This document shows positions 1-64,000 of a DNA stretch of 64,000 bases, piece after piece. The notes under the pieces are model-generated. The model was not told the DNA's origin. It searched no databases and was given only the letters and a program-made list of their open reading frames with translations. Both the position numbers and the translations under genes were made by a program. This DNA comes from an uncultured Flavobacteriaceae bacterium (lineage in GTDB: Bacteria > Bacteroidota > Bacteroidia > Flavobacteriales > Flavobacteriaceae). Position 1 is the first letter of the stretch. Each line of letters begins with the position of its first letter. The DNA lies in assembly GCA_947502975.1 (NCBI GenBank), contig CANNBV010000001.1, positions 372,001 to 436,000 on the forward strand, in the 5' to 3' direction.

Positions 1-507
1 TTCTTTGATTGACCTTCTAATAAATGTGGAAGATAATTGCATGATAGGCGCGTCTACAAAATGGATTTTTTTATGATTATGGAATTGTGTTTGAATGGTG
101 TTTTCTGAAATTCTAGGATAAACATAAATATCATGACCTTCTAGAATAAGCTCATAATTCTTCCATTTATGGAAACTTTTCAAATTATCCTCACCCATAA
201 TTAGTGCGAATTCATGGTCGGGATATTTTTCTTGCAAATAGGCTAATGTGTTTATCGTGTAATTAGGCTGAGGTAGACCAAACTCAATATCACTAGGCTT
301 TAATTTGGTGAAATCCTTAGTAGCCTGATATACCATTTCTAAACGTTGATAATTATCTAACAGAGAATCTTTCTTTTTGAAAGGATTATGAGGTGTGACC
401 ACAAACCATATTTGGTCTAAGTCGCTATGTTCAGCCATGTGATTCCCAATCACTAAATGTCCAATATGAATGGGGTTAAAAGAACCAAAAAATAATCCAA
501 CCTTCAT
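1..507 (-). CDS. nadD: nicotinate-nucleotide adenylyltransferase, partial (C-terminus off window)
   Basis: Transfers AMP from ATP to nicotinate mononucleotide in NAD synthesis (cytoplasm). The frame opens with ATG at 507 and reads MKVGLFFGSFNPIHIGH; GSFNPIHIGH is the nucleotidyltransferase motif (consensus FNP.H.GH). Near the window edge it reads SSTFIRRS, the conserved ISSTxIR motif of NadD, so only the last part of the protein is missing. The start lies 9 bp after the gmk stop, so it is probably the last gene of a yicC-gmk-nadD transcript. Family assignment is firm; the end is not visible. Confidence 0.93.
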   Translation of the reverse strand, partial: MKVGLFFGSFNPIHIGHLVIGNHMAEHSDLDQIWFVVTPHNPFKKKDSLLDNYQRLEMVYQATKDFTKLKPSDIEFGLPQPNYTINTLAYLQEKYPDHEFALIMGEDNLKSFHKWKNYELILEGHDIYVYPRISENTIQTQFHNHKKIHFVDAPIMQLSSTFIRRSIKE

Positions 508-516
508 TAACAGAAA

Positions 517-1101
517 TTAAGAGTTTATAAATTGCGCTACCTGTTTTTCGGCTTCTAGAAGTGCATTTTCTAGATTATCATTTACAATAATGGTATCAAA
601 TAGGGGAGCAGTAGCTAATTCTGCAGAAGCCTTAGCAACGCGCATATTTATTTTATCGTCGCTTTCAGTTTTGCGTTTTTTTAGCCTTATTTTGAGTTCG
701 TCAATACTAGGAGGTTTAACAAAAACAGCTAAAGTTTCATTAGGAAATTTACGTTTTATACGAAGACCTCCAGATACGTCAATATCAAAAATCACATTTT
801 TCCCTAGTGCCCAAATACGTTCTACTTCAGTTTTAAGAGTTCCGTAAAAATTATCACGATATACTTCTTCCCATTCTAGAAATTCCTCATTTTTAATTTT
901 TGATTTAAACGCCTTTGCTGATAAAAAATAGTAGTCTTTACCATCAATTTCCTGACCGCGTTTGTCTCTAGAGGTAGCAGATATTGAAAATTCTAAATTT
1001 AAATGGTCAATACCTAATAAATGCCTAACAATGGTAGTTTTCCCAGAACCTGATGGTGCTGAAAATACGATGAGTTTGCCTTGTTTTTTTTCTTTAGTCA
1101 T
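517..1101 (-). CDS. gmk: guanylate kinase
   Basis: Phosphorylates GMP to GDP with ATP in the cytoplasm. At 194 residues it has the normal length. The P-loop APSGSGKT lies at about residues 15-22, followed by the GMP-binding SATSRDKRGQEIDGKDYYF region and the EWEEVYRDNFYGT segment typical of guanylate kinases. It sits between yicC and nadD on the same strand, with spacers of 54 and 9 bp. The yicC-gmk-nadD order is common in Bacteroidota, which supports co-transcription. Confidence 0.97.
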   Translation of the reverse strand: MTKEKKQGKLIVFSAPSGSGKTTIVRHLLGIDHLNLEFSISATSRDKRGQEIDGKDYYFLSAKAFKSKIKNEEFLEWEEVYRDNFYGTLKTEVERIWALGKNVIFDIDVSGGLRIKRKFPNETLAVFVKPPSIDELKIRLKKRKTESDDKINMRVAKASAELATAPLFDTIIVNDNLENALLEAEKQVAQFINS

Positions 1102-1120
1102 GTTTAATTTTACTGAATAC

Positions 1121-1144
1121 TGAAACTGAAACTGAGACTGAGAC
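1121..1144. repeat. short hexanucleotide tandem repeat between yicC and gmk
   Basis: Four consecutive six-base units, TGAAAC twice then TGAGAC twice, sit in the 54-bp spacer between the yicC stop and the gmk start. No coding role is seen. Tract-length change could alter the gmk leader, but that is only inference. Confidence 0.6.
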
Positions 1145-1155
1145 TGGAAACTATA

Positions 1156-2013
1156 TTAAAGGACATTCAATAATTGTTCCTTAATTTTTTCTAGCTCATC
1201 TTTCATCTGAACTACCAATTGTTGCATTGGGGCGTAATTACTTTTAGATCCAATAGTGTTTATTTCTCTTCCCATTTCTTGACTAATAAACCCAAGTTTT
1301 TTTCCGTTTGAATCTTTGGAGTTAATGGATTCTGTAAAGTAATTTAAGTGGTTTTTTAAGCGTACTTTTTCTTCGGTAATATCAAATTTTTCAATGTAAT
1401 ATACAAGCTCTTGTTCAAAGCGGTTTTCGTCATATTTTTCTCGTAGTTCTGCAACACCTTTTTTAAGTCGTTCCCTTACACCTTCTACGCGTTCAGGATC
1501 CATTTCAATAACTTTATCAAGAATATTTCCTATACTAACAACGCGATTATTAAAATCTTTTTCTAAAACCGTTCCTTCATTCAATCTGTGTTTTATCAAA
1601 TCTTCAGTAGCTAAATCTATGCTGTTAGAAATTGCAGTCCACTCACTTTCATCAATTTCTTCTCTTACGGTATTTAATGCATCTGGAAATCTAACGGCCA
1701 TTTCTAAAAGTTTTGCAGCATCAGCATCCACAATGTCTTTTAGTTGAGACATATATTGTTTTACGACAGGTGTGTTTATTTGGGTTGAAGTATCTTCAGC
1801 AGTGGCTTCAACAAAAATAGAAAAATCGATTTTACCACGAACTAACTTATCGGCCAATAACTTTCTAATGGTTAATTCCTTCTCTCTATAGATTGAAGGC
1901 ATACGTGCATTTAAGTCTAAATTTTTACTGTTAAGAGATTTTAGCTCAATAGTAATTTTTTTTGTTGGTAGTTGTAAAACAGATTTTCCATAACCTGTCA
2001 TTGAATAAATCAT
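1156..2013 (-). CDS. YicC/YloC family endoribonuclease
   Basis: YicC-family proteins are hexameric endoribonucleases involved in RNA turnover. I place the start at the internal ATG at 2013 because the protein then begins MIYSMTGYGK, the near-universal family N-terminus; the upstream extension to 2052 adds 13 unlike residues. The resulting 285 residues match the family length. The C-terminal end, with FISQEMGREINTIGSK and the following helix, is the conserved DUF1732 region. It is first in a yicC-gmk-nadD run and divergent from the FGE-like gene at 2151. Confidence 0.92.
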   Translation of the reverse strand: MIYSMTGYGKSVLQLPTKKITIELKSLNSKNLDLNARMPSIYREKELTIRKLLADKLVRGKIDFSIFVEATAEDTSTQINTPVVKQYMSQLKDIVDADAAKLLEMAVRFPDALNTVREEIDESEWTAISNSIDLATEDLIKHRLNEGTVLEKDFNNRVVSIGNILDKVIEMDPERVEGVRERLKKGVAELREKYDENRFEQELVYYIEKFDITEEKVRLKNHLNYFTESINSKDSNGKKLGFISQEMGREINTIGSKSNYAPMQQLVVQMKDELEKIKEQLLNVL

Positions 2014-2150
2014 ACAAAATGTTTTAGATATGCAAAGGTAATTATGAAACAATGAAAACGGGTAAAATTGTGTAAAAAAAACACTTTACAGATGAAGCTA
2101 ATAGTATTTACAATAATTAATAAATACTTTTGATAAAAATTTAATGTTCA

Positions 2151-3299
2151 ATGCGTGTAACATATTTAAGGTATTTAGGGTTCGTTTTTTTTACATTAAC
2201 AGGTGTTTTAGCTTGTAAGGAAAAGGGTGAGGAAAAAATCAAGACTACTGATAAGTTAAAAGAAATTCCTAAAACAGAAAAGAAGATAGTATATAAAGCT
2301 ATTGATAAAGCTACAATGGACAGTCTTAGAGCAAATCCACCTAAAGGTATGGTATGGATACCAGCTGGTACTTTTTTACAAGGAGCTGTATCACAGGATA
2401 GCGAAGCTATGGCTCATGAAAAACCACAACATCCAGTTACTGTAAATGGCTTTTTTATGAATGAAACCGAAGTAACTAATGCTGAGTTCAAGACTTTTGT
2501 TGATGAAACGGGATACATAACCGTTGCAGAAAGAGCTATAGATTGGGAAGAGATGAAAAAGCAATTACCAGCAGACACTCCGAAACCACATGATTCTATA
2601 CTACAGCCAGGGTCCTTAATGTTTAAGAAAACAAAATCCTCAGTCCCAAATTTATACGATTTTTCGCAGTGGTGGCGATGGACGATTGGTGTGAATTGGA
2701 GACACCCAAGTGGTAAGAATTCAGATATTATCGGAAAGGATGATTATCCCGTAGTACATATTAGTTATGAAGATGCTATAGCATATTGCAAATGGTCTGG
2801 ACGACGATTACCAACAGAAGCAGAATGGGAATATGCTGCCAGAGGGAAACAAAAAAATACAATTTATTTTTGGGGAGATGACAAATCTAAGCTTTCAAAA
2901 ATGGTAAATAGTTGGGAAGGAGAATTTCCTGTAAAAAACACTTTAGATGATGGTTATGAAAGAACGGCTCCGGTAAAGACTTATACACCAAATTCTTTTG
3001 GACTATTTGAAATGGCTGGAAATGTTTGGGAGATTACAGCAGATTTATATAATCTTGATTATTACAATCAATTAGCATCTTCAGGTACTGTTACAGATAA
3101 TCCTAAAGGGGCAACAAAAGCTTATAACCCCAATAATCCATTGATTGAAGAGGTTATCATAAAAGGAGGCTCTTTTTTGTGTAGCGATTCGTATTGTGCT
3201 AGCTATAGATTATCCTCTAGAATGGGTACTAGTAAAGATTCATCTTCAGAACATGTTGGTTTTAGAACTGTTGCCACACCAGAAATGCTCTTAGATTAA
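2151..3299 (+). CDS. formylglycine-generating enzyme family (SUMF1) lipoprotein
   Basis: SUMF1-fold protein, probably a cell-envelope lipoprotein: residues 1-21 are a signal peptide ending in GVLAC (Cys22). The SUMF1 domain runs from about residue 65 (GMVWIPAGTF) to the end, with RRLPTEAEWEYAARG in the middle. The closing segment has GGSFLC then YC, placing Cys344 and Cys349 five apart, exactly like the two copper-binding catalytic cysteines of true sulfatase-activating FGE; most SUMF1-fold relatives lack them. A genuine oxidase converting a sulfatase cysteine to formylglycine is therefore plausible. No sulfatase is visible in the window. Its 3' end overlaps the convergent DUF1080 gene by 4 bp. 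Confidence 0.85.
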   Translation: MRVTYLRYLGFVFFTLTGVLACKEKGEEKIKTTDKLKEIPKTEKKIVYKAIDKATMDSLRANPPKGMVWIPAGTFLQGAVSQDSEAMAHEKPQHPVTVNGFFMNETEVTNAEFKTFVDETGYITVAERAIDWEEMKKQLPADTPKPHDSILQPGSLMFKKTKSSVPNLYDFSQWWRWTIGVNWRHPSGKNSDIIGKDDYPVVHISYEDAIAYCKWSGRRLPTEAEWEYAARGKQKNTIYFWGDDKSKLSKMVNSWEGEFPVKNTLDDGYERTAPVKTYTPNSFGLFEMAGNVWEITADLYNLDYYNQLASSGTVTDNPKGATKAYNPNNPLIEEVIIKGGSFLCSDSYCASYRLSSRMGTSKDSSSEHVGFRTVATPEMLLD

Positions 3300-4204
3300 T
3301 ATATACAAGATTCTGGCTTGTCTTTGACGTAATAGGACTTGTAGTTTTTTGCTTTTGGATCTTTACAACCGCATAAATCGAGTAACTCTAAATTTTTAAA
3401 ATCTATCGGATGACTTTCAGCTTGTAAAGAAATATAACCTTCAGTTAAAATTTCTTCTGCCTTGTCTTTCCAATCTTCAGGATTCATACCCCAATTTTCC
3501 CAATGCTCTCCTAAATAATATTTGTTTTTCCCTGTTTTTCCTATTTGGGGTCTTTCAAATTGTAAAACAGTGTCATTTTCTATAATAAATATCATGGACT
3601 CTCCTCCTAAAACGATGGCTTCAGCATTTACCCAACGATCTCCAAAAAATGTTTTAGAGTTTGATGAAATGCAATGATCATAATTAATTGTGTCACCCAT
3701 CACAACTGCAGTACCAGGCGTGCAAACATTTCCAGTGGTTCGTTCTTTATTATCTTCTAAACCTCCTAAAAGTTGTAACTCAACAGAAACAGGAAAATTT
3801 TGATTAAAGGCATTACTATCTGCGGATTGAGAATGCAACATCACACCACTGTTTCTAACGTTCCAATGCGAGCCTCCTTTTGTTTGGCTTCCAGTAAATC
3901 TATAGTCAAATTTTATTTTATAATATGAAAAAGGGGTGTTGTAATAGATATGAGCAAATTTATCATCAAAAGTTTCATAATTGTCATAGCTAATACGGAG
4001 CATACTATCTTGCACTAAAAAGGTGTTTTTGTAGTTTTTGTTCAGATCTTCTCCAGTAAACTTGATCGTCCAATTGGATAAATCTTTTCCGTTGAAAAGT
4101 GAGATCCACTCTTCAGAATCTGGATTATTAGGTTGTACTTTCTTTTCAGATTTACATGAAATAAAAACACTAACGATTAAGATTATAAGACTCTTGAATT
4201 TCAT
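3296..4204 (-). CDS. DUF1080 (3-keto-disaccharide hydrolase-like) lipoprotein
   Basis: Secreted lipoprotein of 302 residues with a signal peptide ending FISC (Cys17). The body is a DUF1080/LamG-like jelly roll: EEWISLFNGKDLSNW at the start of the domain, the NSGVMLHSQ segment in the middle, and GYISLQAESHPIDFKNLELL at the end are all family hallmarks. Members occur in sugar-degradation loci, and some are reported to hydrolyse 3-keto-glycosides; the substrate here is unknown. A cysteine-rich tail (CGCKDPKAKNY) follows the domain. It is a single gene converging on the FGE-like gene with a 4-bp overlap. Confidence 0.85.
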   Translation of the reverse strand: MKFKSLIILIVSVFISCKSEKKVQPNNPDSEEWISLFNGKDLSNWTIKFTGEDLNKNYKNTFLVQDSMLRISYDNYETFDDKFAHIYYNTPFSYYKIKFDYRFTGSQTKGGSHWNVRNSGVMLHSQSADSNAFNQNFPVSVELQLLGGLEDNKERTTGNVCTPGTAVVMGDTINYDHCISSNSKTFFGDRWVNAEAIVLGGESMIFIIENDTVLQFERPQIGKTGKNKYYLGEHWENWGMNPEDWKDKAEEILTEGYISLQAESHPIDFKNLELLDLCGCKDPKAKNYKSYYVKDKPESCIY

Positions 4205-4331
4205 TTTTTGTAATGACGTTTTTGGTTTTGAATAGAAATGAAAAGTACAAATTAAAAATGATAGAGTGTAGTTCGCTATGAAATAGAATAGAAATTAGAT
4301 AATAATAGTCTACTTGATGTAACGTTTTAAA

Positions 4332-5678
4332 TTAAAAAAACAAAGACAATAAAGAGGCACAACCAAAACCTATTAGAGCTAATAATGTAGTCATAAGTGT
4401 CCAACTTTTAAAAGTTTGCTTTTCTGTGAGGCCTAAATATTTTCCAACGAGCCAAAAGCCACTATCATTAACATGAGACATGATACTGGCACCTGAGGCT
4501 ACGGCTATAACTAATAATGCTTTTTGAGGTTCTGAAATGGAATCCATTAAAAGTGGTGCAGTAAGTCCTGCTGCAGTAATCATAGCAACTGTAGCAGAGC
4601 CTTGTAACACCCTTACCAATGCGGCTGATAAAAATGCAAACAATAAAATACTCACGCCTTTATCAGCAAAGTAATTAGCTAGCATTTCTCCTGCTCCTGT
4701 ATTTACAAGCATTTGTTTGAATACACCCCCAGCACCAGTAATTAAAATGATAATACCTGCCGGAGCCATTGATTTGGTACTAATATCTAGCAATTGTTGC
4801 TTTGTAAATCCTCTTCTAATTCCTAGAGCATACCAAGCAATAAGATTTGCAATAATTAATGCCGAGAAGGGATGCCCAATCATCCCGAGCCATTCGCGTA
4901 CTTTTTGAGGTAATACTTCTTCACCAACTAATGGGCTGTTTATGATGGTATTTACAACTATAAGTAATATAGGAATTGCAATAATACTTACGATAATACC
5001 AACTGATGGTAAGCTCTTTTGCTTTTTCTCAATTATATCTTCTGAAGCAACTCCAGAAACTGGTATGCGTTTTGAAATATACCTTCCTAAAACGGGTCCA
5101 CACAAAATAGCAGTTGGTATACCAGCAATAAACCCAAAAAGAATAACCCAACCCAAATCTGCTTTTAAAATGTCTGCGACAGCAACAGGTCCAGGTGTGG
5201 GAGGAATGAACGTGTGCGTTATTGCTAAACCTGCCAATAAAGGAATTCCATATAATAAAATTGGTTTTTTTGTTTTCTTTTGAAGCGCATAAATCATTGG
5301 TACTAATATGATAAATGCTACTTCGAAAAATACTGGAATAGCTACAATAAACCCTGTGAGCATTAATGCCCAAGGCGAACGCTCAATTCCAAACTTGGAT
5401 AGCAATTTATTAGCCAATGCTTCTGCGCCGCCAGAATGTTCTAAAATTGCCCCAAAAATGCCACCTAGACCAACAACTACAGCTACAAAACCAAGTGTGT
5501 TTCCCATACCTTCTTGTACAGTTTTTACAATGGTTAGTGGTTCCATTCCAGATAATACGCCCACTAATATACTTGCCATTAATAAAGCTATGAACGCTTG
5601 AATTTTAAATCTTAAAATAAGAACGATAAGTAAAACTACACCTAAGAATACAGCTCCTAAAAGAGAAAAGTCAATCAT
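4332..5678 (-). CDS. gntP: gluconate:H+ symporter, GntP family
   Basis: Inner-membrane permease of the GntP family, importing gluconate (or a related aldonate) with protons. About 450 residues, hydrophobic throughout, with a dozen or more predicted membrane spans. Conserved blocks include FIPPTPGPVAVA, GLAITHTFIP and the C-terminal SHVNDSGFWLVGKYLGL, all typical of GntP. I chose the ATG at 5678 (MIDFSLLGAV), just after the gnd stop; the ATG at 5690 would overlap gnd by 10 bp and is equally possible. It closes the gntK-gnd-gntP run, so transport and catabolism of gluconate are encoded together. Confidence 0.93.
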   Translation of the reverse strand: MIDFSLLGAVFLGVVLLIVLILRFKIQAFIALLMASILVGVLSGMEPLTIVKTVQEGMGNTLGFVAVVVGLGGIFGAILEHSGGAEALANKLLSKFGIERSPWALMLTGFIVAIPVFFEVAFIILVPMIYALQKKTKKPILLYGIPLLAGLAITHTFIPPTPGPVAVADILKADLGWVILFGFIAGIPTAILCGPVLGRYISKRIPVSGVASEDIIEKKQKSLPSVGIIVSIIAIPILLIVVNTIINSPLVGEEVLPQKVREWLGMIGHPFSALIIANLIAWYALGIRRGFTKQQLLDISTKSMAPAGIIILITGAGGVFKQMLVNTGAGEMLANYFADKGVSILLFAFLSAALVRVLQGSATVAMITAAGLTAPLLMDSISEPQKALLVIAVASGASIMSHVNDSGFWLVGKYLGLTEKQTFKSWTLMTTLLALIGFGCASLLSLFF

Positions 5679-5680
5679 TA

Positions 5681-7078
5681 TTAATACCATTTAGTGTGAA
5701 AAAATTGCCCTTCAGGATCATTTACTTTTTGATAGGTATGGGCGCCAAAATAATCGCGCTGAGCTTGTATTAAGTTAGCTGGCAAACGTTCGGTTGTTAT
5801 GGCAATCCAGTAATTGTAAGCAGACCAAAAAGCATCAAAAGCTACACGATTAGATAAGCTATACGAAATACTCTTCTTAATTGCCTCCTCAGAAGACATC
5901 AATAATTCAAGGATAGTAGCATCTTCTATATAATTATCATTGTGTTTAAATATATTTATTGAAGTCTCCATGAACTCAGATCTAATGATACACCCATTAG
6001 TCCAAATACGTGCTATTTCAGATAGATTTAAATGCCAATGAAACTCTTTAGATGCCAATTTCATCAACTCAAAACCTTGATGATGATTTACAACTCTAGC
6101 AAAACGATAAGCGTTTTTTAAAACTGATGTGTCTACTGTAACCTCATGACTTGGACCTTTTTTTAGCTTCTTTGATAATTGTTTTCGTTGATCCTTAAAC
6201 GATGATATATAGCGCGCAAATACTGATGAAGACATCATGGTGTTTATAGCTCCCAAATCAAAAGCAGCCTTTGTTGACCAAGACCCTGTTCCCTTGTTGC
6301 CAGCTTTATCTAAAATAGTATCTAAAACAGATTCTCCATTTTCTTTTTTCTGAAGAATATCAATAGTAATTTCTAACAAATAGCTAGATATATCGGTTTT
6401 ATTCCATTCTGAAAATATCTGAGCAATGTCATCATTGGTTTTTGTTACAGAAAGTAATGCGTAGATCTCTGCTAATAATTGCATTTCAGCATACTCTATA
6501 CCATTATGAACCATTTTTATAAAATGACCAGAGCCTTCTTCTCCAACATATGTACAACATGTTTTTCCATGATTATCTTTAGCTGCAATAGCTTCTAAAA
6601 CAGGAGCAATTTTAGCATAACTATCTTTAGTTCCTCCAGGCATTATTGAAGGTCCTCTTCGAGCGCCTTCTTCTCCGCCAGAGACACCACAACCTACAAA
6701 ATTTATTTTTTCATTTTTTAAATATGTTACTCGCCTGTTGGTGGCTAAATAATGTGAATTCCCGCCGTCAATTAGAATATCACCTTCAGACAAAAACGGT
6801 AGCATAGCTTCAATAACACCATCAATAGCATTTCCAGCTTTAATCATGATCAGTATCTTTCTAGGCCGTTCTAAAGAATCTACAAAATTTTTAAGTTCTG
6901 TAAAGCCTTTAATATTCATGCTTTCATCGGTTCGTTTTAAAAAATCAGAAAGAACATGCGCTTCTCCTTGTTCTGTCCTGTTATAAACTGATAATGCAAA
7001 ACCTTTCTCTGCAATGTTAAGACTTAAGCTGCTTCCCATTACTCCTAACCCTATAACGCCTATGGTTGATTTGCTCAT
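5681..7078 (-). CDS. gnd: 6-phosphogluconate dehydrogenase (NADP+, decarboxylating)
   Basis: Oxidatively decarboxylates 6-phosphogluconate to ribulose 5-phosphate, making NADPH (cytoplasm). 465 residues, the normal full length. The Rossmann motif GLGVMGSSL is at residues 10-18, the substrate-binding segment GCGVSGGEEGARRGPSIMPGG follows, and the HFIKMVHNGIEYAEMQ and GTGSWS blocks are intact. The C-terminus ends with RDYFGAHTYQK and HTKWY as in characterised Gnd. Its start overlaps the gntK stop by 4 bp, so the two are translationally linked. Confidence 0.97.
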   Translation of the reverse strand: MSKSTIGVIGLGVMGSSLSLNIAEKGFALSVYNRTEQGEAHVLSDFLKRTDESMNIKGFTELKNFVDSLERPRKILIMIKAGNAIDGVIEAMLPFLSEGDILIDGGNSHYLATNRRVTYLKNEKINFVGCGVSGGEEGARRGPSIMPGGTKDSYAKIAPVLEAIAAKDNHGKTCCTYVGEEGSGHFIKMVHNGIEYAEMQLLAEIYALLSVTKTNDDIAQIFSEWNKTDISSYLLEITIDILQKKENGESVLDTILDKAGNKGTGSWSTKAAFDLGAINTMMSSSVFARYISSFKDQRKQLSKKLKKGPSHEVTVDTSVLKNAYRFARVVNHHQGFELMKLASKEFHWHLNLSEIARIWTNGCIIRSEFMETSINIFKHNDNYIEDATILELLMSSEEAIKKSISYSLSNRVAFDAFWSAYNYWIAITTERLPANLIQAQRDYFGAHTYQKVNDPEGQFFHTKWY

Positions 7079-7554
7079 TTTATTTTTGAAACAATAGTGT
7101 TTATAATATCTTCTGGTGACTTATATATATCTATATGAATGCCATAATTAGGTATTTCTAAATCTTTAAATTGTGCATTTAATAAATCTGAACTCATAAA
7201 ATGTCCACTACGCTTTTCAATGCGTTTTTTTATCAGACTTTTATTTCCTGATAAATATATCCAAATAATGGATTCGTATTTTGATGAAAGTAGTGTTCTA
7301 TAACTTTCCTTTAAAGCTGAACATGCTAAAACTGCTCCTTCCTCAATTGACCAGTGGCTTATGTTATCTGCCAATATTTGTAACCATGGCCATCTATCTT
7401 CATCATTTAAAGCCTGCTTATTAGTCATTTTATCAATATTCGATTTTGGATGAAAATCATCCGCATCGAAATATGGTAGATTAAGAGTTTTAGATAACTT
7501 TTTGCTTATGGTTGTTTTTCCGCATCCACTTACGCCCATCACCACAATAACCAT
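7075..7554 (-). CDS. gntK: gluconokinase
   Basis: Phosphorylates gluconate to 6-phosphogluconate, the Gnd substrate. 159 residues with the P-loop GVSGCGKTT at residues 7-15, then YFDADDFHP and NKQALNDEDRWPWL, the signature of the GntK/thermoresistant gluconokinase family, and ACSALKESYR further on. It overlaps gnd by 4 bp and starts 4 bp downstream of the GH3 lipoprotein gene, tying gluconate use to extracellular glycoside hydrolysis in one transcript. Confidence 0.96.
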   Translation of the reverse strand: MVIVVMGVSGCGKTTISKKLSKTLNLPYFDADDFHPKSNIDKMTNKQALNDEDRWPWLQILADNISHWSIEEGAVLACSALKESYRTLLSSKYESIIWIYLSGNKSLIKKRIEKRSGHFMSSDLLNAQFKDLEIPNYGIHIDIYKSPEDIINTIVSKIK

Positions 7555-7558
7555 ATCC

Positions 7559-9820
7559 TTAATCTTTTAAATAAAATGTACTTTTTAAACCTGATGCCGA
7601 ATGTGGCCCAATCCAAACATTAAAATGGCCTTCTTCAGCCGCTTTCACAGACTCATGATTTGTGAATTTTAATGCATTAGATGATAATATAAAACTAACT
7701 TCTTTAGTTTCACCTGGTTCAAAAGTTATATGCTGAAATCCTTTTAATTCTCTTACTGGTCTAGTAATGCTACCCACGATATCTTGAACATATAATTGAA
7801 CAACTTCTTTTCCTGCTCTTTTTCCTGTATTTGTTATGGTTACATTTATGATAATGTCTTCATTAAATCTTATAGTATCTTTTGACACCTCAATTTTATT
7901 GTATTTAAAACTTGTATAACCAAGACCATATCCAAATGGGAAATGTGGTGTGTAACCCACATCTAAATAATGGGAATCGTTACCCAAAGAACTTTGCCAA
8001 GCCCCAATTGGAATATCATACATAGCAACATAATCTTCTCTGTTGGCAGGTCGTCCTGTATTTTTATGATTATAGAAATATGGCAATTGCCCTGCCGTTT
8101 TTGGCCATGATATAGGTAGCCTTCCTTGTGGCTCGCTTAAGCCAAATAGTATTTCTTGTAATGCTTCACCTCCCATTGTTCCAGGATGCCAAGACATTAA
8201 AACAGCATCTACATCATCAATTATGTTGGTGATAGTAATTGGTCTTCCAGCCATAATAACTAATACAATAGGCTTTCCTGTTTTTGCTAATGCTTTGATT
8301 AAATTTTCTTGGGTTCCGGGTAAATCTATAGATGCTCTACTATGAGCTTCTCCGGACAGAATGGCCTCCTCACCTGCAACAAAGACAATTACATCTGAAG
8401 TTCTTGCCATAGCCACTGACTTTTTAAATTCTTTCTTTGACAAATCCCTACTATGAGATAATCCAGCAACATAATTGTAATTTATATTAGCTGTTTTAAA
8501 AGCATCTAATGGTGTTATAGTTTTTTCTTTTTCACCATCAAAAGTCCATGTTCCCATCTGGTCTAAAGGCGCATTCGCCATCGGGCCAATTAAAGCTATT
8601 TTTGAAGTTTTAGCTAAAGGTAAAACGCCTTTGTTCTTCAACATTACAGTGCTTTTTATAGCCGCTTCTTTTGCTTTTTCAAGATGAAGCTTTTCGTAAA
8701 ATTTAGCTTCATTAGTTGCATCTCTATAAGGTGTTTCGAATAGACCTAATCTTAGCTTTATTCTTAAAATATTTTTTACAAATTCATTTAATTGATCCTC
8801 AGAAACTTTACCTTCTTCAATCAAGGTTTTTAAATTGTTTTCATATGCTTTACTCGTCATTTCCATATCCAAGCCTGCATTTGCTGCTAATTCTGCTACA
8901 TGTTTTTCATCTTTAGCATATCCATGCGCAATCATTTCTATGGTAGACTCCCAATCACTTACCACAAAGCCATCAAATTTTAATTTGTCTCTTAAAACAT
9001 CTTTCAATAAATATTGATTGCCTGTTGCAGGAATACCATTTATTTCATTAAAAGCAGTCATTACTGTTGCTGCTTTGGCATTTAAAGCTGACTCAAAAGG
9101 AGGTAAATACACATTATGTAATAAGGGTTTTGAAATGATTGTAGTATTATAATCTCTACCTCCAATGGCAGCGCCATAACCTATGTAATGCTTTGCACAA
9201 GCAGCAATACTTGTTGGATCATTTAATGAATCTCCTTGAAAACCTTCCACGTAGGCTTTCCCTAAAATTGATGCTAAATAAGGATCTTCTCCTGGCGATT
9301 CTGCTATTCTTCCCCAACGACTATCTCTTGCGATATCTAGCATGGGAGCGAATGTCCAACGAATACCAACCGAACTTGATTCTATAGCTGCTACTCGCGA
9401 TGATGTTCTTGCTACATCTTCATCCCAAGATGCTGCCATTCCTAACGGAATTGGAAACATGGTTTTAAAACCGTGAATAACATCTCTTGCAAAAATTAAA
9501 GGTATTTTATTAGGACTTTCTTCTACTGCAATTTTTTGTAATTCATCAACAAACTCTGTTTTCATAACATTTAACAAGGCTCCAACTTTACCTTCTCTTA
9601 CCTGCTGTTTTAATTCTTCTGACAAGGTTTTTGCTCTACTTGAAGTCCCTCTTAAGTTAGTTTGTCCAATTTTATCTTCAAGTGTCATTTTTGAAAGTAA
9701 TTCATTTATGACTTTCTCATACTTTTCATCACTTTTATTTGTAACTTCTTTTTCAATTTGTTCATTTTTAGAACAACTTAAAAAACATAAAAGAATATAT
9801 AGTATGCAATAATTTTTCAT
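7559..9820 (-). CDS. glycoside hydrolase family 3 lipoprotein (beta-glucosidase-like)
   Basis: Exo-acting GH3 enzyme, probably a beta-glucosidase, anchored in the envelope: the signal peptide ends FLSC (Cys16). 753 residues in the usual order: GH3 TIM barrel (residues about 35-380), GH3 C-terminal sandwich, and fibronectin-III-like domain at the end. The catalytic nucleophile is Asp289 in GFVVSDWES; the KHYIGYG block is present. Domain order resembles BglX. Gluconokinase follows 4 bp downstream and the SMP-30 gene precedes it by 4 bp, so all are one transcript. Linkage specificity cannot be read from sequence. Confidence 0.93.
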   Translation of the reverse strand: MKNYCILYILLCFLSCSKNEQIEKEVTNKSDEKYEKVINELLSKMTLEDKIGQTNLRGTSSRAKTLSEELKQQVREGKVGALLNVMKTEFVDELQKIAVEESPNKIPLIFARDVIHGFKTMFPIPLGMAASWDEDVARTSSRVAAIESSSVGIRWTFAPMLDIARDSRWGRIAESPGEDPYLASILGKAYVEGFQGDSLNDPTSIAACAKHYIGYGAAIGGRDYNTTIISKPLLHNVYLPPFESALNAKAATVMTAFNEINGIPATGNQYLLKDVLRDKLKFDGFVVSDWESTIEMIAHGYAKDEKHVAELAANAGLDMEMTSKAYENNLKTLIEEGKVSEDQLNEFVKNILRIKLRLGLFETPYRDATNEAKFYEKLHLEKAKEAAIKSTVMLKNKGVLPLAKTSKIALIGPMANAPLDQMGTWTFDGEKEKTITPLDAFKTANINYNYVAGLSHSRDLSKKEFKKSVAMARTSDVIVFVAGEEAILSGEAHSRASIDLPGTQENLIKALAKTGKPIVLVIMAGRPITITNIIDDVDAVLMSWHPGTMGGEALQEILFGLSEPQGRLPISWPKTAGQLPYFYNHKNTGRPANREDYVAMYDIPIGAWQSSLGNDSHYLDVGYTPHFPFGYGLGYTSFKYNKIEVSKDTIRFNEDIIINVTITNTGKRAGKEVVQLYVQDIVGSITRPVRELKGFQHITFEPGETKEVSFILSSNALKFTNHESVKAAEEGHFNVWIGPHSASGLKSTFYLKD

Positions 9821-9824
9821 TTGT

Positions 9825-10805
9825 TTATTTTTTTGATTGGTCTTTATAAAAGGCGTTTTTCACACCTTTTACACCAGGTATAACTTTAAATAGAGAACCT
9901 GAATGAGGATAATTTCTTAGCTCATCTTCAGTCATATCTATTTTTGCTGAGGTAATGTATAGAATGTCTAAATTATCGCCTCCGAAAGCACAGGATGTAA
10001 CATTATGTGCGGGCACAGGAATTTTTTGAATGACTTTCCCTGTTTTAGGATTACATCGTATTACTGCATTTCCGTTCCACATACCTACCCATAGCATATC
10101 TTCTTCATCAATAGCCATTCCATCAGGAAACCCTAACGATTGTTCAAGTTCTACAGCAACTCGTCCATTTGAAATCTCGCCCGTTTCGTTATTATAGTCA
10201 AAAGCTTTGATTTGCGATGTTGGTGTATCAATATAATACATGATTGATTTATCTGAAGTCCAAACAATGCCGTTAGAAATAGTAACACTATCAATCTTAG
10301 TGGCGAGCTCTCCTTTTTTATTTACACTGAAAAGTTTAGCATGTCCTTTCTTTTGTTCCCAATGCATAGAACCTACCCAAAATCTACCATTTGGGTCGCA
10401 CTTTCCATCATTAAGCCTACAACCTTTTAAGGCTTCTTTCATATCTATAAACAACTCTGAAGTTCCATTTTTCAAATTTGTTTTGTAAATACCATCTTCC
10501 AGTGCGGATAGTACTTCTTCAGAATTTACAGGTACTACTGTTCCTATTCTTGAAGGCATATTTATAGCCTTGTTTTCTTTAGTTTTAGGATTATAAATGT
10601 GCAACAGTTTCTTTTCAATATCTATCCAATAGAGCTCTTGCGTTTTATAATTCCATAAGGCACCTTCACCTAAGTCTGAAGCTATTTCATATTCTATTTC
10701 GGCTTTTAAACTTTGACTCGTTTCGATAGCCTTTGTTTTTTTCTCTTTAGAATTACAGCTTCCTAAAATTATTACAGCAATAAAAAAAAATAGTCTTCTT
10801 AACAT
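9825..10805 (-). CDS. SMP-30/gluconolactonase/LRE family lipoprotein
   Basis: Probable lactonase outside the cytoplasm. The signal peptide ends ILGSC (Cys17). The 326-residue beta-propeller of the SMP-30 family shows LGEGALWN near the start, LNDGKCDPNGRFWVGSM (the metal-binding Asn/Asp region) and ISNGIVWTSD plus FPDGMAID further on. These proteins open sugar lactones such as glucono-1,5-lactone. Placement between two GH3 genes and upstream of gluconokinase and the gluconate permease strongly suggests gluconolactone as substrate, though that is context-based inference. Confidence 0.88.
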   Translation of the reverse strand: MLRRLFFFIAVIILGSCNSKEKKTKAIETSQSLKAEIEYEIASDLGEGALWNYKTQELYWIDIEKKLLHIYNPKTKENKAINMPSRIGTVVPVNSEEVLSALEDGIYKTNLKNGTSELFIDMKEALKGCRLNDGKCDPNGRFWVGSMHWEQKKGHAKLFSVNKKGELATKIDSVTISNGIVWTSDKSIMYYIDTPTSQIKAFDYNNETGEISNGRVAVELEQSLGFPDGMAIDEEDMLWVGMWNGNAVIRCNPKTGKVIQKIPVPAHNVTSCAFGGDNLDILYITSAKIDMTEDELRNYPHSGSLFKVIPGVKGVKNAFYKDQSKK

Positions 10806-10842
10806 GATTTGATAAATTTTACTTTAGAGCAAGATAGCTATT

Positions 10843-13032
10843 TTACTTAATGGTAATTTTTAATGATTTAGATATATTATTAGAAGCATTCCCAACATAA
10901 ATAGTGTACGTTCCCTTCTCAATAATCCAATTTGAAGTTGTGTCATCATAATATGCCAAAGCACTAACTGGAATTTCAATATTGGCAGTTACATTTTCTC
11001 TTGAATTAACTTCTAATTTTTGAAATCCCTTAAGCTCTTTTAAAGCTCTTTTTACTTTAGACTTGGACTTGCCAATATACACCTGAACTACTTCGCTACC
11101 GGTTTTTTCTCCTGTATTTGAAACTGTACAAGAAACCGAAATAGATTCGTTTTGTGAATAATTATTTTTATCGGTTTGTATATCCGATAGCTTAAAAGCT
11201 GTATAAGACATGCCTTCTCCAAAAGCAAACAGTGGTTTAATTTTTTTAGTATCGTGCCAACGATAACCCACGAGAATATCTTCTTTGTAATATTGATTTG
11301 TACCATCTCCTGGATATGATAATGCTCCAAAAGAATGCGCTGCATTGTCTTCTAGTTTTGCTGGGAATGAAAACGGTAATTTCCCTGAAGGATTTACATC
11401 TCCGCTAATAACATCAGCCAAAGCATGACCTGCCATACTACCCAAATACCACCCTTGAATTAGCCCATCAACTTTATCTAACCAGGACATTTCAACAGCA
11501 TTCCCAGTAAGTAATATCATACCTAAATTTTTATTTACAGCCTTTATTTCTTTTAGTAACTCTTCTTGTCCAAAAGGGAGATGGTATTGCTGCCTATCAT
11601 CGCCTTCGCAATCTTGAAGATGACTTTTGCTTAGCCCTCCAACAAACAATACAATATCTGCTTTTTTTGCAATTTCAATGGCTTCAACTTTTAAAGAATC
11701 TGCATCATAAGGAGATGGTAATACTTCGTCATAAACAGACCGGCCAGAAGCAAATCCCATAGTATGTATTATTTTAGCATTTTTATATCTAGCTTTAATA
11801 CCCTCCAATGGAGATATTTCGAATTTAGGTTTTAATTCTGAAGAGCCTCCACCAGCAGTCATCGTTCTTGTAGCATTTTCTCCAATTACAGCAATTGTAA
11901 GCCCCTTTTTATCTTGTATAGGGAAGAAGTTATTATCATTTTTAAGTAACACGATACCTTCGGTGGCTACTTTTCGTGCAACTTCATGATGCTCTACATT
12001 GTTCATCCTACCGAATGGTCTATTGGAACTCATAGTTGTTCTAAACATTAATCTAAGTATACGTCTTACTTTATCATCAACTAAAGATTCTTCTATCTCT
12101 CCACTTTTAAGCATCTTCAAAAAAGGCGTTGCTAAATAATAATTACTGTAATGATTAGCTGTTGTGGTTCCTAAACCATCTGTTCCAGTGCCCATTTCCA
12201 TATCTAAACCATACAGAGCAGCTTCTTTTGTAGAATGTGCAGAACTCCAATCACTCACTACAACACCATCAAATGCCCAGTCTGTCTTTAAAATTTTATG
12301 AAGTATTGGATTATGTGTGGTATATGTTCCTCTAAATTTATTGTACGCTCCCATTATGGCCCAAGTCTTTCCTTCAATAACAGCGGCTTTAAATGCAGGT
12401 AAATAGATTTCATGTAGTGCTCTATCGCTAACTTCAACATTAATTTTATCTCTCCAATGTTCCTGGTTGTTAAGTGCAAAATGCTTAACACAAGCTGCCA
12501 CACCATTTTTTTGCACACCTTGAACATATGGCACTACTAATTTTGACGCTAAAAAAGGATCTTCTCCCATATACTCAAAATTTCTACCATTCATTGGTGT
12601 TCTGTAAATGTTAACACCTGGGCCGAGTAGGATATCTTTTTTTCGATATCTAGCTTCTTCACCTACGCTAAAACCATAGTCTTTTGCTAGTTCTGGATTA
12701 AACGTAGACGCTAAACATGTTAATGCAGGGAATGCTGTTATAGAGTCGTTTGTCCAACCAGCATAAGCCCAATCGTCCCAACTTATTTCAGCTCTTACCC
12801 CATGTGGCCCGTCTGACATCCAAATCTCAGGGATGCCTAAACGCTCTACACCCTTTGTGCTAAATTTAGATTGTGCATGGCACATAGCTACTTTTTCTTC
12901 TAATGTTAATTGAGAAAGTATATTTTCAATCTTTTCTTCCATTGCATCATTATTTTGGGCTTCTAAAGCGTTCCACAGACAAGTTATAAGAGTTAATATA
13001 AGGAGTATTTTTTTGTATTGTGTTTTTATCAT
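10843..13032 (-). CDS. glycoside hydrolase family 3, secreted
   Basis: Second GH3 enzyme, 729 residues, with a Sec signal peptide (residues 1-25, ending LEAQN) and no lipobox, so probably periplasmic. The order is GH3 barrel, C-terminal sandwich, fibronectin-III-like end. The nucleophile is Asp261 in GVVVSDWSS; KHFALNNQEHWRD is the conserved substrate-binding block. It differs clearly in sequence from the GH3 at 7559-9820 (no BglX-type start), so the two likely attack different linkages or chain lengths. It starts 2 bp after the esterase stop. Confidence 0.93.
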   Translation of the reverse strand: MIKTQYKKILLILTLITCLWNALEAQNNDAMEEKIENILSQLTLEEKVAMCHAQSKFSTKGVERLGIPEIWMSDGPHGVRAEISWDDWAYAGWTNDSITAFPALTCLASTFNPELAKDYGFSVGEEARYRKKDILLGPGVNIYRTPMNGRNFEYMGEDPFLASKLVVPYVQGVQKNGVAACVKHFALNNQEHWRDKINVEVSDRALHEIYLPAFKAAVIEGKTWAIMGAYNKFRGTYTTHNPILHKILKTDWAFDGVVVSDWSSAHSTKEAALYGLDMEMGTGTDGLGTTTANHYSNYYLATPFLKMLKSGEIEESLVDDKVRRILRLMFRTTMSSNRPFGRMNNVEHHEVARKVATEGIVLLKNDNNFFPIQDKKGLTIAVIGENATRTMTAGGGSSELKPKFEISPLEGIKARYKNAKIIHTMGFASGRSVYDEVLPSPYDADSLKVEAIEIAKKADIVLFVGGLSKSHLQDCEGDDRQQYHLPFGQEELLKEIKAVNKNLGMILLTGNAVEMSWLDKVDGLIQGWYLGSMAGHALADVISGDVNPSGKLPFSFPAKLEDNAAHSFGALSYPGDGTNQYYKEDILVGYRWHDTKKIKPLFAFGEGMSYTAFKLSDIQTDKNNYSQNESISVSCTVSNTGEKTGSEVVQVYIGKSKSKVKRALKELKGFQKLEVNSRENVTANIEIPVSALAYYDDTTSNWIIEKGTYTIYVGNASNNISKSLKITIK

Positions 13033-13034
13033 AA

Positions 13035-13898
13035 TTACTTTTGAAATGAATTAAAATTCTTTTTTTTTGAAAACAGCCATGGCATTAAATCCGACTCATT
13101 AAATGCTTTTTTAAATGATTCGCCATGTCCAGTATTATCGTATTCAGTATATTTTACATCGGCATTGCTATCTGATAGTAATTTGTACATAGCCCTTGAA
13201 CCTTCAACAGGATTCCATTTATCTATCGCTCCATGAAAAATCCAGAACGATATATGTTTAATTTTTTCTAATTGTTTAGGGTCTGAATAGCCTGCCATTG
13301 GTACTGCCGCTGCAAATAAATGTGGTTTTCGTGAGATAAATTCCCAAGTTCCAAAGCCTCCCATAGAAACTCCCATAATATAAACCCTGTTGGCATCTAT
13401 ATTTTTATTATCTATAATTTGTTCTATGAGTTCTAAAGCGGCTTCCCCCGATTTTGAAGGCTGAGAACTCATAGTATAACTACCATCATCACCTAAGCCT
13501 TCAAAAGGTGTTTCAGGTGAATTACCTATCCATTTTGCCCATTCTTCATTTTCGGTAACATCAGAACATTGCGGCACTAATATGTGGCATGGATATTTTA
13601 TTTGCATTTCTGGGTTTAATAATGAATTTGAGTTCATTATTAAACCAGCCTCACGATATATTTTTGAACCATTATCTGAACCTCTATCACCTCTTCCATG
13701 TAAAAAAATTATTAAAGGTTTTGGTGCATTAGAATCAATATGTGAAGAAAATAGTCGATAAGGCATATGCATTCCATTTGAAGCAGAAAACACATGTTTT
13801 TTCATTAAGGTATCTATCTTTTTGTTATTTGGTTTTTGTGCGGAAATACTATGAAGACTGTATACGCAAAGAACAAACAAGACATAAAATTTAATCAT
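13035..13898 (-). CDS. secreted alpha/beta-hydrolase (esterase, prolyl-oligopeptidase/CE1-like)
   Basis: Alpha/beta-hydrolase of 287 residues with a Sec signal ending SISAQ. The oxyanion-hole region is PLIIFLHGRGDRG, the nucleophile Ser178 lies in GVSMGG, and likely acid and histidine residues are in GAIDKWNP and DNTGHGES. This is the PHB-depolymerase/feruloyl-esterase-like group often found in polysaccharide loci, where it removes acyl decorations. The substrate is inferred from context only. It is first after a long hairpin at 13914-13955, so it may head a sub-operon with the GH3 and gluconate genes. Confidence 0.82.
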   Translation of the reverse strand: MIKFYVLFVLCVYSLHSISAQKPNNKKIDTLMKKHVFSASNGMHMPYRLFSSHIDSNAPKPLIIFLHGRGDRGSDNGSKIYREAGLIMNSNSLLNPEMQIKYPCHILVPQCSDVTENEEWAKWIGNSPETPFEGLGDDGSYTMSSQPSKSGEAALELIEQIIDNKNIDANRVYIMGVSMGGFGTWEFISRKPHLFAAAVPMAGYSDPKQLEKIKHISFWIFHGAIDKWNPVEGSRAMYKLLSDSNADVKYTEYDNTGHGESFKKAFNESDLMPWLFSKKKNFNSFQK

Positions 13899-13913
13899 AA
13901 TATGATTTCAAAA

Positions 13914-13955
13914 TGCGTTGAAAACCCCCATTTTGTTAAAGGGGTACTCAACGCA
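13914..13955 (-). terminator. hairpin between VCBS gene and esterase gene
   Basis: Nested inverted repeat: outer arms TGCGTTGA and TCAACGCA, inner arms of C and G runs. On the minus strand it is followed by ATTTTG, so it can act as a partial terminator or processing point between the SusCD/VCBS part of the locus and the esterase-GH3-gluconate part. Confidence 0.55.
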
Positions 13956-14126
13956 AAAACTAAACTAAACTTAAACTAGACTAATTCACTTAGCACTATA
14001 GTATTAAGACCCTTTAATTTGAAAAAAGGGTAGTATTATAATTCATTAAAAATTACATAAACTAATAAGAAGCGTAATGCTTATTAAGCTATTTGTGTGA
14101 TTGAAGTATAACGTTGAATAAATTAA

Positions 14127-17100
14127 TTATTGAATTTTTATAATTTGAGGATAATCGTTGTTTTTTATAGCTATTATGTGTTGCTGCCCAGAGATATTTA
14201 TAATAGATAGGTCTTTCACGTCTCCAGGAATATGTAATCCGCATTTTGAATTTGAAACAGCTATAAATTCTCCTTTACCATTACCTTTTAATAATGTACC
14301 CATACTAGAATCGTTTCTTGGGGTCTCTATTTCAGAGGCATATAAATTGCCAGCAATGATTATATCTCTATGTCCATCATTATCAATGTCTTGTGTTATA
14401 ATTTGGTTTGTAGACGAAAATTGTGCTTCGTTTGGTAAAACACTTAATTTAAATGTTCCGTTTCCTAAATTCTCAATATAGCTACTTGCAAAAGTTTGTG
14501 TTTTATAGTGTATTTCGGCATTTTTTAATTTTTCTTCACCATAAACATCAGACACATCTGCAATAGCAAAATCATCATATTTTTCAAACTTTTTCTTTAG
14601 TGATGGCATTTGTTGCGAAGAGCATGATTTTCCTCTAACAGGAAATAATTTCCCAAAGTTATAATAACTTAATACGATGTCTTTTCTATCATTAGCATCA
14701 AAATCATCAGCGAATACTTCAAAAGGTTCAGAATTTGAGGCTTTATACTTGTAGTTTAAACCTAAATTGCCTATCACAAAATCAATATCTCCATCATTAT
14801 CAAAGTCAGCTTTTGAAATGCTAGACCACCATCCATTTGTATTTTTTAATCCAACATCTTTAGTAACATTAGTAAATTTACCATCTGTATTACTATAAAA
14901 TAAAATTGGTGTCCATTCACCTACTATAACTAAATCTAAAGAACCATTATTATCAAAATCCACCCAATTAGCATCGGTAATCATACCTAGATTATTAAAG
15001 TCTGGTGCTATTTGCGAGGTAACATCTGTAAAAATTCCTTTCTCGTTGTTTAAAATGTAGCTTTTGGTTGGCCAAGGGTATTTTCCAACAACTAACCTTC
15101 CAGAGATAAATAAGTCTAAATCCCCATCTGCATCATAATCCCCGGCAGTAACTCTCCCGCCACTTTCGGTAATTTTGGGTAAATTAGTTTCACCTTTAAT
15201 AAAATTACCTGTTCCATCATTTAAGTACAGTCTATCTTGAAATACTTCAATATTTTTATGAAGTTGTTCATTTCCGCCACTTACTACATATAAATCTTTA
15301 TCTCCATCATTATCTGCATCAAAAAATAATGCACCCATATCTTCACTGGTCCTATCTAAATCCAACAATTTAATGTTAGACGCGTAGAATGAGTCATCAG
15401 TATTTTGAATATATAATACGCCAGCTTGGCCTGAAGCACCACCTATATAAAAATCGTCTAAACCATCATTATTAACATCGGCTACTGCCACTCCAGATCC
15501 TAACATTGATGTTTTATGTGGCAATAGAGGTTCAAAAAAATAGTCGTTATAATTATTCTCCTTGTGTTTAAAATCTATGTTTAACGTGTCTAATTCTACA
15601 GTTTTAAATACTAATGATGTATTATTAGTTATTTCACTAGCTGTTTTTGAGGATGAATAATCTACTATTAAATTCTGATTAATTTCAACATTATTTATTA
15701 TTGAAATATTACCGTTAGGCCATACTACTTTTACTTTAGAAACATTGTTGTTTTTTCCTAATCCAAAATGTAATTTAGGAGATACGGAAGATTGAAATCC
15801 TCGTGTCAGGGTAAGTTCATTGTACTGTTCTAAATTATTGGAATATACATAAACCTTAGCTCCCAGACCATTTAAGTTATTTTCAGGGCCTTTTAAACTT
15901 ACCTGCAAGTAATTATTTTTTTCTAAATTATTGTTTCTGTAAACAGAAGCTTCTTGATCTATGTTATTTACTACATAATCTAAATCGCCATCGTTATCTA
16001 AATCGGTATATACAGCACCATTGGAAAATGTTTTTTCTTCCCATCCCCACTCAGATACCATATTTTTAAAAGTGTAGTCTTTGGTATTTTTATAAACGTA
16101 ATTTGATACTTTTTCAGAAGGTATTTTTTGTATTTCTTCGGCAGTAAGTTTAACACCTCCAAAATGATTTCTAGCTTTTAAGTTGTTAAAATAATCTCTG
16201 TTGTTTATGTCTCTTCTTGTACCGTTTGATATAGCCACATCTTTCCAACCATCATTATCTAAATCGGCAAAAAGTATGGACCAACTCCAATCGGTGGTAG
16301 CAATTCCTGCAAGTCTCGAAATTTCACTAAATACGGGCATTCCATTTGCATCTATACCTCTATTAAGCTGCAAACAATTTTGCATGTACTGGTAGTTTAA
16401 TCCAGCTTCAACCATTTTAGTAAACCCCACAGGATTCATGCTAGCCATATTCGCTTTAGAGCGCCTATTATCTTCTGGAGTCATATCTACTTGTGCAATA
16501 TCTACAAGCATATCGTTATTAAAGTCGGCAACATCTGCTCCCATACCATATTGTGCAGTATGATGTAGAATACTTCCTGCTAGCTCTGAAAATGTTCCAT
16601 TTTGATTATTGATATAGAGGTAGTCGGCTGAATCAAAATCATTAGAAACATAAATATCTTTCCAACCGTCTTTATTAAAGTCGCCAACGGTAGCGCTCAA
16701 GGATAAACCAAAATTTAAAATACCAGCTTCAACAGTAACATTTGTAAATGTTCCATCTCCATTATTTCTATATAAAATATCGGATTCTTCAATTTTAGGA
16801 TTATTCGCTTTATACTTATATAATGCAACAGGGCTTTTAAAAGGTGTTGGCGGATAATTTGCCAAATACAAATCTAAGTCACCATCATTATCGTAGTCAA
16901 AAAAAGTACCTTGAGTTGTGTGTCCATTATCATTTATTCCATATGATTCGGCTTTTTCCTCAAATGTGTTATTGCCGTTATTTATGTATAAGAGGTTATT
17001 TCTATTCTTCCCTTTTCCAGAAACACTTACGTAAATATCTAAATAGCCATCATTATTAATATCTACCATTGTAGAACCTGTTACCCATCTGTCATCTCCC

Positions 17101-17417
17101 TCTATTCCAGCAGGTGCACTAATATCTTCAAACTTAAAATCACCTTTGTTGAGGTATAAGGTGTTGGATTTCATATTAGCAGTAAAGAATAAATCTACCA
17201 ACCCATCATTATCAATATCTCCAGCTGATACACCACCTCCCATATACATGTATGGGTAATTAAAATAGTTAAGGCTATCTGTTTCTACAATATCGTTTGA
17301 AAATGCAAGCCCAGTTTCGTTGGATTTAAGCAAGGTAAATTGCTTTTTATCTTGCTGATTACAGGAGACTGTTAATAGAAATAAAAGTAGTATGCTGGAA
17401 TAAATAATTTTCATCAT
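14127..17417 (-). CDS. VCBS/FG-GAP repeat protein with ASPIC/UnbV domain, lipoprotein
   Basis: Large surface or periplasmic lipoprotein of 1096 residues; the signal peptide ends TVSC (Cys19 from the first Met; a second Met follows directly). Many FG-GAP/VCBS repeats with calcium-loop motifs such as DIDNDGLVD and DINNDGYLD form one or two beta-propellers, and an ASPIC/UnbV domain lies at about 510-580 (NGLGAKVYVY, then GLGKNNNVSKVKVVWPNG). Genes of this type often sit directly after susD and are thought to bind glycans; the exact role is unknown. It lies downstream of susD after an intrinsic terminator. Confidence 0.88.
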   Translation of the reverse strand: MMKIIYSSILLLFLLTVSCNQQDKKQFTLLKSNETGLAFSNDIVETDSLNYFNYPYMYMGGGVSAGDIDNDGLVDLFFTANMKSNTLYLNKGDFKFEDISAPAGIEGDDRWVTGSTMVDINNDGYLDIYVSVSGKGKNRNNLLYINNGNNTFEEKAESYGINDNGHTTQGTFFDYDNDGDLDLYLANYPPTPFKSPVALYKYKANNPKIEESDILYRNNGDGTFTNVTVEAGILNFGLSLSATVGDFNKDGWKDIYVSNDFDSADYLYINNQNGTFSELAGSILHHTAQYGMGADVADFNNDMLVDIAQVDMTPEDNRRSKANMASMNPVGFTKMVEAGLNYQYMQNCLQLNRGIDANGMPVFSEISRLAGIATTDWSWSILFADLDNDGWKDVAISNGTRRDINNRDYFNNLKARNHFGGVKLTAEEIQKIPSEKVSNYVYKNTKDYTFKNMVSEWGWEEKTFSNGAVYTDLDNDGDLDYVVNNIDQEASVYRNNNLEKNNYLQVSLKGPENNLNGLGAKVYVYSNNLEQYNELTLTRGFQSSVSPKLHFGLGKNNNVSKVKVVWPNGNISIINNVEINQNLIVDYSSSKTASEITNNTSLVFKTVELDTLNIDFKHKENNYNDYFFEPLLPHKTSMLGSGVAVADVNNDGLDDFYIGGASGQAGVLYIQNTDDSFYASNIKLLDLDRTSEDMGALFFDADNDGDKDLYVVSGGNEQLHKNIEVFQDRLYLNDGTGNFIKGETNLPKITESGGRVTAGDYDADGDLDLFISGRLVVGKYPWPTKSYILNNEKGIFTDVTSQIAPDFNNLGMITDANWVDFDNNGSLDLVIVGEWTPILFYSNTDGKFTNVTKDVGLKNTNGWWSSISKADFDNDGDIDFVIGNLGLNYKYKASNSEPFEVFADDFDANDRKDIVLSYYNFGKLFPVRGKSCSSQQMPSLKKKFEKYDDFAIADVSDVYGEEKLKNAEIHYKTQTFASSYIENLGNGTFKLSVLPNEAQFSSTNQIITQDIDNDGHRDIIIAGNLYASEIETPRNDSSMGTLLKGNGKGEFIAVSNSKCGLHIPGDVKDLSIINISGQQHIIAIKNNDYPQIIKIQ

Positions 17418-17429
17418 ATAAATTTAGGC

Positions 17430-17465
17430 AAAAAGAGGCTTTGAATAGAACTTCAAAGCCTCTTT
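17430..17465 (-). terminator. intrinsic terminator/attenuator after susD
   Basis: Inverted repeat AAAGAGGCTTTGAA and TTCAAAGCCTCTTT with a 6-nt loop, followed on the minus strand by TTTTT. It sits between the susD stop and the VCBS gene start, so it probably lowers expression of downstream genes relative to susCD. Confidence 0.85.
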
Positions 17466-17491
17466 AATAAAACTAATTCAAATGTATTTTA

Positions 17492-19048
17492 TTAATTTCC
17501 AAATTCGTTTTGCATTAAATTTGGGTTTGCACTTATTTCTGCGCTAGGAATAGGATATATTTCGCGACCAGCAGGGATAGTTACACCATAATTATCCATA
17601 ATAAACTTAGCTGCCTCTCCAGATCGTCTAATTACTCCCCATGTACAGAATTCACCTGCTAATTCTAATCTATATTCTTGTAAAATAGCATCCATATCAA
17701 CAGTTTTTGCAGGAGCGGTTCCTCCCCAAGCTCTATCTCTTACTCTATCGAAAGCAGCTTGTGCTTTAGCTGTTTGTCCGTCTTTTAAAGCAGCTTCAGC
17801 TAAACTTAACAAAGCACCTCCATAACGGAACCATATATGGCCTTGACCACCGAATAGAATTGATCTACCCCAACCTTCAATATCTGGATCTCTCCAAGAC
17901 TTTACAGCCCAATATCCAGATCTTGTATCAGGTGAACCTCCTGTCCATGGCTCAGCAACAGTTCCTACAGTATTAATATCAATACCATCATAATCTATGA
18001 TGTTAATTAACGGATCAGGATGTTCATCTCCTGGAGCAAGTACTGTCGCAGTTCTTCTGGTATCACCAGATTCATAAGCGTCATATAATTCTTTAGAAGG
18101 TATACCGTGGAATCCACCACCACCTGTTATATCAGTTGGCATTGCAAATAATTGTAAAATATTAACCTCATCATTTCTACCCCAACTTAAATCTGCATTT
18201 GCAGCCCATTGTAGTTCGAATATAGACTCTTTACCATTTGGATTAGCTACTGCATGAATATCTAAGAAATTATCTTCTAAATCTAATATTGGGCTTTGCT
18301 CTAAAGCTTCAAAAGCAGTTACAGCTTCAGTATATTGTCTTAACCACATGTGAGCATTACCTAAAACGTAGTATGCCGCAGCTCTAGTTACCCTACCTTT
18401 TTCAACATCATATGTCCAAGGTAATAAGTTTACAGCTTCAGTAGCATCGGTAACGATTTGCTGAAATACGGCATCTTGCGTATCTCTTGCTTTAAATGGA
18501 TCATCAGAAGGGGATAGCATCAATGGGACACCACCATAAACCTCAGCTAAATATTGATAAGATATACATCTTAAAACTAATACTTCACCTATTAGGCGAT
18601 TACCTACATCTGAACTGACAGCTCCATTTTCTACTGCAATTCTTAGGTTTTCAAGAGCAATATTAGCTCTACCTATTTGTCTGTAATTATTTGGCCATAT
18701 TTTAACGGCTACATCATTTGATGATGGATCTGGATTCCAATTCAAATACTCACTACTCGCAGGTTGCTCATTGTTTAAAAAATCTAGAGAAGTACTGTTT
18801 GCCCATCTGCTAATGCCTTTTACGTTATATTCATTTGGCAATCCAGGATCACCCGAAGAATCATTTTGAAAGGCATCGTACACTCCTGTTACAGCTGCTA
18901 TAGCTGTTTCATCAGAACTAAAAACTACATCTTGTGTTAGACCCTGCAAATTTTCATCAATCAAAAAATTATCAGAGCAACTTACAGCGGCTAGAAGCAT
19001 CACACTCAATACAGCTGTTCTTTTAATTAGTTTTTTATTTATATTCAT
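17492..19048 (-). CDS. SusD/RagB family glycan-binding lipoprotein
   Basis: Outer-membrane lipoprotein that binds glycan and caps its partner SusC transporter. 518 residues; signal peptide with lipobox AAVSC (Cys24). It shows N-terminal TPR-like helices (FSSDETAIAAVTGVYDAF; RCISYQYLAEVYGGVPL) and the C-terminal family signature (WFRYGGALLSLAEAAL; ILQEYRLELAGEF; EIYPIPSAEI). It starts 10 bp after the susC stop, the usual pairing. Specificity cannot be predicted from sequence. Confidence 0.96.
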   Translation of the reverse strand: MNINKKLIKRTAVLSVMLLAAVSCSDNFLIDENLQGLTQDVVFSSDETAIAAVTGVYDAFQNDSSGDPGLPNEYNVKGISRWANSTSLDFLNNEQPASSEYLNWNPDPSSNDVAVKIWPNNYRQIGRANIALENLRIAVENGAVSSDVGNRLIGEVLVLRCISYQYLAEVYGGVPLMLSPSDDPFKARDTQDAVFQQIVTDATEAVNLLPWTYDVEKGRVTRAAAYYVLGNAHMWLRQYTEAVTAFEALEQSPILDLEDNFLDIHAVANPNGKESIFELQWAANADLSWGRNDEVNILQLFAMPTDITGGGGFHGIPSKELYDAYESGDTRRTATVLAPGDEHPDPLINIIDYDGIDINTVGTVAEPWTGGSPDTRSGYWAVKSWRDPDIEGWGRSILFGGQGHIWFRYGGALLSLAEAALKDGQTAKAQAAFDRVRDRAWGGTAPAKTVDMDAILQEYRLELAGEFCTWGVIRRSGEAAKFIMDNYGVTIPAGREIYPIPSAEISANPNLMQNEFGN

Positions 19049-19058
19049 AGCTAAACGT

Positions 19059-22000
19059 TTAAAATTTTAAATTAAGTCCTAAAGTAAATGTTTTAGATAA
19101 AGGATATGCTCCTGCATCTATTCCTCTAGTTGTAACATTATTATTACCATTGATATCTGTGTTTTGTCCAATCTCAGGATCTGAACCAGAATAATTAGTA
19201 ATGGTAAATAAATTTTGCATACTAGTATAAATTCTCAATGTACTCAACCCTAATTTTTCTATTATATTTTGTGGTAAAGTATATCCAATATTTAAATTTC
19301 TTAATCTAAGGAATGAACCATCTTCCACAAAGTAACTTGATGCTCTATTGTTCTGCACATCATTGTCATCTATTACCGCTCTTGCAAAAGTGTTTGTAGA
19401 GCCTTCTCCTGTCCAACGGTTATTAAAATATTCTGTACTTACATTAGAGAAAGAAGCAGAATTACCATATCCTGAAGCACTTTCTAATTCTCTTTTCACT
19501 AAATTCAATACATCATTTCCATAAGACCCGTAAAAATTGAATCCAATATCAAAGTTCTTGTAAGCAAAATTTAAATTTAAGCTTCCATAAAAATCAGGAA
19601 CAGGACTACCTATTTCTGTTCTATCAAATTCACCATCAATTATACCATCAGGCACACCGTTTGGACCACTAATATCTCTGAATCTGCGATCTCCAGGAGC
19701 TGTGCTTACATCTTGTGTAGGAGCATTGTCGATCTCAGCTTGATTTTGAAATATGCCATCAGCTACAAAACCATAAAAAGCACCAACTTCTCCACCTTCT
19801 CGTGCTCTTGTTATATCATACCAAAAACCATCTTCGTTAAAATTATTTAAAAATTGATTAGGGAAAACCACTTCTTTAGAAAGGTTATCTATTCTTGTAA
19901 TTTCATTATCTACAAATGTTACATTGGCATTAATATCAAATGTAAAATCGCCATCATTTTTTCTATACCCTAATAAAAGTTCAAACCCCTTATTTACTAC
20001 AGTACCACCATTTTGCGGTTGCGTCGTAAATCCTGATTGAGATGGTACAGTATTATTGAATAAGAAATCTCCAGATTCTCTATTAAAATAATCTGCAGTA
20101 AAGTAAATATTACCATTTAATAATTCACCTTCCAGCCCAATATTAGTTTGAGTTTGAGTTTCCCAGCTTAAATCTGAATTTGCTGCACCAAGCGCCGCTA
20201 GCCCTAAAGAACTATTAGACCCGTCAAAAGCATAACTTGTGTCTGTTGTTCCAGTGGCTAAACCTTGAAAAAAGAAAACAAATTGAAAAGGTTGAATACC
20301 GAAAAAACTACCTGTTTCTCCCCAGCTACCTCTTAATTTTAATCTATTGAATATGCTGCTGTCCATAAAATCTTCTTCATCTATATTCCAGCCAGCACCA
20401 ACTGAAGGGAACACTCCCCACAAGTTATTTCTACTGAATACATCTCCAACACCATCTCTTCTTATTGTTCCAGTTAAATAATATTTACTATCAAAATTAT
20501 AGTTTAACCTAGCAAAAGTACTGGCTAAGGTTCTTCTATCAGACACTCCAAATGCATTTTGAATGTTATCAGCTGCTGCTATACTTCTAATACTGTTGTT
20601 TAAGAACCCTAGTCCTGTAGCTCCAGTAAATTTTCTATATCTTCTTTGTGCAGAAACACCTGCTAATACATCTATATTGTGTTTGTCGGCAATTGTTGTG
20701 TTATACTTTAGTAAATATTCTGCTAACCACTCATTACTGGTCGATTGGCTTGTGCTATACTGTGCATCATTTCTTAAATCCACATTACCACTACTACGAT
20801 AGTATTCAGGTAGAAACGATTCTCCAGCAAAGTTGTCAACTCTTGCACCTACTTTTAATTGAGTAGATAAACCTCCATAAATGTCCCATTCAGCATCTAT
20901 ATTTGCTAATAGTGTATTAGTAACGTTATCTAAATCGTTTTCTAGAGCTCTTGCTACCCAGTTTTGGCCATCTCGAAAAGCTTCACCTGTTACATCGGGA
21001 AACGCACCAAAATTACCATTGGCATCAACAGGTAAATCAGTAGGATTCACACCTCCATTTAGATTAGCTTCTCCAGCAGGAGCTAAATGTGGTACTGTTG
21101 CATATAAATTCAATAAATTCCCTCTACCTGTGCCTAGCGGTTGGAAGCTTTGAGACGTAACATACTTGGCATTTGCTTTTACTCTTATTTTATCTGTTAC
21201 ATCGAAAGCTGCATTTAGCCCCATATCGTAACGTACAAACTCTGAACCAAGCAATGTCCCTTCTTGATCAAAAATACCTGCTGTAAAAGCGATTCTGGAT
21301 TTATCTCCTCCACCTCTAACAGATAAAGTAGAACTTTTGCTTATTGCAGAATCAAATATTTGATCTTGCCAATTAATATGTCTTAAACTACTTGGATTAC
21401 TCCATCCTGAATAAGGTATCGCATTACCAGCAACTTGTGTGTTACTACTACTGCTTAACTCAGTTGTAAAAGCAGCAAATTGGTTTACATCCAAAACATC
21501 AAGCTCTTTTGGTGAGCTGTGAAAACCTAAGAAAGAATTAAACTCTACTTGTACTTTCCCTTTAACCCCTTGCTTAGTTTGAATAATAACAACACCGTTA
21601 TTAGCTCTCACTCCATAAAGCGCTGTAGCAGAGGCGTCTTTTAATACAGATATAGATTGAATTGTATTTGGGTTAACAAACGAAATATTAGTTGTTGGAA
21701 AACCATCTACAATATACAATGGTGTAGTGCTACCAAATGAACCCACACCACGAATATTAACAGATACTGATGACCCTGGTGCTCCAGAATTTGATGTTAC
21801 TTGAACACCAGCAGCAGCACTCTGTAATGCTTGGTCTACATTTGTAGCTGGGAAACTATTAAGTGTTTCGGCACTTACTGTAGCCACAGCCCCTGTTAAA
21901 TCTTTTTTACTCGCTGTTCCATAGGCTACAACTATTACTTCATCTAAGGCAGCGGTGTCCTCTTCTAATTGTACATTTAGCGTTGTTTGATTTCCAACAG

Positions 22001-22334
22001 TAATTTCTTTTGTTTTATATCCCAAAGAACTAAATACTAATACAGCATTTGTGCTAGTAACATTTAGCGTGTAATTTCCATCAAAATCTGATGCAGCTCC
22101 ATTACTAGTTCCTTTTTCTATAACAGTAGCACCAGCTAGAGGTAATCCATTGGCATCTGTTATTACTCCAGAAACGGATGATTGAATATTAATCTCAGAA
22201 GTTTCAAGGTTCATTGCCTTTGAAGCATTAACCGAAAAACAAGAGACGAGCAACAAAAGTAAAATTACTTTCATTGATAGGTTAAATTTAAGTGAATTAG
22301 GCAGCTTAAACCCAATACTTTTACAGTTTTTCAT
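19059..22334 (-). CDS. SusC/RagA family TonB-linked outer-membrane transporter
   Basis: Outer-membrane beta-barrel that imports oligosaccharides with TonB energy. 1091 residues: signal segment (about 21-41), a CarboxypepD_reg-like domain (VSGVITDANGLPLAGATV, about 54-130), the TonB-dependent plug (LDEVIVVAYGTASKKDLTGAV, then GSFGSTTPLYIVDGFP), and the barrel ending in FTLGLNLKF with a terminal Phe. There is no N-terminal STN signalling domain, so it does not look like a transporter that signals directly to an anti-sigma factor, although an ECF sigma gene lies just upstream. Paired with susD downstream. Confidence 0.96.
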   Translation of the reverse strand: MKNCKSIGFKLPNSLKFNLSMKVILLLLLVSCFSVNASKAMNLETSEINIQSSVSGVITDANGLPLAGATVIEKGTSNGAASDFDGNYTLNVTSTNAVLVFSSLGYKTKEITVGNQTTLNVQLEEDTAALDEVIVVAYGTASKKDLTGAVATVSAETLNSFPATNVDQALQSAAAGVQVTSNSGAPGSSVSVNIRGVGSFGSTTPLYIVDGFPTTNISFVNPNTIQSISVLKDASATALYGVRANNGVVIIQTKQGVKGKVQVEFNSFLGFHSSPKELDVLDVNQFAAFTTELSSSSNTQVAGNAIPYSGWSNPSSLRHINWQDQIFDSAISKSSTLSVRGGGDKSRIAFTAGIFDQEGTLLGSEFVRYDMGLNAAFDVTDKIRVKANAKYVTSQSFQPLGTGRGNLLNLYATVPHLAPAGEANLNGGVNPTDLPVDANGNFGAFPDVTGEAFRDGQNWVARALENDLDNVTNTLLANIDAEWDIYGGLSTQLKVGARVDNFAGESFLPEYYRSSGNVDLRNDAQYSTSQSTSNEWLAEYLLKYNTTIADKHNIDVLAGVSAQRRYRKFTGATGLGFLNNSIRSIAAADNIQNAFGVSDRRTLASTFARLNYNFDSKYYLTGTIRRDGVGDVFSRNNLWGVFPSVGAGWNIDEEDFMDSSIFNRLKLRGSWGETGSFFGIQPFQFVFFFQGLATGTTDTSYAFDGSNSSLGLAALGAANSDLSWETQTQTNIGLEGELLNGNIYFTADYFNRESGDFLFNNTVPSQSGFTTQPQNGGTVVNKGFELLLGYRKNDGDFTFDINANVTFVDNEITRIDNLSKEVVFPNQFLNNFNEDGFWYDITRAREGGEVGAFYGFVADGIFQNQAEIDNAPTQDVSTAPGDRRFRDISGPNGVPDGIIDGEFDRTEIGSPVPDFYGSLNLNFAYKNFDIGFNFYGSYGNDVLNLVKRELESASGYGNSASFSNVSTEYFNNRWTGEGSTNTFARAVIDDNDVQNNRASSYFVEDGSFLRLRNLNIGYTLPQNIIEKLGLSTLRIYTSMQNLFTITNYSGSDPEIGQNTDINGNNNVTTRGIDAGAYPLSKTFTLGLNLKF

Positions 22335-22384
22335 ATCTTTGAATTGTTTAAATAGTTAGCTAAAATTTAGTTGATTATTACACA

Positions 22385-22418
22385 TCGGGAAGTATTGCTG
22401 TACTTCTCGATTTTTTTT
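22385..22418 (+). terminator. plus-strand intrinsic terminator in the susC leader
   Basis: Stem TCGGGAAGTA / TACTTCTCGA with loop TTGCTG followed by eight T on the plus strand. No plus-strand gene ends here. It would stop transcription running antisense to the 5' end of susC, or act as a stem in the susC leader when read on the minus strand. Confidence 0.55.
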
Positions 22419-22491
22419 GAATCATACATTTAATTGTCTTTTTGTTTCATTTAGGATGTTTTACATTATTTATATTTAGTTATTTGGTTTT

Positions 22492-22704
22492 TTAAAATAA
22501 TTTAGGTTTTACTTTCTCCCATGCTTTTGATTCATCTATATGCATTAGCTCTTCAAAATCAATACCTTTTTGTTTGATGGCCTTTAACCGCAAGTACATT
22601 AACTTGTTAATTTCTGATTCATCAAACCATTTTCTAAATTCGAAATCCTCGTCTCTTGACAGATTACTATTTAGTTTTTCAATAATGAGTTTTCCCTTAT
22701 TCAT
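22492..22704 (-). CDS. short anti-sigma-like protein (FecR N-terminal domain only)
   Basis: 70 residues. The sequence (KLNSNLSRDEDFEFRKWFDES, then DESKAWEKVKPKLF) resembles the cytoplasmic N-terminal anti-sigma domain of FecR-type regulators in Bacteroidota. It ends before any membrane span or periplasmic FecR domain; a stop follows and I see no continuation before susC. It lies between the ECF sigma gene and susC, so a role in holding or tuning that sigma factor is likely. It could be a natural soluble anti-sigma or a decayed remnant. Assignment is by pattern and position. Confidence 0.55.
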   Translation of the reverse strand: MNKGKLIIEKLNSNLSRDEDFEFRKWFDESEINKLMYLRLKAIKQKGIDFEELMHIDESKAWEKVKPKLF

Positions 22705-22821
22705 TAGTTAACCTACAACACCATTTACAATTAAGACCCATAAACGTATAAATAGGGTAGTGTTTAAATGAAAAATCAATAATAAATAAGCCAAAAAAGT
22801 GTCATAAGCTCAGTTTTACAT

Positions 22822-23337
22822 CTATGAATAGGCATTTTGCAAGTTAGATCGTAATATTTTATACGATTTCTTTAAATGAAACTTTACTGTGTTTATTGAT
22901 ATGCCTAAAATATCAGCAGCACCTTGATATTTTGCCCCCTCCAATACACATAATTCAAAAACCTTTCTGGTTTGTTGGGGTAAAATATTTAAAGACGCTT
23001 TCAATCTATTTGCTTTTTCAATGTTTATCATAAATTCTTCATGAGAAGGCTCTAAATCTGCTAAACAGTATTCATTAATTGTTTCTAGTTTTTTAGATCG
23101 TTGTATTTTCTTTAAACTAGTATTACGAACAGCAGTACTTATATAACTTTTTAAATCTAAAATCTCAGTTTTCACCTTTCTGTTCAATATTTTAACAAAA
23201 ACATCTTGTACCATATCTTCAGCTTCAGAAATATTCTCTAAATAACTGTATGATAAAAGACACCACTCTTTGTAGTGTTTCATAAACATCATCTCTATTT
23301 GATGTTTTGTGCTAATTTTTAATGTATCATTTAACAT
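22822..23337 (-). CDS. ECF RNA polymerase sigma factor (Bacteroidota sigma-70 family)
   Basis: Extracytoplasmic-function sigma factor directing RNA polymerase. I start it at the ATG at 23337 (MLNDTLKIS), giving 171 residues; the longer frame to 23415 would overlap the upstream gene and adds a sequence unlike the family. Region 2 includes SEAEDMVQDVFVKIL, and region 4 has LPQQTRKVFELCVLEGAKYQGAADILGISINTVKFHLKK, a clear HTH. It lies inside the carbohydrate locus between the DUF5060 gene and the short anti-sigma-like gene, so it likely feeds back on susCD expression. Confidence 0.92.
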   Translation of the reverse strand: MLNDTLKISTKHQIEMMFMKHYKEWCLLSYSYLENISEAEDMVQDVFVKILNRKVKTEILDLKSYISTAVRNTSLKKIQRSKKLETINEYCLADLEPSHEEFMINIEKANRLKASLNILPQQTRKVFELCVLEGAKYQGAADILGISINTVKFHLKKSYKILRSNLQNAYS

Positions 23338-23387
23338 ATCAATACGTTTTATAATACGCACAGCGGTTAAAGCTTTATATTTTGCGT

Positions 23388-25223
23388 TTAGTTTGTTAGT
23401 TTTTGTATTAAACACACCCAGTCGTGTTGATGCGTTTTATATTTGTTTGGTATACCTATGTTTACTTCAGCACCTCCCAGTAGCTCTTTAACAGTTCCTT
23501 GTTGCAATGCTCCTCCGTTTTGTGGATTATACCAGCTTACCTTATACTTTCCTGAAACCTTTTTTAGATTAATTGTTGTGTTATCAATTTTGGGTAAATA
23601 CACTGCATATATTTCTCCTTGGTTACTTAGACAATACCCATCTTTTGCATTAATAAGTGTATGTTCTGGTTGCATTTGCCAATAGGGCAAATATTTTTCA
23701 AAAAAGGTTATAGCATGGTTGGTTATTTCCCAAAGGCGGTTACGTTGTCTCCAATCTTCTGAATTTAAATCGTTATGAGGATGCTTAGCCCCGAAATACC
23801 ATTCTACTCCAGCAGCGCCAGACATAAGTGTTCCCCAAAGTGCATATTGCCGCAAGGAGTCATGATTAGAGTCTAAACTATCTGGTAAAGCAGCGGTATG
23901 CCACATACCAATTTCATCCATTGAGATTAACCAATCATTGCCTTTTGCTTTTGCTTTTCTTTTCCATGTACTCACAACTTCGGGAGCAAACTCTCTTTTA
24001 TCTTGCTGTAGAGATAACCCATCTAAATATTTGAATCCGAGAATTGAATCTAAAATTTGACTTCTCAGGGGATCGTGAGAATGTGTATGCAGAAGTACAG
24101 GATGATTATAAGGATCTGTTTCTTTTAAAAATTTGGACATCATTTTTCGCTGATTATCGTTTTGGCCAATAGGAGACCATGAAGCTGGTCCATTTTCTTC
24201 TCCTAAATTCCAAGTCAAGGCTAAATGATGCCCAAATCTTGCTATTAATTCTCTTAAATATAATTGACGCATTGCCCCTGTATTGCCACTATCTAGCATA
24301 GTTTCATTTTCAGTTTCTTGTAAAACTACATGCAACATTATCCCTTTTTTCTGCATGTGATTGAACACGATATTCCACTGCTCTAGCTTGCTTACATCAA
24401 AGCGTGTTATCTCTTCGGGATTGGTATAAGGCCAGACATCTTTTCCATCTCCAAGAATATTCATGGTAAGAAAATATGCTGCGTTCATACCCTTTGAAGA
24501 CAAATAATTTACAGCGCCTATTAACCCTTTGCCTTTTCTGTCTTTCCATGTTGGGTCACCTAACGTCCAATCTTTTTCATGCGCTAAAAACTCATGAATT
24601 TTATTATCCGTACTTGCTTCGCCTTCTCTATTTGATGTATCCATTCTGTAGGTTCCATCAAAATCTTTATATCCCAGTAAATTTTCTGGACTATTGGTTC
24701 CTCCTTTTATCCAATACTTGTCCGAGGTTTGAAACTTATAAAAGCCTTGATGAGCAACTAACCTTCCATTAGCTCTAAAATCTGGACTTTGCTTATCTGA
24801 AGGTACTACCAAGAATTCACCTTTATCACCATTAATAGCAACTAATTCTCCTTCTTTTATATTTGTATTCAAAGCTACACTGTCTCCATGGTGCAGCATA
24901 GCTTGATAGTTCCATTTACCTACTTGGTCAGGCGTAAATCGTACCTTCCAAATATTACCATGGTTCGCACTAGTTTCTGCAGCATTACCATCTGCAGCAT
25001 AGAAGCCTCTTACCAAATAACTTTCTGTTTCATTTTTAAATACAACGCTTAATCTGTAATTTAAAAATGGATTATCTCTATCTGTTTCAGAAGTACTAGG
25101 GCCTTTAAAGGATAATTCTATAGTATGCCATTTTTTATAAACTTCAGAAGCATTACAACTTTGATCTAAACCAAAGCCAAAACACAATAAAAGAATAGCG
25201 ATATTTGATAAAAAAGACTTCAC
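23388..25223 (-). CDS. DUF5060 domain glycoside hydrolase-like protein, secreted
   Basis: 611 residues with a signal peptide (residues 1-25, SCNASEVYKKW). The N-terminal DUF5060 sandwich (about 30-125) contains WHTIELSFKGP and VRFTPDQVGKWNY. It is followed by a TIM-barrel-like region (NAAYFLTMNILGDGKDVWPY; NLGEENGP; ISMDEIGMWH) with plausible catalytic Glu residues in LGEENG and MDEIG, and a C-terminal sandwich of the putative collagen-binding type. Similar proteins in marine flavobacteria are glycosidases in polysaccharide loci. It sits 2 bp downstream of the GH5 gene. Activity cannot be fixed from sequence. Confidence 0.83.
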   Translation of the reverse strand: MKSFLSNIAILLLCFGFGLDQSCNASEVYKKWHTIELSFKGPSTSETDRDNPFLNYRLSVVFKNETESYLVRGFYAADGNAAETSANHGNIWKVRFTPDQVGKWNYQAMLHHGDSVALNTNIKEGELVAINGDKGEFLVVPSDKQSPDFRANGRLVAHQGFYKFQTSDKYWIKGGTNSPENLLGYKDFDGTYRMDTSNREGEASTDNKIHEFLAHEKDWTLGDPTWKDRKGKGLIGAVNYLSSKGMNAAYFLTMNILGDGKDVWPYTNPEEITRFDVSKLEQWNIVFNHMQKKGIMLHVVLQETENETMLDSGNTGAMRQLYLRELIARFGHHLALTWNLGEENGPASWSPIGQNDNQRKMMSKFLKETDPYNHPVLLHTHSHDPLRSQILDSILGFKYLDGLSLQQDKREFAPEVVSTWKRKAKAKGNDWLISMDEIGMWHTAALPDSLDSNHDSLRQYALWGTLMSGAAGVEWYFGAKHPHNDLNSEDWRQRNRLWEITNHAITFFEKYLPYWQMQPEHTLINAKDGYCLSNQGEIYAVYLPKIDNTTINLKKVSGKYKVSWYNPQNGGALQQGTVKELLGGAEVNIGIPNKYKTHQHDWVCLIQKLTN

Positions 25224-25225
25224 TT

Positions 25226-26419
25226 TTAAGATTTACCAGTTATTATTTTTATTAAAGCTTCATTTTTAGTTTCATTGGAATTTATTAGCCCAAAATTGTC
25301 ACTCTTATAATTCCAATTAGCATGTCCTATTCCTGTTTCTTCAAAAAGTTGGATCATATCTTTATACCAGTTTAAACCATCAGTTTCAGGTGCATTCGAA
25401 ATAATCCCAAATTCACCACAATACAACGGCAACCCTAATTTTTGTGCCTTTTTTATGGGCTGTTGCCACATTTTTAAGAGTGATGTTTTGGTGAATTCAA
25501 CACCTACCCAATCTTTTACTTGGCTTTTTATGCTTTCAGGTAGTTTATCGAATTCGTTTTGTGTCAGTATTACTCCTGGGTATTTTACTGGGCCATTGTA
25601 ACCTTTCAAATAGGTCCATCTTGCTGCATAGTGACTCAATAGGAATGGCTCATAGAAATGAAAACTTAGAAGAATATTTTTATCATCTGAAGGCACTCTT
25701 AACGCATCAAAAGTATCTACTGATTGCCATCTATTAGAACCTATTACAATGGTTCTATTTTTTTCTAGCGCCCTAATGGCATCGAAAGCCTTAGTCAATA
25801 GAGCATTCCAAGTTTGATGATCATCGGCTACAGCTTCATTCATCAATTCGTAAGCCACATCATCATTAGAAAACTTATTCAAGGTTTTTGATAAATCTCT
25901 CCATAGATCAAAAAACTTTTCTTGTTCGGCTGGGTCTGTCCATAGTGGTTTTTCTTCAGCATTAAAGTGATGTGATCTTAAAATATGTAAATCAACTATA
26001 ACTTTTAATTCGCTTTCAATACACCATTCTACACACTTTTCCATCAAACTAAATGCGTCTTGGTGGCGGTTCCCATTTTCATCCCACATTTGCTCTTCGT
26101 CAATAGGTAAGCGTATGTGGTCAAAACCTAATTCTGCTATTTTTTTAACATCAGCTTTTGTGAAAAAAGATATTCTTTGTGACCCTCTTCTATCGCTTTG
26201 AGATAACCAATGCGCTATGTTTGTTCCTTTAAAAACTTCAAATCCATTTTTAATACTTTGGGTTTCCTCAGTGTTTACATGCTCTATAGTTTGTGATTTA
26301 GATTTTCCATTGGAACAACAATAAAAACACATGACAACTAACATAACTATAGGTAACAATAAGAACTGATATAAACCAGTTTTTGTTTTTACTATTTTAT
26401 TGTTTTGACTTTGCTGCAT
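25226..26419 (-). CDS. glycoside hydrolase family 5 (cellulase-type) lipoprotein
   Basis: Endo- or exo-acting beta-glycanase, 397 residues. The N-terminal hydrophobic stretch ends YCCSN (Cys34/35), suggesting an envelope lipoprotein. The GH5 barrel includes GFDHIRLPID, the acid/base Glu195 in ELMNEAV and the nucleophile Glu336 in YCGEFGI; HFYEP carries the conserved His. It is the first full-size gene after the regulatory region at 26420-26794 and is followed after 2 bp by the DUF5060 gene. Subfamily, hence beta-1,4 versus beta-1,3 or mannan specificity, is not resolved. Confidence 0.92.
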   Translation of the reverse strand: MQQSQNNKIVKTKTGLYQFLLLPIVMLVVMCFYCCSNGKSKSQTIEHVNTEETQSIKNGFEVFKGTNIAHWLSQSDRRGSQRISFFTKADVKKIAELGFDHIRLPIDEEQMWDENGNRHQDAFSLMEKCVEWCIESELKVIVDLHILRSHHFNAEEKPLWTDPAEQEKFFDLWRDLSKTLNKFSNDDVAYELMNEAVADDHQTWNALLTKAFDAIRALEKNRTIVIGSNRWQSVDTFDALRVPSDDKNILLSFHFYEPFLLSHYAARWTYLKGYNGPVKYPGVILTQNEFDKLPESIKSQVKDWVGVEFTKTSLLKMWQQPIKKAQKLGLPLYCGEFGIISNAPETDGLNWYKDMIQLFEETGIGHANWNYKSDNFGLINSNETKNEALIKIITGKS

Positions 26420-26429
26420 TGTTCTTTTC

Positions 26430-26525
26430 TTATATGTTTAATAGTACTACTACTAGCAGTATCATTAGAAATCCAATTAATAAGATTTCCATGATTAGTT
26501 TTTTTTTGATTCTTTTTTGACTCAT
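26430..26525 (-). CDS. 31-residue putative membrane peptide at the head of the GH5 operon
   Basis: ATG at 26525, stop at 26430, only 10 bp before the GH5 start. The peptide begins MSQKRIKKKL and continues into a single hydrophobic span of about 18 residues ending LLNI. The basic N-terminus followed by one span looks like a real small membrane protein rather than chance. A TAAGTTTG -7 box lies about 20 bp upstream, so it would be the first ORF of the transcript. It may be a leader peptide or a small envelope protein; I recognise no family. Confidence 0.5.
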   Translation of the reverse strand: MSQKRIKKKLIMEILLIGFLMILLVVVLLNI

Positions 26526-26545
26526 ACCTTGCAATTACTTCAATC

Positions 26546-26553
26546 CAAACTTA
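26546..26553 (-). promoter_or_regulatory. putative -7 promoter box for the carbohydrate operon
   Basis: On the minus strand the bases read TAAGTTTG, matching the Bacteroidota -7 consensus TAnnTTTG. It is placed about 20 bp before the 31-residue ORF. No convincing TTG -33 box is seen, as expected for an activator-dependent promoter. Confidence 0.5.
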
Positions 26554-26631
26554 ACATTTCGTTAATATTTGATTTGCTACTAAGCATCCATAAAATGAAA
26601 AAAATGAAGCGTTAATAGTAAATTAGAGTGT

Positions 26632-26666
26632 TATGCAACATTTGTATTATTGTATGCAACATTTGT
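26632..26666 (-). promoter_or_regulatory. direct-repeat operator, probable binding site of the hybrid regulator
   Basis: Two perfect copies of TATGCAACATTTGT (26632-26645 and 26653-26666) start exactly 21 bp apart, two helical turns. AraC-type output domains bind such direct repeats. The site lies between the hybrid regulator gene and the GH5 operon, about 80 bp upstream of the -7 box. The rest of 26420-26794 holds the small ORF and promoter; nothing else was seen. Confidence 0.7.
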
Positions 26667-26794
26667 TTTCAATAGCCTAAAATAGAGGAGAGGGGAAAGT
26701 GCTTTAATGAACAGTTTAAACGTGGTGTATTAAGATAGATGTTTAACCAATTGTATCAGTTAGAGGTAAGGTTAAGGGTAGGTAATTAATAAGT

Positions 26795-29700
26795 CTATTG
26801 AATAGTGTTTATTTCGGTAGGCAATACTCCAAAATGAGCTTTAAAACACTTAGAGAAATACGATGGAGAAGCAAAACCAACACTATAACAAGCTTCGCTT
26901 ATATTGGCATTTCCTTTTTCAAGGATCTGTTTAGCTTTTTCAAGCCTTATTCGTCTAATAAATTCATTGGCAGTTTGTCCAGTAAGTGCCTTAACTTTTC
27001 TGTAAAGTTGACTTCTACTTAAGTTTAGATGTTTTGCTATATCCTCTACTGCTAAATTAGAGTCACCTAAATTTTCATTGATGTAGTTTAATAATTTCTG
27101 GATAAAGTCTTTATCAATTGATGTTGCATTTGTGTTTTCTTCTGCACCACTAATTGCTGCAAAATATTTGTCAAAAATTAACTGCCTACTTTTTATCAAT
27201 TGTGATAAACGTAATTTTAATAATTTAAGGTCAAAAGGCTTTACCATGTATGCGTCTGCTCCATTTTCTAAACCTTCAATCCTGTTTTCTATGGTAGCTT
27301 TTGCTGTGAGCATTAGTAACGGAATATGGCTTGTAGAAGAATCTGTTTTAATAATTTTGCAGAATTCAAAACCACTCATTTCAGGCATAATTACATCTGT
27401 GATTATAACATCTGGAAATGTTTCTCTTGCTATTTTAACGCCCTCTTTACCATTTGTAGCTAAAAGCACCTTGTAGTCATTGCTCAACTCTAATTTTAAA
27501 TAATCTCTTAATTCTACGTTATCTTCAACAATAAGTAGTGTTTTTGTTGTTTTTATTTGAATATTTTCTTCTGTGTTTTCTGGTACTTCAACAACTGAAA
27601 TATTTAAAAAATCTTCTTTTTTATTGAGTAAAGCACTCTCATTTAAAATAATTTCGTTTTCAGTAAAATGTTCGTTTCCTGAAGCCAAACATATTTTAAA
27701 AGTTGTGCCTTCTCCAACTTCACTTTGAACATTTATCACACCTTTGTGTAGTTTTACAAAATTTTGAACCACCTCTAGTCCAATGCCTGTCCCGCCAAAA
27801 TAAGTTTTGTTTTGTTGTTCTACTTGATAAAATCGTTCAAATATTTTTGCCGCTTGATCTTTTTCTAGACCAGGACCAGTATCAGAAATAAGTATCTCTA
27901 TTGTTTTTACTGGGTTTACTTGATCTATTAGAGGTAATACTTTTGGTTTACTGGCAGATAAGAGTTCAATTGTAATAGCGCCACCATTTGGAGTAACTTT
28001 AATGGCGTTAGACAGTAGATTAAAAATTATTTTTTCTAGCATTTTGGTATCTGCCCAAACCGTAATATCCGGCAAATCTGCATCAACATTAAGCAGAATG
28101 TTTTTTCTTTCTGCTTCTTCTTGAAAATAACTAGCAATATTTTCGGAGAATTCTACCAAATCTATTTTCTGAGCTCTCACGTTCATTTTACTTAGTTCTA
28201 ATTTTCGTAAATCCATCAACTCGTTGATTAAGCGGTACAACCTATCTGTATTTCGATATATAATTGCATGCTTATTTTTCACAGTTTGTGGAAAATCCAA
28301 TTGTTTATTATTAAGAATATCTTTAAGTGGATTAAGAATTAGGGTTAAAGGTGTTCTAAATTCATGAGAGATATTAGTAAAAAACTGAAGTTTCTTTTTA
28401 TTTAATTCATCTTTTTGTTCACGTTGTAAGCGTTCGTTTCTCAAAAGTTCCTTTTCCTTAATTCTACTGCGAGTTAATAAATTTAAAACATAGACACCCA
28501 ACAGAAAAATAGTTAGATATGCAAATATTGCCCAATTTGTACGCCACCACGGCGGAAGTATTGTTATTTTTAGTTCTAATGGGGTCTCGTTCCAAACTCT
28601 GTCATTATTAGCTGCTTTTAACTTAAAGATATAATCTCCGGGATCTAAATTGGTATAGGTTGCACTTCTTTTTTGCCCAACATAATTCCAAGAAGCTTCA
28701 TAGCCTTCAAGATAATAGGCGTAACTGTTTTTTTCTGGCCGAGTGTAATTTAAACCCGAATATTCTATAGTAAATACGGATTGTTTGTGGGTTAAACTGA
28801 GGCTTTCTGTTTCAGAAATCACTTTATTTAGAGGAGAGTTTTCCGCTTTTGGAATTACTTTTTCGTTAAAAAGTTTAAAATCTGTTAAATATAGTGAAGG
28901 CGGACTGTTATTGATTTTTAACTTACCTGGATTGAAGTAGTCTACTCCTTTAAAATTTCCAAAATACAGTGTATTATTATCTTTTAGTACTGATCCAAAA
29001 TTAAAATCATTAGATAATAACCCATCATTTATAGTATAATTTGTAATTTCAAAATTTTCTAAACTTATTTTGTTCAAACCTGTATTACCACTTATCCACA
29101 AATATCCTTGGTCATCTTCAGCAATTGCAGCTACATTCTTTTCATTCAATCCATTAAATTTATTATACCAAGTAATTTCATCTTTTAGTTTGTTATACAT
29201 ACAAAGTCCAGCACCTCGAGTACCAATCCAAATGTTATTATTTTTATCTTCATAAATTGATAGAATATGATTTGCGTCTGAAGGATTTCGATAAGCTTCT
29301 GTCATTTTATTACCTAGAAAATCAATTTTAAATGAAGTATCGTTTTGTTGTTTTACCCGAAACAAGCCATTAATGGTTCCCAGCCAAATAAAATCTTCAG
29401 AATCTACAGTAACATTTCTCATGCTTAAATTGGTGAGACCATTATTCACAAAGGCATCTGAATTATGTTTTGTAAACGTTTTAGTTTTTGGATTAAAAGA
29501 ATGGAGTCCCTGATAAAATGTTGCGAGCCATATAACACCATTAGAATCTTCTGAAATTCCCATTATAGTATTTGATTGTAATCCTCCTGAGGTGTTTTCA
29601 ATATTATAGTTTATGAATTTTTTCTTTCCTTGTGGTAATATATAAACGCCATTGTCCCAACTACCAGCCCATAAATTGTTTTGAGAATCGATGAATAAAA

Positions 29701-30955
29701 CTTCTATATAATCTGAAGTTAATCCAGAGTAAGTCAAATTATTTTGACTATTTACATGGGTTATATTTGATGTCTTCTGATTATAAATATCAATACCACC
29801 CCCGTCTGTAGCTATCCATAATTCATTGGGCTTATATTTTGCAAACCCCATGACTGAGCCTATTTTTAAGGAATTATCATTGTTAGGTAGGTTTTTTATA
29901 TTTAAAAACTTGTCATATAGTCTATCACTAACAGCAACACCGCTATTGTAATATCCCATCCATACACGTTCGTTTTTATCTACAAATAGTGACCAAATAG
30001 AATTATGTAATATGCTATTTTCTTCTGTTTTATTAGAAACATAATTCTTAATAACGCTTCCGTTGTTTTTTATGTGGAATAAACCGTCATTTTCTGAGCC
30101 AATGAGTAACGTTTTGTTGCTAAGCTCAGTTATACTCATGATTTTTTTTGTAGAAAAAGTAAAGTCTTTTGCCTCAATAATAATATCATTAACATCATTA
30201 CTTAATTTACATTTAAAAACACCACGGTTGGTACCAGAACCTACCCATAAATTATTGTTACTATCAATATAAAGGCGTTCTATATCTAAGGACAATAAAT
30301 CCTTATTTTCCAAATATAATTTTGCATCTGTTAATTTATTATTGACTAGGTCTACTTCTTTAAGCCCATAATTTGTACCAACATATGTTTTCCCTTGATT
30401 AGAATGTTGAATACTGTTTATTCTCAATAATGATGTATTTTGTGTAGAGGTTTGATTTGAAATTTTTTCAACCTTAAATGTGTTAAGGTTTAGTTTAAAT
30501 AAACCGAAAGTTGCAGTACCTATTATTAAATTTTTTGAAGCATCTTCTTCTAGAGATAATATAAACTCTCTACTTGGATTTTCCTTGTCTAAGCTTACCC
30601 TTCTAAACTGGTCTAAATCTCTATTGTATAAGTTTAAGCCGTTTTCTGTTCCTATCCATAACCTGTTTTCGCTATCTAAATAAGAACATTCTACTCTGCT
30701 ATTACTTAATGATGTGCTATCTCTAAGTTTATGTTTGTAAGGTATATAATCTATTCCATCAAACTTATAAACTCCTGTACCATAGGTGCCTATCCATATA
30801 AAACCTTGATAGTCTTGAAGTATAGTAGATACACCTGTTTTAGCAATGCCATCTTTTATACTTGTAAAACTGAACTCTTCATAAGCTTCTTGACTCCAAA
30901 ATCTTATAGGAAAGATTAAAAAAAAGTAAATTAAAATAACAGTTGCTTTTTTCAC
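26795..30955 (-). CDS. hybrid two-component sensor/response regulator (HTCS) of the carbohydrate locus
   Basis: Single-protein regulator of 1386 residues that senses an oligosaccharide in the periplasm and activates transcription. Order: signal segment (1-21), two-component regulator propeller repeats (about 30-680; WIGTYGTGVYKF, WIGTENGLNLYN), Y_Y_Y domain (about 745-800; YAYYLEGYEASWNYVG), one membrane span (WAIFAYLTIFLLGVYVLNLL), histidine kinase with His864 in SHEFRTPL and ATPase boxes NLLSNAIK, DTGPGL and GGTGIGLEVV, receiver with phospho-acceptor Asp1187 in ITDVIMPEMSG, and C-terminal AraC HTH (RSQLYRKVKALTG; YFSKCFKAHFG). All parts look intact. Adjacent to the operator and GH5 operon it likely controls. 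Confidence 0.95.
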   Translation of the reverse strand: MKKATVILIYFFLIFPIRFWSQEAYEEFSFTSIKDGIAKTGVSTILQDYQGFIWIGTYGTGVYKFDGIDYIPYKHKLRDSTSLSNSRVECSYLDSENRLWIGTENGLNLYNRDLDQFRRVSLDKENPSREFILSLEEDASKNLIIGTATFGLFKLNLNTFKVEKISNQTSTQNTSLLRINSIQHSNQGKTYVGTNYGLKEVDLVNNKLTDAKLYLENKDLLSLDIERLYIDSNNNLWVGSGTNRGVFKCKLSNDVNDIIIEAKDFTFSTKKIMSITELSNKTLLIGSENDGLFHIKNNGSVIKNYVSNKTEENSILHNSIWSLFVDKNERVWMGYYNSGVAVSDRLYDKFLNIKNLPNNDNSLKIGSVMGFAKYKPNELWIATDGGGIDIYNQKTSNITHVNSQNNLTYSGLTSDYIEVLFIDSQNNLWAGSWDNGVYILPQGKKKFINYNIENTSGGLQSNTIMGISEDSNGVIWLATFYQGLHSFNPKTKTFTKHNSDAFVNNGLTNLSMRNVTVDSEDFIWLGTINGLFRVKQQNDTSFKIDFLGNKMTEAYRNPSDANHILSIYEDKNNNIWIGTRGAGLCMYNKLKDEITWYNKFNGLNEKNVAAIAEDDQGYLWISGNTGLNKISLENFEITNYTINDGLLSNDFNFGSVLKDNNTLYFGNFKGVDYFNPGKLKINNSPPSLYLTDFKLFNEKVIPKAENSPLNKVISETESLSLTHKQSVFTIEYSGLNYTRPEKNSYAYYLEGYEASWNYVGQKRSATYTNLDPGDYIFKLKAANNDRVWNETPLELKITILPPWWRTNWAIFAYLTIFLLGVYVLNLLTRSRIKEKELLRNERLQREQKDELNKKKLQFFTNISHEFRTPLTLILNPLKDILNNKQLDFPQTVKNKHAIIYRNTDRLYRLINELMDLRKLELSKMNVRAQKIDLVEFSENIASYFQEEAERKNILLNVDADLPDITVWADTKMLEKIIFNLLSNAIKVTPNGGAITIELLSASKPKVLPLIDQVNPVKTIEILISDTGPGLEKDQAAKIFERFYQVEQQNKTYFGGTGIGLEVVQNFVKLHKGVINVQSEVGEGTTFKICLASGNEHFTENEIILNESALLNKKEDFLNISVVEVPENTEENIQIKTTKTLLIVEDNVELRDYLKLELSNDYKVLLATNGKEGVKIARETFPDVIITDVIMPEMSGFEFCKIIKTDSSTSHIPLLMLTAKATIENRIEGLENGADAYMVKPFDLKLLKLRLSQLIKSRQLIFDKYFAAISGAEENTNATSIDKDFIQKLLNYINENLGDSNLAVEDIAKHLNLSRSQLYRKVKALTGQTANEFIRRIRLEKAKQILEKGNANISEACYSVGFASPSYFSKCFKAHFGVLPTEINTIQ

Positions 30956-31079
30956 AATGAATGGTTCTATCTTTTACTATGATAAATGTACAATTTTTAG
31001 GTGTTTTAAAAATATTTCCTAAATAAAGCATCTTTTTTTACTAAATATAGAATTAAATATCCATTCGGATTTAAAACGA

Positions 31080-31505
31080 CTACCACCCTTTATTTTCTAT
31101 AGCTTCTAATACTATAACCTCATCCATTTCTGCATCCATAGTACCAGCTACAGCTATTCCACCTAATAATTGATTTTCATACCATATAGGATATCCTCCT
31201 TTTAAAGGGACATAAGCATTAGATAAAGAACTATCTAATACTAGCATTGGAGATCGTCCTTCTAGTATTACATCTTCTATTGCCTTTGTGGGTCGTAAAA
31301 AAGTAACAGCCGTAGCAGCTTTTCCTATGGCTATTTTTGAAGCGCCACTCATTGTGTTTTCTAAACTTTCAAGTAGAATAGGGTTACCACCTTTATCTAC
31401 AATAGCTATGGCTCCTGGAACTTTATACTTTTCTGCAGATTTTACTGCTGCTTGCATTAGCGATTTTGCATCGTTATATGTCATTTTTAAAATAGAAGTT
31501 GGCAT
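31080..31505 (-). CDS. GlcG/HbpS family protein
   Basis: 141-residue protein of the GlcG/HbpS (DUF336) family: YNDAKSLMQAAVKSAEKYKVPGAIAIVDKGGNPILLE at the start and GGYPIWYENQLLGGIAVAG in the second half are family landmarks. There is no signal peptide. Members occur in glycolate, glycerol and sugar catabolic operons, and some bind haem; the molecular role is unclear. It is the last gene of the GntR-MFS-isomerase operon and starts 1 bp after the TIM-barrel gene ends. Confidence 0.83.
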   Translation of the reverse strand: MPTSILKMTYNDAKSLMQAAVKSAEKYKVPGAIAIVDKGGNPILLESLENTMSGASKIAIGKAATAVTFLRPTKAIEDVILEGRSPMLVLDSSLSNAYVPLKGGYPIWYENQLLGGIAVAGTMDAEMDEVIVLEAIENKGW

Positions 31506-31506
31506 G

Positions 31507-32466
31507 TTATAATCGGTAGATTTCTTGTCGTACTAATTTCATTAATTCCATATGCTTTTCTTCTTGCATTAAGCGCCGGTATTTATCTCTATCCATTCTT
31601 TCAACTATATTCCAAATGGCTTTGTTCATTTCGGCATGTTCTGTAAAAAAACCTACCATATCAAAAATTCTTGGAGAAGCATCTGCAGTAAAAAACTTGT
31701 CATAGCCAAATTCTTTAGCGTAGAAAAAGAATTCAACTGTATGCAAAAAATTTCTAGAACCACCTATTAAATCCCAATCGAACTGCCAGTCATTATCATT
31801 TGTGTGTAAATAATAATCTATGTTAGACTGCTCACACATTGCAAGCACTTCAGCAGGATTTTCTTTTGCTAATAGAGAATGTCCAAAATCTATGGTTACA
31901 CCTGTAGCACTATTTTGTACTTCTTTTAGGAACACAATCGTTTTTGCACAACTATCTAAAAAGCAGTTTACTCTGGTTTCATTAATTTTATATTCAACAA
32001 ATAATGGCATTTCTGGTTTGTAATCTGAAGCTTCAGCAAATGCATCAATCATGTGTTTCCATCCTTTTTGATAATCTACTTGGAACAGATTGTCATATCC
32101 ATCAGATAATGGACAACAGGTTACCAATGGGGCTCCAACTTGGATTGCATAATCTTTTGCATCTTTTATAAGTTGTACGGCGTCTTTTCTAAGATTTTCT
32201 TTTGGTCTAGATAAAGCTCCTGGCACCCATTTGGTCTCTTTTTTAATATTAGCATTTACAGCAGCAAATTCTAAACCCATTTCTGCCATTAACGATTTTG
32301 TAGCAGCAGCTTCTTCAGTTTCGTATGGAAATACAATTTCTACTCCTGTAACACCATCAATTTTTTTTACTATTTCTAGGCGTTCTTTTAACCCTGTTGG
32401 TTTTTGATATTCTGAAAATCTATCTTGAGTTTTACTTAAGAAAGCAGTTATTATACTTTGTTTCAT
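31507..32466 (-). CDS. TIM-barrel sugar isomerase/epimerase (xylose-isomerase-like)
   Basis: 319 residues with the AP-endonuclease-2/xylose-isomerase-like barrel: GVEIVFPYETEE near the start, PLFVEYKINE (metal-binding Glu), VTIDFGHSLLAKENP (Asp and His of the metal site) and YYLHTNDND. Such enzymes interconvert ketoses and aldoses or epimerise ketoses. The order in the operon, with a D-lyxose-isomerase-like gene, suggests a rare sugar. No kinase or aldolase is present in this cluster. Exact substrate unknown. Confidence 0.82.
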   Translation of the reverse strand: MKQSIITAFLSKTQDRFSEYQKPTGLKERLEIVKKIDGVTGVEIVFPYETEEAAATKSLMAEMGLEFAAVNANIKKETKWVPGALSRPKENLRKDAVQLIKDAKDYAIQVGAPLVTCCPLSDGYDNLFQVDYQKGWKHMIDAFAEASDYKPEMPLFVEYKINETRVNCFLDSCAKTIVFLKEVQNSATGVTIDFGHSLLAKENPAEVLAMCEQSNIDYYLHTNDNDWQFDWDLIGGSRNFLHTVEFFFYAKEFGYDKFFTADASPRIFDMVGFFTEHAEMNKAIWNIVERMDRDKYRRLMQEEKHMELMKLVRQEIYRL

Positions 32467-32497
32467 TGGTTTTATTGTTTTAATCTTTTAAAATATT

Positions 32498-33055
32498 TTA
32501 TATGGTTTCTGGAGCGGTTTCTATTATGGTATCCCTAATAATATTTTTATCGGTAAATTGATCGTTTAAATCTGTAACTGTGGTTGAAAACGAGTACATT
32601 ACTGCACCTTTTTTCCCAGCTTGAAACCAATGTTTTGTCCCGGCAGGCAATTCAAGTTGGTCTCCCGGTTTCATATCTATTTCATGACGGAGTGTGTAGC
32701 AATCGTCTTTTCCATCAACTATAAATCCGTTTTTCATAGTATCTTCACCAGGAATATAAAAATAAAGGTCTCCACTAATAGCTCGAATAATTTCTTCTTT
32801 ACCAGGGTCGTCCCCAACAGTAGGGTGCCAGTGTTCAGGCTCTGTTTGGTAGGGCAGTAGTACGAGAATTTTACCAGCAATTCGCCCTGTTTGAAACATG
32901 GTTAATATCTGTATACCTTCTTTTTTTACATCATTCAATCCAAAATCGGCTGCAGTAATTTTAGCCTTATCTTCTTTTGTTAGTAATATCCCAGCATCTT
33001 CAATCATTTGAATTGATTGTTGGCAAATTTCTTTAAATACTTCAAATTTTATCAT
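32498..33055 (-). CDS. D-lyxose/D-mannose-type cupin sugar isomerase
   Basis: 185-residue cupin resembling D-lyxose ketol-isomerase: PEHWHPTVGDDPGKEEIIRAISG provides the metal-binding His, His and Glu set, and LPAGTKHWFQAG the later His. The family interconverts lyxose and xylulose or mannose and fructose. It starts 7 bp after the MFS transporter ends and precedes the TIM-barrel isomerase by 31 bp, so the two isomerases probably act on one imported sugar. Specificity is inferred only from family. Confidence 0.85.
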   Translation of the reverse strand: MIKFEVFKEICQQSIQMIEDAGILLTKEDKAKITAADFGLNDVKKEGIQILTMFQTGRIAGKILVLLPYQTEPEHWHPTVGDDPGKEEIIRAISGDLYFYIPGEDTMKNGFIVDGKDDCYTLRHEIDMKPGDQLELPAGTKHWFQAGKKGAVMYSFSTTVTDLNDQFTDKNIIRDTIIETAPETI

Positions 33056-33062
33056 GATTTTT

Positions 33063-34331
33063 TTATTCTGAAATTTGTAATGGTTTTTGTGGTTTTATTA
33101 ATAACCACATAGGTATGGCTAATAGGTTTAATCCAGCGGCTACAAAGAAAAACGGTGTGTAAGATCCTGTAAAGGCAACCATATATGGAAAAGCAAGTGC
33201 TGTAAAAAACGACCCTAAATTACCTGCCATGTTCATTGTACCGCTTACTGTTCCTGAGTGCTCTTTACCTATATCTAAACAAGCTGACCATGAGGGACTT
33301 AGTGTCATGTCTGCTCCGAATACTGCTATAGATAGAAATACAACAGCACCAGTAATCTCTTCCATATATATACTTGCAAGAATACCAATAGCTGCCAATG
33401 TAAATCCAATAATAGCTGGCATTTTTCTGGATAATGCCAACTTCCCCTTTTTGTATATGATATCTACTAGAAAACCAGATACCCAATTACCTAGGGCGCC
33501 AAATAGTAAAGGTGCAGACGAATAAAACCCAGCTTCAACCATATCTAAATTATACTTTGTCTTTAGGTGAGGAAACAGCCAAGTTAAACAGAAGAAAAAT
33601 GTAAAGTTACTACTGAAGTATTGCCCCATAATGAGCCACATGGCTTTCGATGAAAACAGTTTCTTAAATGAAATTGTTGTCCTATCTAATTTTTGTTTTG
33701 TGGTTTGTTCTTTAATTAGTACTAATTCATCTTTAGAAACAGATGCATGATCTTCAGGATTATCTCTATACCAGAGGTACCAAATAACTGCCCATAAAAC
33801 ACCTATTACGCCAAGGATAACAAAACTCATTCTCCAGCTTGTAAAGTCTATTAACCATGCAACAATAGGAAGTGCAATGGCTGCACCAATTCTTCCTCCA
33901 GAAAAGTTTATGCCATGAACTAACCCTCGCTCTTTAATAGGAATCCAATTAAATACGGCACGAGCCATACTGGGAAAAGCACCTGCTTCTCCCACACCGA
34001 ATAAGAATCTTACAAGAATAAGAGCAATGAAATTATAAACTGCACCAGTTAAAGCAGTAAAAATCGACCATAAACTAACTACAGCTGTAAGCACCTTTCT
34101 TGCCCCAAATTTATCCGCTAAATAGCCAGAAGGTGTTTGAAATAATGCATAACCAAGAGCAAATATTGAAAGCACCCACCCCATTTGTTTGTCAGATAAA
34201 CCAAGATCATTTGCAACGGGGTCTTTAGCAACAGAAATTAAAATACGGTCAAATAGTACAATCATTGCTAAAATGAATGTTCCAAAAACCATACGGTACC
34301 TAACAGGGAAAAAAGTTCTATGCTTTGGCAT
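33063..34331 (-). CDS. MFS transporter, anion:cation symporter-like
   Basis: Inner-membrane transporter of 422 residues with about 12 hydrophobic spans. The MFS motif GYLADKFGARKVLTA between spans 2 and 3 and the RFLFGVGEAGAFPSMARAVFNWIP block place it in the ACS (hexuronate/glucarate-type) group. It overlaps the GntR regulator start region by 14 bp and precedes the isomerases, so it likely imports the sugar acid or sugar they use. Cargo is not determinable here. Confidence 0.88.
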   Translation of the reverse strand: MPKHRTFFPVRYRMVFGTFILAMIVLFDRILISVAKDPVANDLGLSDKQMGWVLSIFALGYALFQTPSGYLADKFGARKVLTAVVSLWSIFTALTGAVYNFIALILVRFLFGVGEAGAFPSMARAVFNWIPIKERGLVHGINFSGGRIGAAIALPIVAWLIDFTSWRMSFVILGVIGVLWAVIWYLWYRDNPEDHASVSKDELVLIKEQTTKQKLDRTTISFKKLFSSKAMWLIMGQYFSSNFTFFFCLTWLFPHLKTKYNLDMVEAGFYSSAPLLFGALGNWVSGFLVDIIYKKGKLALSRKMPAIIGFTLAAIGILASIYMEEITGAVVFLSIAVFGADMTLSPSWSACLDIGKEHSGTVSGTMNMAGNLGSFFTALAFPYMVAFTGSYTPFFFVAAGLNLLAIPMWLLIKPQKPLQISE

Positions 34332-34959
34332 TGATTTTTTCTAAAATTAGTTTTTTAGTAATGTTTAAGTGTGACTTAACAAGGGTTTCTGCAAGGTCGC
34401 TATCTCGCTTTTCTATAGCTTCAATGATAGCCATGTGCTCCGGTAAAGTTTCGTGTGGCAATCTCAACAGCCCTATTAAATCCATACAAACTAATAAATT
34501 ACCCTTATGGAAAAGGCGATATAAAAAGTTGTTTCCACTATGTTTTATTATAGTGTCATGAAATTCAGCGTCAGCTTTTTGATAAGCCTCATCATCTATT
34601 TTATCTATAAGAAAAGGCTCGAATAATTGTCTAAGATTTTTTATCTCAATAGGTCTAGCATGTTCTGTAAATAGCCGAACTGCAGTGCTTTCTAATGCCA
34701 TTCTACACTCGAATATTTCTACAATTTCTATATCTGAAAATGCTTTTACACTAACACCCTTCCCTTTATTTGATACGATTAAACCCTCTCCCTCTAGCAT
34801 TTGCAAAGCAGAACGTAAAGGTGTTCTACTTATGCCTAGTTGTTCAGCAAGCTTATCTTGAACTATTTTTTGACCAGGCGCTAAATCTTTAGATATAATC
34901 ATGCGTCTTACCCGATTGTATGCTTGAGCGCTTAATTCATTATTAAATATTTTATCCAT
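34318..34959 (-). CDS. GntR/FadR-type transcriptional regulator
   Basis: 213 residues: winged HTH at about 8-75 (AYNRVRRMIISKDLAPGQKI; DKLAEQLGISRTPLRSALQMLEGEGLI) and an all-helical FCD ligand domain at about 85-205 with metal-site residues in DAEFHDTIIKHSGN. It is first in the operon with the MFS transporter, which it overlaps by 14 bp, and palindromic GTATAC sites lie just upstream, so autoregulated repression relieved by a sugar-derived ligand is expected. Confidence 0.93.
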   Translation of the reverse strand: MDKIFNNELSAQAYNRVRRMIISKDLAPGQKIVQDKLAEQLGISRTPLRSALQMLEGEGLIVSNKGKGVSVKAFSDIEIVEIFECRMALESTAVRLFTEHARPIEIKNLRQLFEPFLIDKIDDEAYQKADAEFHDTIIKHSGNNFLYRLFHKGNLLVCMDLIGLLRLPHETLPEHMAIIEAIEKRDSDLAETLVKSHLNITKKLILEKINAKA

Positions 34960-34968
34960 TTTTTATTA

Positions 34969-35004
34969 TCGTATACCATTTTATTTTTCGTATACGGTAT
35001 ACAA
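34969..35004 (-). promoter_or_regulatory. GntR operator candidates (GTATAC palindromes)
   Basis: Three GTATAC hexamers stand just upstream of the regulator start: one at about 34971 and a close pair reading CGTATACGGTATAC at 34989-35002. FadR-type GntR proteins bind such short palindromes, so this is the likely autoregulatory operator. In the 421-bp gap 34960-35380 the remainder holds the tRNA terminator, the left attachment repeat and arm sites; I see no gene. Confidence 0.6.
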
Positions 35005-35155
35005 TAATACAATTATTTATTCTAATACCAAAAGTGTTAGAATTAAAAAAGAATAATTAATTAGATTATCTGTAATTAATATTATTGTAGTGAAAAGAGT
35101 TTAGTTCTTATTTAAGAACATTTGTTAGCAACTTTTTTTGATTGAAAATAGAGAA

Positions 35156-35190
35156 TAAAAAAAGCCTTATCAAAATTTTGATAAGGCTTT
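35156..35190 (-). terminator. original tRNA-Leu terminator, now displaced by the island
   Basis: A perfect 15-bp inverted repeat (35161-35175 with 35176-35190, arms AAAGCCTTATCAAAA and its complement) is followed by T on the minus strand. It abuts the left attachment repeat, so before insertion it would have sat directly behind the tRNA-Leu 3' end. Confidence 0.8.
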
Positions 35191-35203
35191 GTACTCAAGG
35201 TGG
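35190..35203. repeat. left attachment repeat (attL-like)
   Basis: TGTACTCAAGGTGG, identical to the last bases of tRNA-Leu at 52261-52274 in the same orientation. It marks the distal end of the integrated element, 177 bp before the integrase gene. Confidence 0.85.
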
Positions 35204-35343
35204 AAGTACTTTAATTAAAAAGTACTAAAGAGTCTATACACCTAAAAATTTACCACAACACTAATAAAAATCAATATATACAGAAGCAAAAATCAATTTC
35301 GTTGTTTGATTTGGTTTGCATAAATTTGTATAATATTTTGCTC

Positions 35344-35363
35344 AATCGTACAATAATCGTACA
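35344..35363. repeat. integrase arm-type site, left copy
   Basis: AATCGTACAATAATCGTACA: two AATCGTACA units with an 11-bp period. An identical 20-bp copy lies at 52184-52203. It ends 17 bp before the integrase ATG and so overlaps its promoter region, which would allow autoregulation. Confidence 0.75.
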
Positions 35364-35380
35364 TTTTTTTTAATTCATGT

Positions 35381-36652
35381 ATGGCAGCTGTAAACTACCT
35401 ATATCGCTCAAAAAAGGAGAAGGCTTTCTTAAATTTAAGGCTACTTTTTACTCATAATCATACAGATTTTGTTTATGGTGCCAAAACCAAACTGGAAGTA
35501 AGTAAGCTATATTGGGAAAAATATCATACCCAGAAAAGTCCGAAAGATATAGATATAAAGAATCAACAAATTGAAGTTAACACAGAATTAAACAAGATTG
35601 AGAATCATATTCTGGAAGCATTTCACAGTACAGCTCCAGAGAAGATTGATAAAGCTTGGTTAGCAAATCAGATAGATTTATATTATAATCCTCCAGAAAA
35701 GGCTAAAGATTTACCCACTGATTTACTGTCATATTTTGATTTCTATCTTGATGCCAGAAAAAACGAGTTAGCCCAACAGACATTAAAAAACTATAAGGTT
35801 GTACGTAAATTAGTAGAGAAATATGAGGAGGAGATCGATAGAAATATTAAAATAATAGACGTCGATTCTACTTTTAAAACAAGATTTGAGTCATTTTGCT
35901 TAGAAAAAGGTTACTCTGTTAACACCATTGCAAGATGTGTCCACACAGTAAAATCTGTTTGCAAACATGCTATGTATAATGGTATAGAGGTAAGTCCACA
36001 ATTGGACAGAATAAAGCTTAAAGAAGTTAAGGTAGATAAAATATACCTAACACTTGAAGAAATTGAAACCATCAAAAAGCTTACTAAAAAAAAGCTTACT
36101 GACAGCCTAATCAATGCACGCGATTGGTTAATTATTAGTTGCTTTACAGGACAACGAATTTCTGACTTTATGAGATTTAAGAAATCTATGATTAGGTATG
36201 AAAAAAACAGCAAAGGTGAATTGAAACCACTTTTAGAGTTTACTCAAAAGAAAACAGGTAAGATTATGACTATTCCTCTACATCCTGAAGTATTAAAAAT
36301 TCTAAACAAGAGAAAAGGCAATTTTCCAAGACCTATTTCAAGCCAGAAATACAATGTCTACATCAAAAAGGTATGTGCAAAAGCAGAAATTAATACTAAG
36401 ATTAAAAGCAGTAAGCTTAGTAAATTTGAGGATAGTGGTAAGTTCCCTTACAGAAAAATAGAGGGTGAGTATGAAAAATGGGAGTTGGTAACATCCCATA
36501 TTGGACGTAGGTCTTTTGCAACTAATTTCTACGGTGAGTACCCTACAAGCTATCTAACTTACATGACAGGTCATAAAACCGAACAGATGTTTCTAAATTA
36601 TATAGGTAAGAGCAATAAGGATATTGCTTTGGAACTAACTAAATACTTTTAA
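35381..36652 (+). CDS. tyrosine recombinase (site-specific integrase)
   Basis: Integrates and excises the element. 423 residues: N-terminal arm-binding region, SAM-like core-binding domain (about 110-200), and catalytic domain with Arg259 in TGQRISDF, His373 and Arg376 in SHIGRRSF, His398 in TGHKT, and the nucleophile Tyr407 in LNYIG. All catalytic residues are present, so it should be active. It is the first gene inside the left attachment repeat and reads into the island; tandem arm-like sites sit immediately upstream. Confidence 0.95.
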   Translation: MAAVNYLYRSKKEKAFLNLRLLFTHNHTDFVYGAKTKLEVSKLYWEKYHTQKSPKDIDIKNQQIEVNTELNKIENHILEAFHSTAPEKIDKAWLANQIDLYYNPPEKAKDLPTDLLSYFDFYLDARKNELAQQTLKNYKVVRKLVEKYEEEIDRNIKIIDVDSTFKTRFESFCLEKGYSVNTIARCVHTVKSVCKHAMYNGIEVSPQLDRIKLKEVKVDKIYLTLEEIETIKKLTKKKLTDSLINARDWLIISCFTGQRISDFMRFKKSMIRYEKNSKGELKPLLEFTQKKTGKIMTIPLHPEVLKILNKRKGNFPRPISSQKYNVYIKKVCAKAEINTKIKSSKLSKFEDSGKFPYRKIEGEYEKWELVTSHIGRRSFATNFYGEYPTSYLTYMTGHKTEQMFLNYIGKSNKDIALELTKYF

Positions 36653-36655
36653 TTA

Positions 36656-37465
36656 ATGGAAATATTTGGCTGTACATATAAGGAGTATATTGAAAAGTAT
36701 GAAAAACGACTGAGAACATATAAAGAAAAGTTTGAAGACCGTAACGAAAGTATTTTTTTAGAACGAGAAATAATCAATTTTAAAGATTTTCATAATGTAC
36801 TGGTAAGTATTCACAACTGTTTTATGAAAAACAAATCATACAATAAACTAATAAATGACACACAATTTAAAAGCCATTTGAGCTATCTTCAGAACAACTA
36901 CAACAATGTTTTTAATGAGCTGTTTCAAATTGGGCAACCTCTTTTAGATGGAAGTAAAAACGTATCACAGCCAGATGATATCAAAGAAGAAGATATTCAT
37001 GGTTATATATTCTATGTTGATGTTACTAAAGAAAAGCTTGACAATATTATTACAAGTACCAAAAGAATACTTGAATTTATAAAAAAGAAACACAAAAACC
37101 CTCAAACCCCAGATATTTTAGAGAGCACAGTAAATTTAGATAACAACAATACTGAATCAATTCCAATAATACCAGTTAACCCTTATACACAAGTATTTTC
37201 AAGTCTAGAAGCTTACAAATTATTTGAAAAGCTTTATGAAACGTACAAAGACACAAAAACACCTTTAGTAGACTATAGTTTTATCTATAGAAAGATGTAT
37301 GATGATGGTTATATCCTAGAATATTTTAAACCTGGTATGTATAGAAATTGGTTAAGCAAACATTACGAAATTGAACTGGATAAATTGAAAACAATTCATG
37401 AATGTACTATAGATAGTAGAATCCAAAACTATAATACTATAAAGGAACTTCTTCAAATCAAATAA
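36656..37465 (+). CDS. hypothetical protein, integrase-associated
   Basis: 269 residues, no recognised family. It starts 3 bp after the integrase stop, so the two are translated from one message. The sequence is hydrophilic and helical, Lys/Glu-rich at the N-terminus (possible coiled coil around residues 10-50), with a Pro/Asn-rich linker near 150-175 and a compact C-terminal part (about 180-269) rich in aromatic residues. No signal peptide or membrane span. A role in integration control is possible from position alone. Confidence 0.6.
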   Translation: MEIFGCTYKEYIEKYEKRLRTYKEKFEDRNESIFLEREIINFKDFHNVLVSIHNCFMKNKSYNKLINDTQFKSHLSYLQNNYNNVFNELFQIGQPLLDGSKNVSQPDDIKEEDIHGYIFYVDVTKEKLDNIITSTKRILEFIKKKHKNPQTPDILESTVNLDNNNTESIPIIPVNPYTQVFSSLEAYKLFEKLYETYKDTKTPLVDYSFIYRKMYDDGYILEYFKPGMYRNWLSKHYEIELDKLKTIHECTIDSRIQNYNTIKELLQIK

Positions 37466-37575
37466 TTTCCATTCTTAAAAAAGAACAAAACCGTTCCGTA
37501 AATAGAACACATTCATGTCGTAATAAACCTGTTTTGTATTGGAATTTTGGCTTATGAATTTAAAACACATAAGTC

Positions 37576-37863
37576 ATGAAAAACAAATCAATATTATTAC
37601 ATCAGCTATCAACTGAAGAATTAGAACAGCTAATTGGTAAATCCATTAAAAATGGAATTTCTCAGCTACATAAAGAGCAACTAATAAAAAACTTTAACGA
37701 AGAACTACTCACCAGAGAAGAAACTTGCAAGTTTCTAAAAATCGACAGTAGTACTCTCTGGAGTTGGACCAATAGGGGTAAGGTGAAAGCATATGGCATA
37801 GGTGCAAGACGCTATTACAAACGCAGTGAGCTATTGGAATGTTTAACTCTTTTAAAAAAGTAG
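37576..37863 (+). CDS. helix-turn-helix protein, excisionase-like
   Basis: 95 residues. The C-terminal half is a MerR/excisionase-type HTH_17 domain: LLTREETCKFLKIDSSTLWSWTNRGKVKAYGIG and then RRYYKRSELLECL. Proteins of this sort direct excision or regulate integrase genes. It lies in the recombination block between the integrase region and the RepA-like ATPase, 3 bp upstream of the latter. Excisionase function is inferred. Confidence 0.8.
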   Translation: MKNKSILLHQLSTEELEQLIGKSIKNGISQLHKEQLIKNFNEELLTREETCKFLKIDSSTLWSWTNRGKVKAYGIGARRYYKRSELLECLTLLKK

Positions 37864-37866
37864 GCT

Positions 37867-38898
37867 ATGGAAGAGTTTAAAAATAAAAATCATAATGAAA
37901 AGTTGGTGTATACTGTTTCAGAATTAATGGCTCTAGGTGATATTAACCAAAAATACTTACTCAAACCTTTATTGCCTCTGGTTGGTTGTGCTGTTTTAGT
38001 AGGTCAGCCAGATACTGGGAAGAGCCAGTTTGCACGTCAATTATGTATTCATGTAGCGTTAGGATTAGAAAGTTTTCTAGACTTTGAATTACAACCAAAG
38101 GTTAATAAAGCTATATATGTAGCTACTGAAGATGATAGAGATTCTGTGAAATTCCTCTTGAGTAAACAGCTCCAGGGAATAGATAAAGATTATAACGATA
38201 ACTTAAAATTTATTTTTGCCGACACTCTTGACCCAAAAGAAATTTGGGAAACACTTGAAGAAGAAATAGCTAAAGAAGCTATTAGTTTGGTGATTGTTGA
38301 TAGTTATGGTGACATTTTTAACGGTCAAGATACTAATAACAATATGGCAATGCGAAACACTGCTAAATCTTATGATAAGCTTGCTAAAAAATACGGTTGT
38401 TTGATTTTGTTTGTACATCACATTAACAAAAAAGGCTATGGATTATCACCAAGCCAAAATCATATACAAGGTGGTTCTGGATTAACACAAAAGGTACGTG
38501 TTGCTATGCAGCTTTCAGATGGTGAAGATGAAATTCGATATCTTACTGTAGTAAAAGGGAACTACTGTCCTAAAAAATATAAATCCAACTCAATAGAATT
38601 AACATTTTCAGAAGATAACTTCTTATTTAATAGTACCAAAAAATTAATAAGCACGTCTGAAATCGGAAAAGCTAATAAATCATCGAAACGCGATCAAAAA
38701 CATTATAATAAGATTAAAATTATCGAGGATATCATGAGTGCCGATACATATAGGCATACTGAATTAGTGAGGAAATACTGCGAAAAAACCAACGAGAGTG
38801 AGTCTACTGCCATAAGATTAATTAACAAACTCACTGAAGAAAATGTATTACTGAAGAATGATGATGGAACTTACAGTAAAACCAAAAACTCTAAATAA
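37867..38898 (+). CDS. RepA-like AAA ATPase (replicative helicase/DnaB-type RecA fold)
   Basis: 343 residues. The Walker A motif GQPDTGKSQFARQL is at about residues 43-56, Walker B is in AISLVIVDSYGDIF, and CLILFVHHINKKGYG is the sensor region; this is the AAA_25/RepA group of hexameric ATPases used by plasmids and mobile elements for replication. The C-terminal 60 residues look like a winged-helix (HTELVRKYCEKTNESESTAIRLI). It suggests the excised circle may replicate. Located just after the HTH gene. Confidence 0.83.
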   Translation: MEEFKNKNHNEKLVYTVSELMALGDINQKYLLKPLLPLVGCAVLVGQPDTGKSQFARQLCIHVALGLESFLDFELQPKVNKAIYVATEDDRDSVKFLLSKQLQGIDKDYNDNLKFIFADTLDPKEIWETLEEEIAKEAISLVIVDSYGDIFNGQDTNNNMAMRNTAKSYDKLAKKYGCLILFVHHINKKGYGLSPSQNHIQGGSGLTQKVRVAMQLSDGEDEIRYLTVVKGNYCPKKYKSNSIELTFSEDNFLFNSTKKLISTSEIGKANKSSKRDQKHYNKIKIIEDIMSADTYRHTELVRKYCEKTNESESTAIRLINKLTEENVLLKNDDGTYSKTKNSK

Positions 38899-38961
38899 AA
38901 ATTTAGTGTCATGGTTTCATTTCCTTAGGCATTTGACACTTTGACACCAACATTATAGATT

Positions 38962-39447
38962 GTGAAATACGAAAAGGCATTAAAAATAGCAGAAAAGATA
39001 AAAGCAGAGCTTACTCCGCATTGTGAACGTATAGAAATTGCAGGTAGTATCAGGCGTAAAAGACCAGAAGTTAAAGATATTGAGATGGTCGCTACCCCTA
39101 AATCCTACGATACTGGGCTATTTGAAAGTGGTATTGCCACAGTAGTTAACCAATGGCAAAAAGTTAAAGGTGAGCTTCCTTGTAAATACACGCAACGAAT
39201 ACTCCCTGAAGGTATAAAACTCGATTTGTTCTTTGCAGAGGATGATAATTGGGGCAATATCTATGCTATGAGAACTGGCAGTGCAGATTACTCACATCTA
39301 GAACTTGCATCAAGGTGGAAATTTATGGGTTATAAAAGTATAGATGGTTTTCTTCACAGAGATAATCAAAAAATAGCTTTACGAGAAGAGGAAGATTTAT
39401 TTAAATTGTTATGTATACCATACCTTGAGCCAGAGAAACGATTTTAA
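38962..39447 (+). CDS. minimal DNA polymerase X-like nucleotidyltransferase (palm and thumb only)
   Basis: 161 residues, GTG start. The palm has GSIRRKRPEVKDIEMV with Asp39 and Glu41, and the third acidic residue Asp88 in GIKLDLFF; the thumb has TGSADYSHLELA, REEEDLFKLL and the typical ending PYLEPEKR. It lacks the lyase and fingers domains, as does the 174-residue polymerase X of African swine fever virus. The Glu at the second metal position replaces the usual Asp. Probably a repair or gap-filling polymerase of the element; activity is inferred. Confidence 0.75.
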   Translation: MKYEKALKIAEKIKAELTPHCERIEIAGSIRRKRPEVKDIEMVATPKSYDTGLFESGIATVVNQWQKVKGELPCKYTQRILPEGIKLDLFFAEDDNWGNIYAMRTGSADYSHLELASRWKFMGYKSIDGFLHRDNQKIALREEEDLFKLLCIPYLEPEKRF

Positions 39448-39471
39448 AGGAGTCTGTTCTTTAAAATACTA

Positions 39472-39714
39472 TTACTTCTTATCAGCTTTTTTATCAAAAC
39501 TAAAAAGTTCTGTTATATGGATATCTAAGGCTTTTGAAATAGCTAGCATAGTGGAAATTGTAGTATTTATCTCTGCTCTCTCTATTCTGCCTATTTGGTT
39601 TATTGGTATATCTGCATCATTAGCCAATTCTTCTTGGGATAAATTATTATCCTTTCTTAATTTTCTTAGATGCTTACCAAATTCATGGACGTATTTTTCG
39701 TCTTTAAACTTCAC
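39472..39714 (-). CDS. XRE-family helix-turn-helix regulator
   Basis: About 80 residues from a GTG at 39714 (KFKDEKYVHEFGKHLRKLR); an ATG at 39753 would add 13 residues that look non-native. The HTH is DNNLSQEELANDADIPINQIGRIERAEINTTISTMLAISKAL. It is the only minus-strand gene in the island, transcribed away from the DUF559 gene across a 270-310 bp region, so it may repress one or both directions like a mobile-element immunity repressor. Confidence 0.85.
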   Translation of the reverse strand: MKFKDEKYVHEFGKHLRKLRKDNNLSQEELANDADIPINQIGRIERAEINTTISTMLAISKALDIHITELFSFDKKADKK

Positions 39715-40023
39715 ACACCTAAAATGCTCTTTACATAGCAATATTATAAACACATATATGTGTTATTTGATTATATTTATACCGTTAATCTAATGTCTTC
39801 TTTAGTTTTCGTGATTTTTATTTCGACAAATAAAAGAAAAATAAGGTGTCGACACATAGTTACATTTTCTGTTGTTTTTGTAATGTTTCACAATCATGAA
39901 CTATATAATAATATGGCATAAACTAGTCTTGAAAAGCAAATAGAAATTAGAGTTAAAACTTATGAGACGTTAGGATTTTTACTTTAAAGGATTGAATAAT
40001 GTAATTTAAACACTATTATATTT

Positions 40024-40677
40024 ATGAGCTCAGAATTAAAAATAAGTGAGTTAAAACAAAAAATAAATTCTATAAGGAAGAAGAGTTTTGAAATTAATCT
40101 TGAATCACTTCTGTTGTTATGTGAATCCAATATTGAAAAGCAATTTCTACTGCAAATAATCTTTCATCTTGAATCTCAAACATTATCAATATTAAATGCG
40201 TCATCAATATGTAATTCGATATATTTTATAGATGATGTCCATAGAGATAACTATATAATAGGTATTGAGTACGATTATGGTTTGGAAAAAAGCAAAATCG
40301 AGTGGAATGTAGAATCTACAAAATTAACTTTGCCATTAGCAAGCGAATACCATAATGTCATAAGACTATATCCCCAATTTAAGGTTGAAATTAATAATTC
40401 TGTATACATTTTAGATTTTGCTTTTTATGTAGAAAGGTGGCATACTAAAAAAGATGAATTGCATGAAACAAGGAAGATTGCCATAGAATGTGATGGCTAT
40501 GATTATCACAAAGACCCTGTGAAATTTAAGCAGGATAAAATTAGAGAGCGAGCATTAAAAAGCAATGGATGGAAAGATGTTTTAAGGTATTCTGGAAGTG
40601 AAATTTATGAAATAAGTGATGATTTAGTTAAATCACATTATAACTTCAAAGAAATTCTAGACACCATTATGTATTAA
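40024..40677 (+). CDS. DUF559-type endonuclease-like protein
   Basis: 217 residues. The C-terminal third has the VSR-like/DUF559 nuclease pattern: KIAIECDGYDYH (catalytic Glu and Asp), then KFKQDKIRERALKSNGWKDVLRYSGSEIY. The N-terminal 110 residues are unrecognised and helical. These PD-(D/E)XK-related proteins are common in mobile elements, but their substrates are mostly unknown. It stands alone between the XRE repressor and a 167-bp spacer. Nuclease activity is inferred from the motif. Confidence 0.72.
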   Translation: MSSELKISELKQKINSIRKKSFEINLESLLLLCESNIEKQFLLQIIFHLESQTLSILNASSICNSIYFIDDVHRDNYIIGIEYDYGLEKSKIEWNVESTKLTLPLASEYHNVIRLYPQFKVEINNSVYILDFAFYVERWHTKKDELHETRKIAIECDGYDYHKDPVKFKQDKIRERALKSNGWKDVLRYSGSEIYEISDDLVKSHYNFKEILDTIMY

Positions 40678-40844
40678 CCATACCCCATAATAAACAACCA
40701 AAAGATTCTACCCCCTCCTTTTTTTTAATTTTTATTGTATACCCCGCATAGGTTACCACCTCTAACATCAACCCCACTTATGAATTAGGCAGGTGGGGGT
40801 AATCCCCCTTTAATAAAACTGCGATAACTAAAATTCATTTTATT

Positions 40845-41192
40845 ATGGTAACTGTAAAAGAAATTAAAACAGCCGAAAACTCGCAGGGGGAAAAATTCTA
40901 TGGCTTAATTGTTCAATCTGGTGCTGTTCCAGTAAAAAGCAAGCGAACAGGTAGGGTTTACTTTACAGCAAAGACAGCATTTGTTGCTACTACTTTTGAC
41001 GAAGAAACTGCAACATCATTAATTGGGACACAGTTTGAAGGAACTATCAGAAAAATACCTACTGACCCTTATGAATATACCATTGAAGAGACAGGCGAGG
41101 TTATTGAGTTAGCACATCGATGGGAATATTTTGACCCAGCTCTTGACCTTGAAGAGCAGATAGTCGATATAGCTGACATTATGCAAGCCTAG
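40845..41192 (+). CDS. hypothetical protein beside a Sak4-like ATPase (possible ssDNA-binding protein)
   Basis: 115 residues, beta-rich, acidic C-terminus (DPALDLEEQIVDIADIMQA). The segment GEKFYGLIVQSGAVPVKSKRTGRVYFTAKTAFVATTF has alternating strands compatible with an OB-fold, and in phage genomes Sak4-type ATPases are often next to a single-strand binding protein. I do not recognise the family, so binding ssDNA is only an inference from neighbours and composition. Confidence 0.5.
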   Translation: MVTVKEIKTAENSQGEKFYGLIVQSGAVPVKSKRTGRVYFTAKTAFVATTFDEETATSLIGTQFEGTIRKIPTDPYEYTIEETGEVIELAHRWEYFDPALDLEEQIVDIADIMQA

Positions 41193-41272
41193 TATTAATT
41201 TAGTCTTAAGAGTTTATCACACAAGTGGTAGACTCTTTTTTTTTATCAAACTATATGTAAAAAATAGAAATT

Positions 41273-42184
41273 ATGCAATTACAACAAACAAAACGCCACA
41301 ATGTAAAACTTCGATTGGGTATCTCTGGAGCAAGTGGTTTCGGTAAGACCTACTCTGCATTACAATTGGCTTATGGAATGACCAATGATTGGTCTAAAAT
41401 AGCTGTTATAGATACAGAAAATTCATCAGCTAGTTTATATTCAGATTTAGGTAATTTTAATGTACTAAACCTTAAACCACCTTTCTGTCCAGAACGCTAT
41501 ATCAGAGCAATTGAAACTTGTGAAAAAGCAGGTATGAAAGTGATTATTATAGATTCCATAACTCACGAATGGCAAGGAGATGGGGGCTGTTTACAAATTC
41601 ACGAACAATTAGGAGGAAGATTTCAAGATTGGGCAAAAATCAAACCAAGACACCAAAAGTTTATTGATGCTATTCTGCACTCTGGATGCCACATCATTAC
41701 AACCACCAGAAGGAAAACGGATTATTCTATGGATACAGGTTCAAATGGGAAGTCCAGAGTAATTAAACATGGCACCAAAGAAATAACCTCTGATGGTTTT
41801 GAATACGAACTTACTGTAAACTTTGAGCTTATTAATGAAAATCACTTGTGCAAAGTAAGTAAAGACCGAACTAATCTGTTCCAGGGAAAACCTGAATTCG
41901 TAATAACCTCTGACACAGGTAAAACATTAAAAGCTTGGTGCAATCAAGGTATTTCTCTGGAGCAAGTCAGGCAAGAAATTAATGCAACCACAACATTAGA
42001 AGGCTTAAGGCACTTGTATCAAAAATATGACGTATTGAAAGAGCAGATAAAGCCTCTAATCATTGAACGAAAGACAGAAATCGAGAACACCAGTCAAATC
42101 GTAGAAAACAAAGACATTATTAATTCAAAAACTATCAAAAACAATGGAACTGACAACCGTACCAACTCAACAAGTGGTCAATGA
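41273..42184 (+). CDS. Sak4-like RecA-fold ATPase (AAA_24)
   Basis: 303 residues. Walker A GASGFGKTYSAL (about 20-31), Walker B KVIIIDSITHEW, and HIITTTRRKTDY as the sensor strand; this layout fits the AAA_24/Sak4 ATPases, RecA-like single-strand-annealing partners of phages and mobile elements. It probably supports recombination of the element. The C-terminal tail (TTLEGLRHLYQKYDVLKEQIKPLIIERK) is helical. Its 3' end overlaps the DUF3871 gene by 41 bp. Confidence 0.78.
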   Translation: MQLQQTKRHNVKLRLGISGASGFGKTYSALQLAYGMTNDWSKIAVIDTENSSASLYSDLGNFNVLNLKPPFCPERYIRAIETCEKAGMKVIIIDSITHEWQGDGGCLQIHEQLGGRFQDWAKIKPRHQKFIDAILHSGCHIITTTRRKTDYSMDTGSNGKSRVIKHGTKEITSDGFEYELTVNFELINENHLCKVSKDRTNLFQGKPEFVITSDTGKTLKAWCNQGISLEQVRQEINATTTLEGLRHLYQKYDVLKEQIKPLIIERKTEIENTSQIVENKDIINSKTIKNNGTDNRTNSTSGQ

Positions 42185-43151
42185 ACACGAGGTAGTATCT
42201 TCTGCTATTTCAAACAATAATAACTTTATTGAGGCAAACACACAGCAGGTTACACTTTCACATTTAAAGCAAGATTGTATTATTCCTGTTTTCGCTAAGG
42301 ATAACGAAAATACTATACCACATTACGAGTTCATAGATGCAGTGAGAACAACAGTACAGCAATTGTTTCCAGAAGGAACGGTAATGATGCCAAATATTAG
42401 GACATCTCATGTTATAAAAGGCAGAACACCTTCAGCAATTAGTAAATCTGCAAAGGATTTATTAGAGCATGAAAAGACAATTTACTATGAGCGTATGGCT
42501 TTTATGGTAGAAATACCTCACATACATTTATATATAAATAATCAAAAGCTTAATCTTACTGTAGGTGGGGTACGCTCTTACTCTGAACAAAACTTATATT
42601 CCAAAAAGAGCATCGAAAAATTTAAGATTTTCATCGGATTTAAAAATTTGGTGTGTTGTAATCTATGTATTGCCACAGATGGCTTGAAAGATGATTTACG
42701 TGTTAGTAGTATTGATGAGTTAAAACAAAAATCCAAGGAACTTTTTCTAACATTTAATCAAGAAGCTCAAGGTGAAACAATGCGAAATATGCAGAGTTAC
42801 ATTATAAATCAAGAACAGTTTGCTCATTTAATTGGTAAGATGAAGTTATATAACCATTTGTCTAAAAATCAAAAACAAGGATTATTCGATTTAAAGACAA
42901 CAGATTCACAGATTAACAACATACTCAAAAATTATATTGAAGATGAACATTTTAAGTCTGATTCAAATGGCTACATCAATCTCTGGAGTCTTTACAACCT
43001 ATTCACAGATAGCAGTAAAAGTAATTATATAGATAACTTTTTAAGTAGAAATTGTAATTCTTACGAGTTTGTTAATCATCTGAAAGATGCTCTTAAAAAT
43101 CATGGAGACAACTATTTTTTACCAACTCAGGACATAGTCCATCAACAGTAA
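42144..43151 (+). CDS. DUF3871 family protein
   Basis: 335 residues, matching the pattern of DUF3871, a family found in Bacteroidota mobile elements and phages: TPSAISKSAKDLLEHEKTIYYERMAFMVEIPHIH and VGGVRSYSEQNLYSKKS are characteristic. Function unknown. The start overlaps the upstream ATPase by 41 bp; no better Met is available without losing the conserved N-terminal region. Coupled expression with the Sak4-like ATPase suggests a shared recombination or replication role. Confidence 0.75.
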   Translation: MELTTVPTQQVVNEHEVVSSAISNNNNFIEANTQQVTLSHLKQDCIIPVFAKDNENTIPHYEFIDAVRTTVQQLFPEGTVMMPNIRTSHVIKGRTPSAISKSAKDLLEHEKTIYYERMAFMVEIPHIHLYINNQKLNLTVGGVRSYSEQNLYSKKSIEKFKIFIGFKNLVCCNLCIATDGLKDDLRVSSIDELKQKSKELFLTFNQEAQGETMRNMQSYIINQEQFAHLIGKMKLYNHLSKNQKQGLFDLKTTDSQINNILKNYIEDEHFKSDSNGYINLWSLYNLFTDSSKSNYIDNFLSRNCNSYEFVNHLKDALKNHGDNYFLPTQDIVHQQ

Positions 43152-43166
43152 CATATTTTATTATAA

Positions 43167-43415
43167 ATGAGCAATAAAGAACTAATTGAGCTTTTAAAAT
43201 CTTGCTCACCAAATATCATTTATATAATTGACGAACAAAATCACATTTTAAAGTTAGAAACACCATTGAAGCTTTTAGTAGTAGCCAATATTGGAAATTT
43301 TCAGAAATACCAAACAGTAGTTTGCACAGAATTGAAGATTACTACAAAAGGAAAAATAGTGTTTCATATAGATGGTGAAAACTATCATACTTATTATTTC
43401 GACTTTATAACATAA
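43167..43415 (+). CDS. hypothetical protein
   Basis: 82 residues, 15 bp after the DUF3871 gene, same strand. It alternates short hydrophobic strands (NIIYIIDEQNHILKLE; KIVFHIDGENYHTYYFDF), consistent with a small beta-rich fold. No family recognised. It is followed by a hairpin at 43541-43571 that separates this block from the restriction operon. Confidence 0.5.
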   Translation: MSNKELIELLKSCSPNIIYIIDEQNHILKLETPLKLLVVANIGNFQKYQTVVCTELKITTKGKIVFHIDGENYHTYYFDFIT

Positions 43416-43540
43416 TAAATGATAGAGAGCATTATGCTGTATCTTTTGATTTCTTAAATAAGAAATATTTTCTGAGACGGTTTTGGCTCTATAATCCTAA
43501 AACCACTGAGAAAATCTACTCTTGAGACTACTTTAGATAT

Positions 43541-43571
43541 AAACCTAATCACAATAAATGTGATTAGGTTT
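43541..43571 (+). terminator. hairpin between recombination block and restriction operon
   Basis: Thirteen-base perfect arms AAACCTAATCACA and complement with a 5-nt loop. The following bases are AT-rich but lack a solid T run, so termination may be partial. Confidence 0.6.
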
Positions 43572-43602
43572 AATATTATTATAGTATGTTGATTAAATAG
43601 TG

Positions 43603-43635
43603 ATAAAAATATAATGCATTACGTTATATTTTTAT
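43603..43635 (+). promoter_or_regulatory. C-box-like inverted repeat upstream of the controller gene
   Basis: Perfect 12-bp arms ATAAAAATATAA and TTATATTTTTAT around a 9-bp centre, ending 38 bp before the controller ATG. Controller (C) proteins of restriction systems bind palindromes at their own promoter to delay nuclease expression after entry into a new host. The centre also holds TAATGCATTA, itself a palindrome. Confidence 0.6.
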
Positions 43636-43673
43636 AATCATATATTTATATTAGACAACACAAATTTTCATGT

Positions 43674-43862
43674 ATGAATCGTATCAAAGAAGTACTTGAA
43701 GAAAAGGGTATTAAGCAGGTTTGGTTGGCTAATAAGCTAGGGAAAAGTTTTAATACCGTAAATGGTTATATACAAAATAGAACACAACCAAGTTTAGTAA
43801 TACTTTATGAAATAGCTGAAATATTGGGTGTAGAAGCAAAAGAATTATTGAATGACAAATAA
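43674..43862 (+). CDS. controller-type XRE HTH protein of the restriction operon
   Basis: 62 residues that are almost wholly an HTH: KGIKQVWLANKLGKSFNTVNGYIQNRTQPSLVILYEIAEILGVEAKELL. Size and position at the head of a restriction-modification operon match C proteins, which time methylase and nuclease expression. The next gene overlaps its end by 11 bp. Specific control here is inferred from the inverted repeat at its promoter. Confidence 0.85.
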   Translation: MNRIKEVLEEKGIKQVWLANKLGKSFNTVNGYIQNRTQPSLVILYEIAEILGVEAKELLNDK

Positions 43863-44379
43863 ATTTTTCATCAAACACGTTTTACCCTGCATGAGGGAAT
43901 TTAGTGTTATAAACTTACCATCGTATTTGGATCGTGAATTAAATAAAAAATGTATTGACTTGTTAAAGTTTGGAAATGAATCAGAATTAAAGCAAAAACA
44001 TGAGGGTTTTAGCTTTGTGAAAACATTTTCTCTGGAATTTCTAGGTAAAATTGCTTTAAAAAAACATTTAGGGTTAGAATTTAAAAATGATGTTTTGAAT
44101 GCAGAAATTCATTTTGATAGAAGTATTGTCCATAATAATAGAAAGTATGATTTAGTTTTTTTTGATTTTGATAAAATTCCAAAAATAAACCCAGATTGTA
44201 TAAATGATTCCATTTTTATTATGAGAAATAATAATCAAAAATTTTATATCTGTGGTAAGTCTGATAAAAATACTATTAAAGATAACCTGTCCATCGATGC
44301 ATTAAATTTCTCAATATATAACGAAAGATATTCTGGTTTTATAGGTTTTAATCAATTAGAAAAAGTAAATGAATCATAA
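43852..44379 (+). CDS. hypothetical protein within the restriction operon
   Basis: 175 residues, unrecognised. It overlaps the controller gene by 11 bp and the first methyltransferase by 11 bp, so it is an integral operon member. The central part (AEIHFDRSIVHNNRKYDLVFFDFD, then KFYICGKSDKN) alternates strands with a D-x(n)-G-K-x-D arrangement, vaguely like a degenerate nuclease fold, but I would not claim it. The published four-gene LlaJI system has no counterpart that I know of. Confidence 0.6.
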   Translation: MTNKFFIKHVLPCMREFSVINLPSYLDRELNKKCIDLLKFGNESELKQKHEGFSFVKTFSLEFLGKIALKKHLGLEFKNDVLNAEIHFDRSIVHNNRKYDLVFFDFDKIPKINPDCINDSIFIMRNNNQKFYICGKSDKNTIKDNLSIDALNFSIYNERYSGFIGFNQLEKVNES

Positions 44380-45568
44380 TTTCCCATTAGAAACACTTAA
44401 AGAGCTTCATAAACCACAAATGGATTATTTAATTAGTGAGTTTAATAAAGTTCAAAAAGAAGCTATCCAGATAAAATTTAAACATAAATCATTTAATGTT
44501 AATAAAGACAAATCTGTTCTCGAATCTAAAATACATTCTATTGGTTTGTTTTCTGGAGCGGGTGGTTTAGATATTGGTGCTCAATTAGCAGGTTCAAAAG
44601 TTATTTCTAGTTTAGATTTTGATTCTGATAGTGTAAGAACATTGAGTGCTAATAAATATTTTAAACACACCAATCATTTTCATAAAGATATAAGGGATAT
44701 AGATGCAAACTTATATAAAGATATTTTAAAAAAAAATAATCCAGAAAAACTAATTCTAATAGGTGGTCCACCATGTCAACCATTTTCAAAAGCTGGTTAT
44801 TGGAAAAAGCACGAAAATCGTTTAGGGAGTGAAGACCCTAGAAATATGATTGGTAATTATTTGCGTTTAATTGAAGATATAAAGCCATCAGGCTTTATAT
44901 TGGAAAACGTTGAAAGCCTATTACATCCAAAAAATGTAGAGGCTGTAGAAAAACTTGAAGAAGCAATTGAAAAATTAGGTTATTATCACATAAAGCTTCG
45001 TGCTAATTCAGCTGACTTTGGTGTACCACAAAAAAGAAAAAGAGTTTTTTTTATTGCATCCAAGAATAAAATTAATTCTGAACCATTGAAAACTCATGGT
45101 TCTGAAAAGGAAAGAAATCTCAATAATAATTTAAAACCTTATGAACGAGTAATAGATTGGATAGGAAAATATGATGATATAAAGTATTCTGATGATTATG
45201 ATTCAACAGAAGGTAAGTATTTTGAAGATTTGATGGCTGTGCCTCCCGGACAAAATTATATCGCTTTAACAGAAAAAAGAGGTTACCCTAACCCCCAATT
45301 CATTGCAGGAAAGAGATATTGGTCTTTTCTTTTAAAGTTACATCCTTTTTTACCATCTTGGACTATAATAGCATCACCTGGTCATTGGGAAGGTCCTTTT
45401 CATTGGACTGGTAGACGTTTGAGATTGAAAGAATTAGCAGGTATTCAAACATTTCCTGAAGATTATAACTTTGTTGGTTCAAGACGCTCAATACAAAAGC
45501 AAATAGGAAATGCAGTACCACCTTTAATGGGTAAAGTCGTTGTTGAACACTTAATAAAGCATCTTTAA
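44369..45568 (+). CDS. DNA (cytosine-5) methyltransferase, first of pair
   Basis: 399 residues. Motif I GLFSGAGGLDIGAQL, motif IV GGPPCQPFSKAG with catalytic Cys136, motif VI ENVESL, motif VIII PQKRKRVFFIA and motif X QIGNAVPPLMGKVVVEHL are all present. A 65-residue N-terminal extension precedes motif I. The part between VIII and X, where target recognition lies, shares PPGxNY, LTEKRG/PNP, RYW, FLLKL, PSWTI and GPFHW with the second methyltransferase. It protects host DNA by m5C on one strand of the restriction site; the site itself is not readable from sequence. Confidence 0.95.
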   Translation: MNHNFPLETLKELHKPQMDYLISEFNKVQKEAIQIKFKHKSFNVNKDKSVLESKIHSIGLFSGAGGLDIGAQLAGSKVISSLDFDSDSVRTLSANKYFKHTNHFHKDIRDIDANLYKDILKKNNPEKLILIGGPPCQPFSKAGYWKKHENRLGSEDPRNMIGNYLRLIEDIKPSGFILENVESLLHPKNVEAVEKLEEAIEKLGYYHIKLRANSADFGVPQKRKRVFFIASKNKINSEPLKTHGSEKERNLNNNLKPYERVIDWIGKYDDIKYSDDYDSTEGKYFEDLMAVPPGQNYIALTEKRGYPNPQFIAGKRYWSFLLKLHPFLPSWTIIASPGHWEGPFHWTGRRLRLKELAGIQTFPEDYNFVGSRRSIQKQIGNAVPPLMGKVVVEHLIKHL

Positions 45569-45569
45569 A

Positions 45570-46592
45570 ATGGCTAATATAATAAGTTTGTTTTCTGGGT
45601 GTGGTGGTCTAGATTTAGGTTTTAAAAAAGCTGGATTTAAAACGGTATTTGCGACAGATGTTTGGGATATTGCCTGTAATACTTTAATACATAACAATAT
45701 TGCAGATACAGTAATCAACGACGATATAAGAAATATTGATTTTAAGAAGTTTAATAATAATGTTGATGGAGTTATAGGTGGTCCACCGTGTCCACCATTT
45801 AGTCAGTCAAGGCATTATTTGACAAATAAAAAAAGTGGTTTTTCTGATGAAAAAGCAGGTTTTGCAGTACCCGAATATTTTAGAGTTATAAAAGAGGTAA
45901 ATCCTAGATTTTTTGTTTTTGAAAATGTAGATGGGTTTATGTATAAAACACATAAAGACGCATTAGATTTTTTAACTCAAACATCAGAAAGTTTAGGATA
46001 TGAAGTAACATTTAAAGTAGTTAATGCAGCTAACTATGGTGTTCCACAAACAAGGAAGCGATTTATATGTGTTGGTGTGAAAAAGGGTATGGGAAAATTC
46101 AAGTTTCCAAATGAAACACATGCTGAACCCAAAAAAATTAATGGTTCAAAAAAGAGTTGGGTAACCTGTGGTGATGTTTTGAATGATTATGATTTTGTGA
46201 CTGAAGAAGAATTAAACCAAAAGCCAGGTTCTAAACATCATTATCTTTTGAGTGAAATTCCACCAGGAGATAATTATTTATACTTTACTGAAAAGAGAGG
46301 TCATCCAAATCCAATTTTTAAATGGAAATCTAGGTATTGGACTTTTTTATTAAAACTAACAACTGAAAGACCATCTTGGACTATTCAAGCTAGCTTTTCT
46401 AATAATCAAGGTCCCTTTCACTGGAAAAATAGATTTTTAAGAGCGGAAGAAATTAAGAGATTACAAACAATTGATGATGATTATGAAATTTTAGGGGATT
46501 TTAAACAGCAATGGAGACAGATAGGTAATGCAGTACCTTCCAAGTTAGCTTACATTTTTGCAAATAAAATAAAAGAAGATTATGAGATATGA
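45570..46592 (+). CDS. DNA (cytosine-5) methyltransferase, second of pair
   Basis: 340 residues. Motif I SLFSGCGGLDLGFKKAGF, motif IV GGPPCPPFSQSRHY with catalytic Cys74 (PCP rather than PCQ), ENVDGF, PQTRKRFICVG and QIGNAVPSKLAYIFANKI. It starts 1 bp after the first methyltransferase and overlaps the McrB-like gene by 11 bp. In LlaJI, two m5C enzymes each modify one strand of an asymmetric site; the same division is expected here. Confidence 0.95.
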   Translation: MANIISLFSGCGGLDLGFKKAGFKTVFATDVWDIACNTLIHNNIADTVINDDIRNIDFKKFNNNVDGVIGGPPCPPFSQSRHYLTNKKSGFSDEKAGFAVPEYFRVIKEVNPRFFVFENVDGFMYKTHKDALDFLTQTSESLGYEVTFKVVNAANYGVPQTRKRFICVGVKKGMGKFKFPNETHAEPKKINGSKKSWVTCGDVLNDYDFVTEEELNQKPGSKHHYLLSEIPPGDNYLYFTEKRGHPNPIFKWKSRYWTFLLKLTTERPSWTIQASFSNNQGPFHWKNRFLRAEEIKRLQTIDDDYEILGDFKQQWRQIGNAVPSKLAYIFANKIKEDYEI

Positions 46593-48129
46593 ATTAAATC
46601 AATCAAGTGAAATAGTTGAGTATAATGGAGGTACTCAATTCATTGCCGATACAAATAATACAATTATAGAATTGTTTTCACAAGGAATATATAGTTGTAA
46701 TATCACTAATCAGGATGGTTCTGTTTATACTCTAGAAATTACAAACACTATAAACAATGCTGTTAATACTATTCTTCTTTTTTATGGTAATGTAAGGAAT
46801 GAAAGTAGAAATCCATCAGAGAAGAAAATACAACTTAATGGTAAAGACCCAAGAAACTCAAATACTCCTGCTATTATTTTGGGTTTATATTGTTATGATA
46901 CAAATGATGTTTTGGCTGATTTAATTTGTTGTGGTTGGAATGTTGATGATACAGTAAACTATCCAGGCAATCCAAGTATAAGAGGTATAAATGTTCAAAT
47001 GTTTCAAGAAGCTAGGTTTAATGGTTTTGTAAAAAAGGATTACAGAAATAATACGGTATGTGTTTTTAGGCCTGAATTTATTTTTTATTATTTAGAATCT
47101 AAAAATGAACATCATACCTCTACTGAAAATCAAAATGTAGGAATTACAGATACAGAAACTTCATTAGAAAATGGTATTCAAAAAATCTTCTATGGTGCCC
47201 CAGGTACAGGAAAATCTCATAAAGTAAAAAGTCTTGTAAATGGTAAGGATACCAGAATGCAAAGGGTTACGTTTCATCCAGAATTTGATTATGCTTCTTT
47301 TGTTGGTGGTTACAAACCTACAATGGCAGATGAAGATGGCAAAGAAGTAATAAAATACAAGTTTGTACCACAAGCATTTACCAACATTTACGTTAAGGCT
47401 TGGAATGACCCAGAGCAAGATTATTATTTAGTAATTGAGGAAATTAATAGAGGGAATTGTGCAGAGATATTTGGAGATATTTTTCAATTATTAGACAGAG
47501 ATTCAGATTACGACATCACACCATCAATTGAATTAGAAGCCTACCTAAAAGCTGAACTTTCTGATGAAGATAAAGGTTTAGAAAATGGTAAGCTAAAACT
47601 ACCTAATAACCTTACTATTTATGCAACAATGAATACATCAGACCAATCATTGTTTCCTATGGATAGTGCTTTTAAAAGAAGATGGGATTGGGAATATATT
47701 CCAATATGCTATGAAGAATTAACAGATGAAGGAAATTCAAATCCATCATTTAACTATACAATAGATTTAGGTAATGGTGCATCTTTTAAATGGAATGAGT
47801 TCATATCTAAAGTAAACCTTAATCACATCCAACAAAACCCTGTTTTGGGAATGGATAAATGTATGGGGAATTATTTTGTAAAACCTAAAAATGGGGAAAC
47901 AACTATAGATGTTGAAACCTTTATAAATAAAGCTATTTTTTATCTGTGGAACGATGTGTTTAAGGATGAAAAGAATGAGGTGTTTGAAAAAAATAGTTCC
48001 TACGAAGATTTCTTTCCGATTAAAACGAAAGGGGTACAAAAACTAACAGAATTATTAGAGCGTATAGAGGTTACAGTAAATACCGCTCCAAAAGAATCAG
48101 CACCTGTACAAGATGAAGTTACTAATTGA
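46582..48129 (+). CDS. McrB-like AAA+ GTPase, LlaJI R1-type restriction subunit
   Basis: 515 residues: an N-terminal DNA-recognition candidate (about 1-180; unrecognised, rich in strands), then an AAA+ motor with Walker A GAPGTGKS (205-212), Walker B YLVIEEINRGN with Glu286 and Glu287, and the McrB-type MNTSDQS sequence at 350-356 (compare MNTADRS). In LlaJI this subunit binds the unmethylated site and translocates DNA, with the R2 nuclease cutting. Overlaps of 11 bp upstream and 17 bp downstream bind it to the operon. GTP rather than ATP use is family knowledge. Confidence 0.9.
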   Translation: MRYELNQSSEIVEYNGGTQFIADTNNTIIELFSQGIYSCNITNQDGSVYTLEITNTINNAVNTILLFYGNVRNESRNPSEKKIQLNGKDPRNSNTPAIILGLYCYDTNDVLADLICCGWNVDDTVNYPGNPSIRGINVQMFQEARFNGFVKKDYRNNTVCVFRPEFIFYYLESKNEHHTSTENQNVGITDTETSLENGIQKIFYGAPGTGKSHKVKSLVNGKDTRMQRVTFHPEFDYASFVGGYKPTMADEDGKEVIKYKFVPQAFTNIYVKAWNDPEQDYYLVIEEINRGNCAEIFGDIFQLLDRDSDYDITPSIELEAYLKAELSDEDKGLENGKLKLPNNLTIYATMNTSDQSLFPMDSAFKRRWDWEYIPICYEELTDEGNSNPSFNYTIDLGNGASFKWNEFISKVNLNHIQQNPVLGMDKCMGNYFVKPKNGETTIDVETFINKAIFYLWNDVFKDEKNEVFEKNSSYEDFFPIKTKGVQKLTELLERIEVTVNTAPKESAPVQDEVTN

Positions 48130-49789
48130 GGAAGAAGAATATCCAGTTGATTTACTCGAAAGTATCTTTGATGATTTAAAGTTTTACAAACAAAACGGTT
48201 TAAAGGGTACTTTAAAAATGGTAGGTTATTACCACTCTTACAAAAAGAAAGAGTTGGTTTTAATGCTTCCTAAAGTTTTTATGCAAAATGGGGTAGAAAC
48301 TGTTTTTAATGGCTCTAAAGATGAACTTTATAATTCCCTAGAGCAAACATCTATCAAACACGACTCAAAATACCAATGGTTAAGAGAGTTAAGTATTCAT
48401 TTTTATAATAGTTTAGTTGAGTATAATAACCGTTGGAATCAAACCGGTTTAATCTCTCCATCTCGTACTTTTGAATTAAATACCAATTTAGGTGAAGATA
48501 ATTACTCGTATTTAGACATCGTTTTAAGTATCGTAAACTTCTATAAGAAAAATAAAAACCACATTCTATATCGTCATATAGAACAGGTTACTAATAATGC
48601 TTCAAAGCCTAAATGGGAGAAAACAATTAGAAAATCTTTGCCTTTAATGGCAAATTCTAAAACTCCAATTTATTTTAATATCCGCAACAAAAGAAAAGTA
48701 GTTAACACAGAGGAAGAATTAATTACATATTTCTTTTCAATCCTAAATCACTTAAATAATCAACATAACTTAAACCTTAAAATAGATAAGTCTTATAAGC
48801 TATTTAAAGACGATGCTTTTATTAATTTATGTAAAGATGAATATGGTTTAAGAAAACTAAAGAAAATTAAATACCGCTACTTTAATGATACTCTAAAAAG
48901 GATGTATGAACTATGCGAATTGTATTTTTCAAATAGCGATTACGCAAGTAGCAAAAAGGAAAAAGAAGAGTTTCTTTGCGCCAACAATTACAATATTATT
49001 TTCGAGGATATGATTGATAAGCTGTTTACCGATAAAATAGCTGAAGACGAAAATATCCAAAACTTAAAGAAAAATAAGGATGGTAAGATTATCGACCATA
49101 TTTACGAGGATAAATCTTTAATAGATAGAAGTAATATCTTTTTTATTGGAGATTCTAAATACTATAAATCAGATAATACAGCAGGTCAAAACTCAAAGTA
49201 CAAGCAAATTACCTATGCTAAAAATATCATTCAATACAATATAGATTTATGGAATACAAAAGGTGAATTTCATAATGAGAATATAAGGTATAGGGATGAT
49301 GAAACAGAAGGTTACAACATTACACCAAACTTTTTTATCTATGGTCATATCGAAGACCCTAACGATTTTGAAAATCCTCAAATAATTCAAAAAACACCAA
49401 AACCAGAAGTTTCATACCATTGGTCAGATAGATTGTTCGATAGAGATACATTATTTGTACACCAATATTCAATAAATTTTCTATTCGTTTTAAAATCATA
49501 TACAGCCTACAATAGTTATAAATTAAAGTCCTTTAGAGACGATGTGAAAAAGAAGTTTAGATCTGGATTTATTGATTATTTCAATAATGCAGAAGATTGT
49601 GGCTTTACATTTTATCAATGTACATTACAGCCATCAGAGTTTCCTAATTACATAAGAAATCGCTTTAAAGATTTTAATGGTAAATCAATCATTACACAAG
49701 ACAATAGATTAATTATTGCCATACATCAAAATGATGTTAGCCTTGATAATTGCTTATTGGATTTTGAAGCATTAGAAAACTTTCAATAA
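48113..49789 (+). CDS. LlaJI-family restriction endonuclease subunit (McrC-like)
   Basis: 558 residues. The N-terminal part (GLKGTLKMVGYYHSYKKKELVLMLPKVFM) and overall layout match the LlaJI restriction-endonuclease family. A PD-(D/E)XK-type nuclease core is visible: Asp328 in KIIDHIY and Asp347-Ser-Lys349 in FFIGDSKYYKS. It overlaps the McrB-like gene by 17 bp. Together they form the cleaving complex; the two methyltransferases upstream protect the host. Confidence 0.88.
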   Translation: MKLLIEEEEYPVDLLESIFDDLKFYKQNGLKGTLKMVGYYHSYKKKELVLMLPKVFMQNGVETVFNGSKDELYNSLEQTSIKHDSKYQWLRELSIHFYNSLVEYNNRWNQTGLISPSRTFELNTNLGEDNYSYLDIVLSIVNFYKKNKNHILYRHIEQVTNNASKPKWEKTIRKSLPLMANSKTPIYFNIRNKRKVVNTEEELITYFFSILNHLNNQHNLNLKIDKSYKLFKDDAFINLCKDEYGLRKLKKIKYRYFNDTLKRMYELCELYFSNSDYASSKKEKEEFLCANNYNIIFEDMIDKLFTDKIAEDENIQNLKKNKDGKIIDHIYEDKSLIDRSNIFFIGDSKYYKSDNTAGQNSKYKQITYAKNIIQYNIDLWNTKGEFHNENIRYRDDETEGYNITPNFFIYGHIEDPNDFENPQIIQKTPKPEVSYHWSDRLFDRDTLFVHQYSINFLFVLKSYTAYNSYKLKSFRDDVKKKFRSGFIDYFNNAEDCGFTFYQCTLQPSEFPNYIRNRFKDFNGKSIITQDNRLIIAIHQNDVSLDNCLLDFEALENFQ

Positions 49790-49799
49790 TATTTAATTT

Positions 49800-51041
49800 A
49801 TGAACCTACACGATTTAAGACAAGCTCAAGTAAATTATTTAGAGAGAATAGAAGATGTCAAAAAAAGTAGGGAAAAACTGCATAAATTAAGAAAGAAGTT
49901 TGTCAAGGATTTTTCCCTGGAGTATTTACCTAATATGCCTATTGAAAAATATGTTATAGGTCAAGGGAAAACAAACTTCTGCAGAAGACTAGAAAGAGAA
50001 CTAGATGGCTTAGGTCGCATTTTAGGTTCTAATGCTTTTAAGTTTGGAGTTTATTACGGTATAACTAAAAATGATCCAAATATTATTTACAGAAATGCTA
50101 AAAAATGGGGTGATAGTCCTAAATCAGCATATGCTAATCTTAGACCATCTTTAATAAAACTTATTAAAGATGGTAAAGACAACAGATTAGCTGAGATTTC
50201 CAAAAATAAGATATCACCAACATTTAAAGGAAAAATTTTAGCGACCTACTACCCTGAAAGATATTTAAATGTTTTTTCAAATGAACATCTCGATCACTTC
50301 TTGAAATTTTTTAATTTAGATACACCTAGTTTAATAAGGTCTAACCCCGTTCTTAAAAGAGATGCTTTATTGCAATTTAAAAATGAAGATGAGATAATGC
50401 GTGACTGGTCAGCAGATTTATTTGGTAACTTCTTATACTTTGAATACCCAAAGAGACCGCGAAAAAAATCTGAACTGGAAAATAACTTATTGAAAGATTA
50501 TTTGAACCCCAAATTCCCTATAAACCCTGTTGCAAGTGAAATTTCTTTAGACATCTTACCAAATCCACATCAATCTAATCAGAGAAATCATAACTATAAT
50601 AATTCAAAACCTAATTACGAGAAAAAAAACAGATTAAATAAAAAATTAGGAGACAGAGGAGAAAAAGTTGTTAAGGATTTTGAAATAATTAGACTTAATA
50701 AACTTAATAGACCCGACTTAGCAAAAAAAGTAGATAGGGTTTCCTTAAAGTCAGATAGCTTGGGGTATGATATACTATCGTATGAACATGATAATTCTAA
50801 AAGATATATTGAAGTGAAAGCAACTCGTGCTAAGGTTGGAGACGCTAATTTCTTTTTGACCTTAAATGAACTTAATACAGCAAAAGAAAATCAGAATTAC
50901 TACATATATGTTGTATTTGATATATTATCTAAGAACCCAAAAATATGGATAATTAACAATCCTTTTAACCCAGAAAATGAAAATATAAATATGACGCCAA
51001 TAAGCTATAGAATAAATATAAAAACAGAGAAAACTAATTAA
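49800..51041 (+). CDS. McrB-N-like/DUF3883 two-domain protein, probable nuclease
   Basis: 413 residues, 10 bp after the LlaJI nuclease. The N-terminal half (about 40-215) resembles the non-motor N-terminal region of McrB-like proteins: MPIEKYVIGQGKTNFCRRLE, GRILGSNAFKFGVYY. The C-terminal part (about 280-405) is DUF3883: GDRGEKVVKDFE, then Asp324 in GYDI and Glu338-Val-Lys340 in YIEVKAT, an intact PD-(D/E)XK set. There is no AAA motor. It could be a stand-alone modification-dependent nuclease, or a partner for the McrB-like GTPase. Both domain calls are by pattern. Confidence 0.7.
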   Translation: MNLHDLRQAQVNYLERIEDVKKSREKLHKLRKKFVKDFSLEYLPNMPIEKYVIGQGKTNFCRRLERELDGLGRILGSNAFKFGVYYGITKNDPNIIYRNAKKWGDSPKSAYANLRPSLIKLIKDGKDNRLAEISKNKISPTFKGKILATYYPERYLNVFSNEHLDHFLKFFNLDTPSLIRSNPVLKRDALLQFKNEDEIMRDWSADLFGNFLYFEYPKRPRKKSELENNLLKDYLNPKFPINPVASEISLDILPNPHQSNQRNHNYNNSKPNYEKKNRLNKKLGDRGEKVVKDFEIIRLNKLNRPDLAKKVDRVSLKSDSLGYDILSYEHDNSKRYIEVKATRAKVGDANFFLTLNELNTAKENQNYYIYVVFDILSKNPKIWIINNPFNPENENINMTPISYRINIKTEKTN

Positions 51042-51053
51042 AAAGTCTTTATT

Positions 51054-52124
51054 ATGACACTTATAGTAGGTTGTATATCTGAGGACTTTGGGATTATTTC
51101 TGGTGATACTCAACTAAGTATTGGGGATTTAGAAAGAGGAACGAGTTTTAGAAGAGAAAGTCAAATAAAAATTCATCGCCCAAGTGCTAATCTGATGTAT
51201 GGTATCATGGGAAAATGGAGTCATTATATTCCAATAGAAGGGCAACCAGGTAAAGTTTCAATTATCAATCATTATGATTTGATGCGTAGAGGTGTAAATC
51301 GAGAGGATAATAAAAGTACATATATAAAAAGATTCTTAAGGGATAAAACAGGTATTGACGCAACTGTTTTAATAATTGAGAAAAGCTCAAATAACATTTT
51401 TTCAATAGATGATTGTTCCAATTTGCCAAACAACGATTTGTCGGAACTTAGAATTGGAAACTTAACATTCAAATTTAACGAACCATTTTCATCAATTAAT
51501 GGCAACTATATTAGCTCAATCATTAATGAGTTTTATGATTCAAATGAGTTGACTTGCTCAGTATTAGATGTACTGTTTTTAATAAATAATATTCAGTTAA
51601 AAGTAATTTCACAAGGTCAAAATTTTAACATGGTGGACGAAAATAATGTTACGCAAGTCGTTTCCACTAATTCTGTAGGAGGTGTTGTGAATTTATCTTT
51701 GATTACAGATCAAAACAACTCATGGAATAATTTGGGAAATCCTTACAGTCAAGATATGAATACATTGTTAGATAGAACAACATATCCTTTTTCGAATTAT
51801 GTATATTATCACAAAGCTATTAGATACATTGACAATCTTTCAATGCTGATTAGAAATATTTATGAGCCTTTTAATAATAATATCAGAGAAACCTTGATAG
51901 AGCTCGTAGAAAAACAAATTACTTTCATTGGTGAAGAAAATATAGTTTCAAGAGAGTATATGAATGAAATAATATCGCACATCAATATCAAATATACTTT
52001 AGATATCTCAACAATAGAAGCTAATGAAAATGAACAGGATGAGAATGAAATAAATATAGAAAATTTAGTTTTGGATGGCATTCAGGACACCGTAGATTTA
52101 AATTATCTTCTAAGATTTTTTTAG
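51054..52124 (+). CDS. proteasome-like Ntn-hydrolase candidate
   Basis: 356 residues, 12 bp after the DUF3883 gene, last in the operon. The N-terminus TLIVGCISEDFGIISGDTQLS resembles proteasome beta/HslV subunits: if Met is removed Thr becomes residue 1, Asp falls at 17 exactly as in the beta-subunit T1/D17/K33 set, and a Lys (QIKI) follows at 38. NLMYGIMGKWSHY fits the next strand. The remaining 250 residues are unrecognised and helical with an acidic tail near 325-338. A protease in a restriction operon would be new; based on motif only. Confidence 0.5.
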   Translation: MTLIVGCISEDFGIISGDTQLSIGDLERGTSFRRESQIKIHRPSANLMYGIMGKWSHYIPIEGQPGKVSIINHYDLMRRGVNREDNKSTYIKRFLRDKTGIDATVLIIEKSSNNIFSIDDCSNLPNNDLSELRIGNLTFKFNEPFSSINGNYISSIINEFYDSNELTCSVLDVLFLINNIQLKVISQGQNFNMVDENNVTQVVSTNSVGGVVNLSLITDQNNSWNNLGNPYSQDMNTLLDRTTYPFSNYVYYHKAIRYIDNLSMLIRNIYEPFNNNIRETLIELVEKQITFIGEENIVSREYMNEIISHINIKYTLDISTIEANENEQDENEINIENLVLDGIQDTVDLNYLLRFF

Positions 52125-52183
52125 ATAATATTATTCTAAAAATATCAGAGACTTAATCCTAAATACTAACTCATAAAATATGT

Positions 52184-52203
52184 AATCGTACAATAATCGT
52201 ACA
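52184..52203. repeat. integrase arm-type site, right copy
   Basis: AATCGTACAATAATCGTACA, identical and in the same orientation as 35344-35363. It lies 58 bp inside the right attachment repeat. Confidence 0.75.
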
Positions 52204-52215
52204 AATAATAAAACT

Positions 52216-52259
52216 AAAAAATCGTAACCATTTAATAATAAATGAATTACGATTTTTTT
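52216..52259 (-). terminator. island-borne replacement terminator for tRNA-Leu
   Basis: Arms AAAAATCGTAA and TTACGATTTTT with an inner stem CATTTA/TAAATG. Transcription leaving the tRNA 3' end on the minus strand meets it at once. It replaces the original terminator now at 35156-35190. Confidence 0.7.
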
Positions 52260-52260
52260 C

Positions 52261-52274
52261 TGTACTCAAGGTGG
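52261..52274. repeat. right attachment repeat (within tRNA-Leu 3' end)
   Basis: TGTACTCAAGGTGG, direct copy of 35190-35203. It covers the discriminator, the acceptor 3' strand and the first bases of the T-arm side of the tRNA, so recombination here keeps the tRNA whole. Confidence 0.85.
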
Positions 52275-52344
52275 GAATCGAACCCACACTTCCGAAGAAA
52301 CTGGATTTTGAATCCAGCGCGTCTACCAATTCCGCCACTTGAGC
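52263..52344 (-). tRNA. tRNA-Leu (anticodon CAA)
   Basis: 82 nt. Acceptor GCTCAAG pairs with CTTGAGT (one G-T pair), discriminator A, no encoded CCA. The anticodon arm CTGGA-TTCAAAA-TCCAG gives CAA, reading UUG. Long variable arm (TTCTTCGGAA region) and T-arm GTGGG TTCGAAT CCCAC, as expected for leucine. Its 3' end is the integration site of the island. Confidence 0.96.
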
Positions 52345-52491
52345 AATTTTGGACTGCAAAAATATATATTTTTTCGATATGATACATGAAAATACTAGCC
52401 AATATACTTTTCAGGTTAAAATAAATGTCTAAATTTGCACCTCGTTTTAAAAAAGATATCTTTTTAAATACTAAAAAACAACTAGTTAACC

Positions 52492-53433
52492 ATGGCCGTT
52501 GTAAACACTGAAGCTAAAATTTTTGCTTGTACCCAAAGTAAAGTCTTAGGAGAAAACATTGCCAAAGCTTTTGGAGCAGAACTTGGTAATGTTATCACTT
52601 CTACATATAGTGACGGTGAGTTTCAACCTTCATATGAAGAATCGATTCGTGGTACTAGAATTTTTATCATAGGGTCTACTCACCCAGAACCAAGAAATTT
52701 AATGGAAATGTTGTTAATGATTGATGCAGCTAAACGAGCATCAGCGAGACACATTACAGCAGTAATGCCATATTTTGGTTGGGCGAGACAGGACAGAAAA
52801 GATAAGCCTAGGGTGCCAATTGCAGCAAAATTAGTAGCTAAAATGTTAGAGGCTGCTGGTGCAACTCGAATTATTACAATGGACTTGCATGCTGACCAAA
52901 TTCAAGGGTTTTTTGAAAAACCTGTGGATCATTTATTTGCATCTACTATTTTTCTACCGTATTTAAAAAGCTTGAATTTAGAAAATTTAACTATAGCTTC
53001 TCCTGATATGGGAGGGTCTAAGCGAGCATATGCCTATTCTAAAGCATTACATAGCGATGTGGTAATTTGTTACAAACAACGCGCTAAAGCAAATGTGATA
53101 TCTCATATGGAATTGATTGGTGATGTTACTGGAAAGAATGTGGTTTTGGTTGACGACATGGTTGATACTGCGGGAACACTTACCAAGGCTGCCGATTTAA
53201 TGATGGAGAGAGGGGCACTAAGTGTTAGAGCTATTTGTACGCATCCTATTTTATCAGGAAATGCGTATGAGAGAATAAATGAGTCTAAGTTAGAAGAATT
53301 AATAACAACAGATTCTATTCCGCTTAAAGAACAAAACGATAAAATTAAAGTATTGAGTTGTGCAGATTTATTTGCAGAAGTTATGGATAAAGTTCATAAT
53401 AATAGATCAATCAGCTCTAAGTTTGTGATGTAG
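52492..53433 (+). CDS. prs: ribose-phosphate pyrophosphokinase
   Basis: Makes PRPP from ribose 5-phosphate and ATP (cytoplasm). 313 residues. GTRIFIIGSTHPEPRNLMEMLLMIDAAKRASARHITAVMPYFGWARQD and the PRPP loop VVLVDDMVDTAGTLTKAA are conserved. A TAAATTTG -7-like box at 52430-52437 precedes it. Divergent from tRNA-Leu and followed 58 bp later by rplY, a pairing common in bacteria. Confidence 0.96.
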   Translation: MAVVNTEAKIFACTQSKVLGENIAKAFGAELGNVITSTYSDGEFQPSYEESIRGTRIFIIGSTHPEPRNLMEMLLMIDAAKRASARHITAVMPYFGWARQDRKDKPRVPIAAKLVAKMLEAAGATRIITMDLHADQIQGFFEKPVDHLFASTIFLPYLKSLNLENLTIASPDMGGSKRAYAYSKALHSDVVICYKQRAKANVISHMELIGDVTGKNVVLVDDMVDTAGTLTKAADLMMERGALSVRAICTHPILSGNAYERINESKLEELITTDSIPLKEQNDKIKVLSCADLFAEVMDKVHNNRSISSKFVM

Positions 53434-53491
53434 CTTTTAGATATTGAGCTGCTTAATAAAAGAATAATTTAAATTTAATATATAAACAAAA

Positions 53492-54148
53492 ATGAAATCA
53501 ATTACAATCAACGGATCTCAAAGAGAAAGCGTGGGCAAAAAAGCAACAAAAGCCTTACGTAATGCTGGTCAGGTTCCTTGCGTATTATACGGAGGAGATA
53601 AGCCAGTGCATTTCTCTGCACCAGAATTAGCTTTCTCTAAACTTGTATACACGCCTAATGCGCATACAGTTGTGATTGCTTTAGACAATGGAGTTACTCT
53701 TAATGCAGTGCTTCAAGACATTCAATTTCACCCAGTTACGGACAGAATTTTACATGTAGACTTCTATCAGTTATTTGAGGATAAAGAAATAGCATTAAAT
53801 ATTCCTGTACAACTAGTTGGTAATTCAAGAGGGGTTAAGAATGGTGGTGTTTTGAGAAAAAATAATAGAAAACTTCGTATTAAAGCGCTACCTGCTAATT
53901 TACCAGATTTTATAGAGATAGATATTGCTCCTCTTAAAATTGGAGATAAAGTAGCAGTTGGAGATTTACCAACTGAAAATTATACATTTTTACATTCAGA
54001 TAACACTGTAGTTTGTCAAATTAAAACAGCAAGAACTGCAATTGTTGATGATGAAGATGAAGAAGAAATTGAAGGAGAAGAAGGAGCAGAAGCATCAGCT
54101 GAAGGAGCTGCTGCAGAAGCACCAGCAGCAGAGGCTTCTCAAGAATAA
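53492..54148 (+). CDS. rplY: 50S ribosomal protein L25/general stress protein Ctc
   Basis: Binds 5S rRNA in the large ribosomal subunit. 218 residues: L25 N-terminal domain ([44 protein letters not shown]), then the TL5/CTC C-terminal beta domain, and an acidic Ala/Glu-rich tail after about residue 185 ([18 protein letters not shown]). The tail is typical for Bacteroidota. Follows prs and ends at a strong terminator. Confidence 0.95.
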
Positions 54149-54168
54149 AACGATCTTAAATAATATTG

Positions 54169-54197
54169 AAAAGCACCTTCAATTTGAAGGTGCTTTT
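54169..54197 (+). terminator. intrinsic terminator after rplY
   Basis: Inverted repeat AAGCACCTTCAA/TTGAAGGTGCTT immediately followed by a T run. Confidence 0.92.
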
Positions 54198-54219
54198 TTA
54201 TTGTAAAAAACCTTTAAAG

Positions 54220-54254
54220 TTGACTTAATTTTTAAATTAAAAAATATATCTTTG
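54220..54254 (+). promoter_or_regulatory. probable atpD promoter
   Basis: TATCTTTG at 54247-54254 matches the Bacteroidota -7 consensus TAnnTTTG. A TTG at 54220-54222 could be the -33 element, though the 24-bp spacing is a little long. It lies 61 bp upstream of atpD. Confidence 0.55.
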
Positions 54255-54311
54255 CACGCGAAAACTAAAAGAGGTTTTTATCAATTAAACCGCATAATAT
54301 TAAATACATAA

Positions 54312-55823
<1,512 letters not shown>

Positions 55824-55841
55824 TCTAAAATTAGATAAAAC

Positions 55842-56117
55842 ATGCATTTAGAAATCGTATCGCCTGAAGCGACATTGTTTAGCGGAGAAGTAGATTCTGT
55901 TGCTGTTCCTGGAGTAAATGGTGAGTTTGAAATGTTGAATAATCACGCGCCTATTGTATCTATACTCAAAGCTGGAAATGTAAAAATTAGTGGAAACATT
56001 TCACTAGAGGAAGCTGTTGAGGATAAGTTTACTAAACAAGATGGTAAAACAATGTTGCCAATTAACTCTGGTACATTAGAGATGAATGATAATAAGGTTA
56101 TTATTTTAGCAGATTAA
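55842..56117 (+). CDS. atpC: F0F1 ATP synthase subunit epsilon
   Basis: 91 residues, corresponding to the N-terminal beta-sandwich of epsilon (MHLEIVSPEATLFSGEVDSVAVPGVNGEFEMLNNHAPIVS). It lacks the usual C-terminal helical hairpin, a short form common in Bacteroidota. Starts 18 bp after atpD and ends at a strong terminator. Confidence 0.93.
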   Translation: MHLEIVSPEATLFSGEVDSVAVPGVNGEFEMLNNHAPIVSILKAGNVKISGNISLEEAVEDKFTKQDGKTMLPINSGTLEMNDNKVIILAD

Positions 56118-56138
56118 CAGAAATTAAAAAACATATAA

Positions 56139-56172
56139 AAAACCCCGAAACATTATTGTTTCGGGGTTTTTC
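56139..56172 (+). terminator. intrinsic terminator after atpC
   Basis: AAAAACCCCGAAACA/TGTTTCGGGGTTTTT hairpin, symmetrical, so it may also work for minus-strand transcripts ending here. Confidence 0.93.
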
Positions 56173-56205
56173 ATTTCAACTAACTAACTAAATAAGAAAT
56201 AAAAT

Positions 56206-56307
56206 TTAGAAAATAATAACCAGTAGGTTTATCGCAATTGTTGCAACCACTAGGATTGCTAGTCCAATTGCGAATGAAGTGTCCAGGATAGTTTCTGATG
56301 TTTTCAT
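56206..56307 (-). CDS. 33-residue putative membrane peptide
   Basis: ATG at 56307, stop at 56206. The peptide starts MKTSETILDTSFAIGLAILV and continues as a single hydrophobic span to a C-terminal VIIF. One strong span with a short polar N-terminus suggests a real small membrane protein. It has its own hairpins upstream and the shared symmetrical terminator at 56139-56172 downstream, so it could be a stand-alone gene. No family recognised. The rest of 56118-56613 holds the terminator and the duplicated hairpin units. Confidence 0.45.
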   Translation of the reverse strand: MKTSETILDTSFAIGLAILVVATIAINLLVIIF

Positions 56308-56336
56308 AATGGATTAATAATAAGTTAGGGTTTTTT

Positions 56337-56468
56337 AATAGAAACTCTGCGCTATTACAACACAGAGTTTCAAGTAATTCTCTCTCACAAGAATTGATTA
56401 ATAGCTTGTGTAAATGTATGGGTAAGACTTGAAAAAAAAAATACGCAGTTGTACGTATTTTTCATGGT
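56337..56468. repeat. hairpin unit, copy 1
   Basis: On the plus strand: hairpin GAAACTCTG.../...CAGAGTTTC, then AATTCTCTC, then TATGGGTAA, a run of A, and TACGCAGTTGTACGTA. The same order of parts recurs at 56491-56616. The parts are AT-rich, and no coding frame spans them. Confidence 0.5.
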
Positions 56469-56490
56469 AGTAGATTCTTTCAAAAGGTGT

Positions 56491-56616
56491 AAAAAGCGAA
56501 AGCCCTAGATTTTACAATCTAGGACTTTCTAATAATTCTCCCTAAGAACTAATTAATAGCACTGTAAAAGTAATTGATGTATGGGTTAAAAAAAATACGT
56601 ACTTGTACGTATTTTA
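56491..56616. repeat. hairpin unit, copy 2
   Basis: Hairpin GAAAGCCCTAGATT.../...AATCTAGGACTTTC, then AATTCTCCC, TATGGGTTA, a run of A, and TACGTACTTGTACGTA. The last palindrome plus T run on the minus strand is a good intrinsic terminator for the response-regulator gene ending at 56614. Confidence 0.5.
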
Positions 56617-57243
56617 TAAAAAAGGTTTGTTTGAGGTAGACCAAATAAACAAAGAAGTAGGTTTATTATCAAGGTCTAATTTAGCCACAATATTGCTTCT
56701 GTGCTTATCTACTGTGCGAGGAGAGATAGAAAGCACCTCTGCAATTTCTTGAGATGTTTTACTTTCAGATATTAGCTTAACAATCTTAAGTTCAGATTTT
56801 GTAAGTAACTCTAATGCTTTTGGTCTTTTATTGCTGCTGTGTTTTAGATAATCTGCTATTTCCTCACTAAAATATGGCTGATTATTTTCTACATGAGAAA
56901 TGCAGTTTTCTATCTCTTCAATAGCAAATTCTTTTAAAATATATCCATAAACACCGTATTCCAGTGCTTTATCATAGAGTTCCTCTTCCTTATCGAATGT
57001 AATAAGAATAATTTTAGTAGGTAAGTCGTTTTTTTGAACTTCTTCGGCAATCTCTAAGCCAGTTTTGTAGGGCATCCTAATGTCAAGAATCGCAATTTTT
57101 GGTTTCAGTTTTACAATAAGGTTATAAGCGCTTTTACCATCTTCTGCACTTCCCAAAATATTATAACCTTTGGAAGTTAAAAAGTCGGTTAAACCACGAA
57201 GCATTAGCGGATGGTCATCAGCTATTACTATAGATGTATGCAT
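56614..57243 (-). CDS. LuxR-family (NarL-type) response regulator
   Basis: 209 residues. Receiver domain with Asp9/Asp10 (IADDHP), phospho-acceptor Asp54 in ILDIRMP and Lys in YILKEF; C-terminal LuxR HTH (LTKSELKIVKLISESKTSQEIAEVLSISPRTVDKHRSNIVAKL). No partner kinase is adjacent, so it is an orphan in this window. It is followed by the duplicated hairpin units and preceded by the retropepsin-like gene. Confidence 0.95.
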   Translation of the reverse strand: MHTSIVIADDHPLMLRGLTDFLTSKGYNILGSAEDGKSAYNLIVKLKPKIAILDIRMPYKTGLEIAEEVQKNDLPTKIILITFDKEEELYDKALEYGVYGYILKEFAIEEIENCISHVENNQPYFSEEIADYLKHSSNKRPKALELLTKSELKIVKLISESKTSQEIAEVLSISPRTVDKHRSNIVAKLDLDNKPTSLFIWSTSNKPFL

Positions 57244-57292
57244 TCAGTCTAGGGATATTTGCTATTAATCGGTTTGTCTCGTTTGTAAAACT

Positions 57293-57736
57293 TTACAGTT
57301 TTAAATATAGATATTTTTTCTCATAATCAATTACGGCTTTCCCTTTTTTTAGTATATCGGCACCGATGATTCCGTCTACAGGTTTGGAGTTATGATTTAC
57401 CAAAGCCGTGTTTACATGAACTAGGTTAAATAATACCAAAACAACTTTATCATGATTCCATTTTCCTATTTTGACTTTGTTTTTTTTAGACATTTTGGTT
57501 TCCATGTCTGTTGCTCCGGCACCAGCCGCTAATATTTCTGAGTCTTTTACTTTAAGATTGAATGTTTCAATGGCTTCAAAACCAACACAAGAACTAGATG
57601 CGCCTGTATCTAAAATAAAATTACCTTTAACACCATTAATTGTAGCCTTCATTTCAAAGTGATTTGTTTTAGTAAGCTTCAATTTTATTTTGGTATAATC
57701 TTTACTCAAAAGAAAATTTTGAAGAGAGGTGTCCAT
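57293..57736 (-). CDS. retropepsin-like aspartic protease family protein
   Basis: 147 residues from the ATG at 57736 (MDTSLQNFLL); the ATG at 57754 adds six residues. The catalytic motif FILDTGASSS has Asp43, and VDGIIGADILKKGKAVIDYE is the typical second half of single-domain retropepsin-like (clan AA) proteins. Such proteins dimerise to make one active site. No signal peptide. Function in Bacteroidota is unknown. Confidence 0.85.
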   Translation of the reverse strand: MDTSLQNFLLSKDYTKIKLKLTKTNHFEMKATINGVKGNFILDTGASSSCVGFEAIETFNLKVKDSEILAAGAGATDMETKMSKKNKVKIGKWNHDKVVLVLFNLVHVNTALVNHNSKPVDGIIGADILKKGKAVIDYEKKYLYLKL

Positions 57737-57812
57737 GATATCGATTTTAAGCAAAGATAATCTATAAAATCTTTTACTTTTACACTAAAAATCATTTAAA
57801 ATAATAACCTTA

Positions 57813-58577
57813 GTGATAACAGATACACACACGCACTTATACAGTGAAGCTTTTGATGAAGATAGACACGAGATGATAAATCGTGCAATTGATAGTGGCG
57901 TAAAGCGATTTTTCATTCCAGCTATAGATTCTACTTATACAAAAGCTATGCTTCAATTAGAAAACGATTTTCCAGAGCATGTGTTTTTAATGATGGGTTT
58001 GCATCCTACCCATGTAAAAGAGAATTATTTAGAGGAGCTTAAACATGTTGAAATGATGTTTTCCAAACGTGAATTTTATGCAGTTGGAGAAATTGGGATT
58101 GATTTATATTGGGATACAACTACTTTAGATATTCAAAAAGCAGCATTTAGGCATCAAATTCAATTAGCAAAAGCATATAAGTTACCCATAGTCATACACT
58201 GTAGGGAAGCTTTTAATGAAATTTTTGAAGTTTTAGAAACAGAAAAAGATGATGACTTATTTGGTATCTTTCATTGTTTTACAGGAACTTTAGAGCAAGC
58301 ACATCAAGCAATATCATATAATATGAAGTTAGGTATTGGTGGAGTAGTTACTTTTAAGAATGGAAAGATCAATCAGTTTTTAAATCAAATAGATTTAGAA
58401 CATATTGTTTTAGAAACAGATGCACCATATTTATCGCCCGTACCATACAGAGGTAAGCGAAACGAAAGTGCCTACATTATTAATGTATTGGAAAAACTAT
58501 CCGAGATTTACGATGTTTCAAAAGAAGAAATTGCCAAAATCACCACTCAAAATTCAAAAGACATTTTTAAAATATGA
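57813..58577 (+). CDS. TatD family hydrolase (metal-dependent DNase)
   Basis: 254 residues with GTG start (MITDTHTHLYSEAF). Metal-binding DTHTHL, GLHPTH, VGEIGIDLYWD, PIVIHCREA, HCFTG and LETDAPYLSP motifs are all intact. TatD proteins are 3'-5' DNases and D-aminoacyl-tRNA deacylase relatives. Its end overlaps ansA by 4 bp, so both are co-translated. Confidence 0.94.
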   Translation: MITDTHTHLYSEAFDEDRHEMINRAIDSGVKRFFIPAIDSTYTKAMLQLENDFPEHVFLMMGLHPTHVKENYLEELKHVEMMFSKREFYAVGEIGIDLYWDTTTLDIQKAAFRHQIQLAKAYKLPIVIHCREAFNEIFEVLETEKDDDLFGIFHCFTGTLEQAHQAISYNMKLGIGGVVTFKNGKINQFLNQIDLEHIVLETDAPYLSPVPYRGKRNESAYIINVLEKLSEIYDVSKEEIAKITTQNSKDIFKI

Positions 58578-59608
58578 GTAACAAGAAGCCAAACATATTA
58601 TTAATATACACTGGTGGTACAATTGGTATGGTAAAAGATATTGAAACTGGTACTTTGCATGCCTTCAATTTTAAAAACCTTTTGAAACAAATTCCAGAGT
58701 TAAACCTTTTGGATTGTGAAATCGAAACCATGTCTTTTGAAACTCCAATTGACTCTAGTAATATGAACCCTACGAATTGGGTTCAAATAGCTGAGATTAT
58801 AGAATCTTATTATACTAAGTTTGATGGTTTTGTAGTGCTTCATGGTAGTGATACTATGAGTTATACGGCTTCTGCATTAAGTTTTATGCTAGAGAATTTA
58901 GCAAAACCAGTAGTGTTCACTGGAGCGCAATTGCCTATTGGCGATTTAAGAACAGATGCGAAGGAGAATTTAATTACTTCAATTCAAATTGCTTCTTTAC
59001 AAAATGAAAATAACAAACCAGTGATACAGGAAGTTTGCCTGTATTTTGAATATAAACTATATCGTGGTAATCGCAGTACCAAAATTAATGCAGAACATTT
59101 TCAGGCTTTTAATTCTTTAAACTATCCTTGTTTGGCAGAATCTGGAGTACATTTAAAAATAAATCATCAATATTTATTAAAACCACAATCAGGTACTCCA
59201 TTAATTGTACACAAGAAGTTAGATAGTAATATAGCATTGTTAAAGCTTTTTCCAGGAATTACAAGGTCTTATGTAGATAGTGTTTTAAGCACATCAAATT
59301 TAAAGGCAGTAATACTAGAAACCTATGGTTCAGGAAATTGTACAACAGAAAAATGGTTTGTTGATGCTTTGAAAAATGCCATAACAAATGGGATTCATAT
59401 TATTAATGTTACCCAATGCGTAGGTGGTGGCGTAAACATGGGGCAATATGAAACCAGTAGCCATCTTAAGGCTATAGGTGTAATTTCTGGAAAGGATATG
59501 ACTACCGAATCTGCGATCACTAAATTAATGTACTTATTAGGTAAGCCTATTTCGAATAAGTTGTTAAAAAGTAAGTTTGAAACAGCGCTTAGAGGAGAAA
59601 TAGCCTAA
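58574..59608 (+). CDS. ansA: type I L-asparaginase
   Basis: Hydrolyses L-asparagine to aspartate and ammonia; cytoplasmic (no signal peptide). 344 residues. Catalytic threonines in IYTGGTIGM and LHGSDTMSYTASALSFM, plus DLRTDAKENL and the C-terminal ETYGSGN region. 4-bp overlap with the TatD gene. Confidence 0.93.
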   Translation: MSNKKPNILLIYTGGTIGMVKDIETGTLHAFNFKNLLKQIPELNLLDCEIETMSFETPIDSSNMNPTNWVQIAEIIESYYTKFDGFVVLHGSDTMSYTASALSFMLENLAKPVVFTGAQLPIGDLRTDAKENLITSIQIASLQNENNKPVIQEVCLYFEYKLYRGNRSTKINAEHFQAFNSLNYPCLAESGVHLKINHQYLLKPQSGTPLIVHKKLDSNIALLKLFPGITRSYVDSVLSTSNLKAVILETYGSGNCTTEKWFVDALKNAITNGIHIINVTQCVGGGVNMGQYETSSHLKAIGVISGKDMTTESAITKLMYLLGKPISNKLLKSKFETALRGEIA

Positions 59609-59684
59609 AATTAACGACAAAGGTTTTACTGTTTGATTTTTTTTTTGTTATTTGGTCGTCCTATAAAATTTACGATTAAGCCAC

Positions 59685-59772
59685 AGAGAGGTGGCCGAGT
59701 GGTCGAAGGCGCACGCCTGGAAAGTGTGTATACCTCAAAAGGGTATCGAGGGTTCGAATCCCTTCCTCTCTG
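59685..59772 (+). tRNA. tRNA-Ser (anticodon GGA)
   Basis: 88 nt. Acceptor AGAGAGG pairs with CCTCTCT, discriminator G, no encoded CCA. Anticodon arm CACGC-CTGGAAA-GTGTG gives GGA. Long variable arm TATACC...GGGTAT and T-arm GAGGG TTCGAAT CCCTT fit a class II serine tRNA. Not associated with any mobile element here. Confidence 0.95.
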
Positions 59773-59847
59773 CACAATTTATATTTAGTTTTTAATTGTA
59801 TTTTTTATATCTTTAACACTTTAACTAATAAAATTAAGATTTAGAAC

Positions 59848-60621
59848 ATGAAAAGATTATTTTCTATCCTTGCCATTACAGGAATGATGGCATTTGGAAC
59901 AGCAAATGCAACTACTAGCGCAACAGTAAATGCTGCTGCAACAACTGTTGTAACTACTCAAGATGCCGATGATGCAGCACCAGCTGAAGAACTTGGCTTT
60001 CATCAAGGATTAAAAAAGCGTTTTATTGAAGGAGGCCCAGGATTCATGGGAATTGTATTGTTATGTTTAATTCTTGGATTGGCAATTGCTATTGAAAGAA
60101 TTATCTTTTTAAATTTATCTACAACAAATACAAAAAAATTAACTCAAAACGTAGAAGATGCATTAGCTTCTGGTGGTGTTGAAGCTGCAAAAGAAGTTTG
60201 TAGAAACACAAAAGGACCTATCGCTTCTATTTTCTATCAAGGTTTAGATAGAACAGACGAAGGCATTGAAGCTGCAGAAAAAGCAGTTGTTGCTTATGGT
60301 GGTGTTCAAATGGGGCAATTAGAGAAAAACGTATCTTGGATTTCTTTATTTATTGCATTAGCACCAATGCTTGGTTTCATGGGTACGGTAATTGGTATGA
60401 TTCAAGCCTTTGATAAAATTGAAGCTGCAGGTGATATGAACCCTTCATTAGTAGCGGGTGGTATTAAAGTAGCACTTTTAACAACAGTATTTGGTCTTAT
60501 AGTAGCAATTATACTTCAAATATTTTACAATTACATTATTGCGAAAATTGACAGCATTGTTAATGATATGGAAGATTCTTCTATTACGTTAATGGATATG
60601 CTTATCAAACACAAAAAGTAA
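59848..60621 (+). CDS. exbB: MotA/TolQ/ExbB proton channel protein
   Basis: Inner-membrane channel subunit that uses the proton gradient to power TonB. 257 residues with an unusual N-terminal signal-like segment (MKRLFSILAITGMMAFGTANA) and a low-complexity Ala/Thr linker, then three membrane spans: IVLLCLILGLAIAIERI, WISLFIALAPMLGFMGTVIGMIQAF and LLTTVFGLIVAIILQIFYNYI. Followed by a membrane protein and two ExbD genes; the usual Bacteroidota set that energises SusC-type transporters. Confidence 0.94.
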   Translation: MKRLFSILAITGMMAFGTANATTSATVNAAATTVVTTQDADDAAPAEELGFHQGLKKRFIEGGPGFMGIVLLCLILGLAIAIERIIFLNLSTTNTKKLTQNVEDALASGGVEAAKEVCRNTKGPIASIFYQGLDRTDEGIEAAEKAVVAYGGVQMGQLEKNVSWISLFIALAPMLGFMGTVIGMIQAFDKIEAAGDMNPSLVAGGIKVALLTTVFGLIVAIILQIFYNYIIAKIDSIVNDMEDSSITLMDMLIKHKK

Positions 60622-60642
60622 TAATTTAAAATTGTAACTATT

Positions 60643-61077
60643 ATGAAAAAAATATTAACCATAGTATTAGCAGTTGTTGGGATACTCTCTATAGTGTTTC
60701 TAGCAATGATAATATCAACAGGAGATGATGCTGTAAAAGCTGGAGAGGCAGCTGGTTCTGTTAATTCTATCATGTATATAGCTTACATTATTTTAGGATT
60801 AACATTAGCATTTGTTGTTATATTCAGTTTGAAAAATATTGCAACAAATCCAGATACACTAAAAAGTACATTAAAAGGAGTAGGTGCTTTTGCTGTATTA
60901 GCAGCAATTTGTTACTTCGGACTTGCAAATGGTGTAGAGACACCGTTAAAAGATGGAGGCACGTTATCTGCTGGAGGATCAAAATTATTAGGAGCTGGAC
61001 TTTATTTATTCTATGCACTTATTTTAGTTGCAGGTGGATCAATGTTGTTTTACGGAATTAAAAAAATGATTAAATAA
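60643..61077 (+). CDS. membrane protein of the ExbB/ExbD cluster
   Basis: 144 residues with four hydrophobic spans (residues about 5-22, 42-62, 83-100 and 117-138). No catalytic motif. It is conserved by position between ExbB and the first ExbD in many Flavobacteriaceae and probably belongs to the same complex, but no activity is known. It ends 1 bp before the first ExbD. Confidence 0.75.
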   Translation: MKKILTIVLAVVGILSIVFLAMIISTGDDAVKAGEAAGSVNSIMYIAYIILGLTLAFVVIFSLKNIATNPDTLKSTLKGVGAFAVLAAICYFGLANGVETPLKDGGTLSAGGSKLLGAGLYLFYALILVAGGSMLFYGIKKMIK

Positions 61078-61078
61078 T

Positions 61079-61684
61079 ATGGCAAAACGAGCAGCACCTG
61101 AAGTTAATGCAGGCTCAATGGCCGACATTGCCTTCTTATTATTGATATTTTTCTTGGTAACAACTACCATTGAGAAAGACTCGGGGATTAACCGAAAACT
61201 TCCTCCTATTGAAGAAACTGAACCGCCGATAATTAAGCAAAAAAATATTTTTACGGTTTTAGTTAATAAGAATGACGATTTACTTGTTGAGGATGAACCA
61301 ATGGAGATTAAGGATTTGAGACAAGCAGCAATAGAGTTTTTAGATAATAATGGTGATGGTTCTTGTGCTTTTTGTAAAGGAGCAAAAGATCCAAAATCAT
61401 CTGATAACCCAGATAAGGCTATTATTTCTTTAAAGAACGACCGCGAGACATCTTATGCAGCTTATATTTCAGTTCAAAATGAGTTGGTAGCAGCTTATAA
61501 CAATTTGAGAAATAGAAGGGCATTAGAGATTGGAGCTTCTAAAGGGTTTCCTAAAATGAATTTTATAGAAATGCAAGCATTGCATAAAGATGTAAGATGG
61601 AACGGTAATAAGAAGAAGCTAAAAGATCTTATTGATCAAATAAAGTTGGAAATTCCGCAAAAGCTTTCGGAAGTAGTTGAATAA
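61079..61684 (+). CDS. exbD: ExbD/TolR biopolymer transport protein (first)
   Basis: 201 residues: short cytoplasmic N-terminus (EVNAGSMADIAFLLLIFFLVTTTI) with one membrane span and the conserved proton-carrying Asp in MADIAF, then a periplasmic domain. An insert with GDGSCAFCKGAKDPKSSDNPDKA lies around 95-120 and contains a Cys pair. Pairs with the second ExbD just downstream. Confidence 0.9.
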   Translation: MAKRAAPEVNAGSMADIAFLLLIFFLVTTTIEKDSGINRKLPPIEETEPPIIKQKNIFTVLVNKNDDLLVEDEPMEIKDLRQAAIEFLDNNGDGSCAFCKGAKDPKSSDNPDKAIISLKNDRETSYAAYISVQNELVAAYNNLRNRRALEIGASKGFPKMNFIEMQALHKDVRWNGNKKKLKDLIDQIKLEIPQKLSEVVE

Positions 61685-61701
61685 ATAAAAACTTATAGGA
61701 T

Positions 61702-62181
61702 ATGTCTAAGTTTAAAAAGAAAAAGGATGGAGGATTAGCGCCAATCAATACGGCGTCTTTACCTGATATTGTTTTTATGTTATTATTCTTTTTTATGGTA
61801 GCTACCGTAATGAGAGAAGATACCTTAAAAATAAAAAATTCACTTCCTGTGGCGGATCAAATTGAAAAGCTAGATAAGAAAAACCCAGTGAGTTATATTT
61901 ATATGGGTAAGCCTAGTGAAAATTATAGAAGTGCTGGTACAGTAGCTCGAATTCAGTTGAATGACGACTTTGCATCTGTGGGTGAGGTAGCTTCATTTAT
62001 TGCTGCAGAGCGTGCAGCTTTAAGAGAAGAGTTGATACCTTTTTTAACAGTTTCACTTAAAGTAGATAGAGATGCCAATATGGGTATTGTAGGTGACGTA
62101 AAGCAAGAACTTAGAAAAGTAAATGCTTTAAAAATTAACTATACTACAGGTACAGGTGATGTGTCTACAAACATGGAATAG
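61702..62181 (+). CDS. exbD: ExbD/TolR biopolymer transport protein (second)
   Basis: 159 residues: INTASLPDIVFMLLFFFMVATVM is the span with the conserved Asp; a periplasmic domain follows and ends MGIVGDVKQELRKVNALKINYTTG. Two different ExbD proteins in tandem are usual in Bacteroidota. Ends at an intrinsic terminator. Confidence 0.9.
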   Translation: MSKFKKKKDGGLAPINTASLPDIVFMLLFFFMVATVMREDTLKIKNSLPVADQIEKLDKKNPVSYIYMGKPSENYRSAGTVARIQLNDDFASVGEVASFIAAERAALREELIPFLTVSLKVDRDANMGIVGDVKQELRKVNALKINYTTGTGDVSTNME

Positions 62182-62206
62182 AATAGTAAATAATCTTAAT
62201 ATTTAT

Positions 62207-62237
62207 AAAAAGTCGAGATGTTAATCTCGACTTTTTT
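62207..62237 (+). terminator. intrinsic terminator after the ExbB/ExbD cluster
   Basis: AAGTCGAGAT/ATCTCGACTT with a short loop, followed by T run. Confidence 0.92.
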
Positions 62238-62322
62238 ATGCGATATATCTTTTAAAGCTAGTTAATAGATGCAATATTTATTAACTTTATACAAAACTAT
62301 ATTTTAGTTGAATTCTATAACA

Positions 62323-62763
62323 ATGCTATTACGTAAATCTCAAAATCTTACCTTTTTTAATCCAAGAATTGTAAGCAATTCAGGAGTTCCTTTTTTTGAT
62401 ATGGGTATTTCGGCTGGATTCCCATCTCCTGCAGATGATTTTAAAGAACAACGCTTATCTTTAGATAGAGAGCTTATAAAAAATAAAGAAGCTACTTTTT
62501 TTGCAAGAGTTAGTGGACAATCCATGATCGGTGCGGGGCTTGATGATAACGACTTACTTGTTATAGATAGGAGTTTAGAACCCACGCATAATAAAATAGC
62601 AGTATGTTTTTTGGATGGGGAATTTACGGTTAAACGGTTAAAAGTTGAAGGCAACTGTGTTTGGCTACAACCAGAAAACCCTAATTATAAACCTATAATA
62701 GTTACAGAAGAAAATAATTTTATAATCTGGGGTATAGTGACCAACGTTATAAAAAAGGTATAA
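62323..62763 (+). CDS. umuD: UmuD-like S24 peptidase
   Basis: 146 residues from the ATG at 62323; a TTG at 62308 is less likely. The self-cleavage site Ala31-Gly32 (SAGFPSP) and the Ser67/Lys104 dyad (SGQSM; FTVKRL) are intact. There is no HTH, so it is UmuD rather than LexA: an SOS accessory of a translesion polymerase. No umuC gene follows; the next gene is an ASPIC/VCBS lipoprotein. The partner must lie elsewhere or be absent. Confidence 0.88.
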   Translation: MLLRKSQNLTFFNPRIVSNSGVPFFDMGISAGFPSPADDFKEQRLSLDRELIKNKEATFFARVSGQSMIGAGLDDNDLLVIDRSLEPTHNKIAVCFLDGEFTVKRLKVEGNCVWLQPENPNYKPIIVTEENNFIIWGIVTNVIKKV

Positions 62764-62789
62764 ACGCATTTGTAATATTTTCACCTTAA

Positions 62790-64000
62790 ATGAAGTTGTT
62801 TAAAGTCTGTTTTATCCTGTTACTGATTTTTATTTTGGGATGCAAGAAGGATCCTGATTATTCGCAATACAAAAGTGATACTAATACTCCGTTCACTGAT
62901 ATACCCGCATCATATTCTAACATTCATTTCGAAAATAAAGTAGAAGAAACACCCGAACTTAATTTCTTGAATTACACCTATGTTTATAATGGAGGAGGTG
63001 TTGCAATAGGTGATATTAATAATGACGGTTTGGAAGATATCTATTTCACTTCGAATCAAAATTCAAACAAATTATACCTAAACAAAGGTGGTTTTGTCTT
63101 TGAAGATATTACTGAAAGTGCTGGTGTTGAAGATGAAAAGGGGTGGAGTACGGGAGTAAATATGATAGATGTGAATAATGACGGTTGGCTAGATATTTAC
63201 GTTTGTAAATCTGGGAGCCTAAACAATATGGTCTTACGGAAAAACCTCCTCTATATAAATCAAAAGAATAACACATTTAAAGAAGCAGCTAAACAATATG
63301 GGTTAACTGGTGGTTATGCGTTTTCAACTCAATCCTATTTTTTTGATTATGACAAAGATGGCGATTTAGATATGTATTTGGTAAATCACCGCCCAGATTT
63401 TAATAGTCAAATTTCAATTGATTTAAATTTGAAGAAACCATTGACTCTCGAAAATTCTGATCTATTATTTAGAAATGATAATGGAAGGTATCATAATGTT
63501 ACTAGACAGGCAAAACTAGGTAATAATGCTTGGGGATTAAGTGCAGCAATAGGAGATTTTAATGGAGATAATTGGCCAGATATTTATGTTGCTAATGATT
63601 TTTATGAACCAGATTTTTTATACATCAATAATCAAGATGGTACATTTACAGAAGAGAGTCAGAAGTATTTTAAACACATCCCAACAAATAGTATGGGAAG
63701 CGACTTTGCAGATATAAATAACGATTTATTACCTGATTTAGTAGTACTTGATATGATGGCAGCTGACAGAAAAAGAGGAAAAGAAAATATGGCTACTATG
63801 AGCACTAGTAACTTTAATTTAATGGTAGAAAATGATTACCACTACCAATATATGGCTAATATGTTACAATTAAATAATGGTACAAACTCTTATAGTGAAA
63901 TAGGTCAGTTTTCAGGAATAGCAAAGACTGATTGGAGTTGGGCGCCACTCGTAGCTGATTTTAATAATGATGGATTTAATGATGTTTTTATAACAAACGG
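62790..64000 (+). CDS. ASPIC/VCBS (CRTAC1-like) repeat lipoprotein, partial (continues past window)
   Basis: Open from ATG at 62790 to the window end (403 residues visible). Signal peptide ends ILGC (Cys18). FG-GAP repeats appear as GVAIGDINNDGLEDIYF, DVNNDGWLDIYV, YDKDGDLDMYL and DFNGDNWPDIYV. Order and spacing match the 1096-residue protein at 14127-17417, including the GIAKTDWSW segment, so the two are paralogues. No susCD is next to this copy in the window. Confidence 0.88.
   Translation, partial: MKLFKVCFILLLIFILGCKKDPDYSQYKSDTNTPFTDIPASYSNIHFENKVEETPELNFLNYTYVYNGGGVAIGDINNDGLEDIYFTSNQNSNKLYLNKGGFVFEDITESAGVEDEKGWSTGVNMIDVNNDGWLDIYVCKSGSLNNMVLRKNLLYINQKNNTFKEAAKQYGLTGGYAFSTQSYFFDYDKDGDLDMYLVNHRPDFNSQISIDLNLKKPLTLENSDLLFRNDNGRYHNVTRQAKLGNNAWGLSAAIGDFNGDNWPDIYVANDFYEPDFLYINNQDGTFTEESQKYFKHIPTNSMGSDFADINNDLLPDLVVLDMMAADRKRGKENMATMSTSNFNLMVENDYHYQYMANMLQLNNGTNSYSEIGQFSGIAKTDWSWAPLVADFNNDGFNDVFITN

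Follow-up and report, generated by a model that had tools for sequence, protein, structure and literature searches.

A LlaJI-type restriction-modification operon with accessory genes on an integrase element, and a putative proteasome-like protein recurring at the ends of restriction-modification operons

The Operon and Its Mobile Element

Eight open reading frames lie on one strand at positions 43674-52124 of the window, the 64,000-nucleotide stretch of DNA from an uncultured Flavobacteriaceae bacterium that was analyzed here. An earlier note on this DNA had described them as tightly spaced, and this was borne out when coordinates and junctions were rechecked. In order, the genes are joined by overlaps of 11 and 11 nt, a gap of 1 nt, overlaps of 11 and 17 nt, and gaps of 10 and 12 nt. 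The genes and the features around them are:

35190..35203, no strand: left attachment core TGTACTCAAGGTGG, a 14-bp exact repeat of the tRNA-Leu 3' end
35344..35363, no strand: 20-bp sub-terminal direct repeat, left copy (exact repeat of 52184-52203)
35381..36652, + strand: tyrosine integrase of the element (Phage_int_SAM_5 3.5e-11, Phage_integrase 5e-6)
43540..43572, + strand: terminator-like hairpin upstream of the operon (14-bp perfect stem, 5-nt loop)
43594..43644, no strand: AT-rich inverted repeat 5' of gene 1, a possible operator (21-nt arms, 81% complementary)
43674..43862, + strand: gene 1, HTH (Cro/C1) regulator, 62 aa (HTH_3 9.4e-11)
43852..44379, + strand: gene 2, 175 aa, fold class without assignment (two homologues, 21-25% identity)
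44369..45568, + strand: gene 3, m5C methyltransferase 1 (PF00145 1.1e-53)
45570..46592, + strand: gene 4, m5C methyltransferase 2 (PF00145 1.5e-63)
46582..48129, + strand: gene 5, R1, McrB-like AAA NTPase with a variable N-terminal domain (AAA_5 7.4e-8, MTaX1 4.9e-13)
48113..49789, + strand: gene 6, R2, predicted divergent LlaJI-type nuclease (hhalign E 7e-12, prob 97.5)
49800..51041, + strand: gene 7, predicted PD-T4-1-like DUF3883/NOV_C nuclease (PADLOC PD-T4-1 6.6e-85)
51054..52124, + strand: gene 8, putative proteasome-like (Ntn) protein, last in the operon (T2, D18, K39; profile match)
52184..52203, no strand: 20-bp sub-terminal direct repeat, right copy (exact repeat of 35344-35363)
52261..52274, no strand: right attachment core, overlapping the tRNA-Leu 3' end

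An integrase element of 17.1 kb is inserted in tRNA-Leu, and the operon forms its cargo end. In one congener (G009), the left attachment core runs straight into the 52261 side, which represents the empty site. A second congener (G007) carries a related element at the same tRNA, with a different restriction-modification (R-M) gene where the operon stands here. The 20-bp repeats are possibly integrase arm sites. The hairpin upstream of the operon is a weak call, because the scan returned four terminator-like sites where shuffled sequences gave an expectation of 2.9. When the operon was compared with plasmids by megablast, a single record was matched, over 75 bases.

The LlaJI-Type Core

Five of the genes had been proposed to follow the LlaJI plan. 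This assignment holds, in the case of gene 6 by profile comparison alone, and the core represents a divergent branch within the LlaJI type. Gene 1 shares 70% identity over 61 aa with the first gene of a core locus in G410. Genes 3 and 4, which are 38% identical to each other, supply the two DNA methyltransferases of a LlaJI operon, and gene 5 has its McrB-like NTPase domain. The match of gene 5 to the NCBIfam McrB model reaches 6.7e-17, yet lies below that model's cut-off; its N-terminus is an MTaX1 domain by Pfam, and it is 36% identical over 328 aa to R1 of LlaJI from the Lactococcus plasmid pNP40. Gene 6 has no match in Pfam, PADLOC, or NCBIfam. It was aligned by hhalign to five annotated LlaJI-family R2s at the values given above, while the lowest E among 100 shuffles was 0.044 and three unrelated alignments gave 0.36-0.39. 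A GDSKYY motif, invariant in the proteins of all four core loci, aligns on the DAKYY of LlaJI-family R2s.

LlaJI of pNP40 has the same two methyltransferases, McrB-like R1, and R2 nuclease in the same order. The systems differ in that R2 is 558 aa here compared to 414 aa, with only 24% identity over 316 aa, in that the tblastn alignment of R1 covers only residues 195-469 (the ATPase part), and in that the operon here has, in addition, an HTH gene and three others.

The same core was found at three other loci (L005, L012, and L013, the last of which ends at a contig end 0.9 kb past R2). In these three, R1 identity is 13-20% in the first 190 residues and 57-64% in the remainder. The methyltransferases also vary: two cytosine enzymes are present here and, by annotation, in L005, an N6/N4-type and an m5C enzyme in L012, and a D12 adenine-type enzyme in L013. 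The variable N-terminus together with the differing methyltransferases fits a model in which the N-terminus of R1 sets specificity, the role given to it in the LlaJI literature (PMC1459862). In L012, a pAgo gene lies 12 nt behind R2 and the next gene has a DrmE_C domain.

Three Genes Foreign to LlaJI

Gene 2 gave nothing above noise in Pfam, PADLOC, or NCBIfam. One of its two homologues adjoins an m5C methyltransferase and the other is one gene away from one. The homologue in G076 lies 1 nt ahead of an m5C methyltransferase in a Bsp6I-like m5C R-M locus; tblastn found nothing related to gene 5 or gene 6 within the 14-kb stretch of this locus. Searches of viral contigs for genes 2, 6, and 7 confirmed none.

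Gene 7 matches the PADLOC PD-T4-1 profile over residues 21-411, nearly its full length, and here sits inside an R-M operon. It also matches NOV_C (DUF3883) at 7.1e-17. D324, E338, and K340 are invariant in three of three proteins (window, G242, and G079), the choice of residues being our reading of a PD-(D/E)xK motif. Of the earlier label of McrB-N/DUF3883, the second half stands and the first has some basis. McrB-N was not matched by Pfam at E<=1, but the N-terminal half of gene 7 resembles the N-terminal part of two larger AAA_5 proteins, G035 and G202 (29-30% identity, E 6.5e-15 and 6.3e-12). Since this half is like McrB-like proteins, gene 7 may have a Type IV-like role. No modified-base recognition domain was named by Pfam at E<=1 in genes 1-8.

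The earlier note held that genes 2, 7, and 8 are foreign to LlaJI and tightly linked to it, which proved correct on both counts, and suggested from this an expanded LlaJI or combined Type II/IV system. This last proposal is not supported, as tblastn (E 0.001) finds none of the three genes in L005, L012, or L013 (L013 being cut 0.9 kb past R2). The same search does detect genes 5 and 6 at these loci. Five LlaJI loci on plasmids, searched by tblastn, also gave no match to any of the three. LlaJI systems as such are said to show features of both Type II and Type IV (PMC1459862). The expected co-occurrence beside LlaJI R1/R2 was not seen in the loci compared. Each of the three genes does occur elsewhere: homologues of gene 2 lie near m5C methyltransferases, gene 7 stands by itself or follows a kinase and an ApeA-like gene, and gene 8 is mostly found behind type I R-M systems. 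The linkage in this operon is real, and gene 8 looks R-M-linked yet not LlaJI-specific.

Gene 8 and Its Relatives

Six members of the gene 8 family were found, ranging from 332 to 360 aa; the sixth and most distant shares 27-32% identity. T2, D18, and K39 are invariant in all six. The Thr directly follows the Met and the Asp comes 16 residues on, in a register that matches Thr1/Asp17 of HslV. K39 is equally invariant, but hhalign does not align it with Lys33. The family profile matches a combined set of HslV and Anbu-like proteins at E 5.2e-5, with none of 200 shuffles as good, and against HslV alone likewise none of 200 column shuffles did as well. When only the three Anbu-like proteins were compared, E rose to 0.11, worse than the best shuffles and than one unrelated control. 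The similarity is confined to the first 40 residues.

Single-sequence scores are weak. With a HMMER model of HslV and Anbu-like proteins, three members scored E 0.045-0.22, among noise; the top-scoring protein (0.026) belonged to the YicC family, and gene 8 of the window itself was not within the top 12. With an HslV-only model, one member ranked sixth (E 2.3). Pfam gave no proteasome family for any of the six members and, for one, a connectase N-domain hint (E 0.1). A PDB profile search found no proteasome match and one match, at 0.14, to a protein named gp30. The sequence evidence for a proteasome-like (Ntn) fold in gene 8 is moderate.

Several candidates were set aside. An origin of gene 8 as a stray host HslV was rejected, as no PF00227 match is present in 21 of 21 genomes, its own included (PF00227 occurs in 75 of 99 genomes of the phylum sample). 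Matches in G499, G583, G648, G286, G089, and G465 (E 1e-4 to 1e-3) were partial, some with stops, and were dropped as spurious. Neither gene 8 nor its L018 homologue matched plasmids, and gene 8 matched no phages.

Gene 8 ends an R-M operon in five of the six members, namely four type I systems and the LlaJI-type system described here, and all five have NTP-driven restriction subunits. The gaps ahead of it are 12, 6, 1, 11, and 4 nt. These five represent about four independent lineages, L007 and L008 having a common chromosomal site and HsdR proteins that are 91% identical. The sixth member, the most distant, lies outside any R-M operon. Effector-like genes in the operons with gene 8 include SIR2, PIN, DUF3883, a possibly HEPN-like gene (0.0015, below Pfam's cut-off), and membrane proteins, the last by our own reading. 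No unfoldase gene dedicated to gene 8 was noticed in the operons.

The gene directly ahead of gene 8 encodes a different, unrelated protein in each of the five loci; in L018 it is a YgjP-like metallopeptidase. In L006, gene 8 is preceded by a 239-aa gene; on the Paracoccus plasmid locus L093, a homologue of that gene (44%) comes after a type I M-S gene, and no gene 8 relative was found in this 16.7-kb stretch. Gene 8 thus looks to have been added to an operon that was already complete. A fixed pair of gene 8 with its preceding gene was rejected on the same evidence and on that of the five unrelated predecessors.

With proteasome-like proteins (HslV, Anbu, connectase, and the families described in PMC8665760), gene 8 shares the positions of Thr1 and Asp17 and, in its profile, a local similarity to HslV. 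It differs in its length, in having no Pfam match, and in its R-M context. That 2021 survey, which described 22 new proteasome-like families, places several of them in Bacteroidetes and reports finding no genomic context that would hint at a particular function (PMC8665760).

Interpretation

The gene content, mobility, and modularity of the locus are observed, and so is the repeated placement of gene 8 at the end of R-M operons. We consider it an even call that the mobile element brings one LlaJI-type operon with stacked accessory defense genes, of which gene 8 is a portable R-M add-on protease. In such an operon, the two m5C methyltransferases would shield the host's DNA, R1 would choose the site through its N-terminal domain, and its motor would drive R2 to cut unmethylated phage DNA. 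The PD-T4-1-like gene 7 would add a second nuclease layer. For gene 8 we infer the proteasome-like fold, catalysis, substrate, and trigger: it would be an N-terminal-Thr hydrolase riding on R-M operons with NTP-driven motors, of type I or LlaJI type. Its targets would most likely be encoded in its own operon: by cleaving either a restriction subunit or a neighboring effector when restriction is blocked or misfires, it would guard the R-M system or hold it in check. The other accessories differ between operons and so point to no one substrate. The broader proposal is tentative and somewhat short of even: gene 8 would define a novel kind of R-M accessory, in which a proteasome-like protease passes between operons of type I and LlaJI type and controls or guards them. 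Its genomic context would then point to a function for a divergent bacterial proteasome homologue.

Two specific versions of the add-on protease reading can be considered. As a layer of abortive infection, gene 8 would be a trigger guarding the R-M system together with the effector-like genes of its operons. Such accessories are present, and R-M guardians such as PrrC and PARIS are described (PMC12707154). This version is rather unlikely, given that the gene ahead of gene 8 is unrelated across the five loci (a metallopeptidase in L018) and that a type I operon lacking gene 8 contains a relative of the L006 predecessor. PrrC/EcoprrI, PARIS, and restriction alleviation by ClpXP resemble the present case as an accessory or a protease tied to R-M, and their enzyme classes are different from that of gene 8. 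HslV-type peptidases need an unfoldase partner (HslU), and the lack of any noticed in the operons makes restriction alleviation slightly harder still to accept. Here gene 8 would degrade HsdR or R1 translocating on the host's own unmethylated DNA. The NTP-driven subunits in all five R-M neighbors favor this idea, as does the ClpXP-mediated degradation of HsdR of EcoKI, which is established (PMC11109961).

A rival reading takes genes 2, 7, and 8 as independent modules stacked in a defense island, which share the R-M promoter and do not act on R-M. The occurrence of gene 7 alone or in another operon, the pAgo and DrmE_C genes behind R2 in L012, and the failure to find any of the three with this core elsewhere all agree with such stacking. 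It is nonetheless unlikely, since random stacking would not so strongly favor the ends of R-M operons of two types (five of six members). Least probable is that gene 8 is not an Ntn hydrolase and its N-terminal motif is coincidental. The weak single-sequence scores, the Anbu-like comparison that did no better than shuffles, and the restriction of the similarity to 40 residues point this way; the invariance of T2/D18 in register with Thr1/Asp17 of HslV, and the fact that no shuffle equaled the match to HslV or to the combined set, argue against it.

The core also gives a picture of how the LlaJI type can evolve: motor and nuclease are constant, the specificity domain and methyltransferases are exchanged, and the space behind R2 takes up further defense genes. 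The recurrence of a small proteasome-like family at R-M operon ends suggests a concrete, testable role for it in the protease control or guarding of restriction. A known case of proteolysis in R-M involves a housekeeping protease, ClpXP. If the proposed role is true, regulated proteolysis would be encoded in the same operon as the R-M system.

The Operon and Its Integrative Element

At window positions 43674–52124, eight ORFs lie on one strand and every junction is an overlap or a gap of at most 12 nt, as the earlier note had described. The operon starts with an HTH gene (gene 1) and a gene for a 175-aa protein (gene 2). Genes 3 and 4 encode m5C methyltransferases and gene 5 (R1, the motor subunit of LlaJI type) an McrB-like protein by Pfam, followed by a probable R2 nuclease (gene 6), a PD-T4-1-like protein (gene 7) and a proteasome-like protein (gene 8). 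G+C content is 0.294 in the operon and 0.326 in the window. The source assembly (4.5 Mb) shares its family, Flavobacteriaceae, with a Eudoraea genome (G115) considered below. The operon is the cargo of an integrative element with the following landmarks.

Landmarks of the integrative element (window positions)
35190 and 52261: copies of the 14-mer TGTACTCAAGGTGG from the tRNA-Leu 3' end
35344 and 52184: 20-bp direct repeat, just within both element ends
35381: tyrosine integrase
40024–40677: DUF559/MTES_1575-type nuclease gene (217 aa), within the same element
52262–52344: tRNA-Leu, 3' end at the element border

One of the 10 congeners compared, G009, has an empty site, in which a match to 35154–35203 directly joins a match to 52261 onward. 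Together with the 14-mer repeat, this delimits an element of ~17.07 kb, in which the operon occupies the far end. In the congener G007 a related element (locus L091, 652–8601) occupies the same tRNA and matches the window at 40785–43522 (76%) and from 52183 onward. Between those points there are 3.95 kb, compared with 8.66 kb including the operon in the window, and the insert carries an Eco57I-type restriction-modification (R-M) methylase gene (1084 aa) on the opposite strand in place of the eight-gene operon. With a different R-M cargo at the equivalent place, the element seems to exchange entire R-M cargoes.

The left flanks of the remaining congeners were compared by blastn only. In G009, a match to window 15–2044 adjoins the tRNA-Leu site, so that the ~33 kb left of the element (2045–35153), which may be a second insertion, are absent or elsewhere there. 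At the tRNA-Leu sites of G002, G004, and G008 the main match begins at query base 67–75, so most of the tRNA is missing from it, and a complete tRNA-Leu copy lies ~57–370 nt away; these arrangements are possibly scars of other integrations.

The LlaJI-Type Core

Gene 6, the LlaJI nuclease of the earlier note, has no match in Pfam, PADLOC or NCBIfam. When a four-member gene 6 family (A6) was aligned by hhalign with five plasmid-borne R2 proteins that carry a LlaJI-family annotation, one of them from the Lactococcus plasmid pNP40, the probability was 97.5 and E was 7e-12, with GDSKYY aligned on DAKYY. The best E among 100 column shuffles of this comparison was 0.044, and control alignments of genes 5, 7, and 8 against the same R2 set gave E 0.36–0.39. 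Judged by profile similarity, gene 6 is probably a far-diverged R2 of LlaJI type.

Of 397 genomes, 3 (own one counted) carry the same core, as does a Pedobacter plasmid. Among the core loci, R1 identity is 57–64% after residue 190 versus 13–20% over the first 190 residues (gaps counted as differences), and the methyltransferases vary between m5C, N6/N4, and D12 types. This divergence and exchange would agree with R1 as the sole specificity subunit, as described for LlaJI (PMC1459862).

The earlier note had proposed searching for genes 2, 7, and 8 beside LlaJI R1 and R2 in other genomes. By tblastn (E 0.001), none of the three was found in the other three loci with this core (L005, L012, and L013) or in five plasmid LlaJI loci (L023–L027); the same search of the same eight loci found gene 5 in 8/8 and gene 6 in 3/8. 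L013 stops 0.9 kb beyond R2 and closes with a PoNi-like ORF. In L012 (3492–8003, genome G362), a pAgo gene (PADLOC 4.8e-268) lies 12 nt behind R2 and is followed on the same strand by a 799-aa gene with a DISARM DrmE_C (DrmE C-terminal) domain. On the basis of two loci, the position behind R2 seems to accommodate varied defence cargo. In the Lactococcus plasmid LlaJI-type locus L026 (7018–11667), a hypothetical gene (413 aa) lies between R2 and an AbiA gene.

Genes 2 and 7

Gene 7 matches PADLOC PD-T4-1 (6.6e-85, residues 21–411), a system listed in a 2023 review with a PD-(D/E)xK nuclease domain (PMC10952713). Matches occur in 9 of 199 genomes, at full length in the own one and two others. 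In G242 (locus L039, 4673–8456) the PD-T4-1-like gene comes third in a run that opens with genes for a protein kinase and an ApeA-like HEPN protein and is possibly a separate defence operon; no neighbour of either kind was seen beside the G079 homologue. Two larger AAA_5 proteins, from G035 and G202, resemble gene 7 at their start, and only over its N-terminal half. Because of this resemblance the McrB-N part of the McrB-N/DUF3883 label given earlier to gene 7 has a basis, restricted to that half.

No family was matched by gene 2. Matches were present in 3 of 249 genomes searched: the own one and, at 21–25% identity, G014 and G076; tblastn at 0.001 recovered only G076 of the latter two. There a 1-nt gap separates the homologue from an m5C methyltransferase gene behind it, with a Bsp6I-type endonuclease gene next, and in G014 an m5C methyltransferase gene is one gene away in opposite orientation. 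LlaJI genes were not found by tblastn in the fetched 14 kb around either homologue, and thus both relatives are near m5C methyltransferases without LlaJI genes. As a guess, gene 2 could be related to small type II endonuclease subunits.

A Proteasome-Like Gene at the End of R-M Operons

Five homologues of gene 8 were found, in Flavivirga (L007), Eudoraea (L008, G115), Flavobacteriaceae GF1 (L006), an IMG/VR sequence (L018) and, most distantly, G072. Accepted matches numbered 3/198 in the relatives sample, 3/397 in the family sample and 1/395 (the own one) in the class sample; three weak matches were dropped in each of the last two. Identity to window gene 8 is 27–43%, and the N-terminal Met-Thr, Asp18, and Lys39 are invariant in 6/6 members. 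In five of the six, gene 8 ends an R-M operon: the LlaJI-type operon of the window and four of type I.

Type I operons ending in a gene 8 homologue (gene order)
L006: HsdR, M-S fusion, SIR2, HEPN-like gene, gene 8 homologue
L007: HsdM, HsdS, further genes, GIY-YIG, HsdR, 266-aa protein, gene 8 homologue
L008: HsdM, HsdS, HsdR, pentapeptide, PIN_12, gene 8 homologue
L018: HsdM, HsdS, GmrSD, HsdR, YgjP, gene 8 homologue

The gaps ahead of gene 8 in the five R-M operons are 12, 6, 1, 11, and 4 nt. No relation was seen among the five proteins encoded just ahead of it. Behind it, the next ORF of at least 100 aa is 284–767 nt off in L008, L006, and L007 (ignoring a 75-aa TTG ORF in L007), an other-strand ORF follows in L018 and a tRNA in the window. 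L007 and L008 occupy a common chromosomal site, a defence hotspot, with 91% identical HsdR and differing accessory genes, so about four independent lineages are represented. At this site, both genera have genes downstream that were identified by reading as nitroreductase-, DegT-, and RibB-like. On the assumption that as many as 1 in 100 genes end an R-M operon, the odds of four independent placements would be near 1e-8.

The sixth and most distant member (G072, locus L014, 8614–15118) follows an integrase gene and is itself followed by a gene for a 1772-aa NTPase with weak, below-cut-off NACHT matches. On a Paracoccus plasmid (L093), the gene after a type I M-S gene is a homologue (44%) of the 239-aa gene that precedes gene 8 in L006, and no gene 8 relative was found in the 16.7-kb stretch; gene 8 was therefore probably added to pre-existing operons.

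The proteasome-like fold was assessed by hhalign against 28 HslV sequences (E. coli plus 27 chosen by motif from 30 PF00227 loci) and three divergent PF00227 proteins that we label "Anbu-like." The gene 8 family aligned with the combined set at E 5.2e-5 (Thr2 falling on Thr1 and Asp18 on Asp17), with HslV alone at 0.0024 and with the Anbu-like set alone at 0.11. None of 200 column shuffles scored as high against the combined set (best 25.2, real 39.4) or HslV alone (best 23.7, real 28.8), whereas shuffles against the Anbu-like set alone (best 28.8) exceeded the real score of 18.8. Four control alignments, drawn from three families, gave no E below 0.27 with the combined set, and one gave 0.051 with the Anbu-like set; for comparison, HslV and the Anbu-like set aligned with each other at just 0.045. 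Pfam returned nothing for the six members except a connectase hint (E 0.1) in one. With a combined HMMER model, three members ranked eighth or better among 555 ORFs, all aligned from residue 1, at E 0.045–0.22, amid noise, with window gene 8 outside the top 12; an HslV-only model found one member (E 2.3). Overall, the alignments make a proteasome-like fold likely for gene 8.

The main text of a paper describing 22 new proteasome-like families reports no functional genomic context for them and lacks the word "restriction" (PMC8665760). Neither proteasome nor Ntn occurs as a word in the main text of the CoCoNuT paper (PMC11090510) or of an R-M review (PMC12707154). Among the matches listed, no paper tied an Ntn hydrolase or proteasome homologue to R-M in its title or abstract opening.

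Proposed Mechanism

A working model can be set on the observed parts, linkage, mobility, and modularity of the operon. By analogy with known families, the methyltransferases would methylate the host DNA, R1 would pick the site, R1/R2 would provide motor and cleavage, and gene 7 would add a further nuclease layer. We suggest that gene 8 encodes a putative protease acting inside the operon. It may degrade the motor subunit, comparable to the degradation of HsdR described for ClpXP (PMC11109961), or it may set off an effector once restriction is blocked, as is described for PrrC, PARIS, and other R-M guardians (PMC12707154).
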